This document shows positions 1-64,000 of a DNA stretch of 64,000 nt, in pieces (within the stretch, counting starts at the first letter, position 1; every line of letters starts with the position of its first letter). Below the pieces are notes generated by a model, which worked only from the letters and a program-made list of their open reading frames with translations, had not been told where the DNA came from and made no database searches. Both the position numbers and the translations under genes were made by a program. This DNA comes from Alphaproteobacteria bacterium (GTDB lineage Bacteria; Pseudomonadota; Alphaproteobacteria; UBA828), in NCBI GenBank assembly GCA_022823305.1, contig JAJDXK010000033.1, forward strand, positions 87,348-151,347, given 5' to 3'.

Positions 1-537
1 GTGAACGAAGCCCGGCATGCGCGGCTCGAAGCTGGGCCAGTAGATGCTCATCCCCGTCGCGCACATGGCGGCGAGCGTCACGCCGTGGTAGCCCCAGATG
101 CGGGAGATGACCTTGGTCTTCTCGGGCTTGCCCTTCAGCTTCCAGTAGTAGCGGGCCATCTTGATGTTGCTGTCGGTGGCCTCGCCCCCGCCCGAGGTGA
201 AGAAGAAGTGGTTGATGTCGGGGTAGGTGATGCGGGCGAGCTTTTCCGCCAGCTCGATCGCGCGCGGGTTGGTGCTGCCGGCATAGCCCGAGGCGTAGGC
301 CATCTCCGCGAGCTGCTTGCTGCCGGCGTCGATCAGCGCCTGGCAGCCGTTGCCGGCGGTGTTGTTCCAGAGGCCCGACAGGCCGTCGATGTAGCGGTCC
401 CCGTTGGCATCGACGAGGAAGGCCCCCTCGCCGCCGACCCAGACCTTGCCGGTGGCATGGGTGGCACGGCTGTGCAGCGGATGGAGCAGGTGGGCGTGGT
501 CCCGATCGAGCAGGGCGGCTTCGGCGTCGTTAGCCAT
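1..537 (-). CDS. Class III pyridoxal-phosphate aminotransferase, N-terminal part (runs off the window)
   Basis: Only the first 179 residues are present; the gene continues beyond the left edge. The start ATG at 537 is preceded by GGAGG at good spacing. The protein begins MANDAEAALLDRDHAHLLHP and carries the fold-type I features of omega-amino-acid:pyruvate/class III aminotransferases: an early glycine-rich LSGLWNNTAGNG stretch and a TSGGGEATDSNIKMARYYW segment that lines the cofactor phosphate pocket. The Schiff-base lysine lies in the missing C-terminal part, so activity cannot be judged. Family assignment is strong; the substrate is unknown. It is divergent from the anti-sigma kinase gene at 876. 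Confidence 0.85.
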   Translation of the reverse strand, partial: MANDAEAALLDRDHAHLLHPLHSRATHATGKVWVGGEGAFLVDANGDRYIDGLSGLWNNTAGNGCQALIDAGSKQLAEMAYASGYAGSTNPRAIELAEKLARITYPDINHFFFTSGGGEATDSNIKMARYYWKLKGKPEKTKVISRIWGYHGVTLAAMCATGMSIYWPSFEPRMPGFVH

Positions 538-875
538 GTCAGTCGTTCCTCCCGGTTGCGACCGCGCGTGCCCGCTCGGCCTGTTGTCCCGTGCAAGTGT
601 GCGCGGCAGGGCAGGTTCGATCAAGTCGCGGCTGCCCGGCCGCGGCTCGGCAGCGCCTGCCGCGCGGCCCCGCAAGGGCGGCGCTTGCGCTCTCGGCGAA
701 CTTCGCAATTTAGCAGATATGGGAATGTACCGGAGATGGTATGATGCGACCGAGCAAGCTCGTTGAACAGTCGTCACGAAAGAGCGAAAAGAGTCGGTTG
801 TCGTGGGTTGTTTCTCTGGCGTCCGGGGGGCAATGACGCCGAGCCCGCAGCGAGCGGGGCGGCGCGTCTGACCGA
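538..875. other. Divergent intergenic region
   Basis: This 338-bp gap separates the divergent aminotransferase and anti-sigma-factor genes. It must hold promoters for both, but I can point to no convincing -35/-10 pair. Base composition drops around 705-745, which is the likeliest promoter zone. I see no tRNA, no repeat and no credible small reading frame. Confidence 0.4.
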
Positions 876-1322
876 ATGGGCACTTCCTTGAACAACGACG
901 CTCTCGAGCTTTCGCTCGCCAATGACCTGCGGGAGATCCCAGCCGCCGCCGAGCGCATCGAGGAGTTCTGCGCGGCGCGGGAGCTCACGCCGCAGATCGC
1001 CTACGCTGCCAATCTGGCGATCGACGAGATCCTGACCAACACCATCAGCTACGGCTACGACGACGACGAGGCACACCGTATCGAGCTGACACTGCGCCTG
1101 GATGGCGACCGGCTCGTCGTGGTGATCGAGGACGACGGCAGGGAGTTCGACTCCTCGATGGAGCGGGAGCCGGAGCTGGAGACCTCGCTCGAGGAGCGCG
1201 CCCTCGGCGGGCTCGGCCTCTTTCTCGTGCATCAGATGATGGACGACGTCGCCTATCAGCGGCGCGATGGCTGCAACGTCATCACGCTCACGAAGAGCAC
1301 CGCCGAAGAGCCGGATTCCTGA
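876..1322 (+). CDS. RsbW-type anti-sigma factor / serine-protein kinase (HATPase_c_2)
   Basis: A 148-residue single-domain GHKL ATPase. The N box is visible as AIDEILTN (residues 48-55, with E51 and N55), the G1 box as EDDGREFD (85-92) and the G2 box as GGLGLF (111-116). Length and architecture match RsbW/SpoIIAB-like proteins, which phosphorylate a STAS anti-anti-sigma partner and bind a sigma factor. No STAS protein, PP2C phosphatase or sigma gene is adjacent in this window, so the partner must be encoded elsewhere. Family assignment is firm; the regulated process is unknown. No clear ribosome-binding site precedes ATG 876. Confidence 0.85.
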   Translation: MGTSLNNDALELSLANDLREIPAAAERIEEFCAARELTPQIAYAANLAIDEILTNTISYGYDDDEAHRIELTLRLDGDRLVVVIEDDGREFDSSMEREPELETSLEERALGGLGLFLVHQMMDDVAYQRRDGCNVITLTKSTAEEPDS

Positions 1323-1323
1323 G

Positions 1324-3117
1324 CTACCCGGCGGACGAAGCCGGAGCGGCGCGGGCCGTGCGCTCCCGCGCCGTGGCGGCACCGTCCGGCTCTAGGGCAT
1401 CGCCGACGATCACACCGTAATCGCGCCGCGCCGCGTCGACGGTGATGTGGCCGTCGAGGACATCCGCCAGCACCTGCTCGGGCGGGCGCAGCAGCGGATC
1501 GCCGTAGCCGCCGCCGCAGGCCGAGGTGACGACCACGCGATCGCCGGCGGCCGCCTTCATGTGGGCGAGCTTCGAGGGCAGCGCCTGTTCCGCGCCGTCC
1601 GTGCGGACCAGCGTGATCGAGCTGGGCAGTCCCTCGGCCCCGCCGTCGTGGCCCCAGGGCGGGAAGCGCTGGCCCTCGCCCTCGATCGAGAATCCGGCGT
1701 CCTCCAGCAGCTCGGTCTCGCGGATCGGCCCGATGCCGCCGCGCCAGCGCCCCGGCGCGCACACCGCGTCGCGCAGCTCGTAGCGGTGGATACGCAGCGG
1801 GAAGTGCGATTCGACATCCTCGATCGGGTTGTTCCGCGTGTTGGTGAAGAGGATGTCCATCGCGTCCATGCCGTCCTTGCCGGCGCGCCCGCCGTAGGAG
1901 CCCTCGTAGATCTCCATGTGGACCCAGTGGCTCTCGCCGCGCAGCCCGGCGTAGGCGACGACGTTGAGGTTGCCGACCCCGGCCGAGACCTGGCCCGGCA
2001 CCGCCTGCGCGAGCGCCTTCATGATCGTGTTGGCGCACTCGATCCCGGGGCAGGCGCGCGCGATCGTGGGCGCCGGGAAGACGGGGTTCACCAGGGTCCC
2101 CCTGGGCGCCACGATACGGATCGGCCGCGTGAGCCCGGCGTTGAGCGGCACCCGCCCGTGCACCGCGGAGTCCAGCAGGATGGAGCGCAGCGTCATCCAC
2201 ACCGCGCAGTCGACGGTGCCGTGCAGCGGCATGTTGATGGGCCGGTCGTCCACCTGGCGCGCGGTGCCGGTGAAATCGACGGTGATGTCGCTGCCGGCGA
2301 CGCGCACGGCGACCGCGATGGGAAGCTCCCGGCGCGCCGGCTCGTCGTCGTCCAGGTAGCCGTCGATCGCCCCCTGCGCGCCGTACTGTCCGTCCGGCAG
2401 CGCCTCGATGGCGCGGCGCATCATGCGCTCGGAATAGCCCATGAGCGCGTTGCAGGCCGCCTGGACCGTCGCGAGCCCATGGCGCTCGATCAGGGCGACG
2501 AAGGCCTCGGCGCCGATCCGCGCAGCGGCGATCTGCGCCTCCATGTCGCCCAGCACCAGGTGAGAGGCGCGGATGTTGTCGGCCAGCACCGCCCAGAGCG
2601 TCGTGTTCCTGACCCCCTTGTCGTAGACCTTGAGGCCCTTGAGCTGAATGCCCTCGGCATAGGCGTCCACCGCATCGACGATGCCGGCGCTGCCCGGCGT
2701 GTGCGCGCCGATATCGACGTGGTGGGCGGCGGTGCCGGTGAAGCCGACCAGGGTGCCTTCGTGGAATACCGGTACGCAGAACGCGACATCGGGCACGTGG
2801 CTCGCGCCGCCGTAGGCGTCGTTGTGGATGTAGACGTCGCCCGGCTCGATCGCCTCGCCGCGGCGGGCCAGCGCCGCGCGGATGCCACGCACGTAGCCCG
2901 GCAGCGGGCCGGACTGCAGCGGCGTGCTCTGCGGCGTCTCGGCGATCTGGTTGCCGGCCGCGTCCAGCACGGCGGCGCCGAAGTCCTCGGACTCGCGGAT
3001 CAGGCTGGAGTGCGACATGCGCATGAGCTTGAAGCCCATCTCGACGGCGATGGTCTCCAGCGCGCCGTAGATCACGTTGGCCGTGACCGGATCGATCTCG
3101 CCCGCAGCCCGGCTCAC
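1324..3117 (-). CDS. hyuB: Hydantoinase B / oxoprolinase-family protein (HyuB)
   Basis: About 597 residues, matching the usual length of N-methylhydantoinase B subunits. Family hallmarks are visible from N to C terminus: HSSLIRESEDFGAAVLD, HNDAYGGASHVPDV (metal-binding region of the family), DFTGTA, and a C-terminal GGGYGDPLLR. I prefer the GTG at 3117 to the ATG at 3135 because a GGAGG lies about 8 nt upstream of the GTG. HyuB normally works with HyuA in ATP-dependent opening of hydantoin or oxoproline rings, but no hyuA is next to it. The divergently transcribed amidase at 3233 could act on a carbamoyl product, which fits a hydantoin/pyrimidine-type role. That role is inference. Confidence 0.85.
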   Translation of the reverse strand: MSRAAGEIDPVTANVIYGALETIAVEMGFKLMRMSHSSLIRESEDFGAAVLDAAGNQIAETPQSTPLQSGPLPGYVRGIRAALARRGEAIEPGDVYIHNDAYGGASHVPDVAFCVPVFHEGTLVGFTGTAAHHVDIGAHTPGSAGIVDAVDAYAEGIQLKGLKVYDKGVRNTTLWAVLADNIRASHLVLGDMEAQIAAARIGAEAFVALIERHGLATVQAACNALMGYSERMMRRAIEALPDGQYGAQGAIDGYLDDDEPARRELPIAVAVRVAGSDITVDFTGTARQVDDRPINMPLHGTVDCAVWMTLRSILLDSAVHGRVPLNAGLTRPIRIVAPRGTLVNPVFPAPTIARACPGIECANTIMKALAQAVPGQVSAGVGNLNVVAYAGLRGESHWVHMEIYEGSYGGRAGKDGMDAMDILFTNTRNNPIEDVESHFPLRIHRYELRDAVCAPGRWRGGIGPIRETELLEDAGFSIEGEGQRFPPWGHDGGAEGLPSSITLVRTDGAEQALPSKLAHMKAAAGDRVVVTSACGGGYGDPLLRPPEQVLADVLDGHITVDAARRDYGVIVGDALEPDGAATARERTARAAPASSAG

Positions 3118-3232
3118 CCGGCACCCCTCCCCCATCGAACTCGGCGTCGCTTGCCTGCCGCATCATAGCCAGTGACCGCGCCGGGCCGAACCGCTAGCCT
3201 TCGCTAGGGCATCCCGGCGGGAGGATCGGCGC

Positions 3233-4075
3233 ATGGGCCTCGGCGACGAGATCAGGCTCAGCCTCGTACAGATGAACAGCGGGCCGGACCGCGACGCCAA
3301 CGTCGCCCGCGCCGCGGAGCATATCGACCGGGCGGCCGAGACCGAGCGCGCGGACCTCGTGGTGATCCCGGAGTTCTTCAACCACCCCTACGTCTTCAAC
3401 GAGCGCGACCACGAGCACCTGAAGCGGGCGGAGCCCGCGACGGGGCCGAGCATCACGGCGATGCGGGCGAAGGCGGCCGAGCACCGGATTCACCTGATCG
3501 CCACCCTCTACGAGGAGGAATCCGCCGGCCTCTACTACGACACGGCCTTCGTCATCGACCCGGAAGGCGAGATCGTCGGCAAGTACCGCAAGGTGATGCC
3601 GGGGCTCTATCTCAGCCTGGAGCGAATGTACTTCCGCTTCGGCTCGCGCTTTTCGGTTTTTCGCGTCGGCCAATGGAAGATCGGCATCATCATCTGCTAC
3701 GACACCTTCTTCCCCGAGCACGCGCGCTGCTCCGCGGTCAACGGCGCCGAGCTGATCGTGGTGCCCTTCGCCGCCCCGCGCGTGGGCCCCTGGCGCGAGA
3801 TGATGATCACGCGGGCCTGGGAGAACGCGGTCTACTTCGCGCCCTGCAACAAGGTGGGGCCCGAGAGCGGCTGGACCTTCGGCGGCGAGAGCATGGTGGT
3901 CGACCCGGAGGGCGAGGTGCTGGCCGCAGCCGGCAACGAGGGTGACGAGATCATCACCGCCGTGCTGGACCGCCGCCGGGTCTTCGAGGTGCGCCAGAAG
4001 AAGCCCTTCTTCCGCGACCGCCGGCCGGACCTCTACGGCGCGCTCTCCGCACAGACCGAGGACATCCACGGCTGA
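3233..4075 (+). CDS. Carbon-nitrogen hydrolase (nitrilase superfamily), N-carbamoyl-amino-acid/amine amidase-like
   Basis: A 280-residue nitrilase-superfamily enzyme with a complete Glu-Lys-Cys triad: E47 in VIPEFF, K120 in GKYRKVMPG and C155 in GIIICYDTFFPE. This class hydrolyses non-peptide C-N bonds; the FPE after the cysteine and overall length resemble N-carbamoylputrescine amidases and beta-ureidopropionases. A GGAGG stands 8-9 nt before the ATG. It is divergent from the hydantoinase-B gene with only about 115 bp between them, suggesting shared control and a ring-opening/decarbamoylation pair. Exact substrate is not determinable. Confidence 0.85.
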   Translation: MGLGDEIRLSLVQMNSGPDRDANVARAAEHIDRAAETERADLVVIPEFFNHPYVFNERDHEHLKRAEPATGPSITAMRAKAAEHRIHLIATLYEEESAGLYYDTAFVIDPEGEIVGKYRKVMPGLYLSLERMYFRFGSRFSVFRVGQWKIGIIICYDTFFPEHARCSAVNGAELIVVPFAAPRVGPWREMMITRAWENAVYFAPCNKVGPESGWTFGGESMVVDPEGEVLAAAGNEGDEIITAVLDRRRVFEVRQKKPFFRDRRPDLYGALSAQTEDIHG

Positions 4076-4148
4076 GCGAAGAACGCCGTCGCAATGAGGG
4101 CGGGGGCGTAATACGGTTAACTTCTGCGCGCACACAACGGGGGCGGCG

Positions 4149-5681
4149 ATGAGCGGCCGGGTATTCGAGGAGGTGGAGCGCGAGCGGGCGCGGGAGATTT
4201 CCAGGACCGCGTTCGAGGAGCGGGCGACGCCGCTCCGGGTCGCGCTCGTCGAGGCGCAGCGCGCGCTCGCCAAGGCGGATTTTCCGGTGATCGTGCTCTT
4301 CGCGGGCGTCGACGGCGGCGGCAAGGGCGAGACGGTCAACCTGCTGACGGAATGGCTGGACCCGCGCCGGATCGAGACCCACGCCTACGACCGCCTCACC
4401 GAGGAGGAGAGCCAGCGGCCCGAGTTCTGGCGCTACTGGCGCGACCTGCCGGCGCGCGGGCGGCTCGGGCTCTTTCTCAGTGCCTGGTACTCCCGGCCGC
4501 TGGTGGACCGCGCCTACGGGCAGATCGGCAAGGGCGCGCTCGACCGGCGGCTCGCGCGCATCGCGGCCTTCGAGCGCACGCTGGCCGACGACGGCGCGCT
4601 GATCCTCAAGTTCTGGATGCATCTCGACCGGAAGTCGCAGCAGAAGCGGCTCGAATCCCTGCAGAAGCACCCGCGCGACCACTGGCGCATCTCGGAATGG
4701 GACTGGCGCAACTGGCACCGCTACGAGGAATTCACCGATGCCGCCGAGCACATGATCCGGCGCACCAGCACCGCCGAGGCGCCGTGGCTCGTGGTCGACG
4801 GCCGCCATGCCCGGTACCGCTCGCTCACCGTGCTGGGCATGCTGCAGCGGGCGCTCGAGGCGCGGCTCGCCGGCCGGCCGCCGCCGGATGCGGGATACCG
4901 GGCCCGCGCGCCGGTGGCGAGCCCGGCGGTGATCGGGGCTACGGTGCGGGAGGTCAAGCCGCTCACCACCATCGACCAGAAGCGGGTGGTCGGCCGCAAG
5001 GTCTACGAGAAGTCGCTGGCGCGTCTCAGGGGCGAGCTCTACTGGCTGGCCGCGCAGAACCTCCTGCACGGCCTGCCGGTCGTGCTCGTCTTCGAGGGCT
5101 GGGACGCCGGCGGCAAGGGCGGCGCCATCCGGCGCATGGTCTCGGCGCTGGATGCGCGCTGCTACCGCGTGCACCAGGTCGCCGCCCCCAGCGACGAAGA
5201 GCGCGCCCACCACTATCTCTGGCGCTTCTGGCGCCGCATTCCCAAGGGCGGGCGGCTCACCGTCTTCGACCGCAGCTGGTACGGCCGGGTCCTGGTGGAG
5301 CGGGTCGAATCGTTCGCGACGAAGGCGGAGTGGCAGCGCGCCTATGCCGAGATCAGGGACTTCGAGGAGCAGCTCACCAGCCACGGCACCCTGCTCATGA
5401 AGTTCTGGCTGCACATCGACAAGGACGAGCAGGAGCGGCGCTTCCTGCTGCGCCGCGAGAATCCCTACAAGGCCTGGAAGCTGACCGACGAGGACTGGCG
5501 CAACCGCGCCAAGTGGGAGGCCTACGAGGACGCCGCCAACGACATGATCGCGAGCACCAGCACCCGCGACGCGCCCTGGTCCCTGGTCGCCGGCAACTGC
5601 AAGCGGCACGCCCGCCTCGAGGTCCTGCGCTGCCTCTGCGCGGCCCTGGAGAAGCGCCTGAAGCAGCGCGCCTCGGAGTGA
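4149..5681 (+). CDS. pap: Polyphosphate:AMP phosphotransferase (double-domain PPK2)
   Basis: A 510-residue protein built of two tandem PPK2 domains. Each has a Walker A loop: GVDGGGKG at 53-60 and GWDAGGKG at 317-324. Each also has the lid-type RSWYGR/SAWYSR element and a WRNW/WRNRAKW segment. This duplicated form is the class II PPK2 that makes ADP from AMP and polyphosphate. The first domain's lid reads SAWYSRP rather than the canonical form, as usual in Pap, where one domain is thought to be structural. The gene stands alone between the amidase and a minus-strand dehydrogenase operon. A GC-rich inverted repeat follows its stop codon. Confidence 0.9.
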   Translation: MSGRVFEEVERERAREISRTAFEERATPLRVALVEAQRALAKADFPVIVLFAGVDGGGKGETVNLLTEWLDPRRIETHAYDRLTEEESQRPEFWRYWRDLPARGRLGLFLSAWYSRPLVDRAYGQIGKGALDRRLARIAAFERTLADDGALILKFWMHLDRKSQQKRLESLQKHPRDHWRISEWDWRNWHRYEEFTDAAEHMIRRTSTAEAPWLVVDGRHARYRSLTVLGMLQRALEARLAGRPPPDAGYRARAPVASPAVIGATVREVKPLTTIDQKRVVGRKVYEKSLARLRGELYWLAAQNLLHGLPVVLVFEGWDAGGKGGAIRRMVSALDARCYRVHQVAAPSDEERAHHYLWRFWRRIPKGGRLTVFDRSWYGRVLVERVESFATKAEWQRAYAEIRDFEEQLTSHGTLLMKFWLHIDKDEQERRFLLRRENPYKAWKLTDEDWRNRAKWEAYEDAANDMIASTSTRDAPWSLVAGNCKRHARLEVLRCLCAALEKRLKQRASE

Positions 5682-5706
5682 GGCGGCAGGCGGTCCGCCG
5701 CCCTCG
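5680..5706 (+). terminator. GC-rich inverted repeat after pap
   Basis: GAGGCGGC at the stop codon can pair with GCCGCCCTC after a short loop. There is no U tract, so this is only a possible terminator. Confidence 0.3.
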
Positions 5707-5760
5707 CGGGATGTGTCCGCGCCGCGTGCTCGCCAGCTAGCTGGGGCGCACCCACGTCTA

Positions 5761-5815
5761 CCCCCAACAAGGTTAAGGTCTGGCGTGGTGCGGCTATGAC
5801 AGGACCTGTTGGGGC
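5761..5815. other. Long-armed inverted repeat in the pap / SDR intergenic region
   Basis: CCCCAACAAGG (5762-5772) is the near-complement (one bulged A) of CCTGTTGGGG (5805-5814), with about 32 nt between. It sits between convergent genes. It could be a bidirectional terminator stem or a structured RNA; there is no coding sequence around it. Confidence 0.3.
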
Positions 5816-5956
5816 CGGTCTGACGACGCTCCGGCTAGCACTCGCATACAGGATGCGGGCACGCGAAGGGCGCAGCAGCGCTTGGTCAGGAGTAGAATCC
5901 CCAATCGAAACGAGCCAATGTCGAAACCGCACCTGGAACGTCGGCTGCAGGCGGGC

Positions 5957-6742
5957 CTATTGCCGCGCCGTGGTGCCGCCGTCGATGGTAAGCACGGTGC
6001 CGTTGCAGTAGGTCGCCTCGTCGGAGCCGAGATAGAGGCAGCCGTAGGCCATCTCCTCCGGCGTGCCGGGGCGCAGCATCGGAGTGAGGCGGTCCGCCAT
6101 GCCCGGGTCGTCGAAGAGGTTGAGGACGGGCGCCACCATCGGCGTGTCGATGAAGCCGGGTGCCACGCAATTGGCCCGGATGTTGTCCTTGGCGTAGGAC
6201 ACGCAGAGCGAGCGCGTCAGGTTGATCGCAGCCCCCTTCGCCGCCGTGTAGGTGTGCGCGACCGGGAGGCCCTGGAAGCCCGAGATGCTGGCGACGTTGA
6301 CGATCGCGCCGCCGCCCTGCTTCTGCATGATGGGGATCACGCCGCGGCAGAGATAGAAATAGGAATCGAGGTTGATCCCCATCACCTCCTGCCACTTCTC
6401 GGGCGTGGTGTTGACCACGTCGCCCATGGAATCCGGGCTCTTCTCCAGCCAGCTGTAGCCGACGCTCGCACAGTTCACGAGGATGTCGATGCGCCCGTAA
6501 ACATCCATGGCGGCCTGGATCAGCGCCTCCGCGCCTTCGGGCCGTGCCAGGTCGTGTGCGACCACGAATCCGTCGCCGCCCGCTTCCTTCGTGAGCCGCA
6601 GCGTCTCGTCGAGGTTCGCCTGGGTACGCGAGCAGCCGACGACCTTGGCGCCCTCGCGCCCGAAGAGGACCATGCAGGCGCGCCCGACGCCCGTGCCGGC
6701 GCCCGAGATGAGCGCGATCTTGCCGTCGACCCGTCCGGTCAT
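5957..6742 (-). CDS. Short-chain dehydrogenase/reductase (SDR)
   Basis: A 261-residue classical SDR. The Rossmann motif GAGTGVG spans 14-20, the structural NCAS motif starts at 90, and the catalytic set is S152/S154 with Y165 and K169 in YTAAK. The C-terminal GTVLTIDGGTT is typical of 3-oxoacyl/alcohol-type SDRs. The upstream gene ends 13 bp before this start (zinc alcohol dehydrogenase, 6756-7787), and both follow a 3-hydroxyacyl-CoA dehydrogenase and a thiolase, so a role in oxidising an alcohol or hydroxyacyl intermediate is likely. Substrate unknown. Confidence 0.85.
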   Translation of the reverse strand: MTGRVDGKIALISGAGTGVGRACMVLFGREGAKVVGCSRTQANLDETLRLTKEAGGDGFVVAHDLARPEGAEALIQAAMDVYGRIDILVNCASVGYSWLEKSPDSMGDVVNTTPEKWQEVMGINLDSYFYLCRGVIPIMQKQGGGAIVNVASISGFQGLPVAHTYTAAKGAAINLTRSLCVSYAKDNIRANCVAPGFIDTPMVAPVLNLFDDPGMADRLTPMLRPGTPEEMAYGCLYLGSDEATYCNGTVLTIDGGTTARQ

Positions 6743-6755
6743 CGAATCCCTCCCG

Positions 6756-7787
6756 TCAGTCCCGCTGGGGGCGGAGCAGCACCTTGCACTCGTCGGTCGG
6801 TGCCCGCAGCTTCTCGAAGCGCTGGGCGAGATCGTCGAAGCCGATCACGTGGGTGATGAGCGGCGCCGGGTCGATCCGCCCGCTCGCGAGCAGATCGAGC
6901 ACCACCTCGAAGTCCCGCGGCTTGTAGCCGAGCGCCCACTGCAGGCACACCTCCTTGGCGAGCGCGGCGAGCGGGATGAAGCTCTCCTCGTTGGTGCAGA
7001 CGCCGCAGACCATGACCTTGCCCTGGTGCTTCACCAGATCGATGCAAAGCTCCAGCATGCCCGGCACGCCCACGCACTCGATGACGAGGTCGGGCGGGCC
7101 GCCGGCGAGCGCCGCATACTGCTCGGCCACATCGCCCGCATCGGGGTCGACGACCGCCGTAGCCCCCATGGCAAGCGCGCGCTCGCGCCGGTTCTCGGCG
7201 AACTCGCTCACCACCACGTGGCGGGCGCCGGAGAAGCGCGCGAAGGTGGTGCACGAGAGGCCGATGGGGCCGGCGCCGATCACCAGCACGTCGGTGCCGG
7301 GGCGCATGCCGGCCTTGTCGATCACGTGATGGCCGACGGAAAGCGGCTCCGCCGTCGCACCCTCGCGGAAGCCGAGGCCCTGCGGCAGCCTGAGCGCATT
7401 GCCGGCATCGACGCGGATGTACTCGGCGTAGGCGCCGGGCGCTCCGAAGCCGGTGATGATGTTGTTGGGGCAGTGGATGCCCATGCCAAGCCTGCACTGG
7501 CGCCCGCACTCCGCACAGGCGTTGACCGGCACGGCCGTCACGTGGTCGCCGACCTTCCAGTCCCCGCCCACGTCCGCACCCGTCTCCACGACGGTCCCGG
7601 TGAACTCGTGGCCCAGGATCTGGCCGTCCGGCACCACCAGCGCGCCGGCCTCGGTCGCGTGCAGGTCGGAGCCGCAGATGCCGCAATACTCGACCTTGAT
7701 GAGCAGATCGCCGGGGCGGACGGACGGCTCATCCACCTGTTCGATCGAAAGCGGATTGCCGACTCCCTTGAATACCGCTGCTTCCAT
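6756..7787 (-). CDS. Zinc-dependent alcohol dehydrogenase (threonine/sorbitol dehydrogenase-like MDR)
   Basis: 343 residues. Catalytic zinc ligands are visible in CGICGSDLH and GHEF. The structural-zinc lobe reads NACAECGRQCRLGMGIHC, with four cysteines. The NAD-binding motif is VIGAGPIG. I start at the ATG at 7787 (MEAAVFKG), which follows a purine-rich GAGGGAGAGAG; a 30-residue longer form has no supporting features. The family oxidises secondary alcohols or polyols such as threonine, butanediol or sorbitol. It lies in a run with 3-hydroxyacyl-CoA dehydrogenase and thiolase genes, so a diol or hydroxy-acid substrate is plausible but unproven. Confidence 0.85.
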   Translation of the reverse strand: MEAAVFKGVGNPLSIEQVDEPSVRPGDLLIKVEYCGICGSDLHATEAGALVVPDGQILGHEFTGTVVETGADVGGDWKVGDHVTAVPVNACAECGRQCRLGMGIHCPNNIITGFGAPGAYAEYIRVDAGNALRLPQGLGFREGATAEPLSVGHHVIDKAGMRPGTDVLVIGAGPIGLSCTTFARFSGARHVVVSEFAENRRERALAMGATAVVDPDAGDVAEQYAALAGGPPDLVIECVGVPGMLELCIDLVKHQGKVMVCGVCTNEESFIPLAALAKEVCLQWALGYKPRDFEVVLDLLASGRIDPAPLITHVIGFDDLAQRFEKLRAPTDECKVLLRPQRD

Positions 7788-7830
7788 CTCTCTCCCTCCT
7801 CGGCCCGGTCTTGCGGGGTGCCTCCCTGGC

Positions 7831-8691
7831 TCACCGCTCGTCGTAGCTATACCAGCCCTTGCCGGCGCTCCGCCCATTGTAGCCCGCCTTGACCATCTGC
7901 TTCAGCAGCGGGCGCGGCATGAAGCGCGGGCCGTAGGCCTCGTGCAGGATCTCCTGCACGTCGAGCGTGAGATTGTTGGTGACCGCGTCCATGAGGCGGA
8001 ACGGCCCGACCGGAAGTCCCATGCCGAGCTTGCAGGCAGTGTCGATATCCTCGGGCGTCGCCACCCCTTCCTCGACGAGGCGCATCGCCTCGATCCAGAA
8101 GATGTGGATCAGCCGGTTGACCGCGAAGCCCACCACATCCTTGATCGGCACCGGGGTCTTGCCCGCCTCCTCGCAGACGGCGGTGACGGTGGCGACGGTC
8201 TCGTCCGCCGTATCCAGGCCCGGAATCACCTCGACCAGCTTCATGCGCGAGACCGGCGAGAAGAAGTGGGTGCCGATGAAGAGGGGCCGGCGCCGCTCGC
8301 TCAGATAGGAAGCGAGCACGGTGATCGAGATGCTCGAGGTGTTGCTCGCGACAAGGCATTCCGGGGCCAGCACCTCGTCGAGCGCCCGATAGACGCCGGC
8401 CTTCACCGCCTCGTCCTCGAACACGGCCTCGATGACCATGTCGCAAGGCGCGAAGTCTTGCAGGTCGAGGGTGGAGCGCAGGTTGTCCTGCGCCCTCGCC
8501 TTGTCGTCTTCGCTGTAGAGGCCGCGGGCGATGCCCTTGTCCAGGATGCCGTCCAGCTTCGCCGCGGCCTTGTCGAGGAGCTCCCGGTCACGGTCGCTCA
8601 GCAGCACCGACTTGCCGGCCAGCGCCAACACCAGCGCGATCTCCGAGCCCATCATGCCGGCGCCCATCACGCCGATGGTGTTCACGGTCAT
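7831..8691 (-). CDS. 3-hydroxyacyl-CoA dehydrogenase (3-hydroxybutyryl-CoA dehydrogenase type)
   Basis: 286 residues, the normal length of a monofunctional enzyme. It has the NAD-binding GAGMMG near the N terminus, the catalytic SNTSSISI and THFFSPV (catalytic His) segments, then the C-terminal helical domain with FAVNRL and GMGLPVGPFRLMD. It oxidises (3S)-hydroxyacyl-CoA to the 3-oxo form. The thiolase immediately upstream (27 bp gap) would cleave that product, so the pair forms the last two steps of a beta-oxidation spiral. Confidence 0.92.
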   Translation of the reverse strand: MTVNTIGVMGAGMMGSEIALVLALAGKSVLLSDRDRELLDKAAAKLDGILDKGIARGLYSEDDKARAQDNLRSTLDLQDFAPCDMVIEAVFEDEAVKAGVYRALDEVLAPECLVASNTSSISITVLASYLSERRRPLFIGTHFFSPVSRMKLVEVIPGLDTADETVATVTAVCEEAGKTPVPIKDVVGFAVNRLIHIFWIEAMRLVEEGVATPEDIDTACKLGMGLPVGPFRLMDAVTNNLTLDVQEILHEAYGPRFMPRPLLKQMVKAGYNGRSAGKGWYSYDER

Positions 8692-8718
8692 CCGTCGACC
8701 CTCCAGCTCGGCGAGGCG

Positions 8719-9900
8719 TTAGTGCACAACGCGCTCGATCAGCATGGCGAGCCCCTGGCCGGCGCCCATGCACATGCTGACGATGGCGTTCCTCTGCCCC
8801 GTCTCGGCCAGGTGCTGCATGGCGACGAGGGTCATGCGCGCGCCGGTGGCGCCGGGCGGGTGACCCAGCGAGATGCCGCCGCCATACAGGTTGCAGCGCT
8901 CGCGCGAGACGCCGAGCTGCTTCTCGGCATGCAGGTTGACGACGGCGAAGGCCTCGTTGATCTCGTAGTAGTCGACCTCGTCCACCGACATGCCCTGCTT
9001 CTCCAGAAGCGCGCCTATGGCCGGCACGGGACCGCAGCCCATGATGCGGGGCGGCACGCCGACGATGCACCAGTCGACGATGCGGGCCTGCGGCTCCAGA
9101 CCGAGCGCTTCGGCGCGGGCCCGGTCCGCCACCACCACCATCGCCGCCCCGTCGGTGACGCTGCTGGAGTTGCCGGCCGTCACCATGCCGCCGTCGCGAA
9201 ACACTGGTTTCATGCCGGCGAGCTTCTCCCGCTCAACCTCAGGGCGCGGGCTCTCGTCCTGGCTCATGGTACGGGTGGCCCGCCGCTCCCGGACCTCGAT
9301 CGGCGCGATGTGCCGGCCGAGGAATTCGCGCGCCGCGCCTGCCCGGCGCTGGCTCTCGACGGCATAGTCGTCCATGGCCTCGCGCCGGTACTGAAAGTCC
9401 TCGGCGAGGTTTTCCGCGGTCTCGCCCATCAGCTCCAGGCTGAAGGGGTCGCGGTAGGCCCAGTCCAGCGTGTCGACCATGGTCTGCGGCCCGCGCTTGT
9501 GCCCCCAGCGCCCGGTGGTGACGGCGAAGGGCGCGCGCGAGAAATTCTCTCCGCCGCCCGCCACCGCAACCTCGCCGTGGCCCGTCATGATCTGCTGCGC
9601 CGCCGAGATGATGGCCTGGGTGCCCGAGCCGCAGGCGCGGTTCACGTTGAGCGCCGCGCTTTCCTCCGGCAGGCCGGCCTCGATCGCGATGTAGCGGGCC
9701 GCCAGATAGCCCTCCTGGTCCACGGGCAGCACGTTGCCCCAGACCAGATGATCCACGTGCGCAGCATCGAGCCCGGCCCTCTCCAGGCAGGCCTTGGTTG
9801 CGTGGATGCCGAGCGCCGCCAGCGGGATATCCTTGAGCGACTTGCCGAAGTCGCCGAAGGGCGTGCGCATGCCGCCGGCGAGAATGATCTCCCGCGTCAT
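8719..9900 (-). CDS. Thiolase / acetyl-CoA acetyltransferase
   Basis: 393 residues starting MTREIILAGGMRTPFGDFGK, with GAGG about 9 nt before ATG 9900. The nucleophile is C90 in NRACGSGTQ. The other two thiolase boxes are ISLGHPPGATGAR (catalytic His; note PP where VG or PI is usual) and CMGAGQG (second Cys). It is the first gene of the minus-strand set thiolase - hydroxyacyl-CoA dehydrogenase - alcohol dehydrogenase - SDR. A second thiolase (10822-11991) is only about 36 % similar by eye, so the two probably serve different chain lengths or branched substrates. Confidence 0.9.
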   Translation of the reverse strand: MTREIILAGGMRTPFGDFGKSLKDIPLAALGIHATKACLERAGLDAAHVDHLVWGNVLPVDQEGYLAARYIAIEAGLPEESAALNVNRACGSGTQAIISAAQQIMTGHGEVAVAGGGENFSRAPFAVTTGRWGHKRGPQTMVDTLDWAYRDPFSLELMGETAENLAEDFQYRREAMDDYAVESQRRAGAAREFLGRHIAPIEVRERRATRTMSQDESPRPEVEREKLAGMKPVFRDGGMVTAGNSSSVTDGAAMVVVADRARAEALGLEPQARIVDWCIVGVPPRIMGCGPVPAIGALLEKQGMSVDEVDYYEINEAFAVVNLHAEKQLGVSRERCNLYGGGISLGHPPGATGARMTLVAMQHLAETGQRNAIVSMCMGAGQGLAMLIERVVH

Positions 9901-10071
9901 GGTCGGGTTCCTCTTCGTCCGCTGGGGCGGCGCAGCGCTCGTGCGATCGCCGGGAGGGCGGAAGTCTATCGACGGAAGGGCCGCCGTCAAGGAACGCGGC
10001 CGACAGTGTCGCGTGCTAGCATCGAGCACTCATGGACGGCTTGTCCGAATGCGCAGCGTAGCGGGGGCGTC

Positions 10072-10812
10072 ATGTCGATCCTGATTACCGGCGGGACCAA
10101 GGGCATCGGGCGCGCCATCGCGCTCGCCTTCGCGGAGCCCGGCGTGGACGTGTTTCTCAACCATGCGGGCGACGACGCGGCGGCGCGCGAGGCGCGTTCC
10201 CTGGTCGAGGCGACGGGCGCGCGCTGTCATGTGATCAAGCAGGATGTCGGCACGCCGGAGGGCGCCCGCGCGGTGCTCGACCGGGTTGCGGCGACGGTCG
10301 ATACCCTCGACCAGCTGGTGCACTGCGCCGTCCGCGCGATCCCCAAGCGCGCGCTCGACTGCGATGCGCACGACTTCGCCGCTGCGGTCAACCTCAACGG
10401 CACGGCGCTGCTCTACCTCGTGCAGGCGGCCGATCCGATGCTCGTTCGCGGCAGCACGGTATTCTTCCTCACCAGCCGGGGCGGGCGCACCGTCGTGCCC
10501 AACTACGCCGCCATCGGTGTCGCCAAGGCGCTCGCGGAGTCTCTGGTGCGCTATCTCGCGAGCGAACTCGCGCCGCGCGGCGTGCGCGTCAACAGCGTCG
10601 CCCCCGGTGTGGTGCACACCGATGCGGTCAGGACGCTCTTCGGCGACCAGGCGGACGAGGTCGTGAAACATGCCGCAGACAGCAATCCCAGCGGCCGCGG
10701 CGTGCAGGACGAAGACTACACCAGCGTGATCCGCTTCCTCGCGAGCCCCGAGGCCGCATTCGTCCAGGGTCAGACGATCTTCGTCAACGGCGGGCACTAC
10801 ATGGCGGCGTGA
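10072..10812 (+). CDS. FabL-like SDR with Tyr-(x6)-Lys active site
   Basis: 246 residues starting MSILITGGTKGIGRAIALAF. The cofactor motif is TGGTKGIG (6-13). The catalytic tyrosine is Y145 and the lysine K152 in YAAIGVAK, i.e. Tyr-x6-Lys rather than the classical Tyr-x3-Lys. That spacing is the mark of enoyl-ACP reductases FabI and FabL, and the downstream APRGVRVNSVAPGVVHTDA block resembles FabL. It could be an enoyl-ACP or enoyl-CoA reductase, or another divergent SDR. It is the only plus-strand gene in the acyl-CoA region and is tail-to-tail with the second thiolase (9 bp between stops). Confidence 0.75.
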   Translation: MSILITGGTKGIGRAIALAFAEPGVDVFLNHAGDDAAAREARSLVEATGARCHVIKQDVGTPEGARAVLDRVAATVDTLDQLVHCAVRAIPKRALDCDAHDFAAAVNLNGTALLYLVQAADPMLVRGSTVFFLTSRGGRTVVPNYAAIGVAKALAESLVRYLASELAPRGVRVNSVAPGVVHTDAVRTLFGDQADEVVKHAADSNPSGRGVQDEDYTSVIRFLASPEAAFVQGQTIFVNGGHYMAA

Positions 10813-10821
10813 GCCGCGCTC

Positions 10822-11991
10822 TCAGGCAAGCCGCTCGATCAGCGTCGCGTTGGCCATGCCGCCGCTCTCGCACATGGTCTGAAGGCCGAGGCGGCCGCCG
10901 CTTTCCTCCAGGCTTGCGATCAGGCTCGCCGTGAGCCGGCCGCCCGAGGCGCCCACGGGATGGCCGAAGGCGATGGCGCCTCCGTTGACGTTGACGCGGT
11001 CGAGGTCCGCCCCCAGCGTCTCCGCCCACGCTAGCACCACGGAGGCGAAGGCCTCGTTCACCTCGAAGCGGTCGATCTCGCCAAGGGACCGGCCGCTCCG
11101 CGCCAGCAGCTTTTCCGTCGCCGGGACGATCCCCGTCAGCATGAGCACGGGATCGTCGCCGCAGACTGAAAAGTGGGTGATGGCGGCGCGCGGCGCGAGG
11201 TCCAGCCGCTCCGCCGTCGCCTCCGATGCGATCAGCATGGCCGACGCGCCGTCGGAGACCTGGCTCGAATTCCCCGCCGTCACCACCCAGCCGATTTCGG
11301 GGAAGCGCCCGGCCATCCCGGCATCCACGAACGCGGGCTCCAGCGCGGCGAGCTTCTCCGCGCTCGTGTTGCGGCGGATGCCCTCGTCGTTGGCAACGCC
11401 GTCGATGGGCAGGATGTCGCGCGCGAGGAGATCCCGTTCCTCCGCCGCCGCTGCGCGGCGATGCGAGCGCAGCGCATAGGCGTCGAGGTCGGTGCGCGCC
11501 AGCCCCCAGCGGGCGGCGATCAGCTCGGCGGAGATGCCCTGGTGCACCAGGCCCTCCGCATAACGCCCGCGCAGCATCGGCCCCAGATGGTCCTTGCCGC
11601 GCCGGTTGCTGCCCATCGGCACGCGGCTCATCATCTCGACCCCGCAGGCGATGACGAGGTCGTAGGCGCCCGCCATCACGCCCTGCGCCCCGAAATCCAT
11701 CGCCTGCTGCGCGGACCCGCACTTGCGGTCGATGGTGACGGCGGGCACGGTCTCGGGGAAGCCCGCGGCGAGCCAGGCTTGGCGGCCGATATTCGCCGCC
11801 TGCTCGCCGACCTGTATGACGCAGCCCGCGATCACGTCGTCCACCGCGCCGGGGTCGACGCCGGTGCGCGCGACCAGCCCCTTGAGCGTGTGGGCAAGCA
11901 GGTCGACCGGGTGAACCCCGCTCAGCGCGCCTCCCTCCCGCCCCTTGGCGAAGGGCGTGCGGACGACGTCGACGATGAGGGCGCGGGGCAT
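10822..11991 (-). CDS. Thiolase / acetyl-CoA C-acyltransferase
   Basis: 389 residues. Catalytic C91 is in IDRKCGSAQQA, the catalytic His in IAFGHPVGASGGR and the second Cys near the C terminus in TMCESGGMANA (normally CxGGGQG, so this last box is atypical: ESGGMA). It is the last gene of the long minus-strand operon and starts 8 bp after the carboxyltransferase stop. It probably cleaves the 3-oxoacyl-CoA produced downstream of carboxylation, or runs in the condensing direction. Confidence 0.88.
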   Translation of the reverse strand: MPRALIVDVVRTPFAKGREGGALSGVHPVDLLAHTLKGLVARTGVDPGAVDDVIAGCVIQVGEQAANIGRQAWLAAGFPETVPAVTIDRKCGSAQQAMDFGAQGVMAGAYDLVIACGVEMMSRVPMGSNRRGKDHLGPMLRGRYAEGLVHQGISAELIAARWGLARTDLDAYALRSHRRAAAAEERDLLARDILPIDGVANDEGIRRNTSAEKLAALEPAFVDAGMAGRFPEIGWVVTAGNSSQVSDGASAMLIASEATAERLDLAPRAAITHFSVCGDDPVLMLTGIVPATEKLLARSGRSLGEIDRFEVNEAFASVVLAWAETLGADLDRVNVNGGAIAFGHPVGASGGRLTASLIASLEESGGRLGLQTMCESGGMANATLIERLA

Positions 11992-11998
11992 TCCGACC

Positions 11999-13459
11999 CT
12001 AGCCGGGACGGCGCAGCGAGAGCGAGAGGTTCGCGCTCTGCACTTCCACGTACTTGGAGGTCGAGAGCGCCATGAGCCTGCGCACCTGCTCCAGCTCAGG
12101 TGTGGACAGCAGCGGGAAATCGCGCTTCACCGGACCGGCCGCCCGCATCCTGTCGAGGTCCGCCGCCGGCACCAGCGCGCGCAGGATCAGCTCGTCGTCG
12201 TCGCGGGTGTCGTGGCGCTTGCGCAGCTCTTCGATGGTGGGCTGCTCCGGCGGCTCGGCCAGCACCTCCCTGGCCCGGGGCGCGGCCATGATCCTGTCCA
12301 GCACGTCTTCGTCGATGGGCGCCACCGGCTCGCCGTAGTGCCCGCCGGCATACTGGATCACCTCGTCCGGGATCACCGAGTAGCGCTCGCCGGTGACGAC
12401 GTTGAGCACCGCCAGCGTGCCGACGAGCTGGGAGAAGGGCGTCGCCATGCCGGGATAGCCGAGCTCGCGGCGCACGCGGCCGGTCTCTTCCAGCACGTCG
12501 TCGAGCCGGTCCGCCATCTCGTGCTGGACGAGCTGCGCCTTGAGCGTTCCCATCATGCCGCCCGGTATCTGATGGCGCACGGAGAAGAGGTCGTATTCCT
12601 GCGGCACGCCTGTGGGGAAGCCGGCCGCCGCGGCCACGCTCTCGAAGTGCTCCGCGATCTGCGGCAGCAGCGAGCGGTCGATGTTGTGAGTGTGGCCCAG
12701 GTGCTCGACGTTCCGCGTCATCACCTCGACCGAGGGGACCGAGGGGCCGTTCGCCATCGGCCCGCAGGCCGTGTGCAGAATCCGGATGCCGAGCTCGATC
12801 GCCTCGACGTAGGCGCGGCCGGAGGCGCCGAGCAGGTTGTTCGAGTGGAACTCGATGGGCTTTCCGCGCGCCTTCGCCATGATGGCCGGCACCAGCGTGC
12901 GCATGCGGTCGGGCTCCAGCACCCCGCCGGTGTCGTAGAGCAGGAGCGTGTCGATATCCGGCGAGGCCGAGAGCCTGTCCGCCTTGTCGGCGTAGTAGTC
13001 GTCGGTGTGCACCGGGCTCAGCGTGAACATGATGGCGCCCGCCACCTCCGCGTCGAACTCCTTGGCCACCCTGGCGAGACGGTGCGTCTTGTCGATGTTG
13101 AAGAGCACGTCGTAGATCCAGAAGCTGCGGCAGCCGTGCACGCAGAGCTGCCGCATCCAGAGGTCCATCAGAGCATCGGGCGTGACACCGAAGGTGACGC
13201 TCGCGTTGCTGCGCATGCCGCCCCGGATGGTGCTGTCGGGCATGGCCGCGACCAGGAGGTCGAGCCCCTCCCACGGGTTCTCGCGGCAGTGGCGGATCAG
13301 CACCTCGAAGAGGCTGGAGCCGGTGAGGTCCACGACGCGGTAGCCGACCCGGTCGATCACCGGGGCGATGGGGAGCGCCATGCCCGCCTGCATGCGCATG
13401 CCCCACAGGCTCTGCTGGCCGTCCCGCATGGTTTCGTCGAGGAATTCGATGTGCGCCAT
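11999..13459 (-). CDS. HMGL-like/pyruvate-carboxylase-type carboxyltransferase domain protein with altered metal site
   Basis: 486 residues, a DRE-TIM barrel followed by a helical carboxylase domain, matching carboxyltransferase subunits of pyruvate carboxylase/oxaloacetate decarboxylase/transcarboxylase 5S. It opens with LDETMRDGQQS (D8, R12, D13). By alignment from memory to pyruvate carboxylase, the carbamylated lysine of IKDMAG is Y175 here (LLLYDTGG), and the HTHDTSG metal ligands are H205-S-N207, so two metal ligands are missing. The two upstream genes encode biotin carboxylase and BCCP, so it is very likely the carboxyl-transfer partner, but for a non-pyruvate substrate or a metal-free mechanism. 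There is no BCCP domain in the chain itself. Confidence 0.8.
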   Translation of the reverse strand: MAHIEFLDETMRDGQQSLWGMRMQAGMALPIAPVIDRVGYRVVDLTGSSLFEVLIRHCRENPWEGLDLLVAAMPDSTIRGGMRSNASVTFGVTPDALMDLWMRQLCVHGCRSFWIYDVLFNIDKTHRLARVAKEFDAEVAGAIMFTLSPVHTDDYYADKADRLSASPDIDTLLLYDTGGVLEPDRMRTLVPAIMAKARGKPIEFHSNNLLGASGRAYVEAIELGIRILHTACGPMANGPSVPSVEVMTRNVEHLGHTHNIDRSLLPQIAEHFESVAAAAGFPTGVPQEYDLFSVRHQIPGGMMGTLKAQLVQHEMADRLDDVLEETGRVRRELGYPGMATPFSQLVGTLAVLNVVTGERYSVIPDEVIQYAGGHYGEPVAPIDEDVLDRIMAAPRAREVLAEPPEQPTIEELRKRHDTRDDDELILRALVPAADLDRMRAAGPVKRDFPLLSTPELEQVRRLMALSTSKYVEVQSANLSLSLRRPG

Positions 13460-13475
13460 CGCCGCTCTCCCGGGC

Positions 13476-14834
13476 CTAATGCACCAGCGAGGGCATGAAG
13501 ACGTCCTCCAGCCACCGCGTGTTGAGCCGGTTGGCCGCGAAGTCGGGGTGCCGCACCAGCCGCTCCTGGAAGGCCAGGTTCGTCGCGATCCCGTCGATTC
13601 GGAATTCGGCCAGCGCGCTCCCCATGCGCTCCACGGCCTCGGTGCGGCTCCCGGCCCGCACGATCAGCTTGGCGATCATGCTGTCGTAGAACGGGGGCAC
13701 GAACGCGCCGGCGCGGCAATGGCTGTCGATGCGGATGCCCCGGCCCGCCGGTGGGCACCAGGCGTCGATCAGGCCGGGCGAGGGCGCGAAGCCCCGCTCC
13801 GGCGCCTCGGCGTTGATCCGGCACTCGATGGCGTGCCCGGCGAGCGCGATATCCTCCTGCGTCACGCTGAGGCCGCCGCCCTGCGCGATGCGCAGCTGCT
13901 CCTCGATCAGGTCGACGCCCGTCACCTCCTCCGTCACCGGATGCTCCACCTGGATGCGCACGTTGGCCTCGATGAAGTAGGCCTCCTCCCGCGCAACATC
14001 GTAGAGGAACTCGACCGTGCCGGCGCTGCGGTAGTCGAGGTGCCGGGCGAGGCGGCAGGCGGCATCGTGAATCGACGAGCGCGCCCGGGGCGGCAGCGCC
14101 GCCGCCGGCGCCTCCTCCACGACCTTCTGGAAGCGCCGCTGCACGGAACAATCCCGCTCGCCGTAGTGGACCACCTCGCCCGCGCCGTCGCCCATGATCT
14201 GGACTTCGACGTGGCGCGCGTCCTCGACGAAGCGCTCGGCGAAGAGAGCGCCGTCGCCGAAGGCCGCCCGCGCCTCCTCCGACGCCCGCTCGAAGCCCTC
14301 CTCGATGTCCACCTCCGCGCGCGCGACGAACATGCCGCGCCCGCCGCCGCCGGCGCTCGCCTTGATCAGCACGGGATATCCGGCCGAGCCTGCGAAAGTC
14401 AGGGCCTCGGCCGCCGAGCGGATCTCGCCCGAGCCGGGGACGATGGCCACGCCCGCCTCGCCCGCGACGGCGCGGGCGGCGAGCTTGTCGCCGAGCCGCT
14501 CGATGGTCTCGGCCCTGGGCCCCACGAACGCAATCCCCTCCCGCTCGCACAGCCTCGCCAGGACCGGGGATTCGGAGAGGAAGCCGTAGCCCGGGTGCAG
14601 TGCGTCGCACCCGGTGGCCTTCGCCGCATGCACCACCAGGTTCGTGTCGAGATAGCTGTCGCGGGCCGGCGCCGGCCCCAGCACGACCGCGCGGTCCGCA
14701 AGCGCGGCGGCGAGGCTCTCGCGGTCCGCGTCGGAGACGCCGACGACGGACTCGAGGCCGCGCGCGCGGCAGGCGCGGACGACGCGCACGGCGATCTCGC
14801 CCCGGTTGGCGACGAAGACGCGCGAGAGCGCCAT
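13476..14834 (-). CDS. Biotin carboxylase subunit (AccC-like)
   Basis: 452 residues, normal for biotin carboxylase. The start MALSRVFVANRGEIAVRVVR, GYGFLSE, the ATP-grasp glycine loop ASAGGGGRGM, HVEVQ, ERDCSVQRR and EANVRIQVEHPVTE are all recognisable. The last box usually reads EMNTRLQVEH, so EANVRIQ is a notable variation. It carboxylates biotin on the BCCP encoded immediately upstream, with which it overlaps as TGATG at 14834. A housekeeping accBC pair probably exists elsewhere; this copy belongs to the catabolic/pathway operon. Confidence 0.92.
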   Translation of the reverse strand: MALSRVFVANRGEIAVRVVRACRARGLESVVGVSDADRESLAAALADRAVVLGPAPARDSYLDTNLVVHAAKATGCDALHPGYGFLSESPVLARLCEREGIAFVGPRAETIERLGDKLAARAVAGEAGVAIVPGSGEIRSAAEALTFAGSAGYPVLIKASAGGGGRGMFVARAEVDIEEGFERASEEARAAFGDGALFAERFVEDARHVEVQIMGDGAGEVVHYGERDCSVQRRFQKVVEEAPAAALPPRARSSIHDAACRLARHLDYRSAGTVEFLYDVAREEAYFIEANVRIQVEHPVTEEVTGVDLIEEQLRIAQGGGLSVTQEDIALAGHAIECRINAEAPERGFAPSPGLIDAWCPPAGRGIRIDSHCRAGAFVPPFYDSMIAKLIVRAGSRTEAVERMGSALAEFRIDGIATNLAFQERLVRHPDFAANRLNTRWLEDVFMPSLVH

Positions 14835-15298
14835 CACGCCGTCTCGGCCGCCCGCGCCTCCGGCTCGACCAGGAAAAGGGGCGCGCCGAACTCCACCATC
14901 TCGCCGTCTTCGACGCAGGCCTTGGCAATCCGGCCGCTGAGGCCGGCGTGGACCGGCGTGAACAGCTTCATCACCTCGATCAGGCACACCTCGGTGGTCT
15001 CGCTGACACTCTGGCCGACCTCCACATAGGGCGGGGTTCCCGGCTTGGGCGCGCGGTAGAAGGTGCCGAGGTTGGGCGCCGTGATCGGCACCAACCCGTC
15101 CACCGCTTCCGGCGCCGGTGCCGGCGGGTCTTCGGTCGCCGAGGCTGCCGCAACCGCCGCTTCCGATCCGGCCGCCGCCGCATCCGCATCCTTGGAGAGC
15201 ACCAGCTTCAAGCCGTCGGTCTCGAGCCTGAGCTCGTGCCAGTCCGACCGCTCGAAGAGGCGGATCAGCGCCTCGACCTCCTTGCGCTCGATGCTCAT
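14834..15298 (-). CDS. Biotin carboxyl carrier protein (AccB-like)
   Basis: 154 residues. The N-terminal segment (MSIERKEVEALIRLFERSDW) and an Ala/Pro-rich linker (about 38-66) are typical of AccB. The C-terminal biotinyl domain carries the attachment lysine K111 in IEVMKLF, a variant of the usual EAMKL. It overlaps the upstream PPDK-like gene (ATGA, 15295-15298) and the downstream biotin carboxylase (TGATG), so the three are translationally coupled. Confidence 0.92.
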   Translation of the reverse strand: MSIERKEVEALIRLFERSDWHELRLETDGLKLVLSKDADAAAAGSEAAVAAASATEDPPAPAPEAVDGLVPITAPNLGTFYRAPKPGTPPYVEVGQSVSETTEVCLIEVMKLFTPVHAGLSGRIAKACVEDGEMVEFGAPLFLVEPEARAAETA

Positions 15299-17055
15299 TC
15301 GGCTGCCTCCGCCCGCGCGGCGGCGCAGGCCGCGAGCAGCGCCGGCAGGGCATGGCGGACGACGATGAAGTCGAGACCGGCGGCAACGGCGACAGCCACA
15401 CCTGCATCGCTGGCGAGCGCACCGCCGCCGGCACCCGATACCCCCTGCAACAGCTCCGGCAACTTCTCGGGATCTTCGCCGCCGGGCAGCCGGTCGAGAT
15501 CGAGCGCGTCGCCGGGCGCCGTCTCGTCCGCGCGGTAGACCGCGAGCGGCGCGGCCGCGCGGGCCCAGCCCGCAATCCGGCACAGGTGCGGATCGTCCGT
15601 CTCCGCGGGGGCGCTCACCGGCAATGCGCCGTCGAACACCCGTCCCGCCTTGCCGTCCACCGTTACCTCCCTGCCTGCGAGGGCGGCACCCACGCCCGCG
15701 CCGCAGCCGACGACGCAGGGGACGCCGAGGGAGCGGCTTACCACGGCGGCATGGGAGGTCGCACCCCCGGTCTCCGTCACGACGGCGCGGGCAGCGACCA
15801 TGCCGTGCACGTCGTCCGGGCTGGTGGTCGGGCGGACCAGCACCACGTCGTCGCCGGCGCCGCCGCGGGCCTCGGCCGTGTCGGCGTCCAGTACGACCGT
15901 GCCGATGCCGACGCCCGGGCTCGCACCCTCCCCCTCGACGAGAAGGGGAGCACTCTCGGCGGCGCCTTCGGACAGGCGCGGCATGAGCAGCATGCGCACC
16001 TGGTCCGCGCCGACGCGGGCCAGCGCTTCGTCGGTAGAGATCGTTCCCTCGTTCACCAGATCGACCGCGATGCGAACCGCCGCGGCGGGGGCCCGCGCGG
16101 CGGTACGGGTCTGCAACAGATAGAGCGTTCCCTCTTGTACCGAGAACTCGACGTCCTGAACATCCCGGTTCAGCGCTTCCAGCCGGCGCGCGGCCTCAAT
16201 CAGGGCGGCGTGCGCCTCCGGCAGGGGCGACGCCAGCGCATCCAGCCCCTGCGGCGTCCGCCGGCCGGAGACCACGTCCTCACCCTGCGCACGGGCCAGA
16301 TACTCGCCGTAAGGCTCAGCCGCGCCGGTGAGCGGGTTGCGGGTGAAGAGGACGCCGGTCCCGCTTCTCTCGCCGAGGTTGCCGAACACCATGGCCTGAA
16401 CCGTGACGGCCGTGCCCGCGTCGTCCGGGAGCCCGTGGTGCCTGCGATAGCGCCGCGCGCGCCGGCCGTTCCACGAGTCGAAGACCGCACGAACGGCGCC
16501 GAGAAGCTGTTCGGCCGGCGTCTCCGGCACGCAGCCCGTAGCCCCCGCCTCGGCGACGGCCGCGCGCCATTCCTCGACGCTGCCCTCGGGCTGAAGCCGC
16601 TCGATGCCGGCCTTGAGCACGATCCGCGCGTACATCTCGTGGAAGCGCCGGCGCGTGTCGCGGGCGAAGGCGGCGTCGCCGCTTTCGACCGCGAGCGCCG
16701 CCTCGATCTCCTCGTCGATGCCGAGGTTGAGCACCGTGTCCAGCATGCCCGGCATGCTGACCGCTGCGCCGGAGCGTATGGAGAGTAGCAGCGGCTTCTC
16801 GGCTGCACCGAAGCGGCGCCCGGTTTCCGCCTCCAGAATGGCGATGCCGGCGTAAAGCTCGTCGAGGAGCCCGTCCGGCAGCGCGCCTTGCGCGAGATAG
16901 GCGCGGCAGGCCTCGGTCGTCACCACGAAGGCGGGCGGCACCGGCAGGCCCGCGTGGCGCATCGTGGCGATTCCCCACGCCTTGCCCCCGACAAGCACGC
17001 GGTCGGGCAGTGCGGCGCCGTCCAGAGAGAGGACCCAGCGGCCGATGGCGCCCAT
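15295..17055 (-). CDS. Pyruvate phosphate dikinase-like protein lacking the PEP/pyruvate-binding barrel
   Basis: 586 residues against about 880 for PPDK. The ATP-grasp nucleotide domain is clear (GGKAWGIATMRHAGLPVPPAF reduced; SIRSGAAVSMPGML at 92-105; GTGVLFTRNPLTG at 232-244). The phosphohistidine mobile domain follows, with H435 in GGATSHAAVVSR. After it only about 135 low-complexity residues remain, so the C-terminal TIM barrel that binds PEP/pyruvate is absent. The protein can therefore probably phosphorylate its His from ATP but must pass the phosphate to a non-standard acceptor, as in phenylphosphate synthase or rifampin phosphotransferase. It is coupled to bccp downstream and 2 bp from the winged-helix gene upstream. 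Confidence 0.82.
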   Translation of the reverse strand: MGAIGRWVLSLDGAALPDRVLVGGKAWGIATMRHAGLPVPPAFVVTTEACRAYLAQGALPDGLLDELYAGIAILEAETGRRFGAAEKPLLLSIRSGAAVSMPGMLDTVLNLGIDEEIEAALAVESGDAAFARDTRRRFHEMYARIVLKAGIERLQPEGSVEEWRAAVAEAGATGCVPETPAEQLLGAVRAVFDSWNGRRARRYRRHHGLPDDAGTAVTVQAMVFGNLGERSGTGVLFTRNPLTGAAEPYGEYLARAQGEDVVSGRRTPQGLDALASPLPEAHAALIEAARRLEALNRDVQDVEFSVQEGTLYLLQTRTAARAPAAAVRIAVDLVNEGTISTDEALARVGADQVRMLLMPRLSEGAAESAPLLVEGEGASPGVGIGTVVLDADTAEARGGAGDDVVLVRPTTSPDDVHGMVAARAVVTETGGATSHAAVVSRSLGVPCVVGCGAGVGAALAGREVTVDGKAGRVFDGALPVSAPAETDDPHLCRIAGWARAAAPLAVYRADETAPGDALDLDRLPGGEDPEKLPELLQGVSGAGGGALASDAGVAVAVAAGLDFIVVRHALPALLAACAAARAEAAE

Positions 17056-17057
17056 GC

Positions 17058-17660
17058 CTACTCCTGCCGCGTGCGGCCGAGGATGCGCAGCAGGTCCTCG
17101 TGCAGCTCGAACCACACCGTGTGGTAGGACTCGATCTTCGCGCCGCTCACCCACTCGATGGCGCCGTCCTCGGCCTTCTCCAGCGCGGCCTCGAGTTTCT
17201 CTGCGTAAATCGTGAGGCGCTGCAGCCCGGCGGCGAGTTGCTCCAGGATCGCCTCCGCCCGCTCGTGCAGGGCGCCCAGGCGGTCGATCAGGCGGTCGTC
17301 ATAGTCCTTGTCGGTGTGGTCGTTCAGGATGCTCTCGCCATCGATCTCGATGGTCTGCCACGCGGTCATGAGCTGCTTCAGCTCCCGATTGATCGCTTCG
17401 AAGCGCTCGTGGGCGGCGGCGAAGGCCTCATCGGCCCGTTGTGCGGCGAACAGCCTGGAATAGGCCCCGTCGAGCGCCACGCGGGCGACGGGCGTGAGCG
17501 AATACGCCTCGCCTGCGCGCGCTGCACGGCCCTTCGCCACCGCATCGTCCAGCACGGCGCGCACCTCGTCCTCGGCGAGTCCGAGCGCGGCGGCGACGGC
17601 GGCAGCATCGGCGTACTTCTTGATGGCGAGGCCGTGGAGGACGAGATAGGTGTCGGTCAT
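17058..17660 (-). CDS. Winged-helix/coiled-coil protein of unknown function, linked to the PPDK-like gene
   Basis: 200 residues. The first 70 read as a small winged-helix unit (YADAAAVAAALGLAEDEVRAVLDDAVAKG then a YSLTPVARVAL wing), and the remainder is helical and charged with a conserved-looking NDHTDKDYDDRLIDRLGALHERAE segment. It begins 4 bp after the acyl-CoA synthetase stop and ends 2 bp before the PPDK-like start, so it is firmly in the operon. It could be a regulator or a structural subunit of the phosphotransferase. I do not recognise a named family. Confidence 0.6.
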   Translation of the reverse strand: MTDTYLVLHGLAIKKYADAAAVAAALGLAEDEVRAVLDDAVAKGRAARAGEAYSLTPVARVALDGAYSRLFAAQRADEAFAAAHERFEAINRELKQLMTAWQTIEIDGESILNDHTDKDYDDRLIDRLGALHERAEAILEQLAAGLQRLTIYAEKLEAALEKAEDGAIEWVSGAKIESYHTVWFELHEDLLRILGRTRQE

Positions 17661-17663
17661 GGC

Positions 17664-19157
17664 TCAGGCGCTTTGCCGCTCGGCCGTCGCGTCGGCGGAG
17701 GCGATGACGCGGTCGCGCACCGCGCGGCGCAGGAGCTTGCCGGCCCCGCTCTTGGGCAGCGTGTCCCAGATCTCGACACTCTTCGGGCACTTGTAGCCGG
17801 CAAGCCGCTCCCGGCAGAAGAGCCGCACGGCCTCGGAGTCCAGGCCGGGCCGGCCGGCGATTACCGCATGGACGCGGTCGCCCCACTTCTCGTCCGGCAA
17901 GCCCACGACTGCGGCCTCGACGACGCCCTCATGGGCCAGCAACACGTCCTCGATCTCGCGCGGATAGACGTTGTAGCCGCCGCTGATGAGCATGTCGTTC
18001 TTGCGGTCGAGAATGTAGAAGAAGCCGTCCTCGTCCATGCGGCCGATGTCGCCGGTGTGGAGCCAGCCGTTGCGGAAGGCCTCGGCGGTCTCCTTGGGCC
18101 GGTTCCAGTAACGGGCCATGAGCTGGGTGCCGCGGCACACGATCTCGCCCCGTTCGCCGGCGGGCACCGGCTTGCCGTCATCGTCGAAGATTGCCACGTC
18201 CACGGTGGTATAGGGCCGCCCGCACGAGCCTACCCGGTCGTGGTTCTCCGGCCCGAGGAAGGTGATGACCATGGGGGATTCCGCCTGGCCGTAGGTCTGG
18301 GCGAAGACCGGGCCGAAGCGGGCCATGGCGCGCTCCAGCAGGCTCGGCGCGATGGGCGAGGCGCCGTAGCAGATGCGCTTGAAGCTCAGGTCGGCGGTCT
18401 CCAGCGCGGGCTCCTCCATGATCATGGCCAGCATGGTCGGCACGAGAAAAGTGTGGGTTGCAGACCCCTGCTCGGCCATCTCGACGAAACCGGCAGCGTC
18501 GAAGTGCGGCATGATCGACTGGTGAACGCCCCGCACCAGGGAGGGCAGGAAGAAGGCGCCGGACGCGTGTGCGATGGGGGCGGCGTGGAGGAACCGATCG
18601 CTCGGCTCGAGATCGGGCACCAGGTCCATGAGAAAGGCGGAAAGCTCCGACGTCTCCCCCAGTGTAGTCAGCGTGACGGCCTTGGGCGCGCCGGTGGTCC
18701 CGCCGGTGAAGCCCAGGCGATAGGGCGCCTCGAGGTCCCGGTCCATGCGGCAGGCGCCCGTTGGGCCGCCATCGATGAGGCGGCGCAGCGCCTCGCGGCC
18801 ATAGACCATCGGCGCGCCGAAGCCCTCGGCATCGTCGACTTCGTCGTGGACCAGGCCGCGCGCGCCGCTCTCGCCGAGCTTGTAGCGGTGGTCCGCCGCC
18901 GTCTCGCGCACGTTGAGCGAGACCCGCACGAGGCCGCACTTGGCGAGCGCGTAGTAGGCGATCAGGCAGTCGATCCCGTTGGGCAGCAGCACGCCGACGC
19001 GGTCACCCGGCTCGAAGCCCTCCGCCAGCAGCGCGTTGCCGAGCCGGTCCGTCGCCGCGTCGAACTCGCGGAAGCTCAGCGTGTGCGCGCCCTCGGTCAG
19101 CGCCGGCGCCTCGCCGTACATGGCGCCCGCGCGCCGGATGTATTCGCCGATCTGCAT
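17664..19157 (-). CDS. AMP-dependent acyl-CoA synthetase/ligase
   Basis: 497 residues of the ANL superfamily. The P-loop-like FTGGTTGAPKAV, the aromatic YGQAESP motif, GWLHTGDIGRMDEDGFF and the C-terminal PKSGAGKLLRR (catalytic Lys) are all intact. It activates a carboxylic acid through an acyl-AMP to the CoA thioester. As an upstream gene of the carboxylase operon it probably supplies the CoA substrate. Chain preference is not predictable. Confidence 0.9.
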   Translation of the reverse strand: MQIGEYIRRAGAMYGEAPALTEGAHTLSFREFDAATDRLGNALLAEGFEPGDRVGVLLPNGIDCLIAYYALAKCGLVRVSLNVRETAADHRYKLGESGARGLVHDEVDDAEGFGAPMVYGREALRRLIDGGPTGACRMDRDLEAPYRLGFTGGTTGAPKAVTLTTLGETSELSAFLMDLVPDLEPSDRFLHAAPIAHASGAFFLPSLVRGVHQSIMPHFDAAGFVEMAEQGSATHTFLVPTMLAMIMEEPALETADLSFKRICYGASPIAPSLLERAMARFGPVFAQTYGQAESPMVITFLGPENHDRVGSCGRPYTTVDVAIFDDDGKPVPAGERGEIVCRGTQLMARYWNRPKETAEAFRNGWLHTGDIGRMDEDGFFYILDRKNDMLISGGYNVYPREIEDVLLAHEGVVEAAVVGLPDEKWGDRVHAVIAGRPGLDSEAVRLFCRERLAGYKCPKSVEIWDTLPKSGAGKLLRRAVRDRVIASADATAERQSA

Positions 19158-19198
19158 GAGGCGTCGTCGCAGAGGTGCAAGGCGGGGAGGCCGCGCCG

Positions 19199-20752
19199 CT
19201 AGTCGCGGGGAATCGCCGCCAGCTCCGCAGTGCCGAGCGACGCCCCGCGGCCCTGGATATTACGCGCCCGCTCCTGCTCGTGCCGGTACATCTCGTCGGC
19301 GCGCGCCGTGTCGTGGTTGTACTTGAGCCAGGTCTCGTCCAGGAAACGATAGCGGTCGGACTGCGGTGCGAAGTTGCGGACCCGCCGGTTGTACTCCTCC
19401 AGCGACAGCACGCCCTGGCTCGTGCGGTAGCGGTCGGCCTTGGCCGAAAGAGTGGTGGAGCCGGGGTAGACCGGGCCGCAGGTGGGCACGTAGTCCTCGC
19501 CGTCCAGGATCGCGTAGGGGATCGGCGTGTACATGCGGGTCGGGCCGTTGCCGTGCTGCATCATGCTGTAGGACGAGAGGCGATGGCTCGGCAGCGTCAG
19601 CAGCCCCACCAGCTCGCCCAGGCAGTCGCGGCTGAACTCGTCGTTCAGCAGTGGGCGGAAGCGCTCGGCCCGTTCGTCGATCAGCATCCAGTCCTCTTGG
19701 GCGTAGACACCGGCGACGTGGGCGAGGTCCTTGCAGATGCCGAAGTAGGTGAGCGCGCCGGCATCGAGCATCTGGTCGCGGCTCCAGCCCGCGATGCGCT
19801 TCCAGAGCCGCGCCGTTGCCTCCTTGAAGAGCCCGTCCAGCGAGTGGAACGTCTCGGTCAGGGTCTCACGACTCTCCATTCCCACCGGAACGTGCCCGTC
19901 GGTGAGCGGGTCCGAGGTGTAGAGGCCGACGCCGACGATATTCTCGGCCCGGAACTCGGGCTCGGATTCGAAGCTTCCCCAGTCGTCGACCAGGTAGAAG
20001 TGGCAGTCTCTCACCAGCATCGGGACGGTGAGGTTGTTGTAGGAGATGTCGGCCGCCACGTCGTCGAGCCAGGGAAAGTCGCCTTCGCCGAGGTCCATGA
20101 ACTCGCGGACGATCATCTCGTTGCCGTCGGCAAGCTTGTAGGGCCCGGTGTTGAGCAGGCTGATGCGGCTCTCGCAACTCACGAGAAAGCCGTACTGTGC
20201 CGCAGAGGCCATGAACTGGGTCGCCGCGCCGTGCAGCGGATCGCCGGCCTCGCAGCCGTAGGCGTCGGACTCGAAGACCTGGAGCCGTCGTTCGGGCAGG
20301 ATTTGGCAGCGGTGGCCGAACTCCTTGTTGGTGATGTGGCCGTCGTTGCGGTGCCAGGAGAGCTGCAGGCGCTTCCAGAAGTCCATCAGGTAGACGACAT
20401 CCTCGGCAGCGTCCTGCGGCCTCAGCAGGCCCATGTTGATGAGCCACTCGCGGCCGAGCAGGTAGAAGCCCGGCATCCCCCAGCCCATGGCGCTCTTGCC
20501 GGGCGGGCGCCCTTCGCGGGCACGGTCGCCGATCTCTTCCGCCGTCATCACACTCTCCACTTTCCGCAAGAGCGAGGGATAGCGATAGAAGGCGTTTAGA
20601 TACGAGAGCAGCATGTAGGGCGGCACCGGAAAGAGCTTCGATTCCTGAACGGTGCGCGTGACGCAGAGCCAGTAGGTCTCGTCGGTAAAGGTCTGAAGGA
20701 GGTTGTTGGTCTCCAGCAGCTGGGCGTAGGAGAGGCGAGGCGCACCGACCAT
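19199..20752 (-). CDS. Unrecognised 517-residue protein coupled to the PEP-mobile domain gene
   Basis: 517 residues, no signal peptide and no membrane segment. It is rich in Trp, Tyr and His (for example WHRNDGHITNKEFGHRCQIL, YISYNN-type segments and ICKDLAHVAGVYAQEDW), suggesting a soluble enzyme or large subunit. I cannot assign a family. Its start overlaps the stop of the upstream mobile-domain gene by 1 bp, and an acyl-CoA synthetase follows after 41 bp. The coupling suggests it forms a complex with the phosphohistidine protein and may bind the phosphate acceptor that the truncated PPDK lacks. Confidence 0.6.
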   Translation of the reverse strand: MVGAPRLSYAQLLETNNLLQTFTDETYWLCVTRTVQESKLFPVPPYMLLSYLNAFYRYPSLLRKVESVMTAEEIGDRAREGRPPGKSAMGWGMPGFYLLGREWLINMGLLRPQDAAEDVVYLMDFWKRLQLSWHRNDGHITNKEFGHRCQILPERRLQVFESDAYGCEAGDPLHGAATQFMASAAQYGFLVSCESRISLLNTGPYKLADGNEMIVREFMDLGEGDFPWLDDVAADISYNNLTVPMLVRDCHFYLVDDWGSFESEPEFRAENIVGVGLYTSDPLTDGHVPVGMESRETLTETFHSLDGLFKEATARLWKRIAGWSRDQMLDAGALTYFGICKDLAHVAGVYAQEDWMLIDERAERFRPLLNDEFSRDCLGELVGLLTLPSHRLSSYSMMQHGNGPTRMYTPIPYAILDGEDYVPTCGPVYPGSTTLSAKADRYRTSQGVLSLEEYNRRVRNFAPQSDRYRFLDETWLKYNHDTARADEMYRHEQERARNIQGRGASLGTAELAAIPRD

Positions 20753-21516
20753 CACGACGCCTCCTGAGCCAGCTTCCAGATGTTGGCGGTCATTTCCTCG
20801 CCTTTCTGGTAGGCCTCCGCCGTCTTTGCCGCCGCGGCCGTTTCCATCTCCACCCGCTGGCCTTCCCTGATCCCGGTGATCTTGGCGTTCATGAAGCAGG
20901 GAATGCCGTATTCCCGCGACAAGATGCCGAGATGGGAGCGCACGGTGCCGCCCATGCAGATGATGCCGGCGAACTGCTCCAGGATCGGCGCCGTCAGCGT
21001 GCCGCCGGAATCGTCGATGATGGCGATGGTCTCGGGCGGGACGCCATCGGTGAGATAGCGCATGACCTGGCTGCTGGAGCGGACGTAGCGCGCGGTCCCG
21101 ACCGTGCTTTCGGCGACGCGCATGACGTTGTCGCCGACGCCGCAGAGGGCGCGGCCCTCCGCGTCCGCGTCGCCGGAGGGCGCGTCGGGGTGTTCCATGG
21201 TCCAGTCGGGATCGTCGCCCAGGATGCCCTCGGCGGGCTTGTAGGCTTCGGGCCGCTCGTTCACCGAGATTACGGCGGAGAAGTCGTAGCGGTGCCCGGC
21301 GTCGAGCAGCTTCTTCTCGATCTCCGCGAAGTCGGCCGCGGTGATCAGATCGTAGGACTTGTCGAAGACGAAGCTGTTCCAGTCGACCCCGCTCTCGTCC
21401 AGGCGGCGGCGCACGAGGTCCTTGATCGCGCTGTGGAACGCCTCGACGGTGGGCGAGTTCGCCTGGTCGCCGTACTTGTCCGAGTCCACGTAGAGCTTGG
21501 CCACGCTCTCCCCCAA
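20752..21516 (-). CDS. Stand-alone PEP-utilising enzyme mobile (phosphohistidine) domain protein
   Basis: 254 residues. The C-terminal half matches the swivelling His domain of PEP synthase/PPDK: GTARYVRSSSQV, then CMGGTVRSHLGILSREYGIP with the candidate phosphohistidine H195. The first 120 residues are unassigned. No ATP-grasp or TIM barrel is present. The annotated start is TTG 21516; a GTG at 21504 follows GGGGGAG but at only 3 nt spacing. It heads the operon that also contains the truncated PPDK, so the two may form a split phosphotransfer system reminiscent of PpsA/PpsB of phenylphosphate synthase. Confidence 0.7.
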   Translation of the reverse strand: MGESVAKLYVDSDKYGDQANSPTVEAFHSAIKDLVRRRLDESGVDWNSFVFDKSYDLITAADFAEIEKKLLDAGHRYDFSAVISVNERPEAYKPAEGILGDDPDWTMEHPDAPSGDADAEGRALCGVGDNVMRVAESTVGTARYVRSSSQVMRYLTDGVPPETIAIIDDSGGTLTAPILEQFAGIICMGGTVRSHLGILSREYGIPCFMNAKITGIREGQRVEMETAAAAKTAEAYQKGEEMTANIWKLAQEAS

Positions 21517-21691
21517 GGCAGGCTCGCCGGAACGGAGGCGCCAACATGCGGATCGGCCTTTAGGCTGTCAATGCCGGCACAGCATGCATTCCGCTTTCGG
21601 ATTCCTGGGCTGTTCGGGAGCGTCCTTGCGCTCTGCTGGCACGGCGAAGAGACTGCCGCTCCCGCCGCGCGTGCCCGAAAGGATCCCCGCC

Positions 21692-22480
21692 ATGGCAGCG
21701 GAGAGCGATCTCTCCCACCACCGCATCCTCGTCACCAACGACGACGGCATCCATGCCAGGGGGCTCAAGATCCTCGAGGCGATCGCCCGGAGCCTGACCG
21801 ACGACGTCTGGGTCGTCGCGCCCGATCACGAGCGGAGCGGCGCGGGCCATTCGATCTCGATGCACACGCCGATCCGCCTGCGCCAGATGGGCGAGAAGCG
21901 CTACGCAGTGGACGGTACGCCCACCGACTGTGCGCTCATGGCGATCCACGAGCTGATGACCGGAAGCCCGCCCACGGTCCTGCTCTCCGGCATCAATCGC
22001 GGCGCGAACCTCGCGGAGGACATGACCTATTCAGGCACCATCGCGGCGGCAATGGAGGGAACCCTGCTCGGCATCCGCTCGATCGCGCTCAGCCAGGTGT
22101 TCACCATGGGCGGCGAGGCGCTCTGGGCCACGGCGGAAGCCTTCGCACCGGACGTGATCGAGACCCTCATGCGCCTGCCGGGCTGGCCCCCGGGCACGCT
22201 GGTCAACGTCAACTTCCCGGATACGACGCCGGAAGCGGTGAGGGGCATCCGCATCACCACCCAGGGGCAGAGGCCGCCGGGCTCCTTCACCATCGACGGG
22301 CGGATCGACACGCGCCACGTGCCCTACTTCTGGGTAGAGATCAGCTACAAGGACGGCGGCAAACACCCGGGGACCGATCTTCATGCGATCCACGAGAACG
22401 CCATATCGGTGACTCCGATCCAACTGGACATGACCAATCACGGGTGGCGCGGTCGCCTGGCGCAGGCGTTCGGCTCGTGA
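21692..22480 (+). CDS. surE: 5'-nucleotidase SurE
   Basis: 262 residues. The metal-binding ILVTNDDGIHARG near the N terminus, APDHERSGAGHSIS, SGINRGANLAEDMTYSGTIAAAMEG and the C-terminal NAISVTPIQLDMTNH are signature SurE segments. The enzyme dephosphorylates nucleoside 5'/3'-monophosphates in the cytoplasm. The ATG at 21692 follows GAAAGGATC; an in-frame longer form from 21497 would add a low-quality extension. It is divergent from the PEP-mobile-domain gene and not next to its usual partner pcm. Confidence 0.93.
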   Translation: MAAESDLSHHRILVTNDDGIHARGLKILEAIARSLTDDVWVVAPDHERSGAGHSISMHTPIRLRQMGEKRYAVDGTPTDCALMAIHELMTGSPPTVLLSGINRGANLAEDMTYSGTIAAAMEGTLLGIRSIALSQVFTMGGEALWATAEAFAPDVIETLMRLPGWPPGTLVNVNFPDTTPEAVRGIRITTQGQRPPGSFTIDGRIDTRHVPYFWVEISYKDGGKHPGTDLHAIHENAISVTPIQLDMTNHGWRGRLAQAFGS

Positions 22481-22492
22481 CCGGAGCGCCGT

Positions 22493-22522
22493 TTGACACC
22501 ATTTGGGGCGCTAACCCATACT
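22493..22522 (+). promoter_or_regulatory. Candidate sigma-70 promoter for the liv/adc operon
   Basis: A perfect -35 TTGACA (22493-22498) is followed after 18 bp by CATACT (22517-22522), about 60 bp before the livK start. The -10 is only a fair match. Confidence 0.4.
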
Positions 22523-22580
22523 CGGGACCGAATTTGAGTGGCTTTGCAGCGCGCACAGCGCGGAACTCAGGGAGAGGGAG

Positions 22581-23960
22581 ATGGCATCATCGTTCGGCAT
22601 AATTCGGGCAGGGCTGCTGGGTGCGGCGCTCTGTGCGGGGCTCGTGGCCGGCCCGCAACTGGCCAAGGCGGAAGACACCTTCAAGTTTGGCGGCGTCTTC
22701 ACACTGTCGGGTCCGGCTTCGTTCCTGGGGCTCTTCGAGGAAGCAGCCGTGAGGCTCGCCGTCGAGCAGTTCATGAAGGGCGATTGCATCGTCGAGGCCG
22801 TACCACCGCAACCGTGCGAGGGCGGCGGGCTCAAGATCGGCGACAAGGTCATCCCCATCGAGTGGACGGCCTACGACGACGTCTCCGAGGACAAGAAGTC
22901 CATCGACGCCGTCATCCGCCTGGTCGAGCAGGACGAGGCCCGGGCGATCTGGGGGCCCCGGATGAATTCGGCGCTGCTGTCGGCCGCATCCATCCTCGAT
23001 CCGCAGGGAATCATCAGCATCTGCGCGATCTGCTCGAGCCCGGCGATGACCGTGGGCCGCAAGTATGGCCACGACATCACCGACACGGGCGTGATCGAGA
23101 AGCACGCCATGGGCGAGTTCATCCATGAGACGCCCGAGAGGCTGGCGGAGCACGGCATCGATCCCGCCCTCTTCGACGGGCGCAAGAAGCTCGGCTTCAT
23201 CGGCCGCAACGAGCTCTACACCGTGCACGGCTCCATCGGCTGGCAGGAAGCGGTAGAGAAGGGCGGCGGCCGGTACGAGTACCAGCACGACTGGGCGGTG
23301 CTCTATCCATTCGGCACCACCGACTTCGCGCCCCACGTTGCGAAGCTCGCGGAACAGGACCCCGACATCGTCCTGATGGACGCCTATATCTTCCCCGACA
23401 TGCTCGCGATCATGAACGAGATGAAGAAGCAGGGGCTCAACTACGAGACCGGCGAGATCATCCTGCTCGGTAACGACGTGCTGATGCTCCAGATCTTCGT
23501 CGACGTGGCCAAGGATCAGGGCATCAACATGTCGTCGGGCTACGTCTGGGGCTGGCAGGAGCACAACCCGGCGCAGGACGAGGCGACACTCGCACGCGTC
23601 GAGAAGTACGTGCCCATCTACAACGCGAAGTACGGCGAGACCGAAGTCGGGAACTCGAGCCCCTTCGATCGCGGCGCCTACGACGCCGCCATTTGGTTCC
23701 TGTACGGGGTGCAGGCCTCGGGCGACCACACCGACAACGACAAGATCGTGGAAGCCTGGCGCAGCCTGAAGATCAACGGCCTGCGCGGGCCGACAAACGA
23801 GTTCTTCACCCGGCCCGATACCGGCGAGAAGACCGGCCAGCTCTTCGCGACCGAGTACATCATCGGCGTCGCGGACGACAAGGTCTGGTACACCGGCATC
23901 AACTACCGGGACGAGCTCTTCTACGGGCCCTACGTCTACGGCGACAAGCTGCCGAAGTAG
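22581..23960 (+). CDS. Branched-chain amino acid-type ABC transporter substrate-binding protein
   Basis: 459 residues with a Sec signal peptide (hydrophobic core GLLGAALCAGLVAG, predicted cleavage after AKA at about residue 30). The mature part is a type I periplasmic-binding fold of the LivK/UrtA class (KFGGVFTLSGPASFLG, then IVLMDAYIFPDM). It is larger than amino-acid LivK proteins (about 370), which together with two acetoacetate-decarboxylase genes in the same operon suggests an organic acid or amide ligand. AGGGAGAGGGAG precedes the ATG. A strong hairpin-plus-T-tract follows the gene. Confidence 0.88.
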   Translation: MASSFGIIRAGLLGAALCAGLVAGPQLAKAEDTFKFGGVFTLSGPASFLGLFEEAAVRLAVEQFMKGDCIVEAVPPQPCEGGGLKIGDKVIPIEWTAYDDVSEDKKSIDAVIRLVEQDEARAIWGPRMNSALLSAASILDPQGIISICAICSSPAMTVGRKYGHDITDTGVIEKHAMGEFIHETPERLAEHGIDPALFDGRKKLGFIGRNELYTVHGSIGWQEAVEKGGGRYEYQHDWAVLYPFGTTDFAPHVAKLAEQDPDIVLMDAYIFPDMLAIMNEMKKQGLNYETGEIILLGNDVLMLQIFVDVAKDQGINMSSGYVWGWQEHNPAQDEATLARVEKYVPIYNAKYGETEVGNSSPFDRGAYDAAIWFLYGVQASGDHTDNDKIVEAWRSLKINGLRGPTNEFFTRPDTGEKTGQLFATEYIIGVADDKVWYTGINYRDELFYGPYVYGDKLPK

Positions 23961-24010
23961 GCCCGCTGCAGGGACGGCCCAGGCCGGACACCGCAGGTTG
24001 AGAAGTCGCT

Positions 24011-24052
24011 GGGGCGGCGCCTGCCCGCAAGGGTGCGCGCCGCCTCTCTTTT
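24011..24052 (+). terminator. Intrinsic terminator/attenuator between livK and livH
   Basis: GGCGGCGC (24013-24020) pairs perfectly with GCGCCGCC (24037-24044), an inner CCC-GCAA-GGG can stack on it, and TCTCTTTT follows. It would make the binding protein far more abundant than the membrane components, a common arrangement in ABC operons. Confidence 0.75.
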
Positions 24053-24098
24053 GCCCTCGATCGCCGGGCGCTGACACGCAGCCGGAGCGGCCCCGGCC

Positions 24099-24974
24099 GT
24101 GACCGCATTCGCCCAACAGCTCATCTACGGCGCCTCCTATGGCATGAACCTTGCCGTGGCGGCGGCGGGGCTCGCCCTGATCTTCGGCGTCTACAGGGTC
24201 ATCAACCTCGCCCACGGCCAGCTCATCATGCTGGGCGGCTTCGTGGCCTATGTGGTCGCGACGCAGCTCGGCACCCATTTCTTCGTCGGCTTCTTCGCCG
24301 CCATGATCGTCATGGGGCTGCTCAGCATCGTGCTGGAGAACGCGGTCTTCCGCTTCCTCCAGCGCCGTCCGCTGACCGACCAGCTGCTGGCGTCGCTCGG
24401 CCTCTATATGGTTCTCGGCACCACGGCGCTCCGAATCTGGGGCGACTTCGAAGCGCGGCCGATCGCCATGCCGGGGGAGGACTGGGCGCTCACGGCAGGC
24501 GACATCCGTATCGACGGCGCGCGACTGGTCACCATCGCCATTACGCTCGTCCTGTTCGCATTGCTCTATTTCGTCGTCTACCGCACTCACCTCGGACGCA
24601 CCATGCGCGCGACCGCCCAGGGCGAGGAGACCGCCGCCCTGATGGGCATCAAGAAGCGCCGGGTGGCGGCGATCGTGTTCTTCCTGGGCGGCGCGCTCGG
24701 CGGCGCGGCCGGCGCCATGCTCGGCGCGCTCTTCAACGTGCGCCCGGACATGGGCTTCCAACCCCTGCTCATGGCGCTGGTCATCATCATCTTCGGCGGG
24801 ATGGGCAGCATCGCAGGCTCAATCGTCGCCGGCCTCATCCTCGGCATTCTCTACAACCTCACGGTCTTCTACGTCGGCTCCAAGCTCGGCGATCTGGTGC
24901 CCTTCCTGGTGCTGCTCGCGATTCTGATGATCCGCCCGCAAGGGCTCTTCGGCCTGCCGGATCGCAACGCATGA
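24099..24974 (+). CDS. Branched-chain-type ABC transporter permease LivH
   Basis: 291 residues from a GTG start. It is almost entirely transmembrane (about 8 helices) with the LivH signature GVYRVINLAHGQLIMLGGF near the N terminus and GGMGSIAGSIVAGLILGI toward the C terminus. It pairs with the LivM homologue, whose start overlaps its stop by ATGA (24971-24974). It forms half of the inner-membrane channel for the substrate delivered by the 22581 product. Confidence 0.9.
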   Translation: MTAFAQQLIYGASYGMNLAVAAAGLALIFGVYRVINLAHGQLIMLGGFVAYVVATQLGTHFFVGFFAAMIVMGLLSIVLENAVFRFLQRRPLTDQLLASLGLYMVLGTTALRIWGDFEARPIAMPGEDWALTAGDIRIDGARLVTIAITLVLFALLYFVVYRTHLGRTMRATAQGEETAALMGIKKRRVAAIVFFLGGALGGAAGAMLGALFNVRPDMGFQPLLMALVIIIFGGMGSIAGSIVAGLILGILYNLTVFYVGSKLGDLVPFLVLLAILMIRPQGLFGLPDRNA

Positions 24975-26011
24975 CGCTCTTGCGAGCCCCGCAGCTATCG
25001 CTGCTTCGAGACCGCCGCACGCGGGCCGTGATCGGCTGGCTCATCCTGCTCGCCTTCCTCGGCATCCTCTGGGCGACGGTCGACAACAACTATCACCTGC
25101 GCCTGCTGGTGGGGGCGGGCACGGCGATGATCGCGGTCATCCCCTTCGGGCTGCTCATGGGCCACATGGGCTACCTCGCCATGGGGCAGGGCGGCTTTGT
25201 CGGCGTCGGCGCCTACGTGGTGGGCGTGCTTACGGTGCAGCAGTTCGAGTTCGACTTCTGGGCCGCGCTGCCCTGCGCCATCATCATCACCTGCGCGCTC
25301 GCTTATCTGCTGAGCTATCCGCTGTTCCGGCTGCGCGGCTACCACTTCGCCATCGGCACCCTCGCCGTCGGCCAACTGCTTTACATCATGTTCGACAGCT
25401 GGGAGTGGTTCACCGGCGGCCCGCACGGCACCGCCGGCATCGCGCGGCCCGCGCTCGGCGACTACGCCTTCGTCACCAATGCGCGCTTCCTCATCGTGGT
25501 GCTCTTCTTCCTCGTGATAGCGGCGTTCTCCTCGTGGTGGCTCGCGCGCGGCCACGTGGGGCGCGCCTTGAGCGCGATCCGCCAGGACGAGGACCTTGCG
25601 GCTGCGCGCGGCCTCGACGTCTTCCGCTACAAGCAGCTCGTCTTCGTCTTTGCCGCCGGCTTCGCCGCGCTGTCCGGCGCGCTCTACGCCTCCATGCAGA
25701 TCGCCATCGACCCGAGCTCGTTCACCATCTGGAGCTCTTTCCAGTATGTGATCTACGTCATCATCGGCGGCTCCGGCACGCTGCTGGGGCCTGCCATCGG
25801 GGTCGTCTTCCTGGTGGTTCTCGATCAGTTCATCCAGGATTTCGGCAAGTGGAACCAGATCGTTCTCGGCGGCCTGATCGTGTTCACGGTGCTGTTCTTT
25901 CGCGGCGGGCTCTGGGGCGGCGCCAATCTGCTCTGGCGCTTCGTCCTCGACTCCGCCGGCATCAGGCAGAGAGTGGCCGAGGCGCTCGGCGCCGCACCGA
26001 GGGGGCAATAG
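24971..26011 (+). CDS. Branched-chain-type ABC transporter permease LivM
   Basis: 346 residues, polytopic. LivM features include GYLAMGQGGFVGVGAY, the cytoplasmic EAA-like loop RGHVGRALSAIRQDEDLAAARGLDVFRYK reduced here to GRALSAIRQDEDLAAARGLD, and GSGTLLGPAIG. Translationally coupled to livH. A 6-bp gap separates it from the first ATPase gene. Confidence 0.9.
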   Translation: MTLLRAPQLSLLRDRRTRAVIGWLILLAFLGILWATVDNNYHLRLLVGAGTAMIAVIPFGLLMGHMGYLAMGQGGFVGVGAYVVGVLTVQQFEFDFWAALPCAIIITCALAYLLSYPLFRLRGYHFAIGTLAVGQLLYIMFDSWEWFTGGPHGTAGIARPALGDYAFVTNARFLIVVLFFLVIAAFSSWWLARGHVGRALSAIRQDEDLAAARGLDVFRYKQLVFVFAAGFAALSGALYASMQIAIDPSSFTIWSSFQYVIYVIIGGSGTLLGPAIGVVFLVVLDQFIQDFGKWNQIVLGGLIVFTVLFFRGGLWGGANLLWRFVLDSAGIRQRVAEALGAAPRGQ

Positions 26012-26017
26012 CGGCCG

Positions 26018-26767
26018 ATGGACGCCATCCTCGAGGTCCGCAACCTGAGCAAGCGCTTCGGCGGCGTCGAAGCCGTGCGCGACGTGAGCTTCGACGTGCC
26101 GCGCGGGGCGCTGGTCGGCCTGATCGGGCCCAACGGCGCCGGCAAGACCACCTTCGTCAACCTCGTGACCAAGCACGCGGCGCCCGACACGGGCACGGTG
26201 ACCCTTGACTCGAAGCCGATCCACCGCCTGCCGTCCTACAGGGTCGCGCGCAGCGGCCTCAGCCGCACCTACCAGAAGAACCGTCTCTTCACGGAGGAGT
26301 CGGTGGAGGAGAACATCAGGACCGCAATGATCTGGGGTGGGCGGCACGGCGGCCGCGACCTCAGCTACCCCGGCTGCATCGGCGACGAGGACGCGCGCTG
26401 CGATGCGCTGCTTGAATTTTTCGAGCTGGAGGCCGTGCGCGGCGATCTGCCCACCGATCTCAGCCACCTGCTGCGCCGGCGCGCCGAGATTGCTCAGGCG
26501 CTGGCGCTCGGCCCCAAGGTCCTCCTGCTCGACGAGCCATTCGCCGGCTTCAGCCGGGAGGAGTCCTTCGATCTGATCGAGCACCTGCGCGAATGCCAGC
26601 GGGGCGGGCTCACCACGCTCCTGATCGACCACAACATGGAAGTGGTCATGGATGTCTGCGAATACCTGTTCGTCATGCATCACGGCGCGCTGCTGGTCTC
26701 GGGAACGCCTGACGAAATCCGCTCCAACGAGCAGGTGGTCAGCATCTATCTCGGCGGCGAGCACTGA
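26018..26767 (+). CDS. ABC transporter ATP-binding protein LivG with degenerate signature motif
   Basis: 249 residues. Walker A is GPNGAGKT (37-44), Walker B is VLLLDEP, the switch His is in LIDHNME. The ABC signature, normally LSGGQ or LSYGQ, reads LSHLL (148-152) followed by RRRAEIAQAL. The partner LivF keeps LSGGE, so the heterodimer would have one normal and one degenerate ATP site, as in several asymmetric ABC systems. Otherwise length and order are normal for LivG. It is 1 bp from livF. Confidence 0.88.
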   Translation: MDAILEVRNLSKRFGGVEAVRDVSFDVPRGALVGLIGPNGAGKTTFVNLVTKHAAPDTGTVTLDSKPIHRLPSYRVARSGLSRTYQKNRLFTEESVEENIRTAMIWGGRHGGRDLSYPGCIGDEDARCDALLEFFELEAVRGDLPTDLSHLLRRRAEIAQALALGPKVLLLDEPFAGFSREESFDLIEHLRECQRGGLTTLLIDHNMEVVMDVCEYLFVMHHGALLVSGTPDEIRSNEQVVSIYLGGEH

Positions 26768-26768
26768 G

Positions 26769-27476
26769 ATGCTGGAGATCGACGACCTGACGCTGGCCTA
26801 CGGGGTGAACCGCGTGGTGCGCGGTTTCAACCTTTCGGTCGGTCAGGGCGAGGTCTGCGCGCTGCTCGGCCCCAACGGGGCGGGCAAGACGTCGGTCCTG
26901 CGCGCGATCAGCGGCCTCATGCGTCCGCTCACGGGAGACATCAATTTCGAAGGGAAATCGCTCCTCAGGCGGTCGCCGGACCGGATCGTGCTGGATGGCA
27001 TCGCCCACGTTCCCGAGGGGAGGCGCATCTTTCCGGAGATGAGCGTGCTCGACAATCTTCTGGTCGGCGCAACCGTTCACATCCGCGAGCGGGCGAAGAC
27101 GCGGGAGCTGATCGAGCGGAACTACGCGATGTTCCCCATCCTCCAGGAGCGCGCCCGGCAGGCAGGCGGCACGCTCTCCGGCGGCGAGCAGCAGCAGCTT
27201 ACGATCGCGCGCGGGCTGATGGCGCAGCCCCGGCTGCTCATGGTGGACGAGCCGACGCTCGGGCTCGCGCCCGCCATCATCAACACGCTCGTCGACACCT
27301 TCCGCGCGCTCAAGTCCCTGGGCCTCACCATCATCGTCGCCGAGCAAAATGCCGAGTTCGCACTACGGGTGGCCGATAACGGGACCGTCATCTCCGGCGG
27401 CGAGGTGAGCTTCAGCGGCACCGTGGACGCGCTCAGGGATTCGGAGCGGCTGCGCCGCGCGTATCTTGGCGCCTGA
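26769..27476 (+). CDS. ABC transporter ATP-binding protein LivF
   Basis: 235 residues starting MLEIDDLTLAYGVNRVVRGF. Walker A GPNGAGKT, the family-specific HVPEGRRIFPEMSVLDNL, signature LSGGEQQQL, Walker B LLMVDEPTLGLAP and switch EQN are all canonical. The ATG follows the livG stop by 1 bp; a longer in-frame form would run through livG and is not credible. It powers the LivHM channel with LivG. Confidence 0.92.
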   Translation: MLEIDDLTLAYGVNRVVRGFNLSVGQGEVCALLGPNGAGKTSVLRAISGLMRPLTGDINFEGKSLLRRSPDRIVLDGIAHVPEGRRIFPEMSVLDNLLVGATVHIRERAKTRELIERNYAMFPILQERARQAGGTLSGGEQQQLTIARGLMAQPRLLMVDEPTLGLAPAIINTLVDTFRALKSLGLTIIVAEQNAEFALRVADNGTVISGGEVSFSGTVDALRDSERLRRAYLGA

Positions 27477-27511
27477 TCGGATCGCGGGGTGCAAACGAGG
27501 AGGGTCGTGTC

Positions 27512-28285
27512 ATGGGCTTCGTGAAAACGCCTGAGGAGGTGAAGCGCATCGAGGCAGTGATGAAGCGGCCACGCTTCGTCGGTGCCGAGATGCTGATGAT
27601 CGATTTCCTCACGCGGCCGGAGATCGTGGCCGAGGTCCTGCCGCCGGGGCTGGAGCCCGTGGCGGAGCCGCTGGTGATCGCCATGGTGGGCCGCTGGCGC
27701 TCCAACTGCGTCGCTGACTTTACCGGCGGCGCCATCTACGTCATGGCCCGGCACGGGGAGATCGAGGCGCCCTACGTGCTCGCGATGTTCATGGATCAGG
27801 ACCACGCGATCATCTTCGGGCGCGATCTCTTCGGCGAGCCCAAGAAGCAGGCCACGACGCGCCTGCAGCGCCGCGGCGATGCCATGCACGGCTATGTCGA
27901 GCGGCTCGGCACGCGCGTGATCGAGATCGAGGCGACGCTGCCGAACGAGCGCGGGCCCAGCCACGAGACGGGCGCCAACTTCAACATCAAGGCTCTGCCG
28001 TCCTGCACCGGAACAGGTCTCGAGGACGACCCCGTCCTCACGCTCGCCGAGTTCGACAACCACCTGACTGTGCGGCGGGAGGGGACCGGCACGCTCGCAC
28101 TCCGCTCGACCGTCCACGATCCGCTAGCCGACATCGAGGTCTGCGAGGTGCGCGGGGCCTCCTACATCGAGGGCGACCTGCTCTCCACCTGCCGCCCGCT
28201 CGCGCGGCTCCCGGCAGATGAATTCGTGCCCTACCTCTACGGCCGGCTCGACGATTGGTCCGCGCTGGACACGGAAAACGGCTAG
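27512..28285 (+). CDS. Acetoacetate decarboxylase family protein (first paralogue)
   Basis: 257 residues. The family's active-site lysine pair is present at K111-K112 in FGEPKKQA, matching K115/K116 of clostridial acetoacetate decarboxylase, where one lysine forms a Schiff base. The C-terminal NFNIKALPS and EVRGASYIEGD are also family-like. AGGAGG lies before the ATG, 35 bp after livF, so it is part of the transporter operon. The family includes decarboxylases, hydratases and aldolases, so the reaction could be decarboxylation of an imported keto acid. Confidence 0.82.
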   Translation: MGFVKTPEEVKRIEAVMKRPRFVGAEMLMIDFLTRPEIVAEVLPPGLEPVAEPLVIAMVGRWRSNCVADFTGGAIYVMARHGEIEAPYVLAMFMDQDHAIIFGRDLFGEPKKQATTRLQRRGDAMHGYVERLGTRVIEIEATLPNERGPSHETGANFNIKALPSCTGTGLEDDPVLTLAEFDNHLTVRREGTGTLALRSTVHDPLADIEVCEVRGASYIEGDLLSTCRPLARLPADEFVPYLYGRLDDWSALDTENG

Positions 28286-28309
28286 GCCCGAGCGCGAGGG
28301 AAACCCGCC

Positions 28310-29098
28310 ATGGACATCGAGAGCTTCAAGCGCCACTTCAGCATGCCGCTGGGCGGCCCGATGTATGCCGCACCCCCCTATCCCTTCCGCGGCGTGCAGG
28401 ACCTGATGATCCGCTACGAGGCCGACGGTGCGGCGGTGAGCGAACTGTTGCCGCCCCATGTCGAGCCCGCCGACGATCCCGCGATCTGCACCGCGTGGGC
28501 GCGCTGGATCCCCTTCTCGGCCTTCGGCCCCTATCACGAGGCCTTCGTCATGGTCGACGTTATGCTCCATGGCACGCGCTACATGTATCAGCCGTCGATC
28601 CTGGTGGATAACGACATTCCCCTCGGCGCCGGCCGCGAAATCTGGGGCTATGCCAAGAAGATCGCGGTGATCGAGCACAACTGGGGCGGCGATGACATGC
28701 CCTACATGGAGCAGCTCCTGCTCACGGTGGAGCGGCCGCGCGGGCAGCGCCTGATGACCGCCTCGATGGTATGCGACCGCAAGGCCTCGCCCGACGAGCT
28801 GGCCGAATCGCCGGTGCTCTCCTACCGCCACATCCCGAGCGCGGAGACGGCCGAGCGGCCGAGCGTCTCCGAGCTGGTGCGCCTCGATGTCACCGGCGCG
28901 CTGCGCAAGAGCGCCGACGGCAGCCCCGAGCTCTACGCGGGCCGCGCCGCGCTCACGCTCGCGAGCACCGCCGCCGACTCATGGCATCAGCTGGCGCCCG
29001 TGCGCATCCTGGGGGGCTTCTTCGCCGTCGTGGACTTCGACCTCGACTTCGGCCGCGTGGTGCACGACTACCTCAAGGACGCCGCGGTCTGGGGCTAG
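28310..29098 (+). CDS. Acetoacetate decarboxylase family protein (second paralogue)
   Basis: 262 residues. GREIWGYAKK with K116-K117 is close to the GREIWGFPKK motif of authentic acetoacetate decarboxylase. It starts 24 bp after the first paralogue. The two are divergent in sequence, so they probably form a heteromer or act on successive substrates. Its stop codon overlaps the stop of the convergent AhpD-like gene (CTAG at 29095-29098). Confidence 0.85.
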   Translation: MDIESFKRHFSMPLGGPMYAAPPYPFRGVQDLMIRYEADGAAVSELLPPHVEPADDPAICTAWARWIPFSAFGPYHEAFVMVDVMLHGTRYMYQPSILVDNDIPLGAGREIWGYAKKIAVIEHNWGGDDMPYMEQLLLTVERPRGQRLMTASMVCDRKASPDELAESPVLSYRHIPSAETAERPSVSELVRLDVTGALRKSADGSPELYAGRAALTLASTAADSWHQLAPVRILGGFFAVVDFDLDFGRVVHDYLKDAAVWG

Positions 29099-29649
29099 GC
29101 ATTGCCCTCCGGGCCGATGGGGCAGCGTGTCTCTTCGAGCTGGAGCATCGCCAGCATCCGGCCGAAGCCGATGTACTGGCCGATCATCATCATGAGTTCG
29201 AGGGTCTCGGCCTGCGAGAAGTGCTGACGTAACGCGCGCATCGCCCCATCGTCGAAGCCATGGTGGTCGAGCGCCATCTGCTCCGCGAGCGCAAGCGCGG
29301 CGCGTTCCCGCGGTGAAAACTCCGAGTGGATCGAGTCGTCGACCCCGACCGCAGCCTCCTGCTCGCTCACGTCGTCCGGCGCGAGCCGAGCGGCCTTGCA
29401 GGTCTTGCAGCCGTTGAGAGTTGCGATACGCAGCCGCACCAACTCCTTGATGCGGCTATCGAGAAGGCTTCCCGGCTCGCTCGCGTGGAAGGGATAGTAG
29501 AAGGCGAGATAGCGCTCCAGGATGTCGGGGTGCGCCGCGAAGGCGCGCGCGCAATGGCGCGTCGACCAGTCCTCCGCACCAGCACCGTCGTACATGGTCT
29601 TGAGGAAGGGCGGCAGGTCTTGCGGATCGGCGAGAGGCACTCTGGACAT
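29095..29649 (-). CDS. Carboxymuconolactone decarboxylase/AhpD-like protein
   Basis: 184 residues of the all-helical CMD/AhpD fold. A redox CxxC is present at C81-C84 (LNGCKTCKAARL), as in AhpD-like peroxidases and unlike true carboxymuconolactone decarboxylases. It is convergent to the acetoacetate-decarboxylase genes and shares stop-codon bases with them. Function is probably a thiol peroxidase or disulfide exchange; substrate unknown. Confidence 0.8.
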   Translation of the reverse strand: MSRVPLADPQDLPPFLKTMYDGAGAEDWSTRHCARAFAAHPDILERYLAFYYPFHASEPGSLLDSRIKELVRLRIATLNGCKTCKAARLAPDDVSEQEAAVGVDDSIHSEFSPRERAALALAEQMALDHHGFDDGAMRALRQHFSQAETLELMMMIGQYIGFGRMLAMLQLEETRCPIGPEGNA

Positions 29650-29773
29650 GGCCGGCAGCTCCGATTGTCAGGCGATTGCCGTTTCGGAACAGGTATATGA
29701 CCGGGGCGTACTCGGTCAACGCCGCCCGTGAACCGACGAGCTCGTCGGATGATCTCGCCCTGTCGGGGGCATT

Positions 29774-29790
29774 GAGCCCTGACGGGGCTC
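29774..29790 (-). terminator. Hairpin downstream of the halogenase gene
   Basis: GAGCCC (29774-29779) and GGGCTC (29785-29790) form a stem about 130 bp beyond the halogenase stop. No T tract is obvious on the minus strand. The rest of 29650-29918 holds no gene that I can see. Confidence 0.3.
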
Positions 29791-29918
29791 CGGAGCCTCG
29801 GAGAGGTGCGCGCACGATGCGGGCCTCGACCGTATTCCCCGATACGCTTTTCGGCCCGCTCCTGGCGGATCGAACGCCTGGGCGCGACGCAGGCCGTGAC
29901 CATGGCGAGAAAGGCGGG

Positions 29919-31193
29919 CTAGCAGCCAAGCCCCTGCGACATCTGGGCATAGCTGGTAAGAGGGACCGCGCACATCCGGTTCCAGTCCGCCTTGTCGATG
30001 ACCGTCCGGTTCAACAGCTCGATCATCTCGTCGAACTTCCGGAGCGCGGCGCAACCCACCGCCTCGGGCGCGGCTGCCCTGCGGTGTTCGGGCCAGGCCT
30101 GTTCACGCGCGTAGCGCCAGAACCCGCTGTCGTACCTGGAGCCGCAGGAATAGTGCCAGCCGACGAACAGGCCGTAGCTGAGCATGTTGTTGATGAGGAA
30201 GCGATTGACCACCGGCGCGTCGCGCTCGAGGTGCTCGGCCGAACGGTTGAGACGAATGTGAAGAATCATCCCGATCTGCAACTGGGCGGAGACGATCGCC
30301 GTTGCCTCGAGCGGCTCCATGAAGGCCGCCGCATTGCCGATGCGGGCCACCGCGCCGTCGAATATCCGGCGGCTGACGAAATTGGGAAACGGGATGACGG
30401 CGCGTTGCTCGAATTCCGATACGCCATCGGCCTCGAGGAATGCGTCGAAGTCCGATTCGATTTCGGCAAGGCTGGATACATCGCGATTGAAGATGTAGCC
30501 GTAGGACGTGTGTACCGTCAGCGGAATGACGAATATCCAACCGTGCGGACGCGCAACCGCACGGGTATAGGTGTGTTGCAGAACCGGCCCGTCATTCTCT
30601 TCCTCGATGATTGCCGGACAGCGGCGGATGACGGCCGTATTGGTGGGGATGAAGGAAATGTCGATGTGCCGGTCGGGGTGGAGTTCCCTGGGAAACCCGC
30701 GGGCATCGAAGACCAGGTCGTAGCGTTCCGGCGCCCTGCCCTCGCACTCCACCAGGGCGCCGCCTTCCACCCTGGCGATGTCGAGCACCTTCGCGTCGAT
30801 GTGGCGCGCGCGCGTGCTTTCGTGCAGCAGGTCCGCCATCACGTCGGCGGACAGGTGGTAGGCGTAGGACACCTGCTGCGGCGTGAAGTAGTGGGTGAAG
30901 TCCCGGTTGCGCCGACCCCATCCTTCGAATGCAACACCGTACTTGCGCGTTCCGTTCAAGCGCCGCTGAACGGTTTCGTGGGGCAGATCGGTCAGTTTCT
31001 GCAGTTCCTGAACCAGGCTCGGCCAACTGCCTTCGCCCACGCCGATGACCGGGATGCGCGAGTCATAGATGTGGTGCAGCTCGTGGTCGCTGTCGGGGTG
31101 AAGCCGCGTGACGCTGGCGGCCGCCAGGGACCCTGCGGTTCCCCGCCCGACAACCGCGATCTTCCTCAAGGACTTGCTGCCCGGCTGTATCAC
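29919..31193 (-). CDS. Tryptophan halogenase-family FAD-dependent protein
   Basis: 424 residues from a GTG start, shorter than RebH/PrnA (about 530). The N-terminal FAD fold has GRGTAG (GxGxxG), then IPVIGVGEGSWPSL, the halogenase-type helix with K84 in NGTRKYG that aligns with the catalytic lysine K79 of PrnA, the GWIFVIP motif (218-224, the WxWxIP motif with the second Trp replaced by Phe) and FMEPLEATAI near the flavin. Known members use FADH2, O2 and halide to chlorinate or brominate Trp. It is the third gene of a minus-strand unit in the RiPP cluster, and the putative core peptide ends in Trp, so the peptide is the likely substrate. No flavin reductase is encoded nearby. Confidence 0.85.
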   Translation of the reverse strand: MIQPGSKSLRKIAVVGRGTAGSLAAASVTRLHPDSDHELHHIYDSRIPVIGVGEGSWPSLVQELQKLTDLPHETVQRRLNGTRKYGVAFEGWGRRNRDFTHYFTPQQVSYAYHLSADVMADLLHESTRARHIDAKVLDIARVEGGALVECEGRAPERYDLVFDARGFPRELHPDRHIDISFIPTNTAVIRRCPAIIEEENDGPVLQHTYTRAVARPHGWIFVIPLTVHTSYGYIFNRDVSSLAEIESDFDAFLEADGVSEFEQRAVIPFPNFVSRRIFDGAVARIGNAAAFMEPLEATAIVSAQLQIGMILHIRLNRSAEHLERDAPVVNRFLINNMLSYGLFVGWHYSCGSRYDSGFWRYAREQAWPEHRRAAAPEAVGCAALRKFDEMIELLNRTVIDKADWNRMCAVPLTSYAQMSQGLGC

Positions 31194-31217
31194 GCCGCAT
31201 CACCCCCGCGGGCGCCA

Positions 31218-32447
31218 TCAGAAGCTGTACGTGAGGCCCGCGCCCAGGAAACTGTCGCGCCGCCCATCGTAGGTCAAATCCTGCGGGTCCGCGCTCAGGT
31301 TCGCGATCCCTTCCAGGCGCATCGACCAGCTACCCGACAGGCGGCGCTTCAGCTCCAGATTCAACGCACGATAGTCATGGCGGAGGTCGGCCAGGAGGCC
31401 GGCCAGGAGCTGGGTGTCCTCCACGTCGTTGAACGCGACCGATCCCGCGACAAAGAGGTCGTTCGCCCACGCGCTCGTGGAACGGCGTCCGCGGCCGTCG
31501 TAGAGCGACTCGGCGAGGAAAGTCAGGTCCGCCCGGGAGTCGAACAGCGCGTAGAAGGTGCGTTCCATGCCGAAGATGACGGCGCCGTAATTCTCCTCCT
31601 GGCCCAGGAGGTTGCGCGCGCCGCTGCGGTGAATTGCTTCCAGCTTGTAGAGCCAGGGCTCGGTCGTGAGCTGCGCGTCGATTCCGAATTGCCGGATCTG
31701 CTCGTAGTAGGGGATCAGGCGCGCGTCGCTTGTCGGCGTCGGTCCGGATTGCAGGCCGATGAGAAACGAGGGTTCTCGGCTCGTTCCGACAAAGGCACTG
31801 AGGCCGAAATCGACCAGGTCCACGGCATGGCTGTAGCGAAGCGCAAAATCCACGTGGTGCTCTTCGGCGGCACTCTCGTACTGGGCGTCCTCGTCGATCA
31901 GGAGGGCCGATCGCTGGCGCCCGGTACGCCCCGGAAACGTGCGCTTGCGATGATAGGGCAGGACAAATGCCTCAGCGATACCCCAGTCGCCGGAAATCGT
32001 CAGGTGCGCCATGGGCTGGCCCAGCTTGGGTCGATTGCGCGGGTGCTCGACCAGGTCCACCTGATTGACGATATCCACGAGGTTGTGCAGCTCGGCCACG
32101 CCCCAGAAAACGCGGTCAAATCCCAGCCGAAGCTCCCAGAAATCCTCGCCCCAGTCTCCATACGTCAACAGGTAGGCCTCGCGCAGATCCGCGTGTGTGC
32201 GCTGCGAATCGGCGCTGTCGTATCGATAGAAGGGGGTGAAGGTGAAGCTCGTTGCTTCCCCGGGCTCCCCGTAGAGCGTCGGCTGGGCGACCAGCCCGGC
32301 GGTGCCCGAACGCTGGCCCGGGAAGGCAGGCGATTCCGGATACCATCGCCCTTCGAGGCTCAGGTCGCCGGAAAATTCAAGATCCTGCGCCTGGGCACCT
32401 GCGGCGGCGATGAGCACGAGGGCCGCAATGGCGCCGCCGAATCGCAT
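31218..32447 (-). CDS. Outer-membrane beta-barrel protein (transporter-associated)
   Basis: 409 residues with a signal peptide (cleavage after AGAQA, about residue 20) and a beta-rich body with alternating aromatic strands, ending in GAGLTYSF, the C-terminal Phe typical of barrels inserted by BAM. Many family members are encoded with an LolA-like protein and an RND/MMPL exporter. Here the LolA-like gene is directly upstream (TGATG overlap at 32447) and the RND gene is at 39797. It probably provides an outer-membrane channel or anchoring function for export of the RiPP product. Confidence 0.7.
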   Translation of the reverse strand: MRFGGAIAALVLIAAAGAQAQDLEFSGDLSLEGRWYPESPAFPGQRSGTAGLVAQPTLYGEPGEATSFTFTPFYRYDSADSQRTHADLREAYLLTYGDWGEDFWELRLGFDRVFWGVAELHNLVDIVNQVDLVEHPRNRPKLGQPMAHLTISGDWGIAEAFVLPYHRKRTFPGRTGRQRSALLIDEDAQYESAAEEHHVDFALRYSHAVDLVDFGLSAFVGTSREPSFLIGLQSGPTPTSDARLIPYYEQIRQFGIDAQLTTEPWLYKLEAIHRSGARNLLGQEENYGAVIFGMERTFYALFDSRADLTFLAESLYDGRGRRSTSAWANDLFVAGSVAFNDVEDTQLLAGLLADLRHDYRALNLELKRRLSGSWSMRLEGIANLSADPQDLTYDGRRDSFLGAGLTYSF

Positions 32448-33343
32448 CAGCGCACGCGTCGAAGGGCCGTCTGGGTGAATTCGCCGTCTTCAAGATTGTT
32501 GCGGAACTGGAAATCGCTCCATTTGAGCACCGTGCTCGCGCCGGTCAGGTGATTCACCATCGTCTGCTCCCCTGCCCGCCAGTACCGATCCAGATATTGC
32601 CGATAGTCCGCAAGAGTGAGCGTCTTCAGGTGCGAGCCCTTGCGGTCGTAAAGCTCCATCTTCCAGGTGCGAAGCTCCGCCGCGTCTTGCCAAACGACTT
32701 TGCGGCTGTACCCGGACTTCTTGTCCAGAGGAACTTGCTCGATCACCGTACACGTGAGTTCGCCGCAGGGCTCATCGCGAAGATACTTGTAGGTGTATTC
32801 CTCCACCTCCAGAGCGCTCATGTCTTCGTATGAAAACTCGCTTCCCATGAACGATCCGGAACGCTTCGCGGCGTTGATGCGCTTCACCCTTTTCAGGGCC
32901 GGCAGATAGAGCCACTGGTCGTCCTGAGCGTTGATGTGAGCGTGGGTCAGGAGGGCGGTTCCCCGCACGTCTCTCGGCTGATCGAACACGAACAGGCTCT
33001 TGTCGCCATCCTCCGGCACTTCCAGCACCTTGAAGCGCATCTGACGGACGCTCTCCCGACCTTGCCGGTCGCGCAGCACCATGGTCATTTCAGCGGTGAA
33101 ATCCCTGAACCCGTCGTCGCGGGCGCTTGCTTCAAGCGCAATTCTCAGGCCCTTGTCCTCCGGTGTTTCTTCCTGGGCAAGAGCCTGTGCAATTGGCAAG
33201 CAGAAGCACACCAGCGCCAGAACCAGGGCAGCGAACCAAACGCCCTGGAGGCATGAGAAACGCGTGGACCAGATCTGGCCGATTAACCATCTTTTGGCGA
33301 TTTCGTGGTCAGGGAACATCCGCACGGGTCCCGTGATGAACAT
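32447..33343 (-). CDS. LolA-like outer-membrane lipoprotein-sorting family protein
   Basis: 298 residues. After an N-terminal hydrophobic segment (ALVLALVCFCLPIAQALA, predicted signal peptide) the protein shows the LolA-like half-barrel signature of this family: FVFDQPRDVRGTALLTH, WLYLPALKRVKRI, SGSFMGSEFSYEDM. Such proteins accompany RND/MMPL lipid or natural-product exporters and probably chaperone hydrophobic cargo across the periplasm. The start is uncertain (ATG 33343 or ATG 33319, neither with a good ribosome-binding site). First gene of the unit LolA-like - barrel - halogenase. Confidence 0.8.
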   Translation of the reverse strand: MFITGPVRMFPDHEIAKRWLIGQIWSTRFSCLQGVWFAALVLALVCFCLPIAQALAQEETPEDKGLRIALEASARDDGFRDFTAEMTMVLRDRQGRESVRQMRFKVLEVPEDGDKSLFVFDQPRDVRGTALLTHAHINAQDDQWLYLPALKRVKRINAAKRSGSFMGSEFSYEDMSALEVEEYTYKYLRDEPCGELTCTVIEQVPLDKKSGYSRKVVWQDAAELRTWKMELYDRKGSHLKTLTLADYRQYLDRYWRAGEQTMVNHLTGASTVLKWSDFQFRNNLEDGEFTQTALRRVR

Positions 33344-33556
33344 GTCGCATTGTACCGTGAGTCACCGGAAAGGGTGAAGTCCCGGACGTGCTGAACGTTT
33401 CAGAAGGGGTGCGTCTTCCGCGGAGGATTCGCGACACGATGCGGGTGATTGCCGGCGTCGATACGCCCGCACCGGGTCGTTTCCGCACTGATCGGCGGCC
33501 ACGAGGCACCCGGCCGTCAAGGCGGTCGAGCTCGATATCCTGCGCCCGGCGCGCCG

Positions 33557-33639
33557 GCGCCGCCGGATGGAAACCCTGAGAAGGGGGCTGGATCAGAACT
33601 GCACGGCTGAAAACGGTCTCGACCGCAAGCCCTCAGCCG
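33557..33639 (+). repeat. Element A: 83-nt conserved, potentially structured element (copy 1)
   Basis: About 75 % identical by hand alignment to element B (42186-42267) with one gap. Predicted pairs: outer CGGCT (33604-33608) with AGCCG (33635-33639), inner CGGT (33614-33617) with ACCG (33622-33625). The strings GGCTGAAA and CCGCAA are fully conserved. It is about 124 bp upstream of the membrane-fusion gene, in the same orientation as copy B relative to its gene. Confidence 0.65.
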
Positions 33640-33735
33640 ATGCAAAGCAAGCCAGCTTTTCCAGTACTTTGAGGACTTGACCTTTCCCGGTTGAGATTGT
33701 ATCTGATTTTCTAAAGCGTTACGCAAACTGACTGA

Positions 33736-33751
33736 GATTTTCTTTATGCTT
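33736..33751 (+). promoter_or_regulatory. 16-bp promoter-like motif shared with the precursor gene (copy 1)
   Basis: GATTTTCTTTATGCTT matches GAATTTCTGTATGCTT at 42323-42338 at 14 of 16 positions. It lies just upstream of the first export gene, at the end of an AT-rich stretch. It could be a -10 region or an activator site. Confidence 0.45.
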
Positions 33752-33762
33752 GCTTGATCTCT

Positions 33763-34332
33763 ATGGGGGGCTGCGCGGTCGTGTTCAATAATCCCTTTGA
33801 CTCGTTCCACAATACTGTTGCCGAAGCGAAGGAAGAACGTGAACAACTCGACCGGCTTCTGACCATTTCCACACCGCGCGAGCGGCTGCTTGTCACCGTT
33901 GTCGCCCTCTTGCTGATCGCCCTCGTGGCATGGCTCTTCCTTGGCACCGTGGCTCGTGACATTGCGGTCGACGGCATTGTGGTCGAGGCGGACGAAGGCG
34001 CGGGCGGCGACAGCCGCTCCGTGCAGGCGCTCGTCTGGGTCGAGAACGGTGTCGCGCCGGACATCGAGGCCGGGATGCCGGCGGCGATAGAACTGGCCAT
34101 GACAGATGGAGCAGCAGACACGCTCGACGGCGAGATCGTGGCAACCGCCGCCGTATCTTTGTCGGAGGGGCCTGCAGCGTTCGCGTCCGCAATGTCGGTG
34201 TCCGTGCTCCGCCTCGATATCGTGCTCGATGAAAGCCATGATCTTGCTTCCCTTGCGGGAAGGAAATGCCGGATCTTCATCGAACTCGGCAGCCAGTCTC
34301 CGGTCGCATTCTTGCGAATGAGGCAATCATAA
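33763..34332 (+). CDS. Miniature HlyD-type membrane-fusion protein of the NHLM export system
   Basis: 189 residues. The N terminus reads as an NHLM secretion protein: a charged cytoplasmic stretch (EERE QLDRLLTISTPRERLLV region), one transmembrane helix (VVALLLIALVAWLFLGTV), then GTVARDIAVDGIVV. The C-terminal beta segment (AGMPAAIEL ... GRKCRIFIELGSQSP) resembles the end of HlyD proteins. The lipoyl and coiled-coil hairpin between them, about 200 residues in typical members, is missing. The start (ATG 33763 or GTG 33781) is uncertain. The next gene starts 1 bp after its stop, so the function in export is likely. Confidence 0.65.
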   Translation: MGGCAVVFNNPFDSFHNTVAEAKEEREQLDRLLTISTPRERLLVTVVALLLIALVAWLFLGTVARDIAVDGIVVEADEGAGGDSRSVQALVWVENGVAPDIEAGMPAAIELAMTDGAADTLDGEIVATAAVSLSEGPAAFASAMSVSVLRLDIVLDESHDLASLAGRKCRIFIELGSQSPVAFLRMRQS

Positions 34333-34333
34333 G

Positions 34334-36544
34334 ATGCCGTCCCGCGCCTCCAAGGAGGCAAGCGACAAGGCCGCATCGGACATCTTGAAGCGCAGGGTGA
34401 CCACGCCAGTTCTGTTGCAGATGCACGCATCGGAATGTGGCGCCGCCTGCCTCGGCAGCGTACTGGCCTATTTCGGGCGCTGGGTGCCGCTCACCGAATT
34501 GCGCGAAAAGTGCGAGGTCAGCCGAGACGGGAGCAGTGCCGCGAGCATCTTGCGCGCTTCCCGACATTATGGCCTCGAGTGCAGTGGACTCAGCATCCGC
34601 GCCGAGCAGCTGAAGAAGCTGCAGTTGCCTCTGATTCTGTTTTGGCAATTCAGCCATTTCGTCGTTCTCGAAGGCTACGATGGCCGCCATTTCTATCTCA
34701 ATGACCCGTCTACGGGTCGACGCAGGCTTTCCGCCGAAGAGTTCAACAAGAGCTACAGCGGCATTGCGCTGCAATTCAAGCGCAGCGCCGATTTCAGCCC
34801 CGGTGGCGAGCCCCCCGGCCTGTTCAGGCAACTGGGCACCCTGGCCGTCGGATCGTGGAGCATGGTCACCTGGGTGATCGCCTGCGGGCTCATGTTGACG
34901 TTGCTGACGCTTGTCGTTCCCGTATCTCTCAGTGTCTTCGTGGACGACGTACTGGCAAACCATGGGCCCTGGGGCGGGCTGGTGGCGGCCCTTCTCGGCG
35001 GCGGTGCCCTGGTTTACATCCTGTCCTTGCTCAAGCACCGATTCCTGAAGCGGCTGGCAGTGCGGATTTCGGTGGCCGGCTTCAGTCGGGGCTTGTCGCG
35101 GCTGCTGCGGCTGCCGGTGGAGTTTTTCGAACACAGACTGGTCGGCGATCTGACCGATCGGGTCTCGTCCATCGACAGAATTGCGAAGAATCTGACGGAC
35201 CAGTTTCTCGTACTCATTGTCGACATGGCAATGAGCGCCGTGCTGCTCGTCGCGATGTTTGCCTACGACGTTGTGCTCACGCTTATCGTTCTGGCTCTGG
35301 CCCTTCTGCACGGATTGCTGGCCCACTTTCTCAACGGACTCCGGGTTGTTCGCAGCCAGGCGATGAGGCGCGAGCAGGGATTGCTGATCGGCATGGGCAT
35401 GCAGATGTTGAGTCATGCGGACAACCTGCGCATGACGGGATCGGATGACCGGCTCTTCTCGCGCTGGAGCGGCCAGCAGGCGCGCGAGCTGCATGCGCGT
35501 CAGCTCTATTCCGAACTGGGCTCCGTCAACAGCGCGCTTCCCGGCCTGATCGCCGCATTTCGCAGCGCGGCGATCCTGGGCTTCGGGGGCAGTCTGGTCA
35601 TGAGCGGTGACATGACCCTGGGGACGCTGGTCGGATTCTTCATCCTGGCAGAGATGTTTCTGGCGCCTGTCGGGCGCTTCCTGGAGTTCGCCGACAAACG
35701 CCAGGCGCTCGAGACCGACCTGCAGCGGCTCGACGACATCTCCAAGGCCGCCGAAGACCCCGTCTTCAAGCGCCGAAATCCGGAATCGGAGTCGATCGTC
35801 ACGTTCAATGGCCAGCTCCAGCTTGCAGGCCACCTCGAGCTGCGCAACGTCACCTTCGGTTTCAACAAGAGCCGGCCGCCCCTGATCAAGGACTTCAACC
35901 TCGCGATCAAGCCGGGACAGAGAGTTGCCGTGGTCGGCCCCAGCGGCTCCGGCAAGTCGACCCTGGCGCGCTTGGTTTCGGGCGTCTATCAGCCCTGGTC
36001 GGGCGAGATCCTGTTCGACGGCCATGTGCGGGACGAGATTCCCGAGGAAGTGCTGCGGCGCTCCAATTCGATGGTGGCTCAGGAGAGCGTGCTCTTCTTC
36101 GCGTCACTGCGCGACAACATCACCCTGTGGAACCCGGCCGTTCCCGACGAGGCCATCTTCGCCGCGGCACGAGATGCCGCCATTCATGACGAAATCCTGC
36201 TCAGACCGCACGGGTATTCGACCCTCGTCGAGGAAGGAGGCGCGAATTTCAGCGGCGGCCAGCGGCAACGGCTGGAAATTGCCCGTGCGCTGGTGGGCAA
36301 TCCGTCATTGCTCATTCTGGACGAGGCGACCAGCGCCCTCGATGCCGCGACGGAGGAATACGTCGATGACGCCTTGCGGCGTCGCGGCGTCACCTGCCTG
36401 ATCGTGGCTCACCGGCTGAGCACCGTGCGGGATTGCGACGAAATCATCGTGCTCGACAAGGGAATCGAGGTGCAGCGCGGCAGCCACGAAGAGCTGATCG
36501 CGGACCGGGACGGCACCTATTACAAGCTGGTCAAGTCAAGCTGA
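34334..36544 (+). CDS. NHLP-family peptidase-containing ABC exporter (C39 peptidase - permease - ATPase)
   Basis: 736 residues. The N-terminal C39 domain has the catalytic triad C35 (HASECGAACL), H108 (FWQFSHFVVLEG) and D124 (NDPSTG). A six-helix permease domain follows, then an ATPase with Walker A GPSGSGKST, signature FSGGQRQRL and Walker B LLILDEATSALD. Such proteins cut the leader after a Gly-Gly or Gly-Ala type site and export the core. The natural substrate here is the 42423 precursor, whose leader ends ISAG. Its stop overlaps the start of the next ABC gene. Confidence 0.92.
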   Translation: MPSRASKEASDKAASDILKRRVTTPVLLQMHASECGAACLGSVLAYFGRWVPLTELREKCEVSRDGSSAASILRASRHYGLECSGLSIRAEQLKKLQLPLILFWQFSHFVVLEGYDGRHFYLNDPSTGRRRLSAEEFNKSYSGIALQFKRSADFSPGGEPPGLFRQLGTLAVGSWSMVTWVIACGLMLTLLTLVVPVSLSVFVDDVLANHGPWGGLVAALLGGGALVYILSLLKHRFLKRLAVRISVAGFSRGLSRLLRLPVEFFEHRLVGDLTDRVSSIDRIAKNLTDQFLVLIVDMAMSAVLLVAMFAYDVVLTLIVLALALLHGLLAHFLNGLRVVRSQAMRREQGLLIGMGMQMLSHADNLRMTGSDDRLFSRWSGQQARELHARQLYSELGSVNSALPGLIAAFRSAAILGFGGSLVMSGDMTLGTLVGFFILAEMFLAPVGRFLEFADKRQALETDLQRLDDISKAAEDPVFKRRNPESESIVTFNGQLQLAGHLELRNVTFGFNKSRPPLIKDFNLAIKPGQRVAVVGPSGSGKSTLARLVSGVYQPWSGEILFDGHVRDEIPEEVLRRSNSMVAQESVLFFASLRDNITLWNPAVPDEAIFAAARDAAIHDEILLRPHGYSTLVEEGGANFSGGQRQRLEIARALVGNPSLLILDEATSALDAATEEYVDDALRRRGVTCLIVAHRLSTVRDCDEIIVLDKGIEVQRGSHEELIADRDGTYYKLVKSS

Positions 36545-38058
36545 TGCCGGACAGAAGCCCGGAATACACATCGATAGCCGAGCTTGCCGCTCGCTCCGGC
36601 ACGTCCGTGCCCTGCGCCGGCAACCTGCCGGTGAAGCTCGACGACCCGGACAGCGTCTGGTTCATCGATCAGGGCGCCGTCAATCTGTTTCTGGTCGAGT
36701 TCAAGGACGGGGTGGAGCAGGTGGCGCCCCAGCATCTGTTGCGCCGCGAGGCGGGTTGGCTGCTGCCGGGTGTTGCACCGGACCGACGCGACAAGGATGC
36801 GGACACGACGCTCAGCCTGATTGCCAAGGGATCGCCGGGTACCCTCCTCAAACGCCTGCCGGCATCCCTTCTCTCCCAGGTTCATCCCGCAGAACTGGCG
36901 GAACAGACCGACACGTGGCTGACCGCCATTACCGACACGCTTTCGCGTTTTGCAAGCCACCTTCCGCGCCCGACGGCGCTGGCCGAACCCGGTCAGACGC
37001 AGACCCTGCCCCCGGGCACGCTATCCGTGCGGCGCGGCGTGGTGTGGGTGTCCGAGCCGCCACATGGCGCAAGCCTGTTCATGAACATCGTCGATCAGGC
37101 GGAGCTTGCCGGGACACGAGGTCCCCACGAAGCTCTCATTCCGCTGACGAGGACGAGCTGGCTCACCCTGTTCGACGAGGCCACTCTCTCGGGCAAGTCG
37201 AGCGAGGCACTGGCGCAGCAAGGCATGCTGCTGCCGGCGCTCGCCTCCTTTCACGCGGTTGCTCTCGCCCTGGAGCGCCTCAACCGCCAACTGGCCATGG
37301 TCGACGACGCGAATCTCGATCGCGCGCGGACGGCGAGCCGCCGCACGGCCGAAAAGGCTGCGCGGCAGCGGCTCTTCAACATCTATGACCTGCCGGTCGA
37401 CCGGGATGCCAGTGTCGAGGACACGTCTCTGGCGGATGCCCTGCAGATCATCGGCCGCCACGAAGGCATCGACTTCGAGATTCCGGTGCGCTCGGGGCCT
37501 TCCGATTCTCCGATCGGCCTCGTGGACGTTCTCGATGCCTCAGGCGTGCGCGCACGGCGCGTGCGATTCAAGGCCGAGGGCAACTGGTGGCACGGCGACA
37601 GCAACGCGTTGCTGGTATTCCGTGCCGAAGACGGCCAGCCCGTGGCGCTGCTGCCGGGAATGTTCGGGCGCTACCGGGTCATCGACCCGGTCAGCAAGCG
37701 CAGCGTCCGGATTACGGCGGAGCGCGCCGGCGCGCTGGGCGACGAAGCCTGGATGTTCTATCGGCCATTGCCGTCGGGAAACGTGAAACCGGCGGACCTG
37801 CTGGGAATCGCCCTGCACGGATCGGGCGCGGACCTGGCAAGGCTGGTGATTGCCGGGCTTCCGGCCGGCATGATCAAGCTGCTGCCGGCACTCGCGCTCG
37901 GGTTCGTTGCGACTCACGTCATGGCGGGCGGAAGCGCCGGAGCGCTCTATGTCGTGGCCGCGGGACTGGCGGGGTTCGGCCTGCTCGGCGCGCTGCTGCA
38001 CCTGCTTCAAAGCACGGCGATGATGCGGCTCGAGGGGCGCTCCGCGTCGCGGCTGTAG
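36544..38058 (+). CDS. NHLM-type ABC transporter, N-terminal part (ends at an in-frame amber codon)
   Basis: 504 residues. It contains the cyclic-nucleotide-binding-like N-terminal region of NHLM transporters (WFIDQGAVNLFLVEF), the linker domain and the first two transmembrane helices (about 430-495), ending MMRLEGRSASRL-stop. The same reading frame continues uninterrupted after TAG (38056-38058) with AAVWDRLMRLPP, exactly what an intact NHLM transporter has next. The break is therefore one nonsense codon, CAG to TAG being the simplest change. ATG 36544 overlaps the previous stop (TGATG-type). Confidence 0.8.
   Translation: MPDRSPEYTSIAELAARSGTSVPCAGNLPVKLDDPDSVWFIDQGAVNLFLVEFKDGVEQVAPQHLLRREAGWLLPGVAPDRRDKDADTTLSLIAKGSPGTLLKRLPASLLSQVHPAELAEQTDTWLTAITDTLSRFASHLPRPTALAEPGQTQTLPPGTLSVRRGVVWVSEPPHGASLFMNIVDQAELAGTRGPHEALIPLTRTSWLTLFDEATLSGKSSEALAQQGMLLPALASFHAVALALERLNRQLAMVDDANLDRARTASRRTAEKAARQRLFNIYDLPVDRDASVEDTSLADALQIIGRHEGIDFEIPVRSGPSDSPIGLVDVLDASGVRARRVRFKAEGNWWHGDSNALLVFRAEDGQPVALLPGMFGRYRVIDPVSKRSVRITAERAGALGDEAWMFYRPLPSGNVKPADLLGIALHGSGADLARLVIAGLPAGMIKLLPALALGFVATHVMAGGSAGALYVVAAGLAGFGLLGALLHLLQSTAMMRLEGRSASRL
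38056..38058 (+). other. In-frame amber codon splitting the NHLM transporter
   Basis: TAG lies between CGG CTG and GCC GCG GTC TGG in frame with open reading on both sides and with homologous protein sequence on both sides. It could be a real nonsense mutation, a programmed read-through, or a base-calling error. Confidence 0.75.
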
Positions 38059-38079
38059 GCCGCGGTCTGGGACCGCCTC

Positions 38080-39486
38080 ATGCGCCTTCCGCCGAGCATT
38101 CTGCACCGGCAACCGGCCGGCGACCTGGCCATGTCGGGAATGACATTCCAGAACCTTCGCGACGGCCTGCAGGGAGTCGTCGCCGACAGCCTGCTGTCGG
38201 TCATCTTTCTGCTGCCGGTCTTCGGCGTCATCTTCTTCTACGATGCCACCCTGGGCGTCATCGCCCTGGTCTTCAGCCTGGCTTCGCTGCTGGTCACGGT
38301 GGTCCTCGGGCTGCGCCAGATCTCGCCCTATGGGCGGATGATCAGCGCGGCGCGCCGCGTGGCCGGACGGCTGTTCCAGATCGTGGGCGGAATCGCCAAG
38401 CTGCGCGTGGAAAACGCGGAAGGGTCGGCTTTCGCCATCTGGGCGCGGGATTATCGCGAGCAGAAGCGTGCCGAAATCGAGCTGGGCGCTCTCGAGGGTC
38501 ACTCGCGGGCATTCGGCGCCGCGCTTCCCTTGCTTGCCGGCGGGGTCCTGCTTTTCGCAGCCGTGGAGGTGGGCGAGCGGCCCGTCCCGGTCGGCGATTT
38601 TCTCGTCGTCTACATCGTCTTCATCGCTTTCCAGTCGGCCGTCGCCCGGCTCGGCGAGTCCTTCGGCACCATTGCCGCCATGCTGCCGGCGTTCGATCAG
38701 ATGCGCCCGCTGCTCGCCGCAGTTCCTGAATCCGAGGTCGGAGGAGAGCCTGTCGAATATCTGGGCGGCGACATCCTGTTCGACCGCATTTCCTTCCGCT
38801 ACGACCCCGACGGCCCGCTGATTCTCGACGATGTCACGATTCGGGCCGGGCCCGGCGAATTCGTTGCGATTGCCGGCGAGTCCGGTGCCGGCAAGAGCAC
38901 GCTCTTCCGGCTCGCGCTCGGGATCGACCGACCAAGCGCCGGCGCGGTGTATTACGACGGACGTGATCTGCGGCACCTGAACCTGAAGCAGGTGCGCCGG
39001 AGAATCGGCGCCGTGCCGCAATCGGTTGGCCTCCATCCCCAGGATCTCTGGGACAATCTGGTCAGCCACCACGATCGAGTGGCGACCGAGGATGTATGGA
39101 CGGCGGTCCGGGTCGCCGAGCTCGAAGACGAAATCAAGGGCATGCCCATGGGCATGATGACCATGGTCGGCACCAGCGGGGCTGTCCTCTCGGGCGGCGA
39201 GAGTCAGCGCGTCACGATCGCCCGATCGGTGATCGGCAGCCCGCGAATCATGCTGTTCGACGAGGCAACCAACTGGCTGGACAACGAAAGCCAGGCCAAG
39301 GTCATGCGTAATCTCACCGCCCTGACCTCCACCCGGGTCGTCATCGCCCACCGCCTGTCCACGCTGGAACAGGCCGACCGCATCTACGTGTTGCAGGCCG
39401 GAAAGGTCGTGCAAAGCGGCTCCTTCAACGAACTCATGGAGGTCGAAGGGGTATTCAGAGAACTGGTCAGGAGGCAGGTCGCCTGA
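38080..39486 (+). CDS. NHLM-type ABC transporter, C-terminal part (permease and ATPase)
   Basis: 468 residues if translation re-initiates at ATG 38080 (MRLPPSILHRQPAGDLAMSG). It carries the remaining transmembrane helices and a full ATPase: Walker A GESGAGKST, Q-loop region, signature LSGGESQRV, Walker B IMLFDEATNWLD and switch AHRL. No ribosome-binding site precedes 38080, so re-initiation would depend on coupling to the upstream stop. With the first part it makes the roughly 980-residue NHLM bacteriocin transporter that normally pairs with the C39 exporter. Confidence 0.8.
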   Translation: MRLPPSILHRQPAGDLAMSGMTFQNLRDGLQGVVADSLLSVIFLLPVFGVIFFYDATLGVIALVFSLASLLVTVVLGLRQISPYGRMISAARRVAGRLFQIVGGIAKLRVENAEGSAFAIWARDYREQKRAEIELGALEGHSRAFGAALPLLAGGVLLFAAVEVGERPVPVGDFLVVYIVFIAFQSAVARLGESFGTIAAMLPAFDQMRPLLAAVPESEVGGEPVEYLGGDILFDRISFRYDPDGPLILDDVTIRAGPGEFVAIAGESGAGKSTLFRLALGIDRPSAGAVYYDGRDLRHLNLKQVRRRIGAVPQSVGLHPQDLWDNLVSHHDRVATEDVWTAVRVAELEDEIKGMPMGMMTMVGTSGAVLSGGESQRVTIARSVIGSPRIMLFDEATNWLDNESQAKVMRNLTALTSTRVVIAHRLSTLEQADRIYVLQAGKVVQSGSFNELMEVEGVFRELVRRQVA

Positions 39487-39796
39487 TCCGAAGCCACAGC
39501 CCGGGCCACCATGCATGAGCTCTGTAGAACCCGAGTCCTTGACACCGTACCGGAGCGGATCATAGTTGGCCCGCATTGTCCTCCAGTCTGAGTTGCCGCG
39601 AATGGTGTAAGCCTTGATCGACCTTGTTCCGGAGCGGGGGGTTCGGAGCACGTGGTCCAGGTCGGACTGCGCTCGGCGCAGTCGGATTCCGGGCTGCGGG
39701 TCGGTGCATTCGCTATCTGGCCCCACACTGCGGGTGCAATGAAACGTCGCACGCCACCTGCCCCCAGGGGCGTTCGCAGCTAGTGGCGCCGGCGCT
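39487..39796. other. Intergenic region between the NHLM transporter and the RND exporter
   Basis: 310 bp with no gene that I can support. Neither element A/B nor the 16-bp motif occurs here. A minus-strand open frame in the region has no recognisable protein features. The RND gene may be read through from the ABC genes or have its own promoter here. Confidence 0.4.
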
Positions 39797-42139
39797 GTGT
39801 TCAAGCGCGCCATAGCAGGAGAGCAGTTCGCGACCCGCTTTGCCGAGCGGGTGCTCAAGGCCCGCTGGCTGGTCATCGCGACCACCGTGTTCCTGGTTGC
39901 CGTCGCGACGGTCGGCATTACCCAGCTCGAATTCTCCGCGAACTACCGCATCTTCTTCGACGAAGACAATCCGCAGCTTCTGGCGCTGGAGGAGCTGGAG
40001 AATACCTACGGAAAGAATGAAAACATCGCGTTCCTGATTGTGCCGGACGACGGCGATGCCACCTCGCAGGATGCTCTTTCGGCCGCCGTCTGGCTTACCG
40101 AAGCCGGCTGGCAGATACCCTTTTCAAGGCGCGTCGACTCGCTCGCCAATTTTCAATACACGACCGCCGACGGCGACGATCTGTATGTGCGGGATCTCGT
40201 CGACCCGGAGGAATTGGCCCGAGCCGAAGCGCGCGCGCATATCCGCGACGTCGCTTCGTCCGACCCGCGTATCGCCGGCAGCATTCTGGGCCTGAAGGGT
40301 GATGTCAGCGTCGTAAGCGTCACCGTCGAGCTGCCGGAGGAGGGCCTGCTGGAGGCCGTGGCCGAAGTTGCCGAGTTCGCCAGGTCGGTCGCGGCGGAGG
40401 CGGAAGAGCGATTTCCCGGCATCGACCTCCGCGTCGTCGGCACGGTCATGATCAACCAGACCTTCGTGGAAGCCTCGATCAGCAGCCAGATGATCTTCCT
40501 GCCTGCGAGCCTTCTGCTCATGGCCGTGATTCTCGGCGTCCTCACCCGGCGCTGGGCGGGGGTGGCGGGGACCGGGATGGTCATCGTCTTTTCCATTTTC
40601 GTGTCGATGGGCCTGGGCGTGTGGTTCGGCCTGCCCTTCTCCCCGCCCGTCTCCCCGGCGCCGACCATCGTGCTGATGATCGTCGTGGCGAACTGCGTGC
40701 ACCTGCTGGTGACGCTGCAGCAGCGCCTGCGTGCCGGGGATTCCAAGCGCGACGCCATCGTGGAATCCGTCAAGCTCAACCTGCACCCGGTGTTTCTGGC
40801 GAGCCTCACGACGACGCTCGGATTCCTGAGCATGAACTTCTCCGAGGTGCCGCCCTACCGTCATCTCGGCAATTTCGTCGCCATCGGCATCGTCGCCTCC
40901 TTCATTCTCTCCGTCACCTTCCTGCCGGCCGTGCTTTCGCTTCTCCCCATGCGTGCCCCGAAGGAACGCCGGTGGTTGCGCGGGCTCTCGATGAACGTCC
41001 TTGCGGACTTCGTGCTGCGCCACAGAAGGGCGCTCATGCTGGGATGGCTGGCGATCGTCGTCGCGATGGCCGTGGGCATCCCGCGCAACGAGCTCAACGA
41101 TGTCCTGGTTCATTTCTTCGATGAGAGCGTCGAGTTTCGCCAGGATACGGACTTCATGGACGAGCACCTGAGCGGCAACACCCTGCTCGAGTACTCGCTG
41201 CACGCGCCCGCCGAGGGCGGCGTCACCGACCCCCAATTCCTCGCCGACGTTTCGAACTTCGCCGACTGGTACCGGGATCAGCCTCCCGTGCGCCACGTGG
41301 CGGTCGTCACCGATACCTTCCGCCAGCTCAACCAGAGCATGCGCGGCGACGACCCCGCCGCCTACCGGATACCGGAAAGCCAGGAGCTGGCGGCGCAATA
41401 CCTGCTGCTGTACGAGCTCTCGCTTCCGCAGGGACTGAACCTGAACAACCAGATCGACAGATCCCGGTCGGCCACGCGCGTGACCGTATCGGCGGAGACA
41501 CTGTCCTCGCAGGAGGTGCTCGACCTGAACGCGCATGCCGAAGCCTGGCTGAAGGAAAACGCGCCGCACGTGGCCGGCGTCAACAGCACCGGCCCCGCGG
41601 CGCTCTTCGCCTACATCGGGCAGCGCAACATCCGCGCCATGCTGATCGGAACAGCGGTCGTGCTGCTGGCCATTTCCGCCATTCTCCTCTTCGCCCTGCG
41701 ATCGCTGCGGCTGGGCCTGATAAGCATCGTCCCCAATCTGATTCCCGCCGTGCTGGGCCTGGGCGTCTGGGGATTCGCGGTCGGACAGGTGAGCCTCTCG
41801 CTGTCGGTCGTCGTGGCCATGACCGTCGGCATCGTCGTGGACGACACGGTGCATTTCCTCAGCAAGTACCGTCGGGCGCGGCTTGAATACGGCAAGGACC
41901 CCGAAGAGGCGGTGCGTTACGCCTTCGAAACGTCCGGCCGGGCCCTGATCACGACGACGATCGTGCTGGTGGCCGGCTTCCTGATATTCGTGTTCTCTCC
42001 CTTCGTCCCCACCGCAGAGGTCGGGGTCCTGACCGCGGTGATCATTGCCTTTGCGCTCATCGCCGACCTGTCGCTCCTGCCGGCGCTGTTGAAGACGCTG
42101 GACCGGAAGGCTGCGAAGCGGGCCCCGCCCGCGCCCTGA
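39797..42139 (+). CDS. RND/MMPL-family exporter
   Basis: 780 residues from a GTG start. Two RND repeats are visible: helix 1 (RWLVIATTVFLVAVATVGI), a periplasmic loop to about 225, a cluster of helices 235-385, then helix 7 (about 400-420), a second loop and a final helix bundle (about 615-770) with the conserved GIVVDDTVHFLSKYRRARLE. Length and topology match MMPL/HpnN-like exporters. With the LolA-like and barrel proteins it would form a trans-envelope path for a hydrophobic product. It is the last gene of the plus-strand export run. Confidence 0.88.
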   Translation: MFKRAIAGEQFATRFAERVLKARWLVIATTVFLVAVATVGITQLEFSANYRIFFDEDNPQLLALEELENTYGKNENIAFLIVPDDGDATSQDALSAAVWLTEAGWQIPFSRRVDSLANFQYTTADGDDLYVRDLVDPEELARAEARAHIRDVASSDPRIAGSILGLKGDVSVVSVTVELPEEGLLEAVAEVAEFARSVAAEAEERFPGIDLRVVGTVMINQTFVEASISSQMIFLPASLLLMAVILGVLTRRWAGVAGTGMVIVFSIFVSMGLGVWFGLPFSPPVSPAPTIVLMIVVANCVHLLVTLQQRLRAGDSKRDAIVESVKLNLHPVFLASLTTTLGFLSMNFSEVPPYRHLGNFVAIGIVASFILSVTFLPAVLSLLPMRAPKERRWLRGLSMNVLADFVLRHRRALMLGWLAIVVAMAVGIPRNELNDVLVHFFDESVEFRQDTDFMDEHLSGNTLLEYSLHAPAEGGVTDPQFLADVSNFADWYRDQPPVRHVAVVTDTFRQLNQSMRGDDPAAYRIPESQELAAQYLLLYELSLPQGLNLNNQIDRSRSATRVTVSAETLSSQEVLDLNAHAEAWLKENAPHVAGVNSTGPAALFAYIGQRNIRAMLIGTAVVLLAISAILLFALRSLRLGLISIVPNLIPAVLGLGVWGFAVGQVSLSLSVVVAMTVGIVVDDTVHFLSKYRRARLEYGKDPEEAVRYAFETSGRALITTTIVLVAGFLIFVFSPFVPTAEVGVLTAVIIAFALIADLSLLPALLKTLDRKAAKRAPPAP

Positions 42140-42185
42140 TCCGCGCCACCGGGCGCAAACCTGCGAACGACGTCACCGCTTTCGA

Positions 42186-42267
42186 GCGCCGCCGGATTGA
42201 AGCCCCAGGAAGGCCGCTCGATCGGAATTACGAGGCTGAAAGCGGCCCTGCCGCAACCCCCAAGCCG
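42186..42267 (+). repeat. Element B: conserved, potentially structured element (copy 2)
   Basis: Copy of element A (33557-33639). Outer GGCT (42234-42237) pairs with AGCC (42263-42266); inner GCGGC (42242-42246) pairs with GCCGC (42250-42254). The inner stem's last pair is C-G here and T-A in copy A, a compensatory change. It lies 156 bp upstream of the precursor ATG and 46 bp after the RND stop. Confidence 0.65.
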
Positions 42268-42322
42268 CCGGACACCCGGCCAAATGCTCCCGCGCTATAA
42301 TAATTGTTTACTGCAGCCATAA

Positions 42323-42338
42323 GAATTTCTGTATGCTT
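42323..42338 (+). promoter_or_regulatory. 16-bp promoter-like motif shared with the export unit (copy 2)
   Basis: GAATTTCTGTATGCTT, 14 of 16 identical to 33736-33751, in the AT-rich stretch (from about 42295) upstream of the precursor gene. Confidence 0.45.
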
Positions 42339-42422
42339 TCAAGAGGTTGACCCTGTAATATTGCCGTGATACCGTCGGTCGTTCACGTGTCGAAGTTTCA
42401 CGCGGAACGAAGGAGGATTGCC

Positions 42423-42674
42423 ATGAGAAGTGGCGATGAAATGCTGCAGCAGATTATCGAGAAGTCCGCCCTGGATGCGGACTTCAGGCAGCAGCTTCTC
42501 GCGGATCCAAAGACGACCATCAGCGAGGAATTGGGCGTCACGATTCCCGACTCGATGACCATCAAGATCCATGAGAGCGACATGCAGACCGTGCATCTCG
42601 CGCTGCCGCCGGACCCGAACATCACCGAGGAGCAGCTCGAAGCGATCTCGGCGGGCCTCTGCTGCTGCTGGTAG
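42423..42674 (+). CDS. NHLP (nitrile-hydratase-like leader) RiPP precursor with core LCCCW
   Basis: 83 residues with a strong GAAGGAGG 8 nt before ATG 42423, which rules out a longer form from 42366. Residues 1-78 are a nitrile-hydratase-alpha-type leader: ALDADFRQQLLADP, then ISEELGVTIPDSMTIKIHE and HLALPP. It ends EEQLEAISAG, a Gly-type cleavage site for a C39 peptidase, leaving only Leu-Cys-Cys-Cys-Trp before the stop. Three consecutive Cys are substrates for the adjacent cyclodehydratase/YcaO, and the Trp for the halogenase. It is followed by a hairpin at 42681. The leader is about half identical to the N terminus of the toroid enzyme at 48754. Confidence 0.9.
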   Translation: MRSGDEMLQQIIEKSALDADFRQQLLADPKTTISEELGVTIPDSMTIKIHESDMQTVHLALPPDPNITEEQLEAISAGLCCCW

Positions 42675-42680
42675 AACGAT

Positions 42681-42699
42681 GACCGGCAGTCGGCCGGTC
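42681..42699 (+). terminator. Hairpin right after the precursor gene
   Basis: GACCGGC (42681-42687) pairs perfectly with GCCGGTC (42693-42699), 6 nt after the stop codon. No T tract; an A/G-rich run follows. A processing or stabilising stem is as likely as termination. Confidence 0.45.
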
Positions 42700-42747
42700 A
42701 AGAGAAGCGGGACAGTCCGAATCCGCACTCGTGCACAGCCTGAATCG

Positions 42748-42769
42748 CCCCCCGCCCCCGGCCGGGGGG
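42748..42769. terminator. GC hairpin between convergent precursor and modification genes
   Basis: CCCCCC (42748-42753) and GGGGGG (42764-42769) bracket a GC-rich loop between the two convergent units, 28 bp beyond the stop of the minus-strand operon. Probably a bidirectional terminator stem. Confidence 0.45.
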
Positions 42770-42797
42770 TGCCGTATCGTGCGTCCCTTCGAGACTG

Positions 42798-43919
42798 CTA
42801 CTGAGGGGAAAGCGCGGCGGACAGCACCATGAACACGTAGGCCTTGGCCTTTTCAAGCCGATTTCCGGATATGACCAGCTTTATGTGGTGAATGCCACGT
42901 AACAGAACGTAGCGCCCGGACTTCGCAAAGAGCGTTGTCGGCTTCGAAACCCAGTCAGCAAGCGCCGTCAGCTTCTCGGGAACCACGAGATCCTCGTGGC
43001 CGAGGGCTTCCAGGAACGGATCCCAATCGGTCAGGCCGTCGAGCCAATAGCGTGAATCTTTCGTATATCTCTGCTTGACGATGAGCGTGAGGCCGAGCGT
43101 CGGGCCGAGCCCCTCCTCCCGCACGTCGATATTGGCCCCGGTCCTGACAATATCCGCGCGCTCCCTGAAGCGTGAGATCACGGAATCGACAGCCGATAAC
43201 TGACCGGGCCAGCCCGTCTCTTCGAGATAGGAGCATAGTTCCCGCTGCGACTTGAAGCCCATGACCGCCAGGCGGATCGCCCGTGAGCGGGACGGGAATA
43301 TGCCGAACGAATCCATGCGCGTGTCGTCCGGCTGCGCCAGATAAACGCGTCCGACGTTCTCCCTCTGGGCGTCACCCATCTCCCAGCCCACGCAGGAAAC
43401 GAGCGCGTCAACCACCATGGCGACGTCGTTCGCCTGACCGCTGGCGCCGATAATCGGACGTTCGCCGGGCCGCAGGAACAGCCCCGGAAACGCGCTCTCG
43501 CCGCCGCGCGCCGAGCCGATGTCGTATTCCAGCATCAGCTTGCGGCCGACAATGTCGCGCAGAGGCGAGTCTTCGGCATCCAGTTGTTCGAACAGCCGCG
43601 TGATCGCTCTCGCGGCCTCATCCCTCCCGTCGGTCTGCGCGCGCTCCCGGAAAAACGCCGCCGGCCTGGTTCCGCTCGCCAGGGAGGCGCCGAAATCCGC
43701 CTCCGGCCTGCGTTCATGCAGCGGCAGCTCGAAGCCGAACGGCAGGGCACCCATGGTGATCGGAAGCGTCCCGGCGCGGTCGAGGATGCGCTCCCATTCC
43801 GGATCCCCGACAAGAACCGGCGAAACCCTGTTTCGAAATTGCCCGAGCAGATCACCCATGGTGCCGCCCTCTTCGGCGAGACGGTCCTGGGTAAGGGTGA
43901 TTGCCGCGTCAATGTCCAT
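42798..43919 (-). CDS. Unrecognised RiPP-cluster protein
   Basis: 373 residues, soluble, no signal peptide. No motif I can assign. Distinctive segments are MLEYDIGSARGGESAFPGLF, GRVYLAQPDDTRMDSFGIFP and a C-terminal GRYVLLRGIHHIKLVISGNR. It starts 9 bp after the YcaO fusion stop, as the last gene of the four-gene modification operon, so a role in maturation or in binding the intermediate is likely. No FMN-dependent thiazoline oxidase (SagB type) is otherwise encoded in the cluster, but I see no nitroreductase motifs here. Confidence 0.6.
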   Translation of the reverse strand: MDIDAAITLTQDRLAEEGGTMGDLLGQFRNRVSPVLVGDPEWERILDRAGTLPITMGALPFGFELPLHERRPEADFGASLASGTRPAAFFRERAQTDGRDEAARAITRLFEQLDAEDSPLRDIVGRKLMLEYDIGSARGGESAFPGLFLRPGERPIIGASGQANDVAMVVDALVSCVGWEMGDAQRENVGRVYLAQPDDTRMDSFGIFPSRSRAIRLAVMGFKSQRELCSYLEETGWPGQLSAVDSVISRFRERADIVRTGANIDVREEGLGPTLGLTLIVKQRYTKDSRYWLDGLTDWDPFLEALGHEDLVVPEKLTALADWVSKPTTLFAKSGRYVLLRGIHHIKLVISGNRLEKAKAYVFMVLSAALSPQ

Positions 43920-43928
43920 GATGCCTCC

Positions 43929-46283
43929 TCACGCGACGACAGGGGCGGGATTCAGGTCGGCTTCGGCGAGAGGGTGCTTGCGGCGGCCCATGCCGACGGG
44001 CACGTCGTAGAGCCGCCCGGGCGCGAACCGTGCCCAGAAGTGGCGCATGCCCGGCACGATGACCCGCACCACGGGCATGCCGATGTCGGGCCGGGTCTGG
44101 TCCAGCACCAGGAACTCCATGCCCCTGGCTTCGACGAGCGCGCGGCAATGCTCCACGTCTTCGCGCGTGTCGGCCGTCTCGATCACCGGATACTGCGAAG
44201 CCTCGCGGGACGGCTCGTCTGCCGCCGGCGCCAGCCAGGAACAATCGGCGAGCCGGGCGGTCTTCCACCACCAGAGCGCCAGCGGGTCGTCGATCATGGG
44301 CTTGCCGTCGCTCTTCCCGGGACGCGGCAGCCAGGTCAGGCACTGGTTGAGCTCGCAAAGCGCACGCAAGGCCGCGATGCGCGGGTCGGCGTGGGCGCCG
44401 GCGCCGTAGATGATGTCCTCGGTCCGGGCGTCCGGTCTGCGTGAGAGCGCGACGAACGCGGGAACGCCGATATCGGAGGTGACGTCGAGCATCCACAGTT
44501 CCCGCTCGTAGCCGGCGTAACGGCCCGGCGCCGATGCGAGGTACGCGTCGTCGAAGCTGGAAAGATCGACCGCCGGCACGCGCAGCCGGTTGTACCACCA
44601 GATGGCGAACGCATCGCGCTCGGCCAGCTCGTAGAAGCCCTGCAGGATGGCCTCTTCCAGGGTGTTTCCCGCGGCGCAGCCGTTGGAATCGGCGATCAGG
44701 TCCGCGGGGCCGCGCTCTTCGGCGGGCATGCTGTAGAGCATCGATGTCGGCAGATAGCGATGCCGCCGCTGCGTGAGCGACCACACCGGCGTCCAGTCGA
44801 TTTCGGCGCCCGCGTCGAGACGCGGCGGGACGACGTTGTACGGGTGACCCTTCGCGTTGATGGCTTTCGCGTTGTCGAGCTGATCGTCGCTGAAGAGCTG
44901 CGCATCGTTGGGGTGGATCGCCTCTTCTCCCCCGGCGAGCTCGACGAATCGCCTGCGGATACGGATCTCGTCGCCATGACAGGCGCCCGAGTGGCGCTCG
45001 ACCGCCTCGCAGAGGGCGCTGACCTCGGCCTGCGTCCGCGTGCTGCCCTTGCCGGCGCTCTTGCTGCGCAGGCTGCGCCTGAGCGAGCTCAGGCTCCGGC
45101 TTCTCATGCCGAGATTGCTTCCGGCCCAATAGACATGCAGCCAGGAATCGGTCTCGTCGGTCGTGCGCGACAGCCAGGTCACGACGCCGCTGACCGGGCT
45201 CACCAGGTGGCGGTATGTCGCCAGGGTGACCTCCGGCGCCACGGCGCGCGCGCCGCCGCTGTCGCGATGGGCCTTGGGACTCGCCTTCAGGCACAGTGGA
45301 AGCGGCGGCCGGTCCGGCCGATGCAGCGCATCGTCGCCACAGGCCGGACACTGCGGCCGGCGCATGACCCGGTGCTGCGAACTCGCGAACGTGCCGACAT
45401 TCATCGCGATCGCGTGCTCGTGAATCGGGGCCGCGTCCTCCAGCACCAGCCACTTGACGATCTCCGCCGCGATCAGCCCGTAGAGCGCCTCCAGCACCGC
45501 GGGCTGAACCGCGAAGGGCTTGAAGGCGGCGTCGGGGCCGGCAACGTTGCGCAGGAAGGCGTGGACCTCCCGATGGCTGCGCAGGCGGCACGCCAGGCAC
45601 TCCCAGCAGGGTCCTCGCCCGTCCGCGCGAAAGACGGGGCCGAACAGCGCCTCCATGCCGCGCGGGCGCACCAGCGTCCACGGCGCTCCCGCCTCGAGCC
45701 GGCGCCGGTTCACGTCTGCAAGCGGTGCGTCGAGATAGTCGTCGCAGACGACGACCGTGAGCGCAGGCTCGCCGGCCCCCACGCCGGCGCCGTTCTCTTC
45801 CAGATACCGGATCAGCCGGCCATCGCCGCCTTCGACCGCGATGCGCGAGTCCGCCAGCCGCTGCTCGACCCAGCGTGGCGAAGCGCCCAGCGACGACCAG
45901 TAGGCCGCCCGGCATCGCTCCATGCCATGGTCGGCAGAGACGACATAGCCCCTTGTGGAGAGCGAAACGAGGGCCGCGCGAACGTCGGCCGCGGCATGGG
46001 CGCCCTCGAGAGCCGCGGCGATCTCGTCATGCGCGCGCCGGCCGTCGAGCAGCGACAGCAGATCGCAATGGAGCTTGCCGTGCAGCAGGGTGTTGAACGA
46101 TTCCGAAACCAGCAGCGTCTGCTCTTCGCCGACGACGTGACATTGCAGGTGCGGGGCTAGCGCGGGAAGCGCGACGAGGCCCCGGTCCGCGGGAGTCGTC
46201 CTGGTCAATATCCCGGGCCGGGGATTCGTGTCCGTCTGCGCTGGCATGGGGGATTTCCGCGCCGGATCGGCCGGCGCCTTCAT
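43929..46283 (-). CDS. TOMM cyclodehydratase/YcaO fusion (leader-binding and ATP-dependent heterocyclase)
   Basis: 784 residues. The first half is the E1-like/ThiF-type partner: LHCDLLSLLDGRR region, then a tetra-cysteine zinc site with C226, C229 and C232 in CWECLAC plus C312/C315 in QCPAC. The second half (about 350-784) is a YcaO domain: KGSTRTQAEVSALCEAVERH and DSNGCAAGNTLEEAILQGFYELAERDAF reduced from the ATP-binding region. The C terminus ends NPAPVVA, a shortened form of the PxPxP tail that matters for YcaO activity. These fusions convert Cys/Ser/Thr to azolines. ATG 46283 overlaps the upstream stop by ATGA, fixing the start. Confidence 0.88.
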   Translation of the reverse strand: MKAPADPARKSPMPAQTDTNPRPGILTRTTPADRGLVALPALAPHLQCHVVGEEQTLLVSESFNTLLHGKLHCDLLSLLDGRRAHDEIAAALEGAHAAADVRAALVSLSTRGYVVSADHGMERCRAAYWSSLGASPRWVEQRLADSRIAVEGGDGRLIRYLEENGAGVGAGEPALTVVVCDDYLDAPLADVNRRRLEAGAPWTLVRPRGMEALFGPVFRADGRGPCWECLACRLRSHREVHAFLRNVAGPDAAFKPFAVQPAVLEALYGLIAAEIVKWLVLEDAAPIHEHAIAMNVGTFASSQHRVMRRPQCPACGDDALHRPDRPPLPLCLKASPKAHRDSGGARAVAPEVTLATYRHLVSPVSGVVTWLSRTTDETDSWLHVYWAGSNLGMRSRSLSSLRRSLRSKSAGKGSTRTQAEVSALCEAVERHSGACHGDEIRIRRRFVELAGGEEAIHPNDAQLFSDDQLDNAKAINAKGHPYNVVPPRLDAGAEIDWTPVWSLTQRRHRYLPTSMLYSMPAEERGPADLIADSNGCAAGNTLEEAILQGFYELAERDAFAIWWYNRLRVPAVDLSSFDDAYLASAPGRYAGYERELWMLDVTSDIGVPAFVALSRRPDARTEDIIYGAGAHADPRIAALRALCELNQCLTWLPRPGKSDGKPMIDDPLALWWWKTARLADCSWLAPAADEPSREASQYPVIETADTREDVEHCRALVEARGMEFLVLDQTRPDIGMPVVRVIVPGMRHFWARFAPGRLYDVPVGMGRRKHPLAEADLNPAPVVA

Positions 46284-48721
46284 GCGCGCGAATGAAGCGT
46301 ATCGATCCGGGCGGCGGCGCGGGATGCGGTCTCGGTGACCGCCGCTTCCAGCGCAGCGAAATCCTCGTGCCCGCACGCGTTCGCGACGAGAGACCTGACC
46401 TTCGGCCCGGCCGCAGCCGCGTCGAATCCTTCCTCGCCGATCAGGCGCATGATGCCCTGCAGATCCCGCCACAGGGCCGCGGCCTGCGCCAGCGGCCCGG
46501 CGCCGGCGGCATCGAGCACCGCCGCAGCGGTCGGAGCCGGATCGTCGAGGCCGACTCCGGCAGTCGTGAACTGCAGGAACCGCGCGGCCCTCTCGACATC
46601 GTCGAGCCCGCCACGCATCCGGGCGTATGCCGCCACGCCCGTTGTGACGGGGTCCCGCGCCGGCTCGCGCAACCGGGCGATGAGGGACTCGTCCACGCCA
46701 TTTTCGGCCAGGACTGCGCGCCGTGCTTCGTCGAAGCGGCGGCCGATGTCGGCCTCGCCGCACGCGAACGCGCAGCGCGCCCGGGTGAGGAGGGGAACGC
46801 CGCCGGAAGCAGGAATTCCGCAATGCCCGGCCAGTTCCGAAAGCGGCAGCGCAGGAAGGGACTTCGAGCCGGGCGGAATCGGCGAGAACAGCAGGCTTTC
46901 CCGCGCCAGCTCTGTGAGGGCCTTGCGGAAACGCCGAACGAGACGCCCGTTTTCGCCGGAGCGCCCGCCCTCATGGACGAAGAGCATCTCGATCGCGACG
47001 CCGGGAAAAGCCTCCCGGCTGGCGAGATCGCCCAGGAAGATGCCACCGACCCCGCCCGCGCCGAGCGGCCCGGCGCGCTCGGTGAAATCCGCGACCCCGG
47101 CGTCGAGAACGGTGGAAATGGAGGCTTCGGCGAGATTGGAGAGCGCAGTCTTCGCCTCGGCCGGCGAGAGGTTTCCGCGCACGACGTGCATGCCGATCTG
47201 GAATGCCTTGTCGTTCGACCAGTTGCGCACGATCTCGGCGGACTCCTTCGCATCGACCGTTGGCAATTCGGCGATCCGCTCCTTCATTTCCTGAACGCCC
47301 ATTTCGTGCGTCCAGTAGAGTCGCGCGAGCCCGCGCCGCGCTATCGCCTCGTATTCCTGATCCGGTCCGAAGCCCTTCGGCAGATCGAGATCGGTGAACT
47401 CCCGGTCCTGCAGGCTGTCGAGAACCTGCGAATTGCGCTCGATCCACCTGGCGAGCCGCGGGGCGGCGCCGAAGATTTCGACGATCGCCTCGAAGGCCTC
47501 GGGTCGCGCCGCGGATATCGGGCTGTCGTAGGCGCTCCAGTCATCGATTTCCGGGTAGAAATGCGCGCGCCATTGATCCACCAGCGGGTCCATCTTCGCG
47601 AACCAGCGCTTCGGCCGCAGCACGATGTTCATCATGTCGGCGTAGGTTCCCGGCAGTTCCGGCGATTCGTCGGGGCCCCACACCTGCAGCAACGGGTAGT
47701 GGCGGGATGCCACCGCATGATGATCCGCATGGCGCTGCATGTTGAAGAACATCCAGTTGCTGAACTTCCAGTCGGCGCTCCAGGAATGGCGCGGCAGCAC
47801 CTTTTCCCAACGGCCGTTGGGCAGCCGCACCCGGCGCAGGCCGTAGTGCTGGAAGTAGTTGCTGATCTTCATCGAAAAGACGCAGCACAGGCCGAGGAAG
47901 GCAAAGACCAGAACCGCCCAGATTCCGCCCATCCAGAACACCACTGCATACCAGAACGCAACGGCCATGCCGTAGCGCCAGAAGGGATTGCTGTAATGCC
48001 ACACAGGCAGGCGGCGACGCGCCAGCCGTTCACCGGCGACTTTCCACGAATTCGTGAGATTGCTCGCCACTTCCCTGGGGAAGTATCTCCAGAAACTTTG
48101 CCCCTTTGGCGCGGAGCCCACATCGTGCGGCGTGCCGACGTTGGCATGGTGGATATAGACATGCTCCGTCGCGTATTGGGGATAGGAGGCCGAAGAGAGA
48201 AGGAATTCGCCGAGCCGTCTTTCCCAGGTAGAGCGCCGGTGAACCAGCTCGTGACCGACGATGAATACGGCCTGTGCCTCCATCGTCAGAATGAGTCCCA
48301 GGAGCACGCCTTCCCAGATTGCGAACTGATCTGTAACAAGGATCTGCCACAGGCCGAAAACCAGCGTCGGCGGCCAGAGAAACGCCCAGCTCCAGAGCGG
48401 CAGATTATGCCAGAGAAGTCGTCGTTCCGGCGTTGCTGCCGGGTCCATGTTGCGCCCGTCGAGACCGAGCGCCCGATCGAGCGGCCCCGAGACAGCTATG
48501 AAGAGAAGCGGCGGCAGCAACCACCAGCCGCCATAGTACGCCGCGAGAACAATCAGCGGAAAAATGGCCAATGGCAGATAGTGCGGAACGGCGTTAAGTA
48601 TCGACGGCTCGGTGCGCTGCGTGCCGTCCGCCTCGCGTGGGCCTGAGTCACCATCTGCGACTGCATCTTGCGGCATGGGGGCATCCCCAAATGACTGTAG
48701 CTCCCGTGCGCCGGGATTCAT
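46280..48721 (-). CDS. AlkB-type membrane di-iron hydroxylase fused to a GlnE-like domain
   Basis: 813 residues from ATG 48721. Residues 40-400 are an alkane-1-monooxygenase-like membrane domain with all His boxes: GHELVHRR (156-163), EHVYIHHANVGTPHD (186-200), NYFQHYGL (288-295) and MQRHADHHAVASRHY (328-342). Residues about 465-813 resemble the adenylyltransferase/helical part of GlnE: a NREM-like NDKAF helix, then GAGGVGGIFLGDL where GlnE has its catalytic GGREL...DxD, LTRARCAFACGEADIGRRF and GGLDDVERAARFLQF. The catalytic aspartates appear lost. It may hydroxylate or desaturate a lipid part or the peptide. No similar fusion is known to me. Confidence 0.8.
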   Translation of the reverse strand: MNPGARELQSFGDAPMPQDAVADGDSGPREADGTQRTEPSILNAVPHYLPLAIFPLIVLAAYYGGWWLLPPLLFIAVSGPLDRALGLDGRNMDPAATPERRLLWHNLPLWSWAFLWPPTLVFGLWQILVTDQFAIWEGVLLGLILTMEAQAVFIVGHELVHRRSTWERRLGEFLLSSASYPQYATEHVYIHHANVGTPHDVGSAPKGQSFWRYFPREVASNLTNSWKVAGERLARRRLPVWHYSNPFWRYGMAVAFWYAVVFWMGGIWAVLVFAFLGLCCVFSMKISNYFQHYGLRRVRLPNGRWEKVLPRHSWSADWKFSNWMFFNMQRHADHHAVASRHYPLLQVWGPDESPELPGTYADMMNIVLRPKRWFAKMDPLVDQWRAHFYPEIDDWSAYDSPISAARPEAFEAIVEIFGAAPRLARWIERNSQVLDSLQDREFTDLDLPKGFGPDQEYEAIARRGLARLYWTHEMGVQEMKERIAELPTVDAKESAEIVRNWSNDKAFQIGMHVVRGNLSPAEAKTALSNLAEASISTVLDAGVADFTERAGPLGAGGVGGIFLGDLASREAFPGVAIEMLFVHEGGRSGENGRLVRRFRKALTELARESLLFSPIPPGSKSLPALPLSELAGHCGIPASGGVPLLTRARCAFACGEADIGRRFDEARRAVLAENGVDESLIARLREPARDPVTTGVAAYARMRGGLDDVERAARFLQFTTAGVGLDDPAPTAAAVLDAAGAGPLAQAAALWRDLQGIMRLIGEEGFDAAAAGPKVRSLVANACGHEDFAALEAAVTETASRAAARIDTLHSRA

Positions 48722-48753
48722 GTTATCACCGGTTAACGTAACCTGCAAATCAA

Positions 48754-50055
48754 TCAGACTCGCAAGAACTCGACGAGACACTCCAGAGCTTCGATGCAAA
48801 ACGCGGAGGTCACAGCTTCGGAGCCATGACCTATCTGCCCTACTGTTCCCCACTTTAGCGACTGGTCTCCAAACGCGAGAAATTCCGGCCAGCTACCGTC
48901 TTCATGTTGCGTACTTATGAGTCTTTCTGCCGCGCGTTTCGCGTCGACAGTTTCGATACTTCCAATGCTGCAAAGCGCCGATACGGCCTGAGCGGCCTGA
49001 AGAATGTTGCCGAATTCTCCCTCCCCGTCGCGCAAGGCAAGGATGCGTTCACCGAGTACAGGGCGTAATCGATCGAGGGCCGGCTGCGCCCGGCTCATGG
49101 CACGGGCAGTTGCATAGTAGATCGCGACCGTATCGGGATACCATTTGGACGAGTCCTCGACGCCGCCTTCGATAACCAGGTCTTCCAGCCAGCGTTGCGC
49201 TGGCCCGGTCTCGGGGCAGTCGCCGAGATAAGCGATGACATTCGCATTGACGACCGGGTCCGCTTCGAGACGAAAGCGCGACACGACATTGGGTTCGTCT
49301 TCCGCCAGAACCCAGGTCATGAAACGGCCTTCCTCGTCGCGATTCGCCAGGATTTGCGGGACGTTCCGCCCCAGCAGGATCCAGGGGTGCGCCCCGATGA
49401 CAAGGGAGCAGAGCGTGGTGCTGTCGAGATCCTGTGGCAGATGGCGGTAGTAGCGCCACAATCCGGGGTATTCGATGGTGTCGACGAGATACGCCCTGGA
49501 GGCGTCGCACATGGCCCTGGCCCGCGCGTCATCGCAGCTTTCCAGCGCGAGAACGCAGAGAGCCGTGATAAAGGGAGGCCTTTCGTAGTGCCGGGGAATG
49601 TCGGGATCGGCCACATTGAAGCGGATGCAGTGCCAGGCCCCGTTCTCGTCGATCGTGGATTCAAGGAACGCGAGGCCGCGGCGGATGCTTTCCCTTCCCG
49701 CCCCTGCAAGTTCCTCGGCGGTAGCGGCCTTCTTTCGGGCTTCCGGCCTTTTGGGAACGGGAGGACGAAGGGGCGGCGCGGGGTCGTGGAGCGTCTTGCG
49801 GAGAAACTCGAGCGATGCCGCACCGGTTTTCGCCGCCTCCCGCTCGGCCCCGGTGCGTCTGTCACGCGGCGGAAGCACCAGATGCGTCGTGGTAGAGCTT
49901 TCCTCGTGCACCTGAATTTCATGATCCCCGGCCAGCGATGCGCCCAACTCCTTTTCGATCGTTTCTCTGGGCCTCGCGAGAAGACGTTCGCGAAACTCGC
50001 TGTCCTCTGCCGCTCTCGATACGAGGAAATTTGCTGCGTCAACGGGCTTCTTCAT
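48754..50055 (-). CDS. NHLP leader domain fused to a terpene-cyclase/prenyltransferase-like alpha-toroid
   Basis: 433 residues; GGAAG precedes ATG 50055. Residues 1-65 are an NHLP leader homologue: EFRERLLARPRETIEKELGA and HEIQVHEESSTTTHLVLPP align closely with the precursor. After a Pro/Lys linker (about 90-115) residues 118-433 form an alpha-alpha toroid of the squalene-cyclase/prenyltransferase type, with QDLDSTT (208-214, resembling the DxDD box with the fourth residue Ser) and a C-terminal QHEDGSW QW-type repeat. It is the first gene of the modification operon. No C-terminal core-like peptide is present, so the leader portion probably acts in cis as a recruitment domain. Confidence 0.8.
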   Translation of the reverse strand: MKKPVDAANFLVSRAAEDSEFRERLLARPRETIEKELGASLAGDHEIQVHEESSTTTHLVLPPRDRRTGAEREAAKTGAASLEFLRKTLHDPAPPLRPPVPKRPEARKKAATAEELAGAGRESIRRGLAFLESTIDENGAWHCIRFNVADPDIPRHYERPPFITALCVLALESCDDARARAMCDASRAYLVDTIEYPGLWRYYRHLPQDLDSTTLCSLVIGAHPWILLGRNVPQILANRDEEGRFMTWVLAEDEPNVVSRFRLEADPVVNANVIAYLGDCPETGPAQRWLEDLVIEGGVEDSSKWYPDTVAIYYATARAMSRAQPALDRLRPVLGERILALRDGEGEFGNILQAAQAVSALCSIGSIETVDAKRAAERLISTQHEDGSWPEFLAFGDQSLKWGTVGQIGHGSEAVTSAFCIEALECLVEFLRV

Positions 50056-50248
50056 TGCTGTCTTCCATTCGCATCGATCCGGGGCAAGCGCGAATTCGCA
50101 GCGGTCCCGTTGACGTGAGCGTGTGACTTGTGGCGCGCCCAGTATACGCCCGGAAACGATCTCCCCGGGCAGATATCGTTGTTCGATTCGGCGCCCGCGC
50201 GGTGCGCCAGGGCGACGAGGGCGCTGCTCTGGTGTATGGTGCCGCCCC

Positions 50249-51565
50249 ATGACGCGCAACATGGCGAACCCGGCCTTTCCGGCCATCGCGCTGCCGCAGT
50301 TCGAGAACGAGGCGCTGCCGCCGGTGATGCCGGTGGCGCTGAACCACCCCGACGTGCCGGCGCTCGACGACGTGGCCGCGGCGACCCGTGCCGCGCTCGA
50401 CCGCTCGCGCCGGCTCACGGCGCTGCCGGACGGCGCGCGCGTGGCGATCACCTGCGGCAGCCGGGGCATCCGCAGCAAGCCGCAGGTGGTGAAGGCCGCC
50501 GTCGGCTGGCTCAAGGCGCGCGGGCTCGCGCCCTTCATCGTGCCGGCGATGGGCAGCCACGGCGGCGCCGTCGCCTCGGGCCAGGTGCAGCTTCTCGCCG
50601 AGCTCGGCTTCACCGAGGAGGCCATGGGCTGCCCCATCGAGGCCGGCATGGAGGTGGTGCCCCTCGGCGAGACCGGCGCCGGAGTCACCGTGCAGTTCGA
50701 CCGTCGCGCCTTCGAGGCCGACGCCGTGCTGGTGGTGGGCCGGGTCAAGTCGCACACCTCATTCGACCGCGAGGTGGAGAGCGGGCTCACCAAGATGGTG
50801 GCCATCGGCCTCGGCAAGGCGGAGGGCGCGCGCTTCGTGCACAGGCTCGGCGTGCGCGGCTACATGGAGGTGCTGCCCGAGTGGGCGGCTATCGCCATCC
50901 GCGAGGCGCCGATCGCCTACGGGCTGGCCATCGTCGAGAACGCCGAGCGCGAGGCGGCGATCGTCGAGGGCGCGGAGCCCGAGGACTTCTACGGGACCGA
51001 CGCCCGCCTGCTGAAGAGCGCCAAGGGCTGCGTGCCGAAGCTCCCCTTCGCACAGATCGACGTGCTGGCGGTGGAGAGGCTGGGCAAGAACATCTCCGGC
51101 ACCGGCATGGACCCGGCGGTGATCGCCCGCTACGACATCCGCGGGCGCCCCGATCCGCCGGCGCCGGCGATCAACAAGCTGGTGGTGCTGGGGCTGACAC
51201 CGGAGACCCACGGCAACGGCCTCGGCGTCGGCTCCGCCGACTTCATGACCCGGGAGGCGGCCGACGGGCTCGACCTCTATGCCATGTACATGAACGCCTG
51301 CACCGCGACCTTTACCGAGCGGGTGCGCATCCCGCCCGTGCTCGCCACCGACAAGGCGGCGCTGCAGGCCGCGGTCGGCACCTGCTGGCGGCTGGACGGA
51401 GCGGACGCCAGGCTCTGCATCATCCGCTCGACCCTGCACCTGGAGCGCATTCTGGTCTCGCCGCCGCTCGCGGCCGAGCTCGACGGCGCTGGCCGGGTGC
51501 TGGGCGAGGCCGAGGCGCTCCGCTTCGACGCAGAGGGCCGCCTGCTCACCCGCTGCCCGGACTGA
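50249..51565 (+). CDS. LarA-like (DUF2088) family protein
   Basis: 438 residues from ATG 50249 (ATG 50261 is an alternative). The fold signature resembles the N-terminal domain of the nickel-pincer lactate racemase LarA: FIVPAMGSHGGAVASGQ and VGRVKSHTSFDREVESG followed by LTKMVAIGLGK. The pincer-binding lysine is not identifiable by eye, and I cannot confirm racemase activity. It starts the plus-strand catabolic run (LarA-like, Rieske oxygenase, NicX-like), divergent from the RiPP toroid gene. Confidence 0.65.
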   Translation: MTRNMANPAFPAIALPQFENEALPPVMPVALNHPDVPALDDVAAATRAALDRSRRLTALPDGARVAITCGSRGIRSKPQVVKAAVGWLKARGLAPFIVPAMGSHGGAVASGQVQLLAELGFTEEAMGCPIEAGMEVVPLGETGAGVTVQFDRRAFEADAVLVVGRVKSHTSFDREVESGLTKMVAIGLGKAEGARFVHRLGVRGYMEVLPEWAAIAIREAPIAYGLAIVENAEREAAIVEGAEPEDFYGTDARLLKSAKGCVPKLPFAQIDVLAVERLGKNISGTGMDPAVIARYDIRGRPDPPAPAINKLVVLGLTPETHGNGLGVGSADFMTREAADGLDLYAMYMNACTATFTERVRIPPVLATDKAALQAAVGTCWRLDGADARLCIIRSTLHLERILVSPPLAAELDGAGRVLGEAEALRFDAEGRLLTRCPD

Positions 51566-51642
51566 GTCCGGCCCACGCCTGCGGACTCGCCGGCGGCAGG
51601 CCGCTATACTGCCCGGCCAGCGAAACAGCGGGGCGTCGGGAC

Positions 51643-52911
51643 ATGCAGAAGCGGAGCGTCGCACTCGACGAGGCCACCCTGGAGGCGATCAGGGAGACGC
51701 GGCGGAGCCTCGGCACCGCGCGGCACCTGCCGGGCTTCCTCTACACGGAGCCGGAGATCTTCGCATACGAGGTTGACGCCATCTTCATGAAGGAGTGGCT
51801 CTGCGTCGGCCGCGTCGAGGAGTTCGAGAACGAGGGCGATTACCGCGCCATCCGCATCGCCGGCGAGCCCCTGCTGCTCTGCCGCGACGGCTCCGGCTCG
51901 CTCAACGCCTTCAGCAACGTCTGCCAGCACCGGGGCGTCGAGGTCGCGACCGGCGAAGGCAACCTCAAGAGCTTCCGCTGCCCCTATCACGCCTGGGTCT
52001 ACGACCTGGAGGGCAAGCTGCTGGGCGCGCCGCACTCCAAGGAGGTGGAGAACTTCGACTTCTCGACCTGCGCGCTTCCCAAGGTCAGCCTCGATACCTG
52101 GGGCGGCTACGTCTTCGTCAACTTCGACCCGGACTGCCCGAGCCTCGCCGAGTACCTGGACGAGGACGGGATCAGGCAGTTCGCCGCCTTCCTCCAGCCC
52201 GAGAACACGCGGACCTCGGACACCTACGTCTTCGACGTGCCCTGCAACTGGAAGTTCATCCCCGAGAACCTGATGGACATGTACCACGTGGGCGTGATCC
52301 ACAAGGAATCCTTCGGCGGGCACTTCCCGGTCAACGACTTCCGCTTCAACCTGCAGAGGAACGGCTACAACGCCGCCTACGAGAGCTTCACCATGGCGCC
52401 CAAGGGGGCGACGCTCTTCGACACCATGCCCTGGCTCAGGGGCAAGGTGACGGACAAGTTCGCCTGCACCACCTGGATCAGGCCGACCATGAACATCTTC
52501 GGCCGCCACGACCTGATCCAGCCTTGGGTGGCCCATCCGATCGATCACGCCAACACCCGGATCTTCATCTACACGCAACTGCCGGGCGAGTACTTCGACG
52601 GGCCCGCCTTCGAGGAGAAGAACCAGATCTACGCCGACTTCATCCGCCTGGTGGCGAACGAGGACCGGGCGATGCTGGAGTCGCTGCAGAACGGCGTGGG
52701 CTCGCGCGCCTTCCGCCCGGGGCCGACGGTCAAGCTGGAGCGCGCCATCCACCACCTGCTCAACTACTACCTCGACAGACTGCTGAGCGAGGACGACGAG
52801 GCCCGCGCCCGGCGGCGCCGCGAAGGCGATGCGGCGCTGGAGGAGAGCGCCTCGCGCAACCAAGCGCCGCGCGACGGCGGCTACACCGCGCTGGTGAGCG
52901 CGGCGGAATAG
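51643..52911 (+). CDS. Rieske aromatic-ring-hydroxylating dioxygenase alpha subunit
   Basis: 422 residues. The Rieske cluster ligands are C94, H96, C113 and H116 (CQHRG...CPYH). The mononuclear iron site is in NLMDMYHVGVIH (D212, H215, H220). Length and spacing are normal. It activates O2 for ring hydroxylation or demethylation and needs a reductase not seen here. The NicX-like gene begins 12 bp downstream. Confidence 0.9.
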   Translation: MQKRSVALDEATLEAIRETRRSLGTARHLPGFLYTEPEIFAYEVDAIFMKEWLCVGRVEEFENEGDYRAIRIAGEPLLLCRDGSGSLNAFSNVCQHRGVEVATGEGNLKSFRCPYHAWVYDLEGKLLGAPHSKEVENFDFSTCALPKVSLDTWGGYVFVNFDPDCPSLAEYLDEDGIRQFAAFLQPENTRTSDTYVFDVPCNWKFIPENLMDMYHVGVIHKESFGGHFPVNDFRFNLQRNGYNAAYESFTMAPKGATLFDTMPWLRGKVTDKFACTTWIRPTMNIFGRHDLIQPWVAHPIDHANTRIFIYTQLPGEYFDGPAFEEKNQIYADFIRLVANEDRAMLESLQNGVGSRAFRPGPTVKLERAIHHLLNYYLDRLLSEDDEARARRRREGDAALEESASRNQAPRDGGYTALVSAAE

Positions 52912-52922
52912 GAGCCGGAACC

Positions 52923-53963
52923 ATGGGTACAGGACAGGACCAGGCACGACTGACCGCGCTGTTCAGGCGCAACCTCGAGCTCTGCGAAGTGGGGCCGGGC
53001 GAGACCGTCGCCGTGCTCTCGGAAGGCGATCAGCTACGGCACTACGCCGAGGCCTCGCTGGCCGCGGCCCGCGACCTGGGCGCCGACGTCGAAGACGTGC
53101 ACCTGCCTTCGGAAGGGGCGGAGGACCCCGCGGTGAGGATCGCCAACATCGGCCAGAACGCGCTGGGCAGAAACCCGCAGGCGATGCAGACCTGCCTGGA
53201 CGCCGACATGGTGGTCGACCACATGCTGCTGCTCTTCTCGCACGAGCAGATCGCGATGCAGAAGGCCGGCACCCGCATCCTGCTCATCGTCGAGCCGGTG
53301 GAGATCCTCGAGCGCCTCTTCCCCACCGCCGAGATGCGCGCGCGCGTCGAGGCCGGCGAGCGGCGGCTGCGTGCGGCGCGCAGCCTGCGCTTCACCAACG
53401 CCGCCGGCACCGACGTGACCTACACCCTCGGCGACAAGCCGATCCTCACCGAATACGGCTACACCACCGAGCCCGGCCGCTGGGACCACTGGCCCGGCGG
53501 CTTCCTCGCCACGCTCGCGGCCGAAGAGGGCGTGAACGGGCGCGTGGTGATGGAGGCGGACGACATCGTCTTCCCCCTGCGCGAGTTCACCGGCGAGCGC
53601 ATCGCCTTCGAGATCGAGGGCGGCAGGGTGAGGGAGATCGGCGGCGGCGCCCGCGCGGGGCACCTGCGCGACTTCATCGAGGGCTACGGGGACCCCCGCG
53701 CCTACGCCGTCTCGCACATCGGCTGGGGACTGAACCACCGCTGCATCTGGCGGCCCGATCTGCCGGGGATCGGCATGGACGGCCGCGCGCACTACGGCAA
53801 CGTGCTCTTCTCGCTCGGCCCCGATACCGAGTTCGGCGGCGAGAACGACACCCCCTGCCACCTCGACCTGCCGATGCAGGGCTGCTCGCTCTGGCTCGAC
53901 GACGAGCCGATCGTGCAGGACGGCGCGGTGGTGCCAGAGGACATGCGCGCGCCCGCGAACTGA
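52923..53963 (+). CDS. NicX-like 2,5-dihydroxypyridine dioxygenase / M29 aminopeptidase-fold metalloenzyme
   Basis: 346 residues. Iron/zinc ligands of this fold are visible as H265 (SHIGWGLN), H313 and D315 (CHLDLPM); in NicX the equivalents are H265, H318 and D320. The N-terminal domain has the expected VGPGETVAVL and SHEQIAMQ segments. GGAG precedes the ATG. With the upstream Rieske oxygenase this suggests ring hydroxylation then extradiol-type opening of a pyridine or similar ring, though M29-fold members with other roles exist. Confidence 0.8.
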   Translation: MGTGQDQARLTALFRRNLELCEVGPGETVAVLSEGDQLRHYAEASLAAARDLGADVEDVHLPSEGAEDPAVRIANIGQNALGRNPQAMQTCLDADMVVDHMLLLFSHEQIAMQKAGTRILLIVEPVEILERLFPTAEMRARVEAGERRLRAARSLRFTNAAGTDVTYTLGDKPILTEYGYTTEPGRWDHWPGGFLATLAAEEGVNGRVVMEADDIVFPLREFTGERIAFEIEGGRVREIGGGARAGHLRDFIEGYGDPRAYAVSHIGWGLNHRCIWRPDLPGIGMDGRAHYGNVLFSLGPDTEFGGENDTPCHLDLPMQGCSLWLDDEPIVQDGAVVPEDMRAPAN

Positions 53964-53984
53964 GCGGGGCCGGCAGCAGTCGGA

Positions 53985-54827
53985 TCAGCGCCAGCCTCTG
54001 AGCGCGAGCAGCTCTGCGAAGGGCGCCATCGCGCGCGCCTGCGCCGGCTCGTAGCGCGTGAGGCGCTCGCCCGCCACCTCGAAGAACGAAAGCTCCTGGC
54101 TGATGCAGCCGGCCGGGCAGTCGCCCCACGCCTTGCGGAACACCACGAGCCAGGAACGCGGCGTCGGAATTGCCTCGATGTCGGAGCCGTCGCCCAGGAG
54201 ATAGTCGGGCTCGACGGAAAGGACGCCCTCGATCTTGCCGAAGACCGGCATCGCCGCCTCGACGTTCACCCGCTCGTCGAGTGTGAGGACGACGCTGTCG
54301 AGGGTGGGGAACGGCTGCACGGCGCTGAGCCCGAGCCTCGCGTTGAGGGCGTCGAACGCCGCATGGCCGGTGGGCGGCACGGCGGAGGAGGCCTCCCGGC
54401 CCCAGCGCGCGGCAACGGTATCGAGCAGCGCGCCCTTCAGCTCGAGAATCAGCGTCCCCGGCACGTACTGCGGCCGCGCCGAGATTTCCGCCATCTCCGG
54501 AACGTGGCGCCGGATCGTCGCCAGCACCCGCTTGATCTGGCGGCCCAGCACCCGCTGACGCGCCCCGTCCAGCCACAGGTCGCCGCTCTCCCTGCGCAGG
54601 ACGCGGTCGGCCAGCTCGCGTGCTTCCGCCGCGGCCGATGCCCAGGGGGACGGGTACAGGGTGACTTCTTCGCCTTCCGCCGCGGCGGAGGGCGACGATA
54701 CGAGCAGATCGCAGGCGAGGGCCAGCGCGCAGCCGGCGGCAAGCGCGACGCGGCGAACGCTCCCGATGGGGTCAGAACCTGGCGACGCCGACGAGGGCGA
54801 AGCCGTCCCAGCCTTCGTCGAAGTCAT
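53985..54827 (-). CDS. Secreted protein of unknown function, S8-propeptide-like central part
   Basis: 280 residues if it starts at ATG 54827, inside the 3' end of the upstream barrel gene; no in-frame start exists between that gene's stop and the signal peptide. The signal peptide core is ALAAGCALALACDLLV with cleavage near SPSAAA. The central part (YVPGTLILEL ... VVLTL ... GVLSVEPDYLLGDG) resembles the propeptide/inhibitor fold of subtilisin-type proteases, without a protease domain. A C-terminal GDCPAGC could be a disulfide loop. Function unassigned. Confidence 0.55.
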   Translation of the reverse strand: MTSTKAGTASPSSASPGSDPIGSVRRVALAAGCALALACDLLVSSPSAAAEGEEVTLYPSPWASAAAEARELADRVLRRESGDLWLDGARQRVLGRQIKRVLATIRRHVPEMAEISARPQYVPGTLILELKGALLDTVAARWGREASSAVPPTGHAAFDALNARLGLSAVQPFPTLDSVVLTLDERVNVEAAMPVFGKIEGVLSVEPDYLLGDGSDIEAIPTPRSWLVVFRKAWGDCPAGCISQELSFFEVAGERLTRYEPAQARAMAPFAELLALRGWR

Positions 54828-55359
54828 ACTGCGTCCAGTCGAAGCGGACCCCGAAGCCGTCGCCCACGCCGATCTCGAAGCCGAGCCCATAGGCCAGCGC
54901 GTCGTCGGACGCCTCCACGGTTGCCCGGGTCCCTGCCACTGTTGCCGTGGCCTCCGCCTCGGCGGAGACGAAGCCGAGCCGGCCGTGAACGCCGATCCCA
55001 TCGGCGATCGGGAACTGCACCTTGCCGTAGGCGCCGAACGCGCGGTCCACGCTGATCTCGGTGGGAATCTGCACCCCGCCGACGTTCAGGTTCACGTCCT
55101 CCGATCCGAGGCCCCAGACGATCTCGGCCTCGGCCCCCAGATAGGTCTCGAAGTCGTAGCCGCCGCGCAAGACCAGGGCGTTGTGGTCGCTGGATGGCAG
55201 CGTCACCGCAATCCCTTCGACGCTCTCCGTGACGGCATCCATCGACAGGCGCTGGAATCCTGCGTTCACGTAGGCCGTGCCGGCCTGTTGCGCATGGGCC
55301 GAGGTCCAGGCCACGGCACCGAGAGTCGCCGCGACCGCGCACACCAACAGCTTTCTCAC
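54772..55359 (-). CDS. Small outer-membrane beta-barrel protein
   Basis: 195 residues from a GTG start preceded by GGGAGTG. Signal peptide with core CAVAATLGAVAWTSA and cleavage after AHA. The mature protein alternates short hydrophobic/aromatic strands with Asp/Gly turns, 8 strands by eye, and ends FALVGVARF with the terminal Phe of OMPs. It resembles OmpA-like or opacity-type eight-stranded barrels without a peptidoglycan domain. It overlaps the next gene. Confidence 0.75.
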   Translation of the reverse strand: MRKLLVCAVAATLGAVAWTSAHAQQAGTAYVNAGFQRLSMDAVTESVEGIAVTLPSSDHNALVLRGGYDFETYLGAEAEIVWGLGSEDVNLNVGGVQIPTEISVDRAFGAYGKVQFPIADGIGVHGRLGFVSAEAEATATVAGTRATVEASDDALAYGLGFEIGVGDGFGVRFDWTQYDFDEGWDGFALVGVARF

Positions 55360-55815
55360 TGGCTCACTCCCTTTCGAAGTATTGCAACCCAATGGATGCC
55401 GGGCCGAGCGCCCTTTCTCTCGCCACCGTGGAGAACAACAGGAATTGTGTCAAGTATGAACGGTCGTCATGAACGGTCGTTACTATCAATAACGGTGTAA
55501 TGAGTTGATGTTGTCGTCTCATCAAGATTGGTGATATGACCTGTAATTATTGTCTCTGACGAATGTCTCGTCAATTGTCTATTCGTGCACTCCCGGTTCG
55601 GTACACCACCGCGTGGAACAGGTACGCCCATGAGGGCAATGCGGGTCGACGGGCCGGGGGTAGCGCGCTCCATTGGCTGCGCGACGGGCGCAGCGGCGGC
55701 GCGGGCGTCTCGACCGGGCGGGACGCCGCGCCCATAATCGGGGGCATCATGAGTCCACTCCCCCGGCGCCCGGCGCCGCCCCCACATGATCGCATGACCC
55801 CGTGACCCGGCGCCG
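55360..55815. other. AT-rich intergenic region with a tandem repeat
   Basis: 456 bp between the divergent barrel and DMT-transporter genes. The stretch 55441-55570 is much AT-richer than its surroundings and probably holds promoters for both sides. A perfect tandem of ATGAACGGTCGT(C/T) sits at 55456-55481. The remainder (55580-55800) is GC-rich and shows no credible gene on either strand. Confidence 0.5.
55456..55481 (+). repeat. Tandem 13-bp repeat
   Basis: ATGAACGGTCGTC followed immediately by ATGAACGGTCGTT: 12 of 13 identical. Two abutting copies near a promoter suggest an operator, but a partner regulator is not encoded next to it. Confidence 0.6.
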
Positions 55816-56685
55816 ATGCTAGAGAGCGCGGCCTTCTGGGGCGCGGGCTGCGCGCTCTCCTGGGGCGTCTCCGACATCGTCGCGCGCTTCGCGGGGCGCT
55901 CGGTGGGCGTGCTGGCGGCGACCTGCACCATGATGGCGGTGGGCGCCGCGATGATCGCGGTGCTCATGGCGGCGTCGGGCGAGCCCTTCGACTGGCGCCC
56001 CGAGGGGTTGCACTGGCTGTTCGGCATCGGTGCCGGGACCGTGATCGGCTCGCTCCTGTTCTATCACGCCATCACCCACGGCCCGGTCTCGCTCGCCTCG
56101 CCGGTGGTGGCGTGCTACCCGGCGATTGCGGTGCCGATCTCGGTCGCCCTCGGCGCCCGGCCCGATCCGCTCCACTGGGGCGCCATGATCGCGACCATGG
56201 CCGGGGTCTGGGTGACGGCACGCGCGGCGCCCAGGAGCGAAGGCGCGCCCGAATACGCCCCCGCCGTGGTGCGGCGCGCGATCCTCTATGCCCTGGGCGC
56301 GGCCGCGACCTTCGCCGCCTCGCTCACCGCCGCCGACAAGGCCATCGACATCTACGGCCCCTGGCAGACGGTGCTGGTGGTCCGCCTCATCGGCATGGTG
56401 GCGCTCACGATCCTGCTCGTCGCCCGGCGCGAGCGGGTGCGCTTCCCCTTCCGGGCGTGGCCGATCCTGGCGGTCTTCGGGATACTCGACACCCTCGGCC
56501 ACCTGCTGCTCTACACCGGCCTCGGCCTCGAGCACGGCGAGTACGCGATCGTGGCCAGCGTGGGCTACACGGTGGTGACGGTGCTGCTGGCGCGCATCTT
56601 CCTGCGCGAGCCGGTCTCGCCCTTGCAATGGGGCGGGGTCGGGCTGGTGGTCGGCGGCGTCGGCATCCTCGCCGCCTTCGGCTAG
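55816..56685 (+). CDS. DMT (EamA) family transporter
   Basis: 289 residues, about ten transmembrane helices in two EamA repeats; the family-typical ends of each repeat are visible (FYHAITHGPVSLASPVVACYP and VTVLLARIFLREPVSPLQWGG reduced). It exports or imports a small metabolite. The downstream alpha/beta hydrolase gene is convergent with a 4-bp overlap at the stops (56682-56685). Confidence 0.88.
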   Translation: MLESAAFWGAGCALSWGVSDIVARFAGRSVGVLAATCTMMAVGAAMIAVLMAASGEPFDWRPEGLHWLFGIGAGTVIGSLLFYHAITHGPVSLASPVVACYPAIAVPISVALGARPDPLHWGAMIATMAGVWVTARAAPRSEGAPEYAPAVVRRAILYALGAAATFAASLTAADKAIDIYGPWQTVLVVRLIGMVALTILLVARRERVRFPFRAWPILAVFGILDTLGHLLLYTGLGLEHGEYAIVASVGYTVVTVLLARIFLREPVSPLQWGGVGLVVGGVGILAAFG

Positions 56686-57497
56686 GAGGCTCGGGCTTCT
56701 CCGAGGGCCTCGCGCAGGAAGGCGCAGAGCGGTCCGCTGACGGCCGCCGGCGCTTCGGCGAGCGCCATGTGCCGGAGGCCGGGCAGGAGCACGAGACGGG
56801 CGCCGGGGATCAGCCCCGCCATGGCCCGCGCCATGGCCGGCGTGTTACCGGGATCGTCGGCCGCGGCCATCACCAGCGTCGGGCAGGCGATCCGCTCCAG
56901 CCCGCGGGCGATCCCGGCGTCGCCCTCGGCGAGCACCCGGTAGACCTGCGCATAGACGGCAGGGTCGTTGCTCTCGATCCAGCGGCGGACCAGGGCGACC
57001 GGCTCCGGCGTGCGGGCGCGAAACGCCGGCGTGAACCAGCGCTCCAGCGCGGCTTCCGCGCCCGCCGAGGGCCCCTGCCGCACGGCCCGGCGCACACGGG
57101 CGCGGACGGCCTCGCGCTCGGCGGGGCTGCGGTCGTGCGGCGCGTTCAGGATCGCGAGCGCCGAGAGCCGATTCGGGTAATCCAGCGCGAAGCGGCGCGC
57201 GATCATGCCGCCGAGGGAGAAGCCCGCCACGCCTGCGCGCTCGATGCCGCAGTGGTCCATGAGCCGGAGCAATTGGCGCGAGAACATGGCAAGGTCGGGC
57301 GTTCCCGCCGGTGGCGCGCTCCCGCCATGCCCCAGCAAGTCGTAGGTCAGCACGCTGAAATGCGGCGTGAGCGCCGGGAGCTGCCACTGCCACATGGCGC
57401 GCTCGAGCCCGAAGCCGTGAACGAGGACGACCGGCGGGCCGCTGCCGTGCCGTGCCCAGGCCGTGCCGTCCGCGACGCCCGCGCTCATGCTCGCCAT
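56682..57497 (-). CDS. Alpha/beta hydrolase (3-oxoadipate enol-lactonase-like)
   Basis: 271 residues. Oxyanion-hole HGFG near 27-30, nucleophile S94 in AGFSLGG, catalytic His H243 in LRHMALAEAP and an Asp near 214. Overall resemblance is to PcaD/MhpC hydrolases of aromatic ring-fission pathways. Start 57497 overlaps the LLM gene stop (TGATG). Confidence 0.85.
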   Translation of the reverse strand: MASMSAGVADGTAWARHGSGPPVVLVHGFGLERAMWQWQLPALTPHFSVLTYDLLGHGGSAPPAGTPDLAMFSRQLLRLMDHCGIERAGVAGFSLGGMIARRFALDYPNRLSALAILNAPHDRSPAEREAVRARVRRAVRQGPSAGAEAALERWFTPAFRARTPEPVALVRRWIESNDPAVYAQVYRVLAEGDAGIARGLERIACPTLVMAAADDPGNTPAMARAMAGLIPGARLVLLPGLRHMALAEAPAAVSGPLCAFLREALGEARAS

Positions 57498-58534
57498 CAC
57501 GCGAAGGCCGGCATCACCTCCTCGACGAAGAGCTGCAGCGAGCGCTTCTGCTCCGCCATCCCGAGGCCCAGGCTCGCGTAGTAGGTGAAGTGGTCGACGC
57601 CGAGCGCCTCGTAGGCCCGGAGCTTCGCGATCACCTCGTCCGGCGTGCCGAACATCAGGTTCTCGTGGAGCATGCGCGGGTCGTACTCGTCGCGGTTCTC
57701 CAGCTCCGACAGGTCCAGCTGGCGGGGGAAGCCGTTGGCGACGTCGCCGAGGTTCTTGAAGAGGTTCTCGAACTGGCCGAACTGGCGCATGGCGGCCTTC
57801 ACCGGCACCTCCCACTCCTCCGCCCGGTCGTAGACCACGGTGTGGCGCATGGTGGCGAAGACGGGCCGCCTCTTGCCGGGGTTGTCGGCGAGCGCGGCCT
57901 CCATGCGCCCCCTGTAGGCCTCGACCTCGGACATCGGCCGCGTCAGCGGCCACGAGAGGATGTTGCACTCCTGCTTCACCGCGAAGTCGTAGGTGTCCGG
58001 CGAACGCGCCGCGATCCAGATGGGCGGATGGGGCTTCTGCAGCGGCTTCGGCACCGAGGTCGCGGTCGGAAACGACCAGAACTCGCCCTCGTGCGCGTGG
58101 TCGCCCTGCCATAGCGCCTTCACCACGGGGAGCATCTCGAACATGTACTGGAACGCATCGTTGCGCTGCAGGCCGGGATGCATGCGGTCGAACTCGCGCT
58201 GGTAGGCGCCGGAGCCGATGCCGAACTCCAGCCGCCCGCCGCTGTAGAGGTCCAGCAGCGCCGCCTCGCCCGCCGCCTTGATCGGATGCCAGTACGCCGC
58301 CACGACCACCGCCGAGCCGAGCCGGATGCGGGAGGTGTGCGCGGCCCACCAGGTCAGGATCTGGAAGGGATTGGGCGCGATGGTCATCTCCAGGGCGTGG
58401 TGCTCGGCCGCCCACGCAATGGCGAACCCGCCCGCATCGGCCATCTGCACCATCTCGAGCGTATGACGCTCGACATCGGTCATGTCGAGGTCCGGCGCGA
58501 GCCGCTCCATGTTGATGGCCAGCTGGAACTTCAT
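57497..58534 (-). CDS. LLM-class flavin-dependent oxidoreductase
   Basis: 345 residues of the bacterial luciferase-like fold: WAAEHH, APNPFQILTWWAAHT, GGRLEFGIGSGAYQREFD reduced, and PIWIAARSPDTYDF. Uses reduced flavin and O2 on an unidentified substrate. GGGAGG lies before ATG 58534. Co-translated with the alpha/beta hydrolase, so a monooxygenation/hydrolysis pair is plausible. Confidence 0.9.
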   Translation of the reverse strand: MKFQLAINMERLAPDLDMTDVERHTLEMVQMADAGGFAIAWAAEHHALEMTIAPNPFQILTWWAAHTSRIRLGSAVVVAAYWHPIKAAGEAALLDLYSGGRLEFGIGSGAYQREFDRMHPGLQRNDAFQYMFEMLPVVKALWQGDHAHEGEFWSFPTATSVPKPLQKPHPPIWIAARSPDTYDFAVKQECNILSWPLTRPMSEVEAYRGRMEAALADNPGKRRPVFATMRHTVVYDRAEEWEVPVKAAMRQFGQFENLFKNLGDVANGFPRQLDLSELENRDEYDPRMLHENLMFGTPDEVIAKLRAYEALGVDHFTYYASLGLGMAEQKRSLQLFVEEVMPAFA

Positions 58535-58683
58535 GGTGTCAGGCCTCCCAGGCTTTCGCGGGGTGCGCCGGTGGTCGATCCGTGGCGGCCCGGGCGTGCG
58601 GGCGAAATGCCCCACCCGTCGCGAACGCGGTTTCGCTCGGCCCCGATGCCTTGCTTAACGCGTTATACACGATCCCGCGAAGA

Positions 58684-59910
58684 TCAGGAGAAAGCGCTTT
58701 CGACATCAGAGCCGGCCTCCCCACTCCGGCCGACATCTTCAACCGGCAGCAGATCACGACCAACGCCCGATCGGTGCGCATTGTGAAAATGATGCAGTGC
58801 CCCTTCGTTCCGCCCCAGCAAAACCTCCGATAGAATACCCATCTCAGCGTTCAATTGAACGTCCTCCCCCATGACATAGTCTTCTTTTGCGACAGCATCC
58901 CTGAATGTTCTGAGCCTGTCCTCGTAGGACATGTCGTGGGTCTTGAAGTGTTGTTGTATGTTGGGGTGAATGTACCATGTATGAATCGTTCTGGATCTCG
59001 AAGGTGATTCCTCAAGAGGGAAAATACGCAACAGATCTACGCCGAATGTGTCCACCACCATGATAACATTGGGGTAGAGGAAATACACAGTCGATGTTAT
59101 CTGCCTGTAAGGCCAACTGTCCATGTTCGGCATTAGCAATCGCATCAGATTTAACTTCTGATTAGCGACGACCATGCGAAGGTTGTTGTTGAAGCTGTCG
59201 ATTGTCTGCAAGTTCCCTAGATTTTCCTTGGCTGCGGTTCTCGCATGGAGGATGTTCAAATGATAGATTTCACCGTATGAATCGATGCCTAACTTCCAAT
59301 TCATCCGCGCATCGATGACTTGCCTCCCGGCAACTGGATGATCCGACAGGTTCCAATGGACCAAGTCGTCTTGAAGTCCAGCCAGACACTCGTCCTCATC
59401 GACAGGATCGCCTTGAGTCGGGCGTACCCACAAAGTCCCGTGAAGCTCCGCAGAGGGCAGTGCGATGAGTGACAGATTCATGTTCGACACGTCTCCAAAA
59501 TGACTATCCTTGTATACCTTCAACAACCTGCCATCGATTCCATATGTCCATGCGTGAAAAGGGCAAGTAAAGCTCTTCTTTGAGCCGCTTCCTTCCGGGA
59601 CGACCTTGCTCCCTCGATGTCTACAGACGTTCGCGTACGCCCGGAAATTGCCTCCACCGTCCCGAACCATCAGTATCGGAATACCTGTCGCATTGTCTGA
59701 CCAATATGTATTGGGTTCGGGCAGTTCGGACGAAAGACCCATGCACAAGGGTGTGTGCCGAAAAAACACATCCTGCTCTTGCGCGAAGAGTTGCGGGCAC
59801 GTGAAATCCGACATCGGTACACGCATGATGCCCCCGGCATCGGCAGTCGTACTGCTGGCGATGTGCTCGGTAAGGGCGTTCAAGACGCGAAGTCGTTCGG
59901 ATTTATCCAT
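58684..59910 (-). CDS. Rieske oxygenase alpha subunit in an AT-rich island
   Basis: 408 residues. Rieske ligands C96, H98, C116 and H119 (CRHRG...CPFH); the iron site lies in DSYGEIYHLNILH. The DNA of this gene is visibly near 50 % GC with AT-rich third positions, unlike all neighbours, so recent horizontal acquisition is likely. It has no partner gene on either side in its own codon style. Substrate unknown; it belongs to the broad ring-hydroxylating/demethylating group. Confidence 0.85.
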   Translation of the reverse strand: MDKSERLRVLNALTEHIASSTTADAGGIMRVPMSDFTCPQLFAQEQDVFFRHTPLCMGLSSELPEPNTYWSDNATGIPILMVRDGGGNFRAYANVCRHRGSKVVPEGSGSKKSFTCPFHAWTYGIDGRLLKVYKDSHFGDVSNMNLSLIALPSAELHGTLWVRPTQGDPVDEDECLAGLQDDLVHWNLSDHPVAGRQVIDARMNWKLGIDSYGEIYHLNILHARTAAKENLGNLQTIDSFNNNLRMVVANQKLNLMRLLMPNMDSWPYRQITSTVYFLYPNVIMVVDTFGVDLLRIFPLEESPSRSRTIHTWYIHPNIQQHFKTHDMSYEDRLRTFRDAVAKEDYVMGEDVQLNAEMGILSEVLLGRNEGALHHFHNAHRSGVGRDLLPVEDVGRSGEAGSDVESAFS

Positions 59911-60224
59911 GTATCCAGCCTCTGTGACATGATTCGAATGGTATCATGACTCTCCGGTCGGACATGGGGCCAGCCCATGGCTACCGCCGTGACGCGCCTC
60001 ATCCCGCCGCACTCCCGACATGGGAGGCCCGAGAGCGGTGGCGGGCGCCGCCCTCCGTGGCGTTTCGAGCGCCAGGACGGCGCGCGTCGGGAGAGGGGAA
60101 CATCGTCAGCAGCCGCCGGGCACGGCCTCCGCGGTCGCCGCCGCCCCCCCCTCCCCGGCATCGGACGCCCGTCGCGCCTCCCGGCGGCCCGGCCCGGAAG
60201 CGCCCTGAGCCTCCGATCATTATT

Positions 60225-60243
60225 GAGAATGAGTTGCATTATA
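60225..60243 (+). promoter_or_regulatory. Fur-box-like site 1
   Basis: GAGAATGAGTTGCATTATA matches the 19-bp Fur consensus GATAATGATAATCATTATC at 13 positions. It lies about 90 bp upstream of the 60332 gene, in the AT-rich promoter zone. Confidence 0.55.
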
Positions 60244-60263
60244 TGTTCAGACCGATAGAATAT

Positions 60264-60282
60264 CGAAATGCGCATCATTCTC
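60264..60282 (-). promoter_or_regulatory. Fur-box-like site 2
   Basis: Read on the minus strand, GAGAATGATGCGCATTTCG matches the Fur consensus at 12 of 19 positions. With site 1 it brackets the probable promoter, an arrangement common for tightly iron-repressed genes. Confidence 0.5.
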
Positions 60283-60331
60283 ATGACGAGTTCGACGGAC
60301 CGGACGCGCACAGCGGGAGAGGGGGGACGAC

Positions 60332-60925
60332 ATGGCCCAGATCGCGGCACAGCAGGGCGAACCAGGGCGCAAGCAGCACCGCGCGACAACGCCGGGCGTA
60401 ACGATTCCCCGCCTCACCTTCGCGGAACAGCTCGTGCTCTGGTCCGCACGGCGCTTGGCCGCCGAGGGCCATGATGCGGCCGCGACGGAGTGCGAAGCCT
60501 CGGACCGGCGCCGCTCCGTGCGCGAGCGGGTGGCCGGCGAGCTCGGCGTCGCGCTGCGCCCCACCGGCGGGCCGGATGCCGGGCCCGCTGCCGCTGGGGC
60601 TCTGGCGCGGACGCTGACGACCTTCGACTGCGCGGGCGTGCGCAGCCTGCGCCTCAACCCGCTGTGCAGCCGTTTCGTCAGCAACGACGAGCGGCTCTTC
60701 CTGTCGTTCCTCGCCGCCTGCCAGGAGGGGGACTGCGCGCACGCCAGCGCCCTCCTCTCGTGGTTCCTGCCGCCTGCGGCGATGCGGCTTGCGGCCACCG
60801 ACGGGGCCGCGTTCGCGGCCGCGCTGGGCGGCGCCGGCTACCGCCTGCCGCAGCGGCTCCTGCTCACGGCCGACGCGGGCTCTCCCCGGGCCCAGCCGGC
60901 GGACGCCTCGCACACCATTCACTAG
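60332..60925 (+). CDS. Conserved-looking small protein of unknown function downstream of Fur-like boxes
   Basis: 197 residues, soluble, Ala/Arg-rich, with a strong AGAGGGGGG before ATG. A distinctive middle part reads TFDCAGVRSLRLNPLCSRFV and LSFLAACQEGDCAHASALL. No family recognised. Position between Fur-like boxes and a DUF4856-type iron-related protein suggests an iron-uptake or haem-related role. Confidence 0.55.
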   Translation: MAQIAAQQGEPGRKQHRATTPGVTIPRLTFAEQLVLWSARRLAAEGHDAAATECEASDRRRSVRERVAGELGVALRPTGGPDAGPAAAGALARTLTTFDCAGVRSLRLNPLCSRFVSNDERLFLSFLAACQEGDCAHASALLSWFLPPAAMRLAATDGAAFAAALGGAGYRLPQRLLLTADAGSPRAQPADASHTIH

Positions 60926-61072
60926 ACCCGCGCCGCCAATGGCCGAACGGCGACGCCCATTGCACTGCCATCCGGCCTGATCTACTATGCGGATGAGACC
61001 TGTTTGCATTCGCAGTTCGGAGCCGAAGCGCCAGGCGCGGGTGGTCTCGCAGCACCGAAAAGGAGTCACGCC

Positions 61073-62497
61073 ATGAAGGGTATGATTGCCGCAGGAACCG
61101 CCCTCCTCGCGCTCGCCGCGCTGTCGGCCGCGGCGCAGGGAGAGAGCGACGTGTACGCGGGCTTCCCCGTCACGCTGAAGGGCTATGAGGGCTCGGCGGA
61201 GACCTCCGTCTCCTACGGCGGCCAGATCGCCCGCCAGGTCCTGCACGACTCGCTGAAGAAGCTCGCCGGCAAGGGCACCGGCGCGCCGGACCCCGAACTG
61301 AAGGCCACGATGCTGGCCTACTTCGAGGGCAAGGATGCGGGCCGCGCGATCATCGCGCCGGCCTCCAAGGGCCCCTTCGTGGTGAGCCAGACCGAGGTGG
61401 ATTCCCTCAGCAAGGGCACGAACCTCGCCGGCAAGACCTACAAGGGCGCGGTGCCGGGCATGCCCAACAACATGACCGGGCCGGAGCTGGTCACCTTCTG
61501 GATCGACAAGGCGTCCGCGGCGGAGAAGGGCTTCGATGCGGCGAACGGCTACGACTATCCGCAACTCATCTCCAAGTTCCTCATCGGCGCGGTGTTCTAC
61601 AACCAGGCGGCGGACAACTACCTGGACGAGAAGCTGCGCGCCGACACCAAGCCCAACGACAAGCCCTACAAGGAGGGCGCCGCCTACACCGGCAAGGAGC
61701 ATTCCTGGGACGAGGCCTTCGGCTATTTCGGCACGCCGGCGCACACGCTGTCGCTCACCCCGCAGCAGGTCTACGAGATCGCCAAGCAGGGAGCCAGGTC
61801 GGAGAAGCCGAAAGACGCGCTCGCCCACGCCGACCTCAACGGCGACGGCGCCGTCGACCTGAAGAGCGAGATGGCCTTCGCGCCCGCCTACTACGCCGCC
61901 GCCTTCGACAGGTCGGGCACCGGCTATCTCCACGCCATCACCCGGGCCTTCCTCAACGGCCGCAAGGTCATCGCAGAAGCGAAGGGCGCCGCGCTCGGCG
62001 ACGAACAGCGGAGCGCTCTCGAAGACTACGCGGACACCATCCGCAGCAACTGGGAGAAGGTCCTCGCCGAAGCCGTCTTCAAGTACGCGGGCTCCGTCTA
62101 CAAGGACCTGGGCAAGCTCGAGGCCATCCTCGAGGCCGGCGGCGACCCGGCCAAGGCCTTCCGCGCCTACGCCAAGCACTGGGGCGAGCTCAAGGGCTTC
62201 GCGCTGGCGCTCCAGACCGGCCGCGACAACCTGGGCGAGACGGCGGTCCGGCTCAACCGCATCATCGGCTTCGGCCCGGTGCTGCCCAACCTGAGCCAGG
62301 TCATGGACATCGACAGCCAGGGCAACTACGTCAAGGACGAGTCCAAGCCGCTCGCGACCTACCAGTACGACATGCTGAAGCTGCAGGACCTCATGGTCAG
62401 CGCCTTCGGCGTCGAGGCCCGCCAGAACGACCAGCTCGCCGAGATGGAGTCCCTGCTCGAAAAGCTCGGCGACGGCGCCAGCGCCGAGAACGACTGA
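61073..62497 (+). CDS. DUF4856/imelysin-like periplasmic protein
   Basis: 474 residues with a signal peptide (MKGMIAAGTALLALAALSA, cleavage after AAAQG or nearby). The body carries HSWDEAFGYFG, the motif shared by DUF4856 and imelysin-type iron-regulated proteins, and LNGDGAVDLKSEM, an EF-hand-like loop. AAAGGAG precedes ATG 61073. Members are often iron-regulated and periplasmic; the Fur-like boxes 800 bp upstream fit co-regulation with 60332. Confidence 0.8.
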   Translation: MKGMIAAGTALLALAALSAAAQGESDVYAGFPVTLKGYEGSAETSVSYGGQIARQVLHDSLKKLAGKGTGAPDPELKATMLAYFEGKDAGRAIIAPASKGPFVVSQTEVDSLSKGTNLAGKTYKGAVPGMPNNMTGPELVTFWIDKASAAEKGFDAANGYDYPQLISKFLIGAVFYNQAADNYLDEKLRADTKPNDKPYKEGAAYTGKEHSWDEAFGYFGTPAHTLSLTPQQVYEIAKQGARSEKPKDALAHADLNGDGAVDLKSEMAFAPAYYAAAFDRSGTGYLHAITRAFLNGRKVIAEAKGAALGDEQRSALEDYADTIRSNWEKVLAEAVFKYAGSVYKDLGKLEAILEAGGDPAKAFRAYAKHWGELKGFALALQTGRDNLGETAVRLNRIIGFGPVLPNLSQVMDIDSQGNYVKDESKPLATYQYDMLKLQDLMVSAFGVEARQNDQLAEMESLLEKLGDGASAEND

Positions 62498-62547
62498 GGC
62501 ATCGCCGCCCGTCGCGGTAGCGGGCCGCTACGGCGGGCGCGAGCGCC

Positions 62548-63546
62548 GTGGACACGATCGTCGTCGACTATCTCGGCGCGCTGACCGAGAGCTTCGTCGA
62601 CCCGAAGAAGCGCGTCTTCGCCGGCTACCTGGTCGCGGCGCTCGCCATCGCCTGCGTCGTGATGCTGGGCGCTGCGGGCTGGAACCTGCGCGCGGGCGCG
62701 TCCGCCGGCCGCCGCCATCTCTTCTCCCGCGCGATCTGGTGGTCGCCCTCCGCCCGCGCCGACTACAAGATGCTGGCGGTCAACCAGGCGCTGATGATGG
62801 CGCTCGGGCCCCGGCTGGCGGGCCGCATGGCGCTCGCGTCCGCCCTGTTCGCCGGCCTGCATGCGGCGGTCGGCGGGCGGCCGGAGGCGGTGGCGCTGCC
62901 CGCCTGGCTCGTGGTGCTCGGCTTCACCCTCAGCCACTTCCTGCTGGACGACCTCTCGAAGTACCTGGTCCACCGCGCCCTGCACCGCTGGCCGCTGCTC
63001 TGGGCCTTTCACAAGGTGCACCACTCGGCGACCACGCTCACCCCGCTCACGGTCTACCGCACCCATCCGCTCGAGGCGGTCCTCTTCAGCCTGCGCGGCA
63101 GCGCGGTTCAGGCCGCGGTGGTCGCGCTCTTCGTCTTCTTCTTCGGCAGCGCGGTCGACCTCTTCACGGTGCTCGGTGCCAACGTCCTCCTCTTCGCCTT
63201 CAACGCGACCGGGTCCAACCTGCGCCACTCGCACGTGCGTATCAGCTACGGCAGGCGTGTGGAGAGGATCCTGATGTCCCCGGCGCAGCACCAGATCCAC
63301 CACTCCGTCGAGGCGCGGCACCACGACAGGAATTTCGGCACCGCGCTCGCTCTCTGGGACTGGCTGGGCGGCACCCTCTGTCTCGCGGAGAAGGGCGACG
63401 ATCTCCGTTACGGGCTGGGGCCGGGCGCGGCCGCGAACGCGAACAGCCTGACCGCGCTCTACCTGAGACCGGTCGCCGAAGCGGCAGGGGCGCTCTGCAG
63501 CGCCGCGACGCGGGCAGGCCGCCTAGCGGTGGCGATAATCGCATAA
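62548..63546 (+). CDS. Sterol desaturase / fatty acid hydroxylase superfamily protein
   Basis: 332 residues from GTG 62548. Several membrane helices flank the three histidine boxes: HRALH, HKVHH and HQIHH, plus a fourth HH in EARHHDRNFG. These bind a non-haem di-iron centre. The enzyme hydroxylates or desaturates a lipid; substrate unknown. It follows the DUF4856 gene by 50 bp. Confidence 0.88.
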   Translation: MDTIVVDYLGALTESFVDPKKRVFAGYLVAALAIACVVMLGAAGWNLRAGASAGRRHLFSRAIWWSPSARADYKMLAVNQALMMALGPRLAGRMALASALFAGLHAAVGGRPEAVALPAWLVVLGFTLSHFLLDDLSKYLVHRALHRWPLLWAFHKVHHSATTLTPLTVYRTHPLEAVLFSLRGSAVQAAVVALFVFFFGSAVDLFTVLGANVLLFAFNATGSNLRHSHVRISYGRRVERILMSPAQHQIHHSVEARHHDRNFGTALALWDWLGGTLCLAEKGDDLRYGLGPGAAANANSLTALYLRPVAEAAGALCSAATRAGRLAVAIIA

Positions 63547-63664
63547 TCTCCGGCGCCGCCCTGTGGTATGGTGCGCGAGTCGGCTGAACCGCCCGCAGCC
63601 GGAGGCGCTGGCTGCGTCGGGGGCGTAACGAGGCGGTGCGCTGCGTGAACGGGTCGACCATCCG

Positions 63665-64000
63665 ATGAACAGTTTTCTTGGGTTCGAGAAGCCGATTGCG
63701 GAGATTGAGGGGAAGCTTCAGGAGCTTCGCCATCTCGGCGAGGACAGCGGCGTTAACATGCTGGACGAGGTCTCGCGGCTGGAGGGCAAGGTCGACCGCC
63801 TGCTGCGCCAGACCTACAGCCGGCTCACGCCGTGGCAGAAGACGCAGGTGGCGCGCCACCAGCTCCGGCCCCATGCCTCCGACTACATCGCGCGGCTGAT
63901 CGCCGACTTCGTCCCCCTTGCGGGCGACCGCGCCTTCGGCGAGGACCGCGCCGTGGTCGGCGGCCTGGGGCGCTTTGCGGGCCACACCACCATGGTCATC
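63665..64000 (+). CDS. accA: Acetyl-CoA carboxylase carboxyltransferase subunit alpha, 5' part
   Basis: The first 112 residues are present and the gene runs off the window. MNSFLGFEKPIAEIEGKLQE and LTPWQKTQVARHQLRPHASD, then LAGDRAFGEDRAVVGGLGRF, match the N terminus of AccA closely. AccA with AccD forms the carboxyltransferase that makes malonyl-CoA for fatty acid synthesis. It is a different carboxyltransferase type from the HMGL-like one at 11999, so the two carboxylases serve separate pathways. Confidence 0.93.
   Translation, partial: MNSFLGFEKPIAEIEGKLQELRHLGEDSGVNMLDEVSRLEGKVDRLLRQTYSRLTPWQKTQVARHQLRPHASDYIARLIADFVPLAGDRAFGEDRAVVGGLGRFAGHTTMVI

Follow-up and report, generated by a model that had tools for sequence, protein, structure and literature searches.

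The precursor gene at positions 42,423 to 42,674 (forward strand) of the window, the whole stretch of 64,000 nucleotides that was analysed, can be identified with near certainty as srpE of the published srp (sponge) gene cluster. As the explanation that best covers the data as a whole, the product of this cluster is rather probably a brominated tris-thiazoline peptide that carries a cyclised prenyl group. The precursor, the gene content, the conservation, the model folds and the co-occurrence of genes were deduced in the present analysis, whereas the formation of thiazolines by SrpC and the bromination at C6 by SrpI have been published for homologues. We further propose, at slightly worse than even chances, that meroterpenoids of ribosomal origin are the products of srp, one of the most common cryptic clusters found in sponge bacteria; in these compounds a tris-thiazoline pentapeptide with 6-bromotryptophan would be prenylated and then cyclised by a class II cyclase equipped with a docking domain that copies the leader.

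The deduced precursor comprises 83 amino acids and ends with EEQLEAISAG-LCCCW directly before the stop codon, with residues 1 to 78 representing the leader and residues 79 to 83 the core. A ribosome-binding site AAGGAGG (42,410 to 42,416, forward strand) is located 5' of the ATG start codon, and the leader matches the model TIGR03793 (leader_NHLP) with 71.5 bits at a curated cut-off of 50.9; judged by this sequence score, the match is far above chance level. An earlier note, made from the DNA alone, had described an NHLP-type leader of about 78 residues followed only by LCCCW and a stop codon, with a clear ribosome-binding site fixing the start, and this description is borne out in both respects. 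An identification of the peptide as nitrile hydratase was discarded, the Pfam match spanning only about 55 of the 83 residues. Searches for RNA elements yielded no Rfam matches in the window or in the related locus L086.

The founding paper on the srp (sponge-derived RiPP proteusin) cluster is reportedly that of Nguyen et al. in JACS in 2021. According to the accessible parts of two later papers (PMC10286304, PMC10858898), the core of SrpE is likewise LCCCW and its leader reads NLTEEQL at positions 66 to 72. The same sources state that SrpC turns the three cysteines of SrpE into thiazolines, with partly modified SrpE obtained by co-expression in E. coli, and that SrpI brominates the C-terminal tryptophan at C6 of the indole in leader-attached substrates only; a catalytic Lys84 and the residues P, Q, Q, V and S at positions 105 to 109 are given for SrpI in PMC10858898. 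Compared with these published positions rather than with full sequences, the leader of the window reads NITEEQL at positions 66 to 72, and the SrpI-type flavin-dependent peptide brominase (29,919 to 31,193, reverse strand; Pfam Trp_halogenase, 1.1e-44) contains Lys84 and 105-PQQVS-109. The cluster also encodes a fusion of a YcaO cyclodehydratase with an E1-like leader-binding domain of the SrpC type (43,929 to 46,247, reverse strand), which is recognised by the Pfam YcaO family, by TIGR03604 (268.3 bits, cut-off 219.25) and by TIGR03882 (135.1 bits, cut-off 36.9). As far as the accessible srp text allows the comparison (PMC10286304, PMC10858898), both clusters share the NHLP leader, the LCCCW core, the YcaO fusion and the brominase of the C-terminal tryptophan, whereas the window copy differs in an interrupted gene for the second ABC transporter. 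The precursor is consequently not new but another copy of a known cluster.

By analogy with the published enzymes, the core of the predicted precursor very likely acquires thiazolines together with a bromine. The mpr proteusin system resembles srp in the action of YcaO proteins (MprC/MprD) on NHLP leaders, and a chimera bearing the LCCCW core is converted by MprC/D to a tris-thiazol(in)e, as described in the accessible text of PMC10286304. The mpr system is also described there as having an azoline oxidase, whereas a scan of window genes from 29.9 to 50.1 kb recognised none, and therefore thiazolines rather than thiazoles are to be expected. The thiazoline and halogenated tryptophan chemistry put forward in the earlier note thus agrees with the work on SrpC and SrpI, as far as accessible (PMC10286304, PMC10858898), whereas the precursor that it describes had already been published as SrpE, and its restriction of the product to LCCCW is probably too narrow.

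The core is strictly conserved among close relatives. A search for protein homologues yielded 695 hits at E < 0.001, and the best 120 of these 695 all terminate with GLCCCW. Relatives of the precursor are encoded in 164 stretches from GTDB genomes, and the best 80 of these stretches, each from a differently named bin, were kept; all 80 precursors comprise 83 amino acids and end with LCCCW. Core and stop codon are written in 14 different DNA spellings among these best 80 loci, which together with the window amount to 81 different coding sequences for 71 different proteins. In this set 40 of the 83 residues are invariant, including all five core residues, and the leader has a pN/pS of 0.114 (300 sampled pairs). 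The small non-zero pN of the core must stem from multi-step codon paths, because the core residues are identical. The record titles of the 80 loci refer to Alpha-, Gamma- and Deltaproteobacteria, Acidobacteriota, Gemmatimonadota, Nitrospira, Nitrospinota, Binatia and Rhodothermales. The alignment of homologous precursors, suggested in the earlier note as a check for longer cores created by a frameshift, revealed no such core in the best 80 of the 164 loci, and for the close family this alternative was rejected. More distant relatives carry other cores, namely LCCCF, RCCC, LCCC, WCCCGN and FAPGGDSW.

A product consisting of LCCCW alone is probably an incomplete description, since three more candidate enzymes belong to the cluster: a predicted ABBA prenyltransferase, a protein predicted to fold like class II terpene cyclases, and a monooxygenase resembling AlkB. 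The gene adjoining the precursor gene in convergent orientation (42,798 to 43,919, reverse strand) specifies a protein of 373 amino acids, for which structure prediction gave a ten-stranded barrel of alpha-beta-beta-alpha repeats, the fold of aromatic and indole prenyltransferases of the ABBA type. The Foldseek TM-scores are modest (0.39 to 0.51 by query length, rmsd 6.5 to 10), and residues 285 to 296 are poorly modelled. In contrast to the ABBA indole prenyltransferases MpnD, CymD and EpzP, this protein is conserved beside a RiPP precursor and is devoid of sequence matches to Pfam prenyltransferase families (33 members searched) and, as a profile, to PDB entries. The window protein itself matches no Pfam family at all. 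On the strength of the model and its genomic position it is likely an ABBA prenyltransferase that acts on the peptide; tryptophan as the prenylated residue is a tentative assignment that falls just short of an even chance.

Class II terpene cyclases protonate their substrates by means of a DxDD-type motif. The protein of 433 amino acids encoded at 48,754 to 50,055 (reverse strand) consists of a leader-like domain (residues 11 to 78), homologous to the leader of the precursor, and a domain of roughly residues 112 to 431 that was modelled as an alpha/alpha barrel with the class II terpene-cyclase fold. Its motif DLDST at residues 209 to 213 retains two aspartates and has a serine at the fourth position, and DLDS is present in all 55 homologues tested. 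From the predicted fold, class II cyclisation by the protein appears somewhat more probable than its absence. The known class II cyclases MstE and drimenol synthases (PDB 6sbe, 9mhs) differ from it, as the window protein is fused to a RiPP-leader-like domain and its predicted substrate is bound to a peptide.

All 55 tested homologues carry the leader-like domain. The protein might also be regarded as a second RiPP precursor without enzymatic function, and its N-terminus does resemble TIGR03793, although the score of 43 bits does not reach the cut-off (50.9); one public record of a homologue (P0304) bears such a name. The predicted fold speaks against this interpretation, which we consider highly improbable. 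A docking mimic attached to a cyclase is the preferred interpretation of the leader-like domain. In this context, different modifying enzymes have been described to bind different surfaces of such leaders (accessible text of PMC12455567). The name of P0304, 'NHLP leader peptide family RiPP precursor', was probably assigned on account of the leader-like domain.

The third additional enzyme (46,280 to 48,721, reverse strand) is an AlkB-like membrane diiron monooxygenase with a GlnE-like C-terminal domain. His-rich motifs, which may correspond to the AlkB His boxes, were found in the 39 long members of the family as HELxHK/R (33/39), HYGL/M (39/39), L/MQRHxDHH (39/39) and EHxxxHH (39/39), and residues 69 to 383 match the alkane 1-monooxygenase of PDB 8f6t with an E-value of 1.1e-49. 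The fused domain resembles GlnE adenylyltransferase (3.3e-19, residues 654 to 805).

The presence of these genes was counted gene by gene in the fetched stretches of the 80 loci, followed by whole-genome searches for missing prenyltransferases and cyclases. The fetched stretches contain the prenyltransferase in 68 cases, YcaO in 63, the cyclase in 56, the AlkB-like protein in 51 and the halogenase in 46 (a count from the stretches only, with 34 of 80 stretches being without it). The whole-genome searches recovered the prenyltransferase from 11 of the 12 genomes whose stretch lacked it, two copies having an internal stop codon; the cyclase was likewise recovered from 17 of 24 genomes, one copy being in pieces. 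Overall, 79 of the 80 srp genomes thus have the prenyltransferase and 73 have the cyclase; the remaining seven genomes showed no cyclase, for which gaps in the metagenome-assembled genomes are a possible reason. Prenyltransferase, cyclase and AlkB-like genes recur in srp loci of many bacterial groups. The prenyltransferase gene lies on the strand opposite to the precursor in 68 of 68 loci and no more than 2.5 kb 3' of it in 65 of the 68, the other three being 5 to 8 kb away.

These counts bear on a simpler interpretation, in which SrpE gives nothing beyond a linear pentapeptide with bromine and three thiazolines, and the proteins resembling a prenyltransferase, a terpene cyclase and AlkB serve other substrates or are inactive. 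Such a product would suit the published srp biochemistry, which in the accessible sources covers SrpC and SrpI only. The close and nearly universal association of the prenyltransferase with the precursor, the leader-like domain on every tested cyclase and the many invariant residues that the family alignments revealed in both proteins are all at odds with it, and we regard it as unlikely.

Samples of 289, 396 and 369 genomes were inspected, and a CCC core was read in ten genomes. Seven of them have an LCCCW core (G000, G102, G212, G306, G017, G521 and G008); G000, G017 and G008 are the chosen centres of the samples, and the seven overlap with the 80 loci (G017 holds L021 and G008 holds L056). 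The other three contain solely the core LCCCF (G313, 93% complete), RCCC (G315, 100% complete) or LCCC (G890, 1.7 Mb). Genomes with nitrile-hydratase-like matches were left out, as were G288, G060, G189 and G287 with several leaders and matches of 31 to 49%. In one of these, G288, eleven NHLP leaders with leader-only matches are clustered within about 5.5 kb of a single contig (C1:1018387-1023847).

With the window proteins as queries at an E-value of 0.001, by which remote relatives could be missed, brominase and cyclase were both detected in seven of seven LCCCW genomes and in none of the three others. G313 (LCCCF) and G102 (LCCCW) belong to one genus. Fisher's exact test gave 0.008, or 1/35 when the three centres are omitted; the genomes are not independent and these values serve as a guide only. 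Within this limit, brominase and cyclase follow the C-terminal tryptophan, which suggests the indole as the place at or onto which the cyclase acts. The prenyltransferase was kept in all three genomes that contain only LCCCF, RCCC or LCCC; its site must therefore differ, at least in those relatives, and tryptophan as the sole prenylation site of the family was rejected.

The retention of the prenyltransferase and the joint absence of brominase and cyclase would be compatible with prenylation at a residue other than tryptophan, such as the N-terminal leucine after removal of the leader, a cysteine sulfur or an arginine, with the bromo-indole serving the cyclase as the terminating nucleophile so that a terpene-bridged ring is formed. 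Two observations count against this possibility, to which we assign about one chance in four. G212 encodes a Cys-free NHLP precursor with the core FAPGGDSW (L086:4132-13001) beside ABC exporters and adjacent relatives of both the prenyltransferase and the terpene cyclase. Moreover, the leader-dependent RiPP prenyltransferase MppC geranylates the indole of tryptophan, according to the accessible text of PMC12715784. In the 13.5-kb contig of L086 no YcaO or halogenase match was obtained, and no leader-like domain was recognised on its cyclase relative. A further precursor of G008, a genome that also has an LCCCW cluster, carries the core WCCCGN with tryptophan at the first core position (L087:14394-14639), and a prenyltransferase relative is present in that stretch. 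L088 and L089, where remote prenyltransferase relatives lie beside ABC transporters, yielded no recognisable NHLP precursor. A flavoprotein in L085 (6004 to 7113) was dismissed as a brominase candidate; its Trp_halogenase match (E 0.0039) covers residues 13 to 56 only, and FAD-monooxygenase families match better.

For the favoured product, a brominated and prenylated peptide with a cyclised terpene part, the following order of contributions can be envisaged. The YcaO fusion would install three tandem thiazolines in LCCCW, the brominase would provide the terminal 6-bromotryptophan, and the prenyltransferase would add an isoprenoid to the peptide. The AlkB-like enzyme may then oxidise the prenyl chain by epoxidation or hydroxylation, and the cyclase may close the chain by protonation from Asp209-x-Asp211, next to or onto the bromo-indole, while its leader-like domain might dock on enzymes that bind the real leader. 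A C39 exporter would cut the product off after ISAG, and MMPL, LolA-like and DUF1302-like proteins may carry the greasy product through the envelope.

The nearest precedent for this set of genes is the mpp lanthipeptide cluster of Moorena producens. According to the accessible parts of the respective papers (PMC11791876, PMC12715784), mpp shares with srp a long structured leader and genes for a brominase, an ABBA prenyltransferase, a terpene synthase and an oxygenase, and MppC geranylates tryptophan only while the leader is attached (PMC12715784). It differs from srp by a Nif11-type leader, lanthionine rings formed by LanM, the core ACWRWSG and arginases, and YcaO thiazolines are not mentioned in those parts. 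For srp itself, no description of prenyltransferase or terpene-cyclase genes was found in the accessible open-licence literature, and the founding paper of 2021 may partly anticipate both assignments; public databases name the two genes hypothetical. The cluster recurs in many bacterial groups, yet neither a product name nor a product mass was found in the accessible srp literature. If both assignments are true, searches for the srp product would need other masses, and the fusion of a cyclase with a leader-like domain would be an unusual means of recruiting a terpene enzyme to a ribosomal peptide. As brominase and cyclase come and go with the C-terminal tryptophan, the order and the site of the chemistry are directly testable.

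Two NHLP export ABC transporters are encoded upstream of the precursor. The first (34,334 to 36,544, forward strand) matches TIGR03796 with 838.3 bits, slightly below the cut-off of 853.3, and contains QMHASECGAAC at its N-terminus, which we take as the mark of a C39 peptidase. The second (36,541 to 39,486, forward strand) matches TIGR03797 on both of its pieces, each below the whole-protein cut-off, its gene being broken by a single in-frame TAG at 38,056 to 38,058. In 46 of 50 relatives the reading frame continues through this site. Of the other four, L046 and L056 leave their stretches before reaching it, L078 has its break at another place, and L048 (4767 to 6308) goes out of frame no more than a few residues away from it. 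The TAG may reflect decay, a sequence error or an easily broken spot, and the srp copy of the window may be inactive or decaying.

The MMPL/RND-type transporter (39,797 to 42,139, forward strand) was identified by Pfam MMPL (6.1e-33) and the LolA-like outer-membrane lipoprotein-sorting protein (32,447 to 33,343, reverse strand) by PF17131 (1.7e-60). The DUF1302-like protein (31,218 to 32,447, reverse strand), presumably an outer-membrane barrel, scores 18.6 against the PF06980 cut-off of 23.2, and all 18 family members match PF06980 at E-values up to 1, the best being 2.6e-8. A single PDB match of its profile (E 0.74) was dismissed as chance. The left flank seems unrelated to the cluster; it holds an ABC operon for branched-chain amino acids and two genes of the acetoacetate-decarboxylase family. 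The co-occurrence of the DUF1302-like and LolA-like genes (31,218 to 33,343) with the MMPL gene resembles a trans-envelope lipid route.
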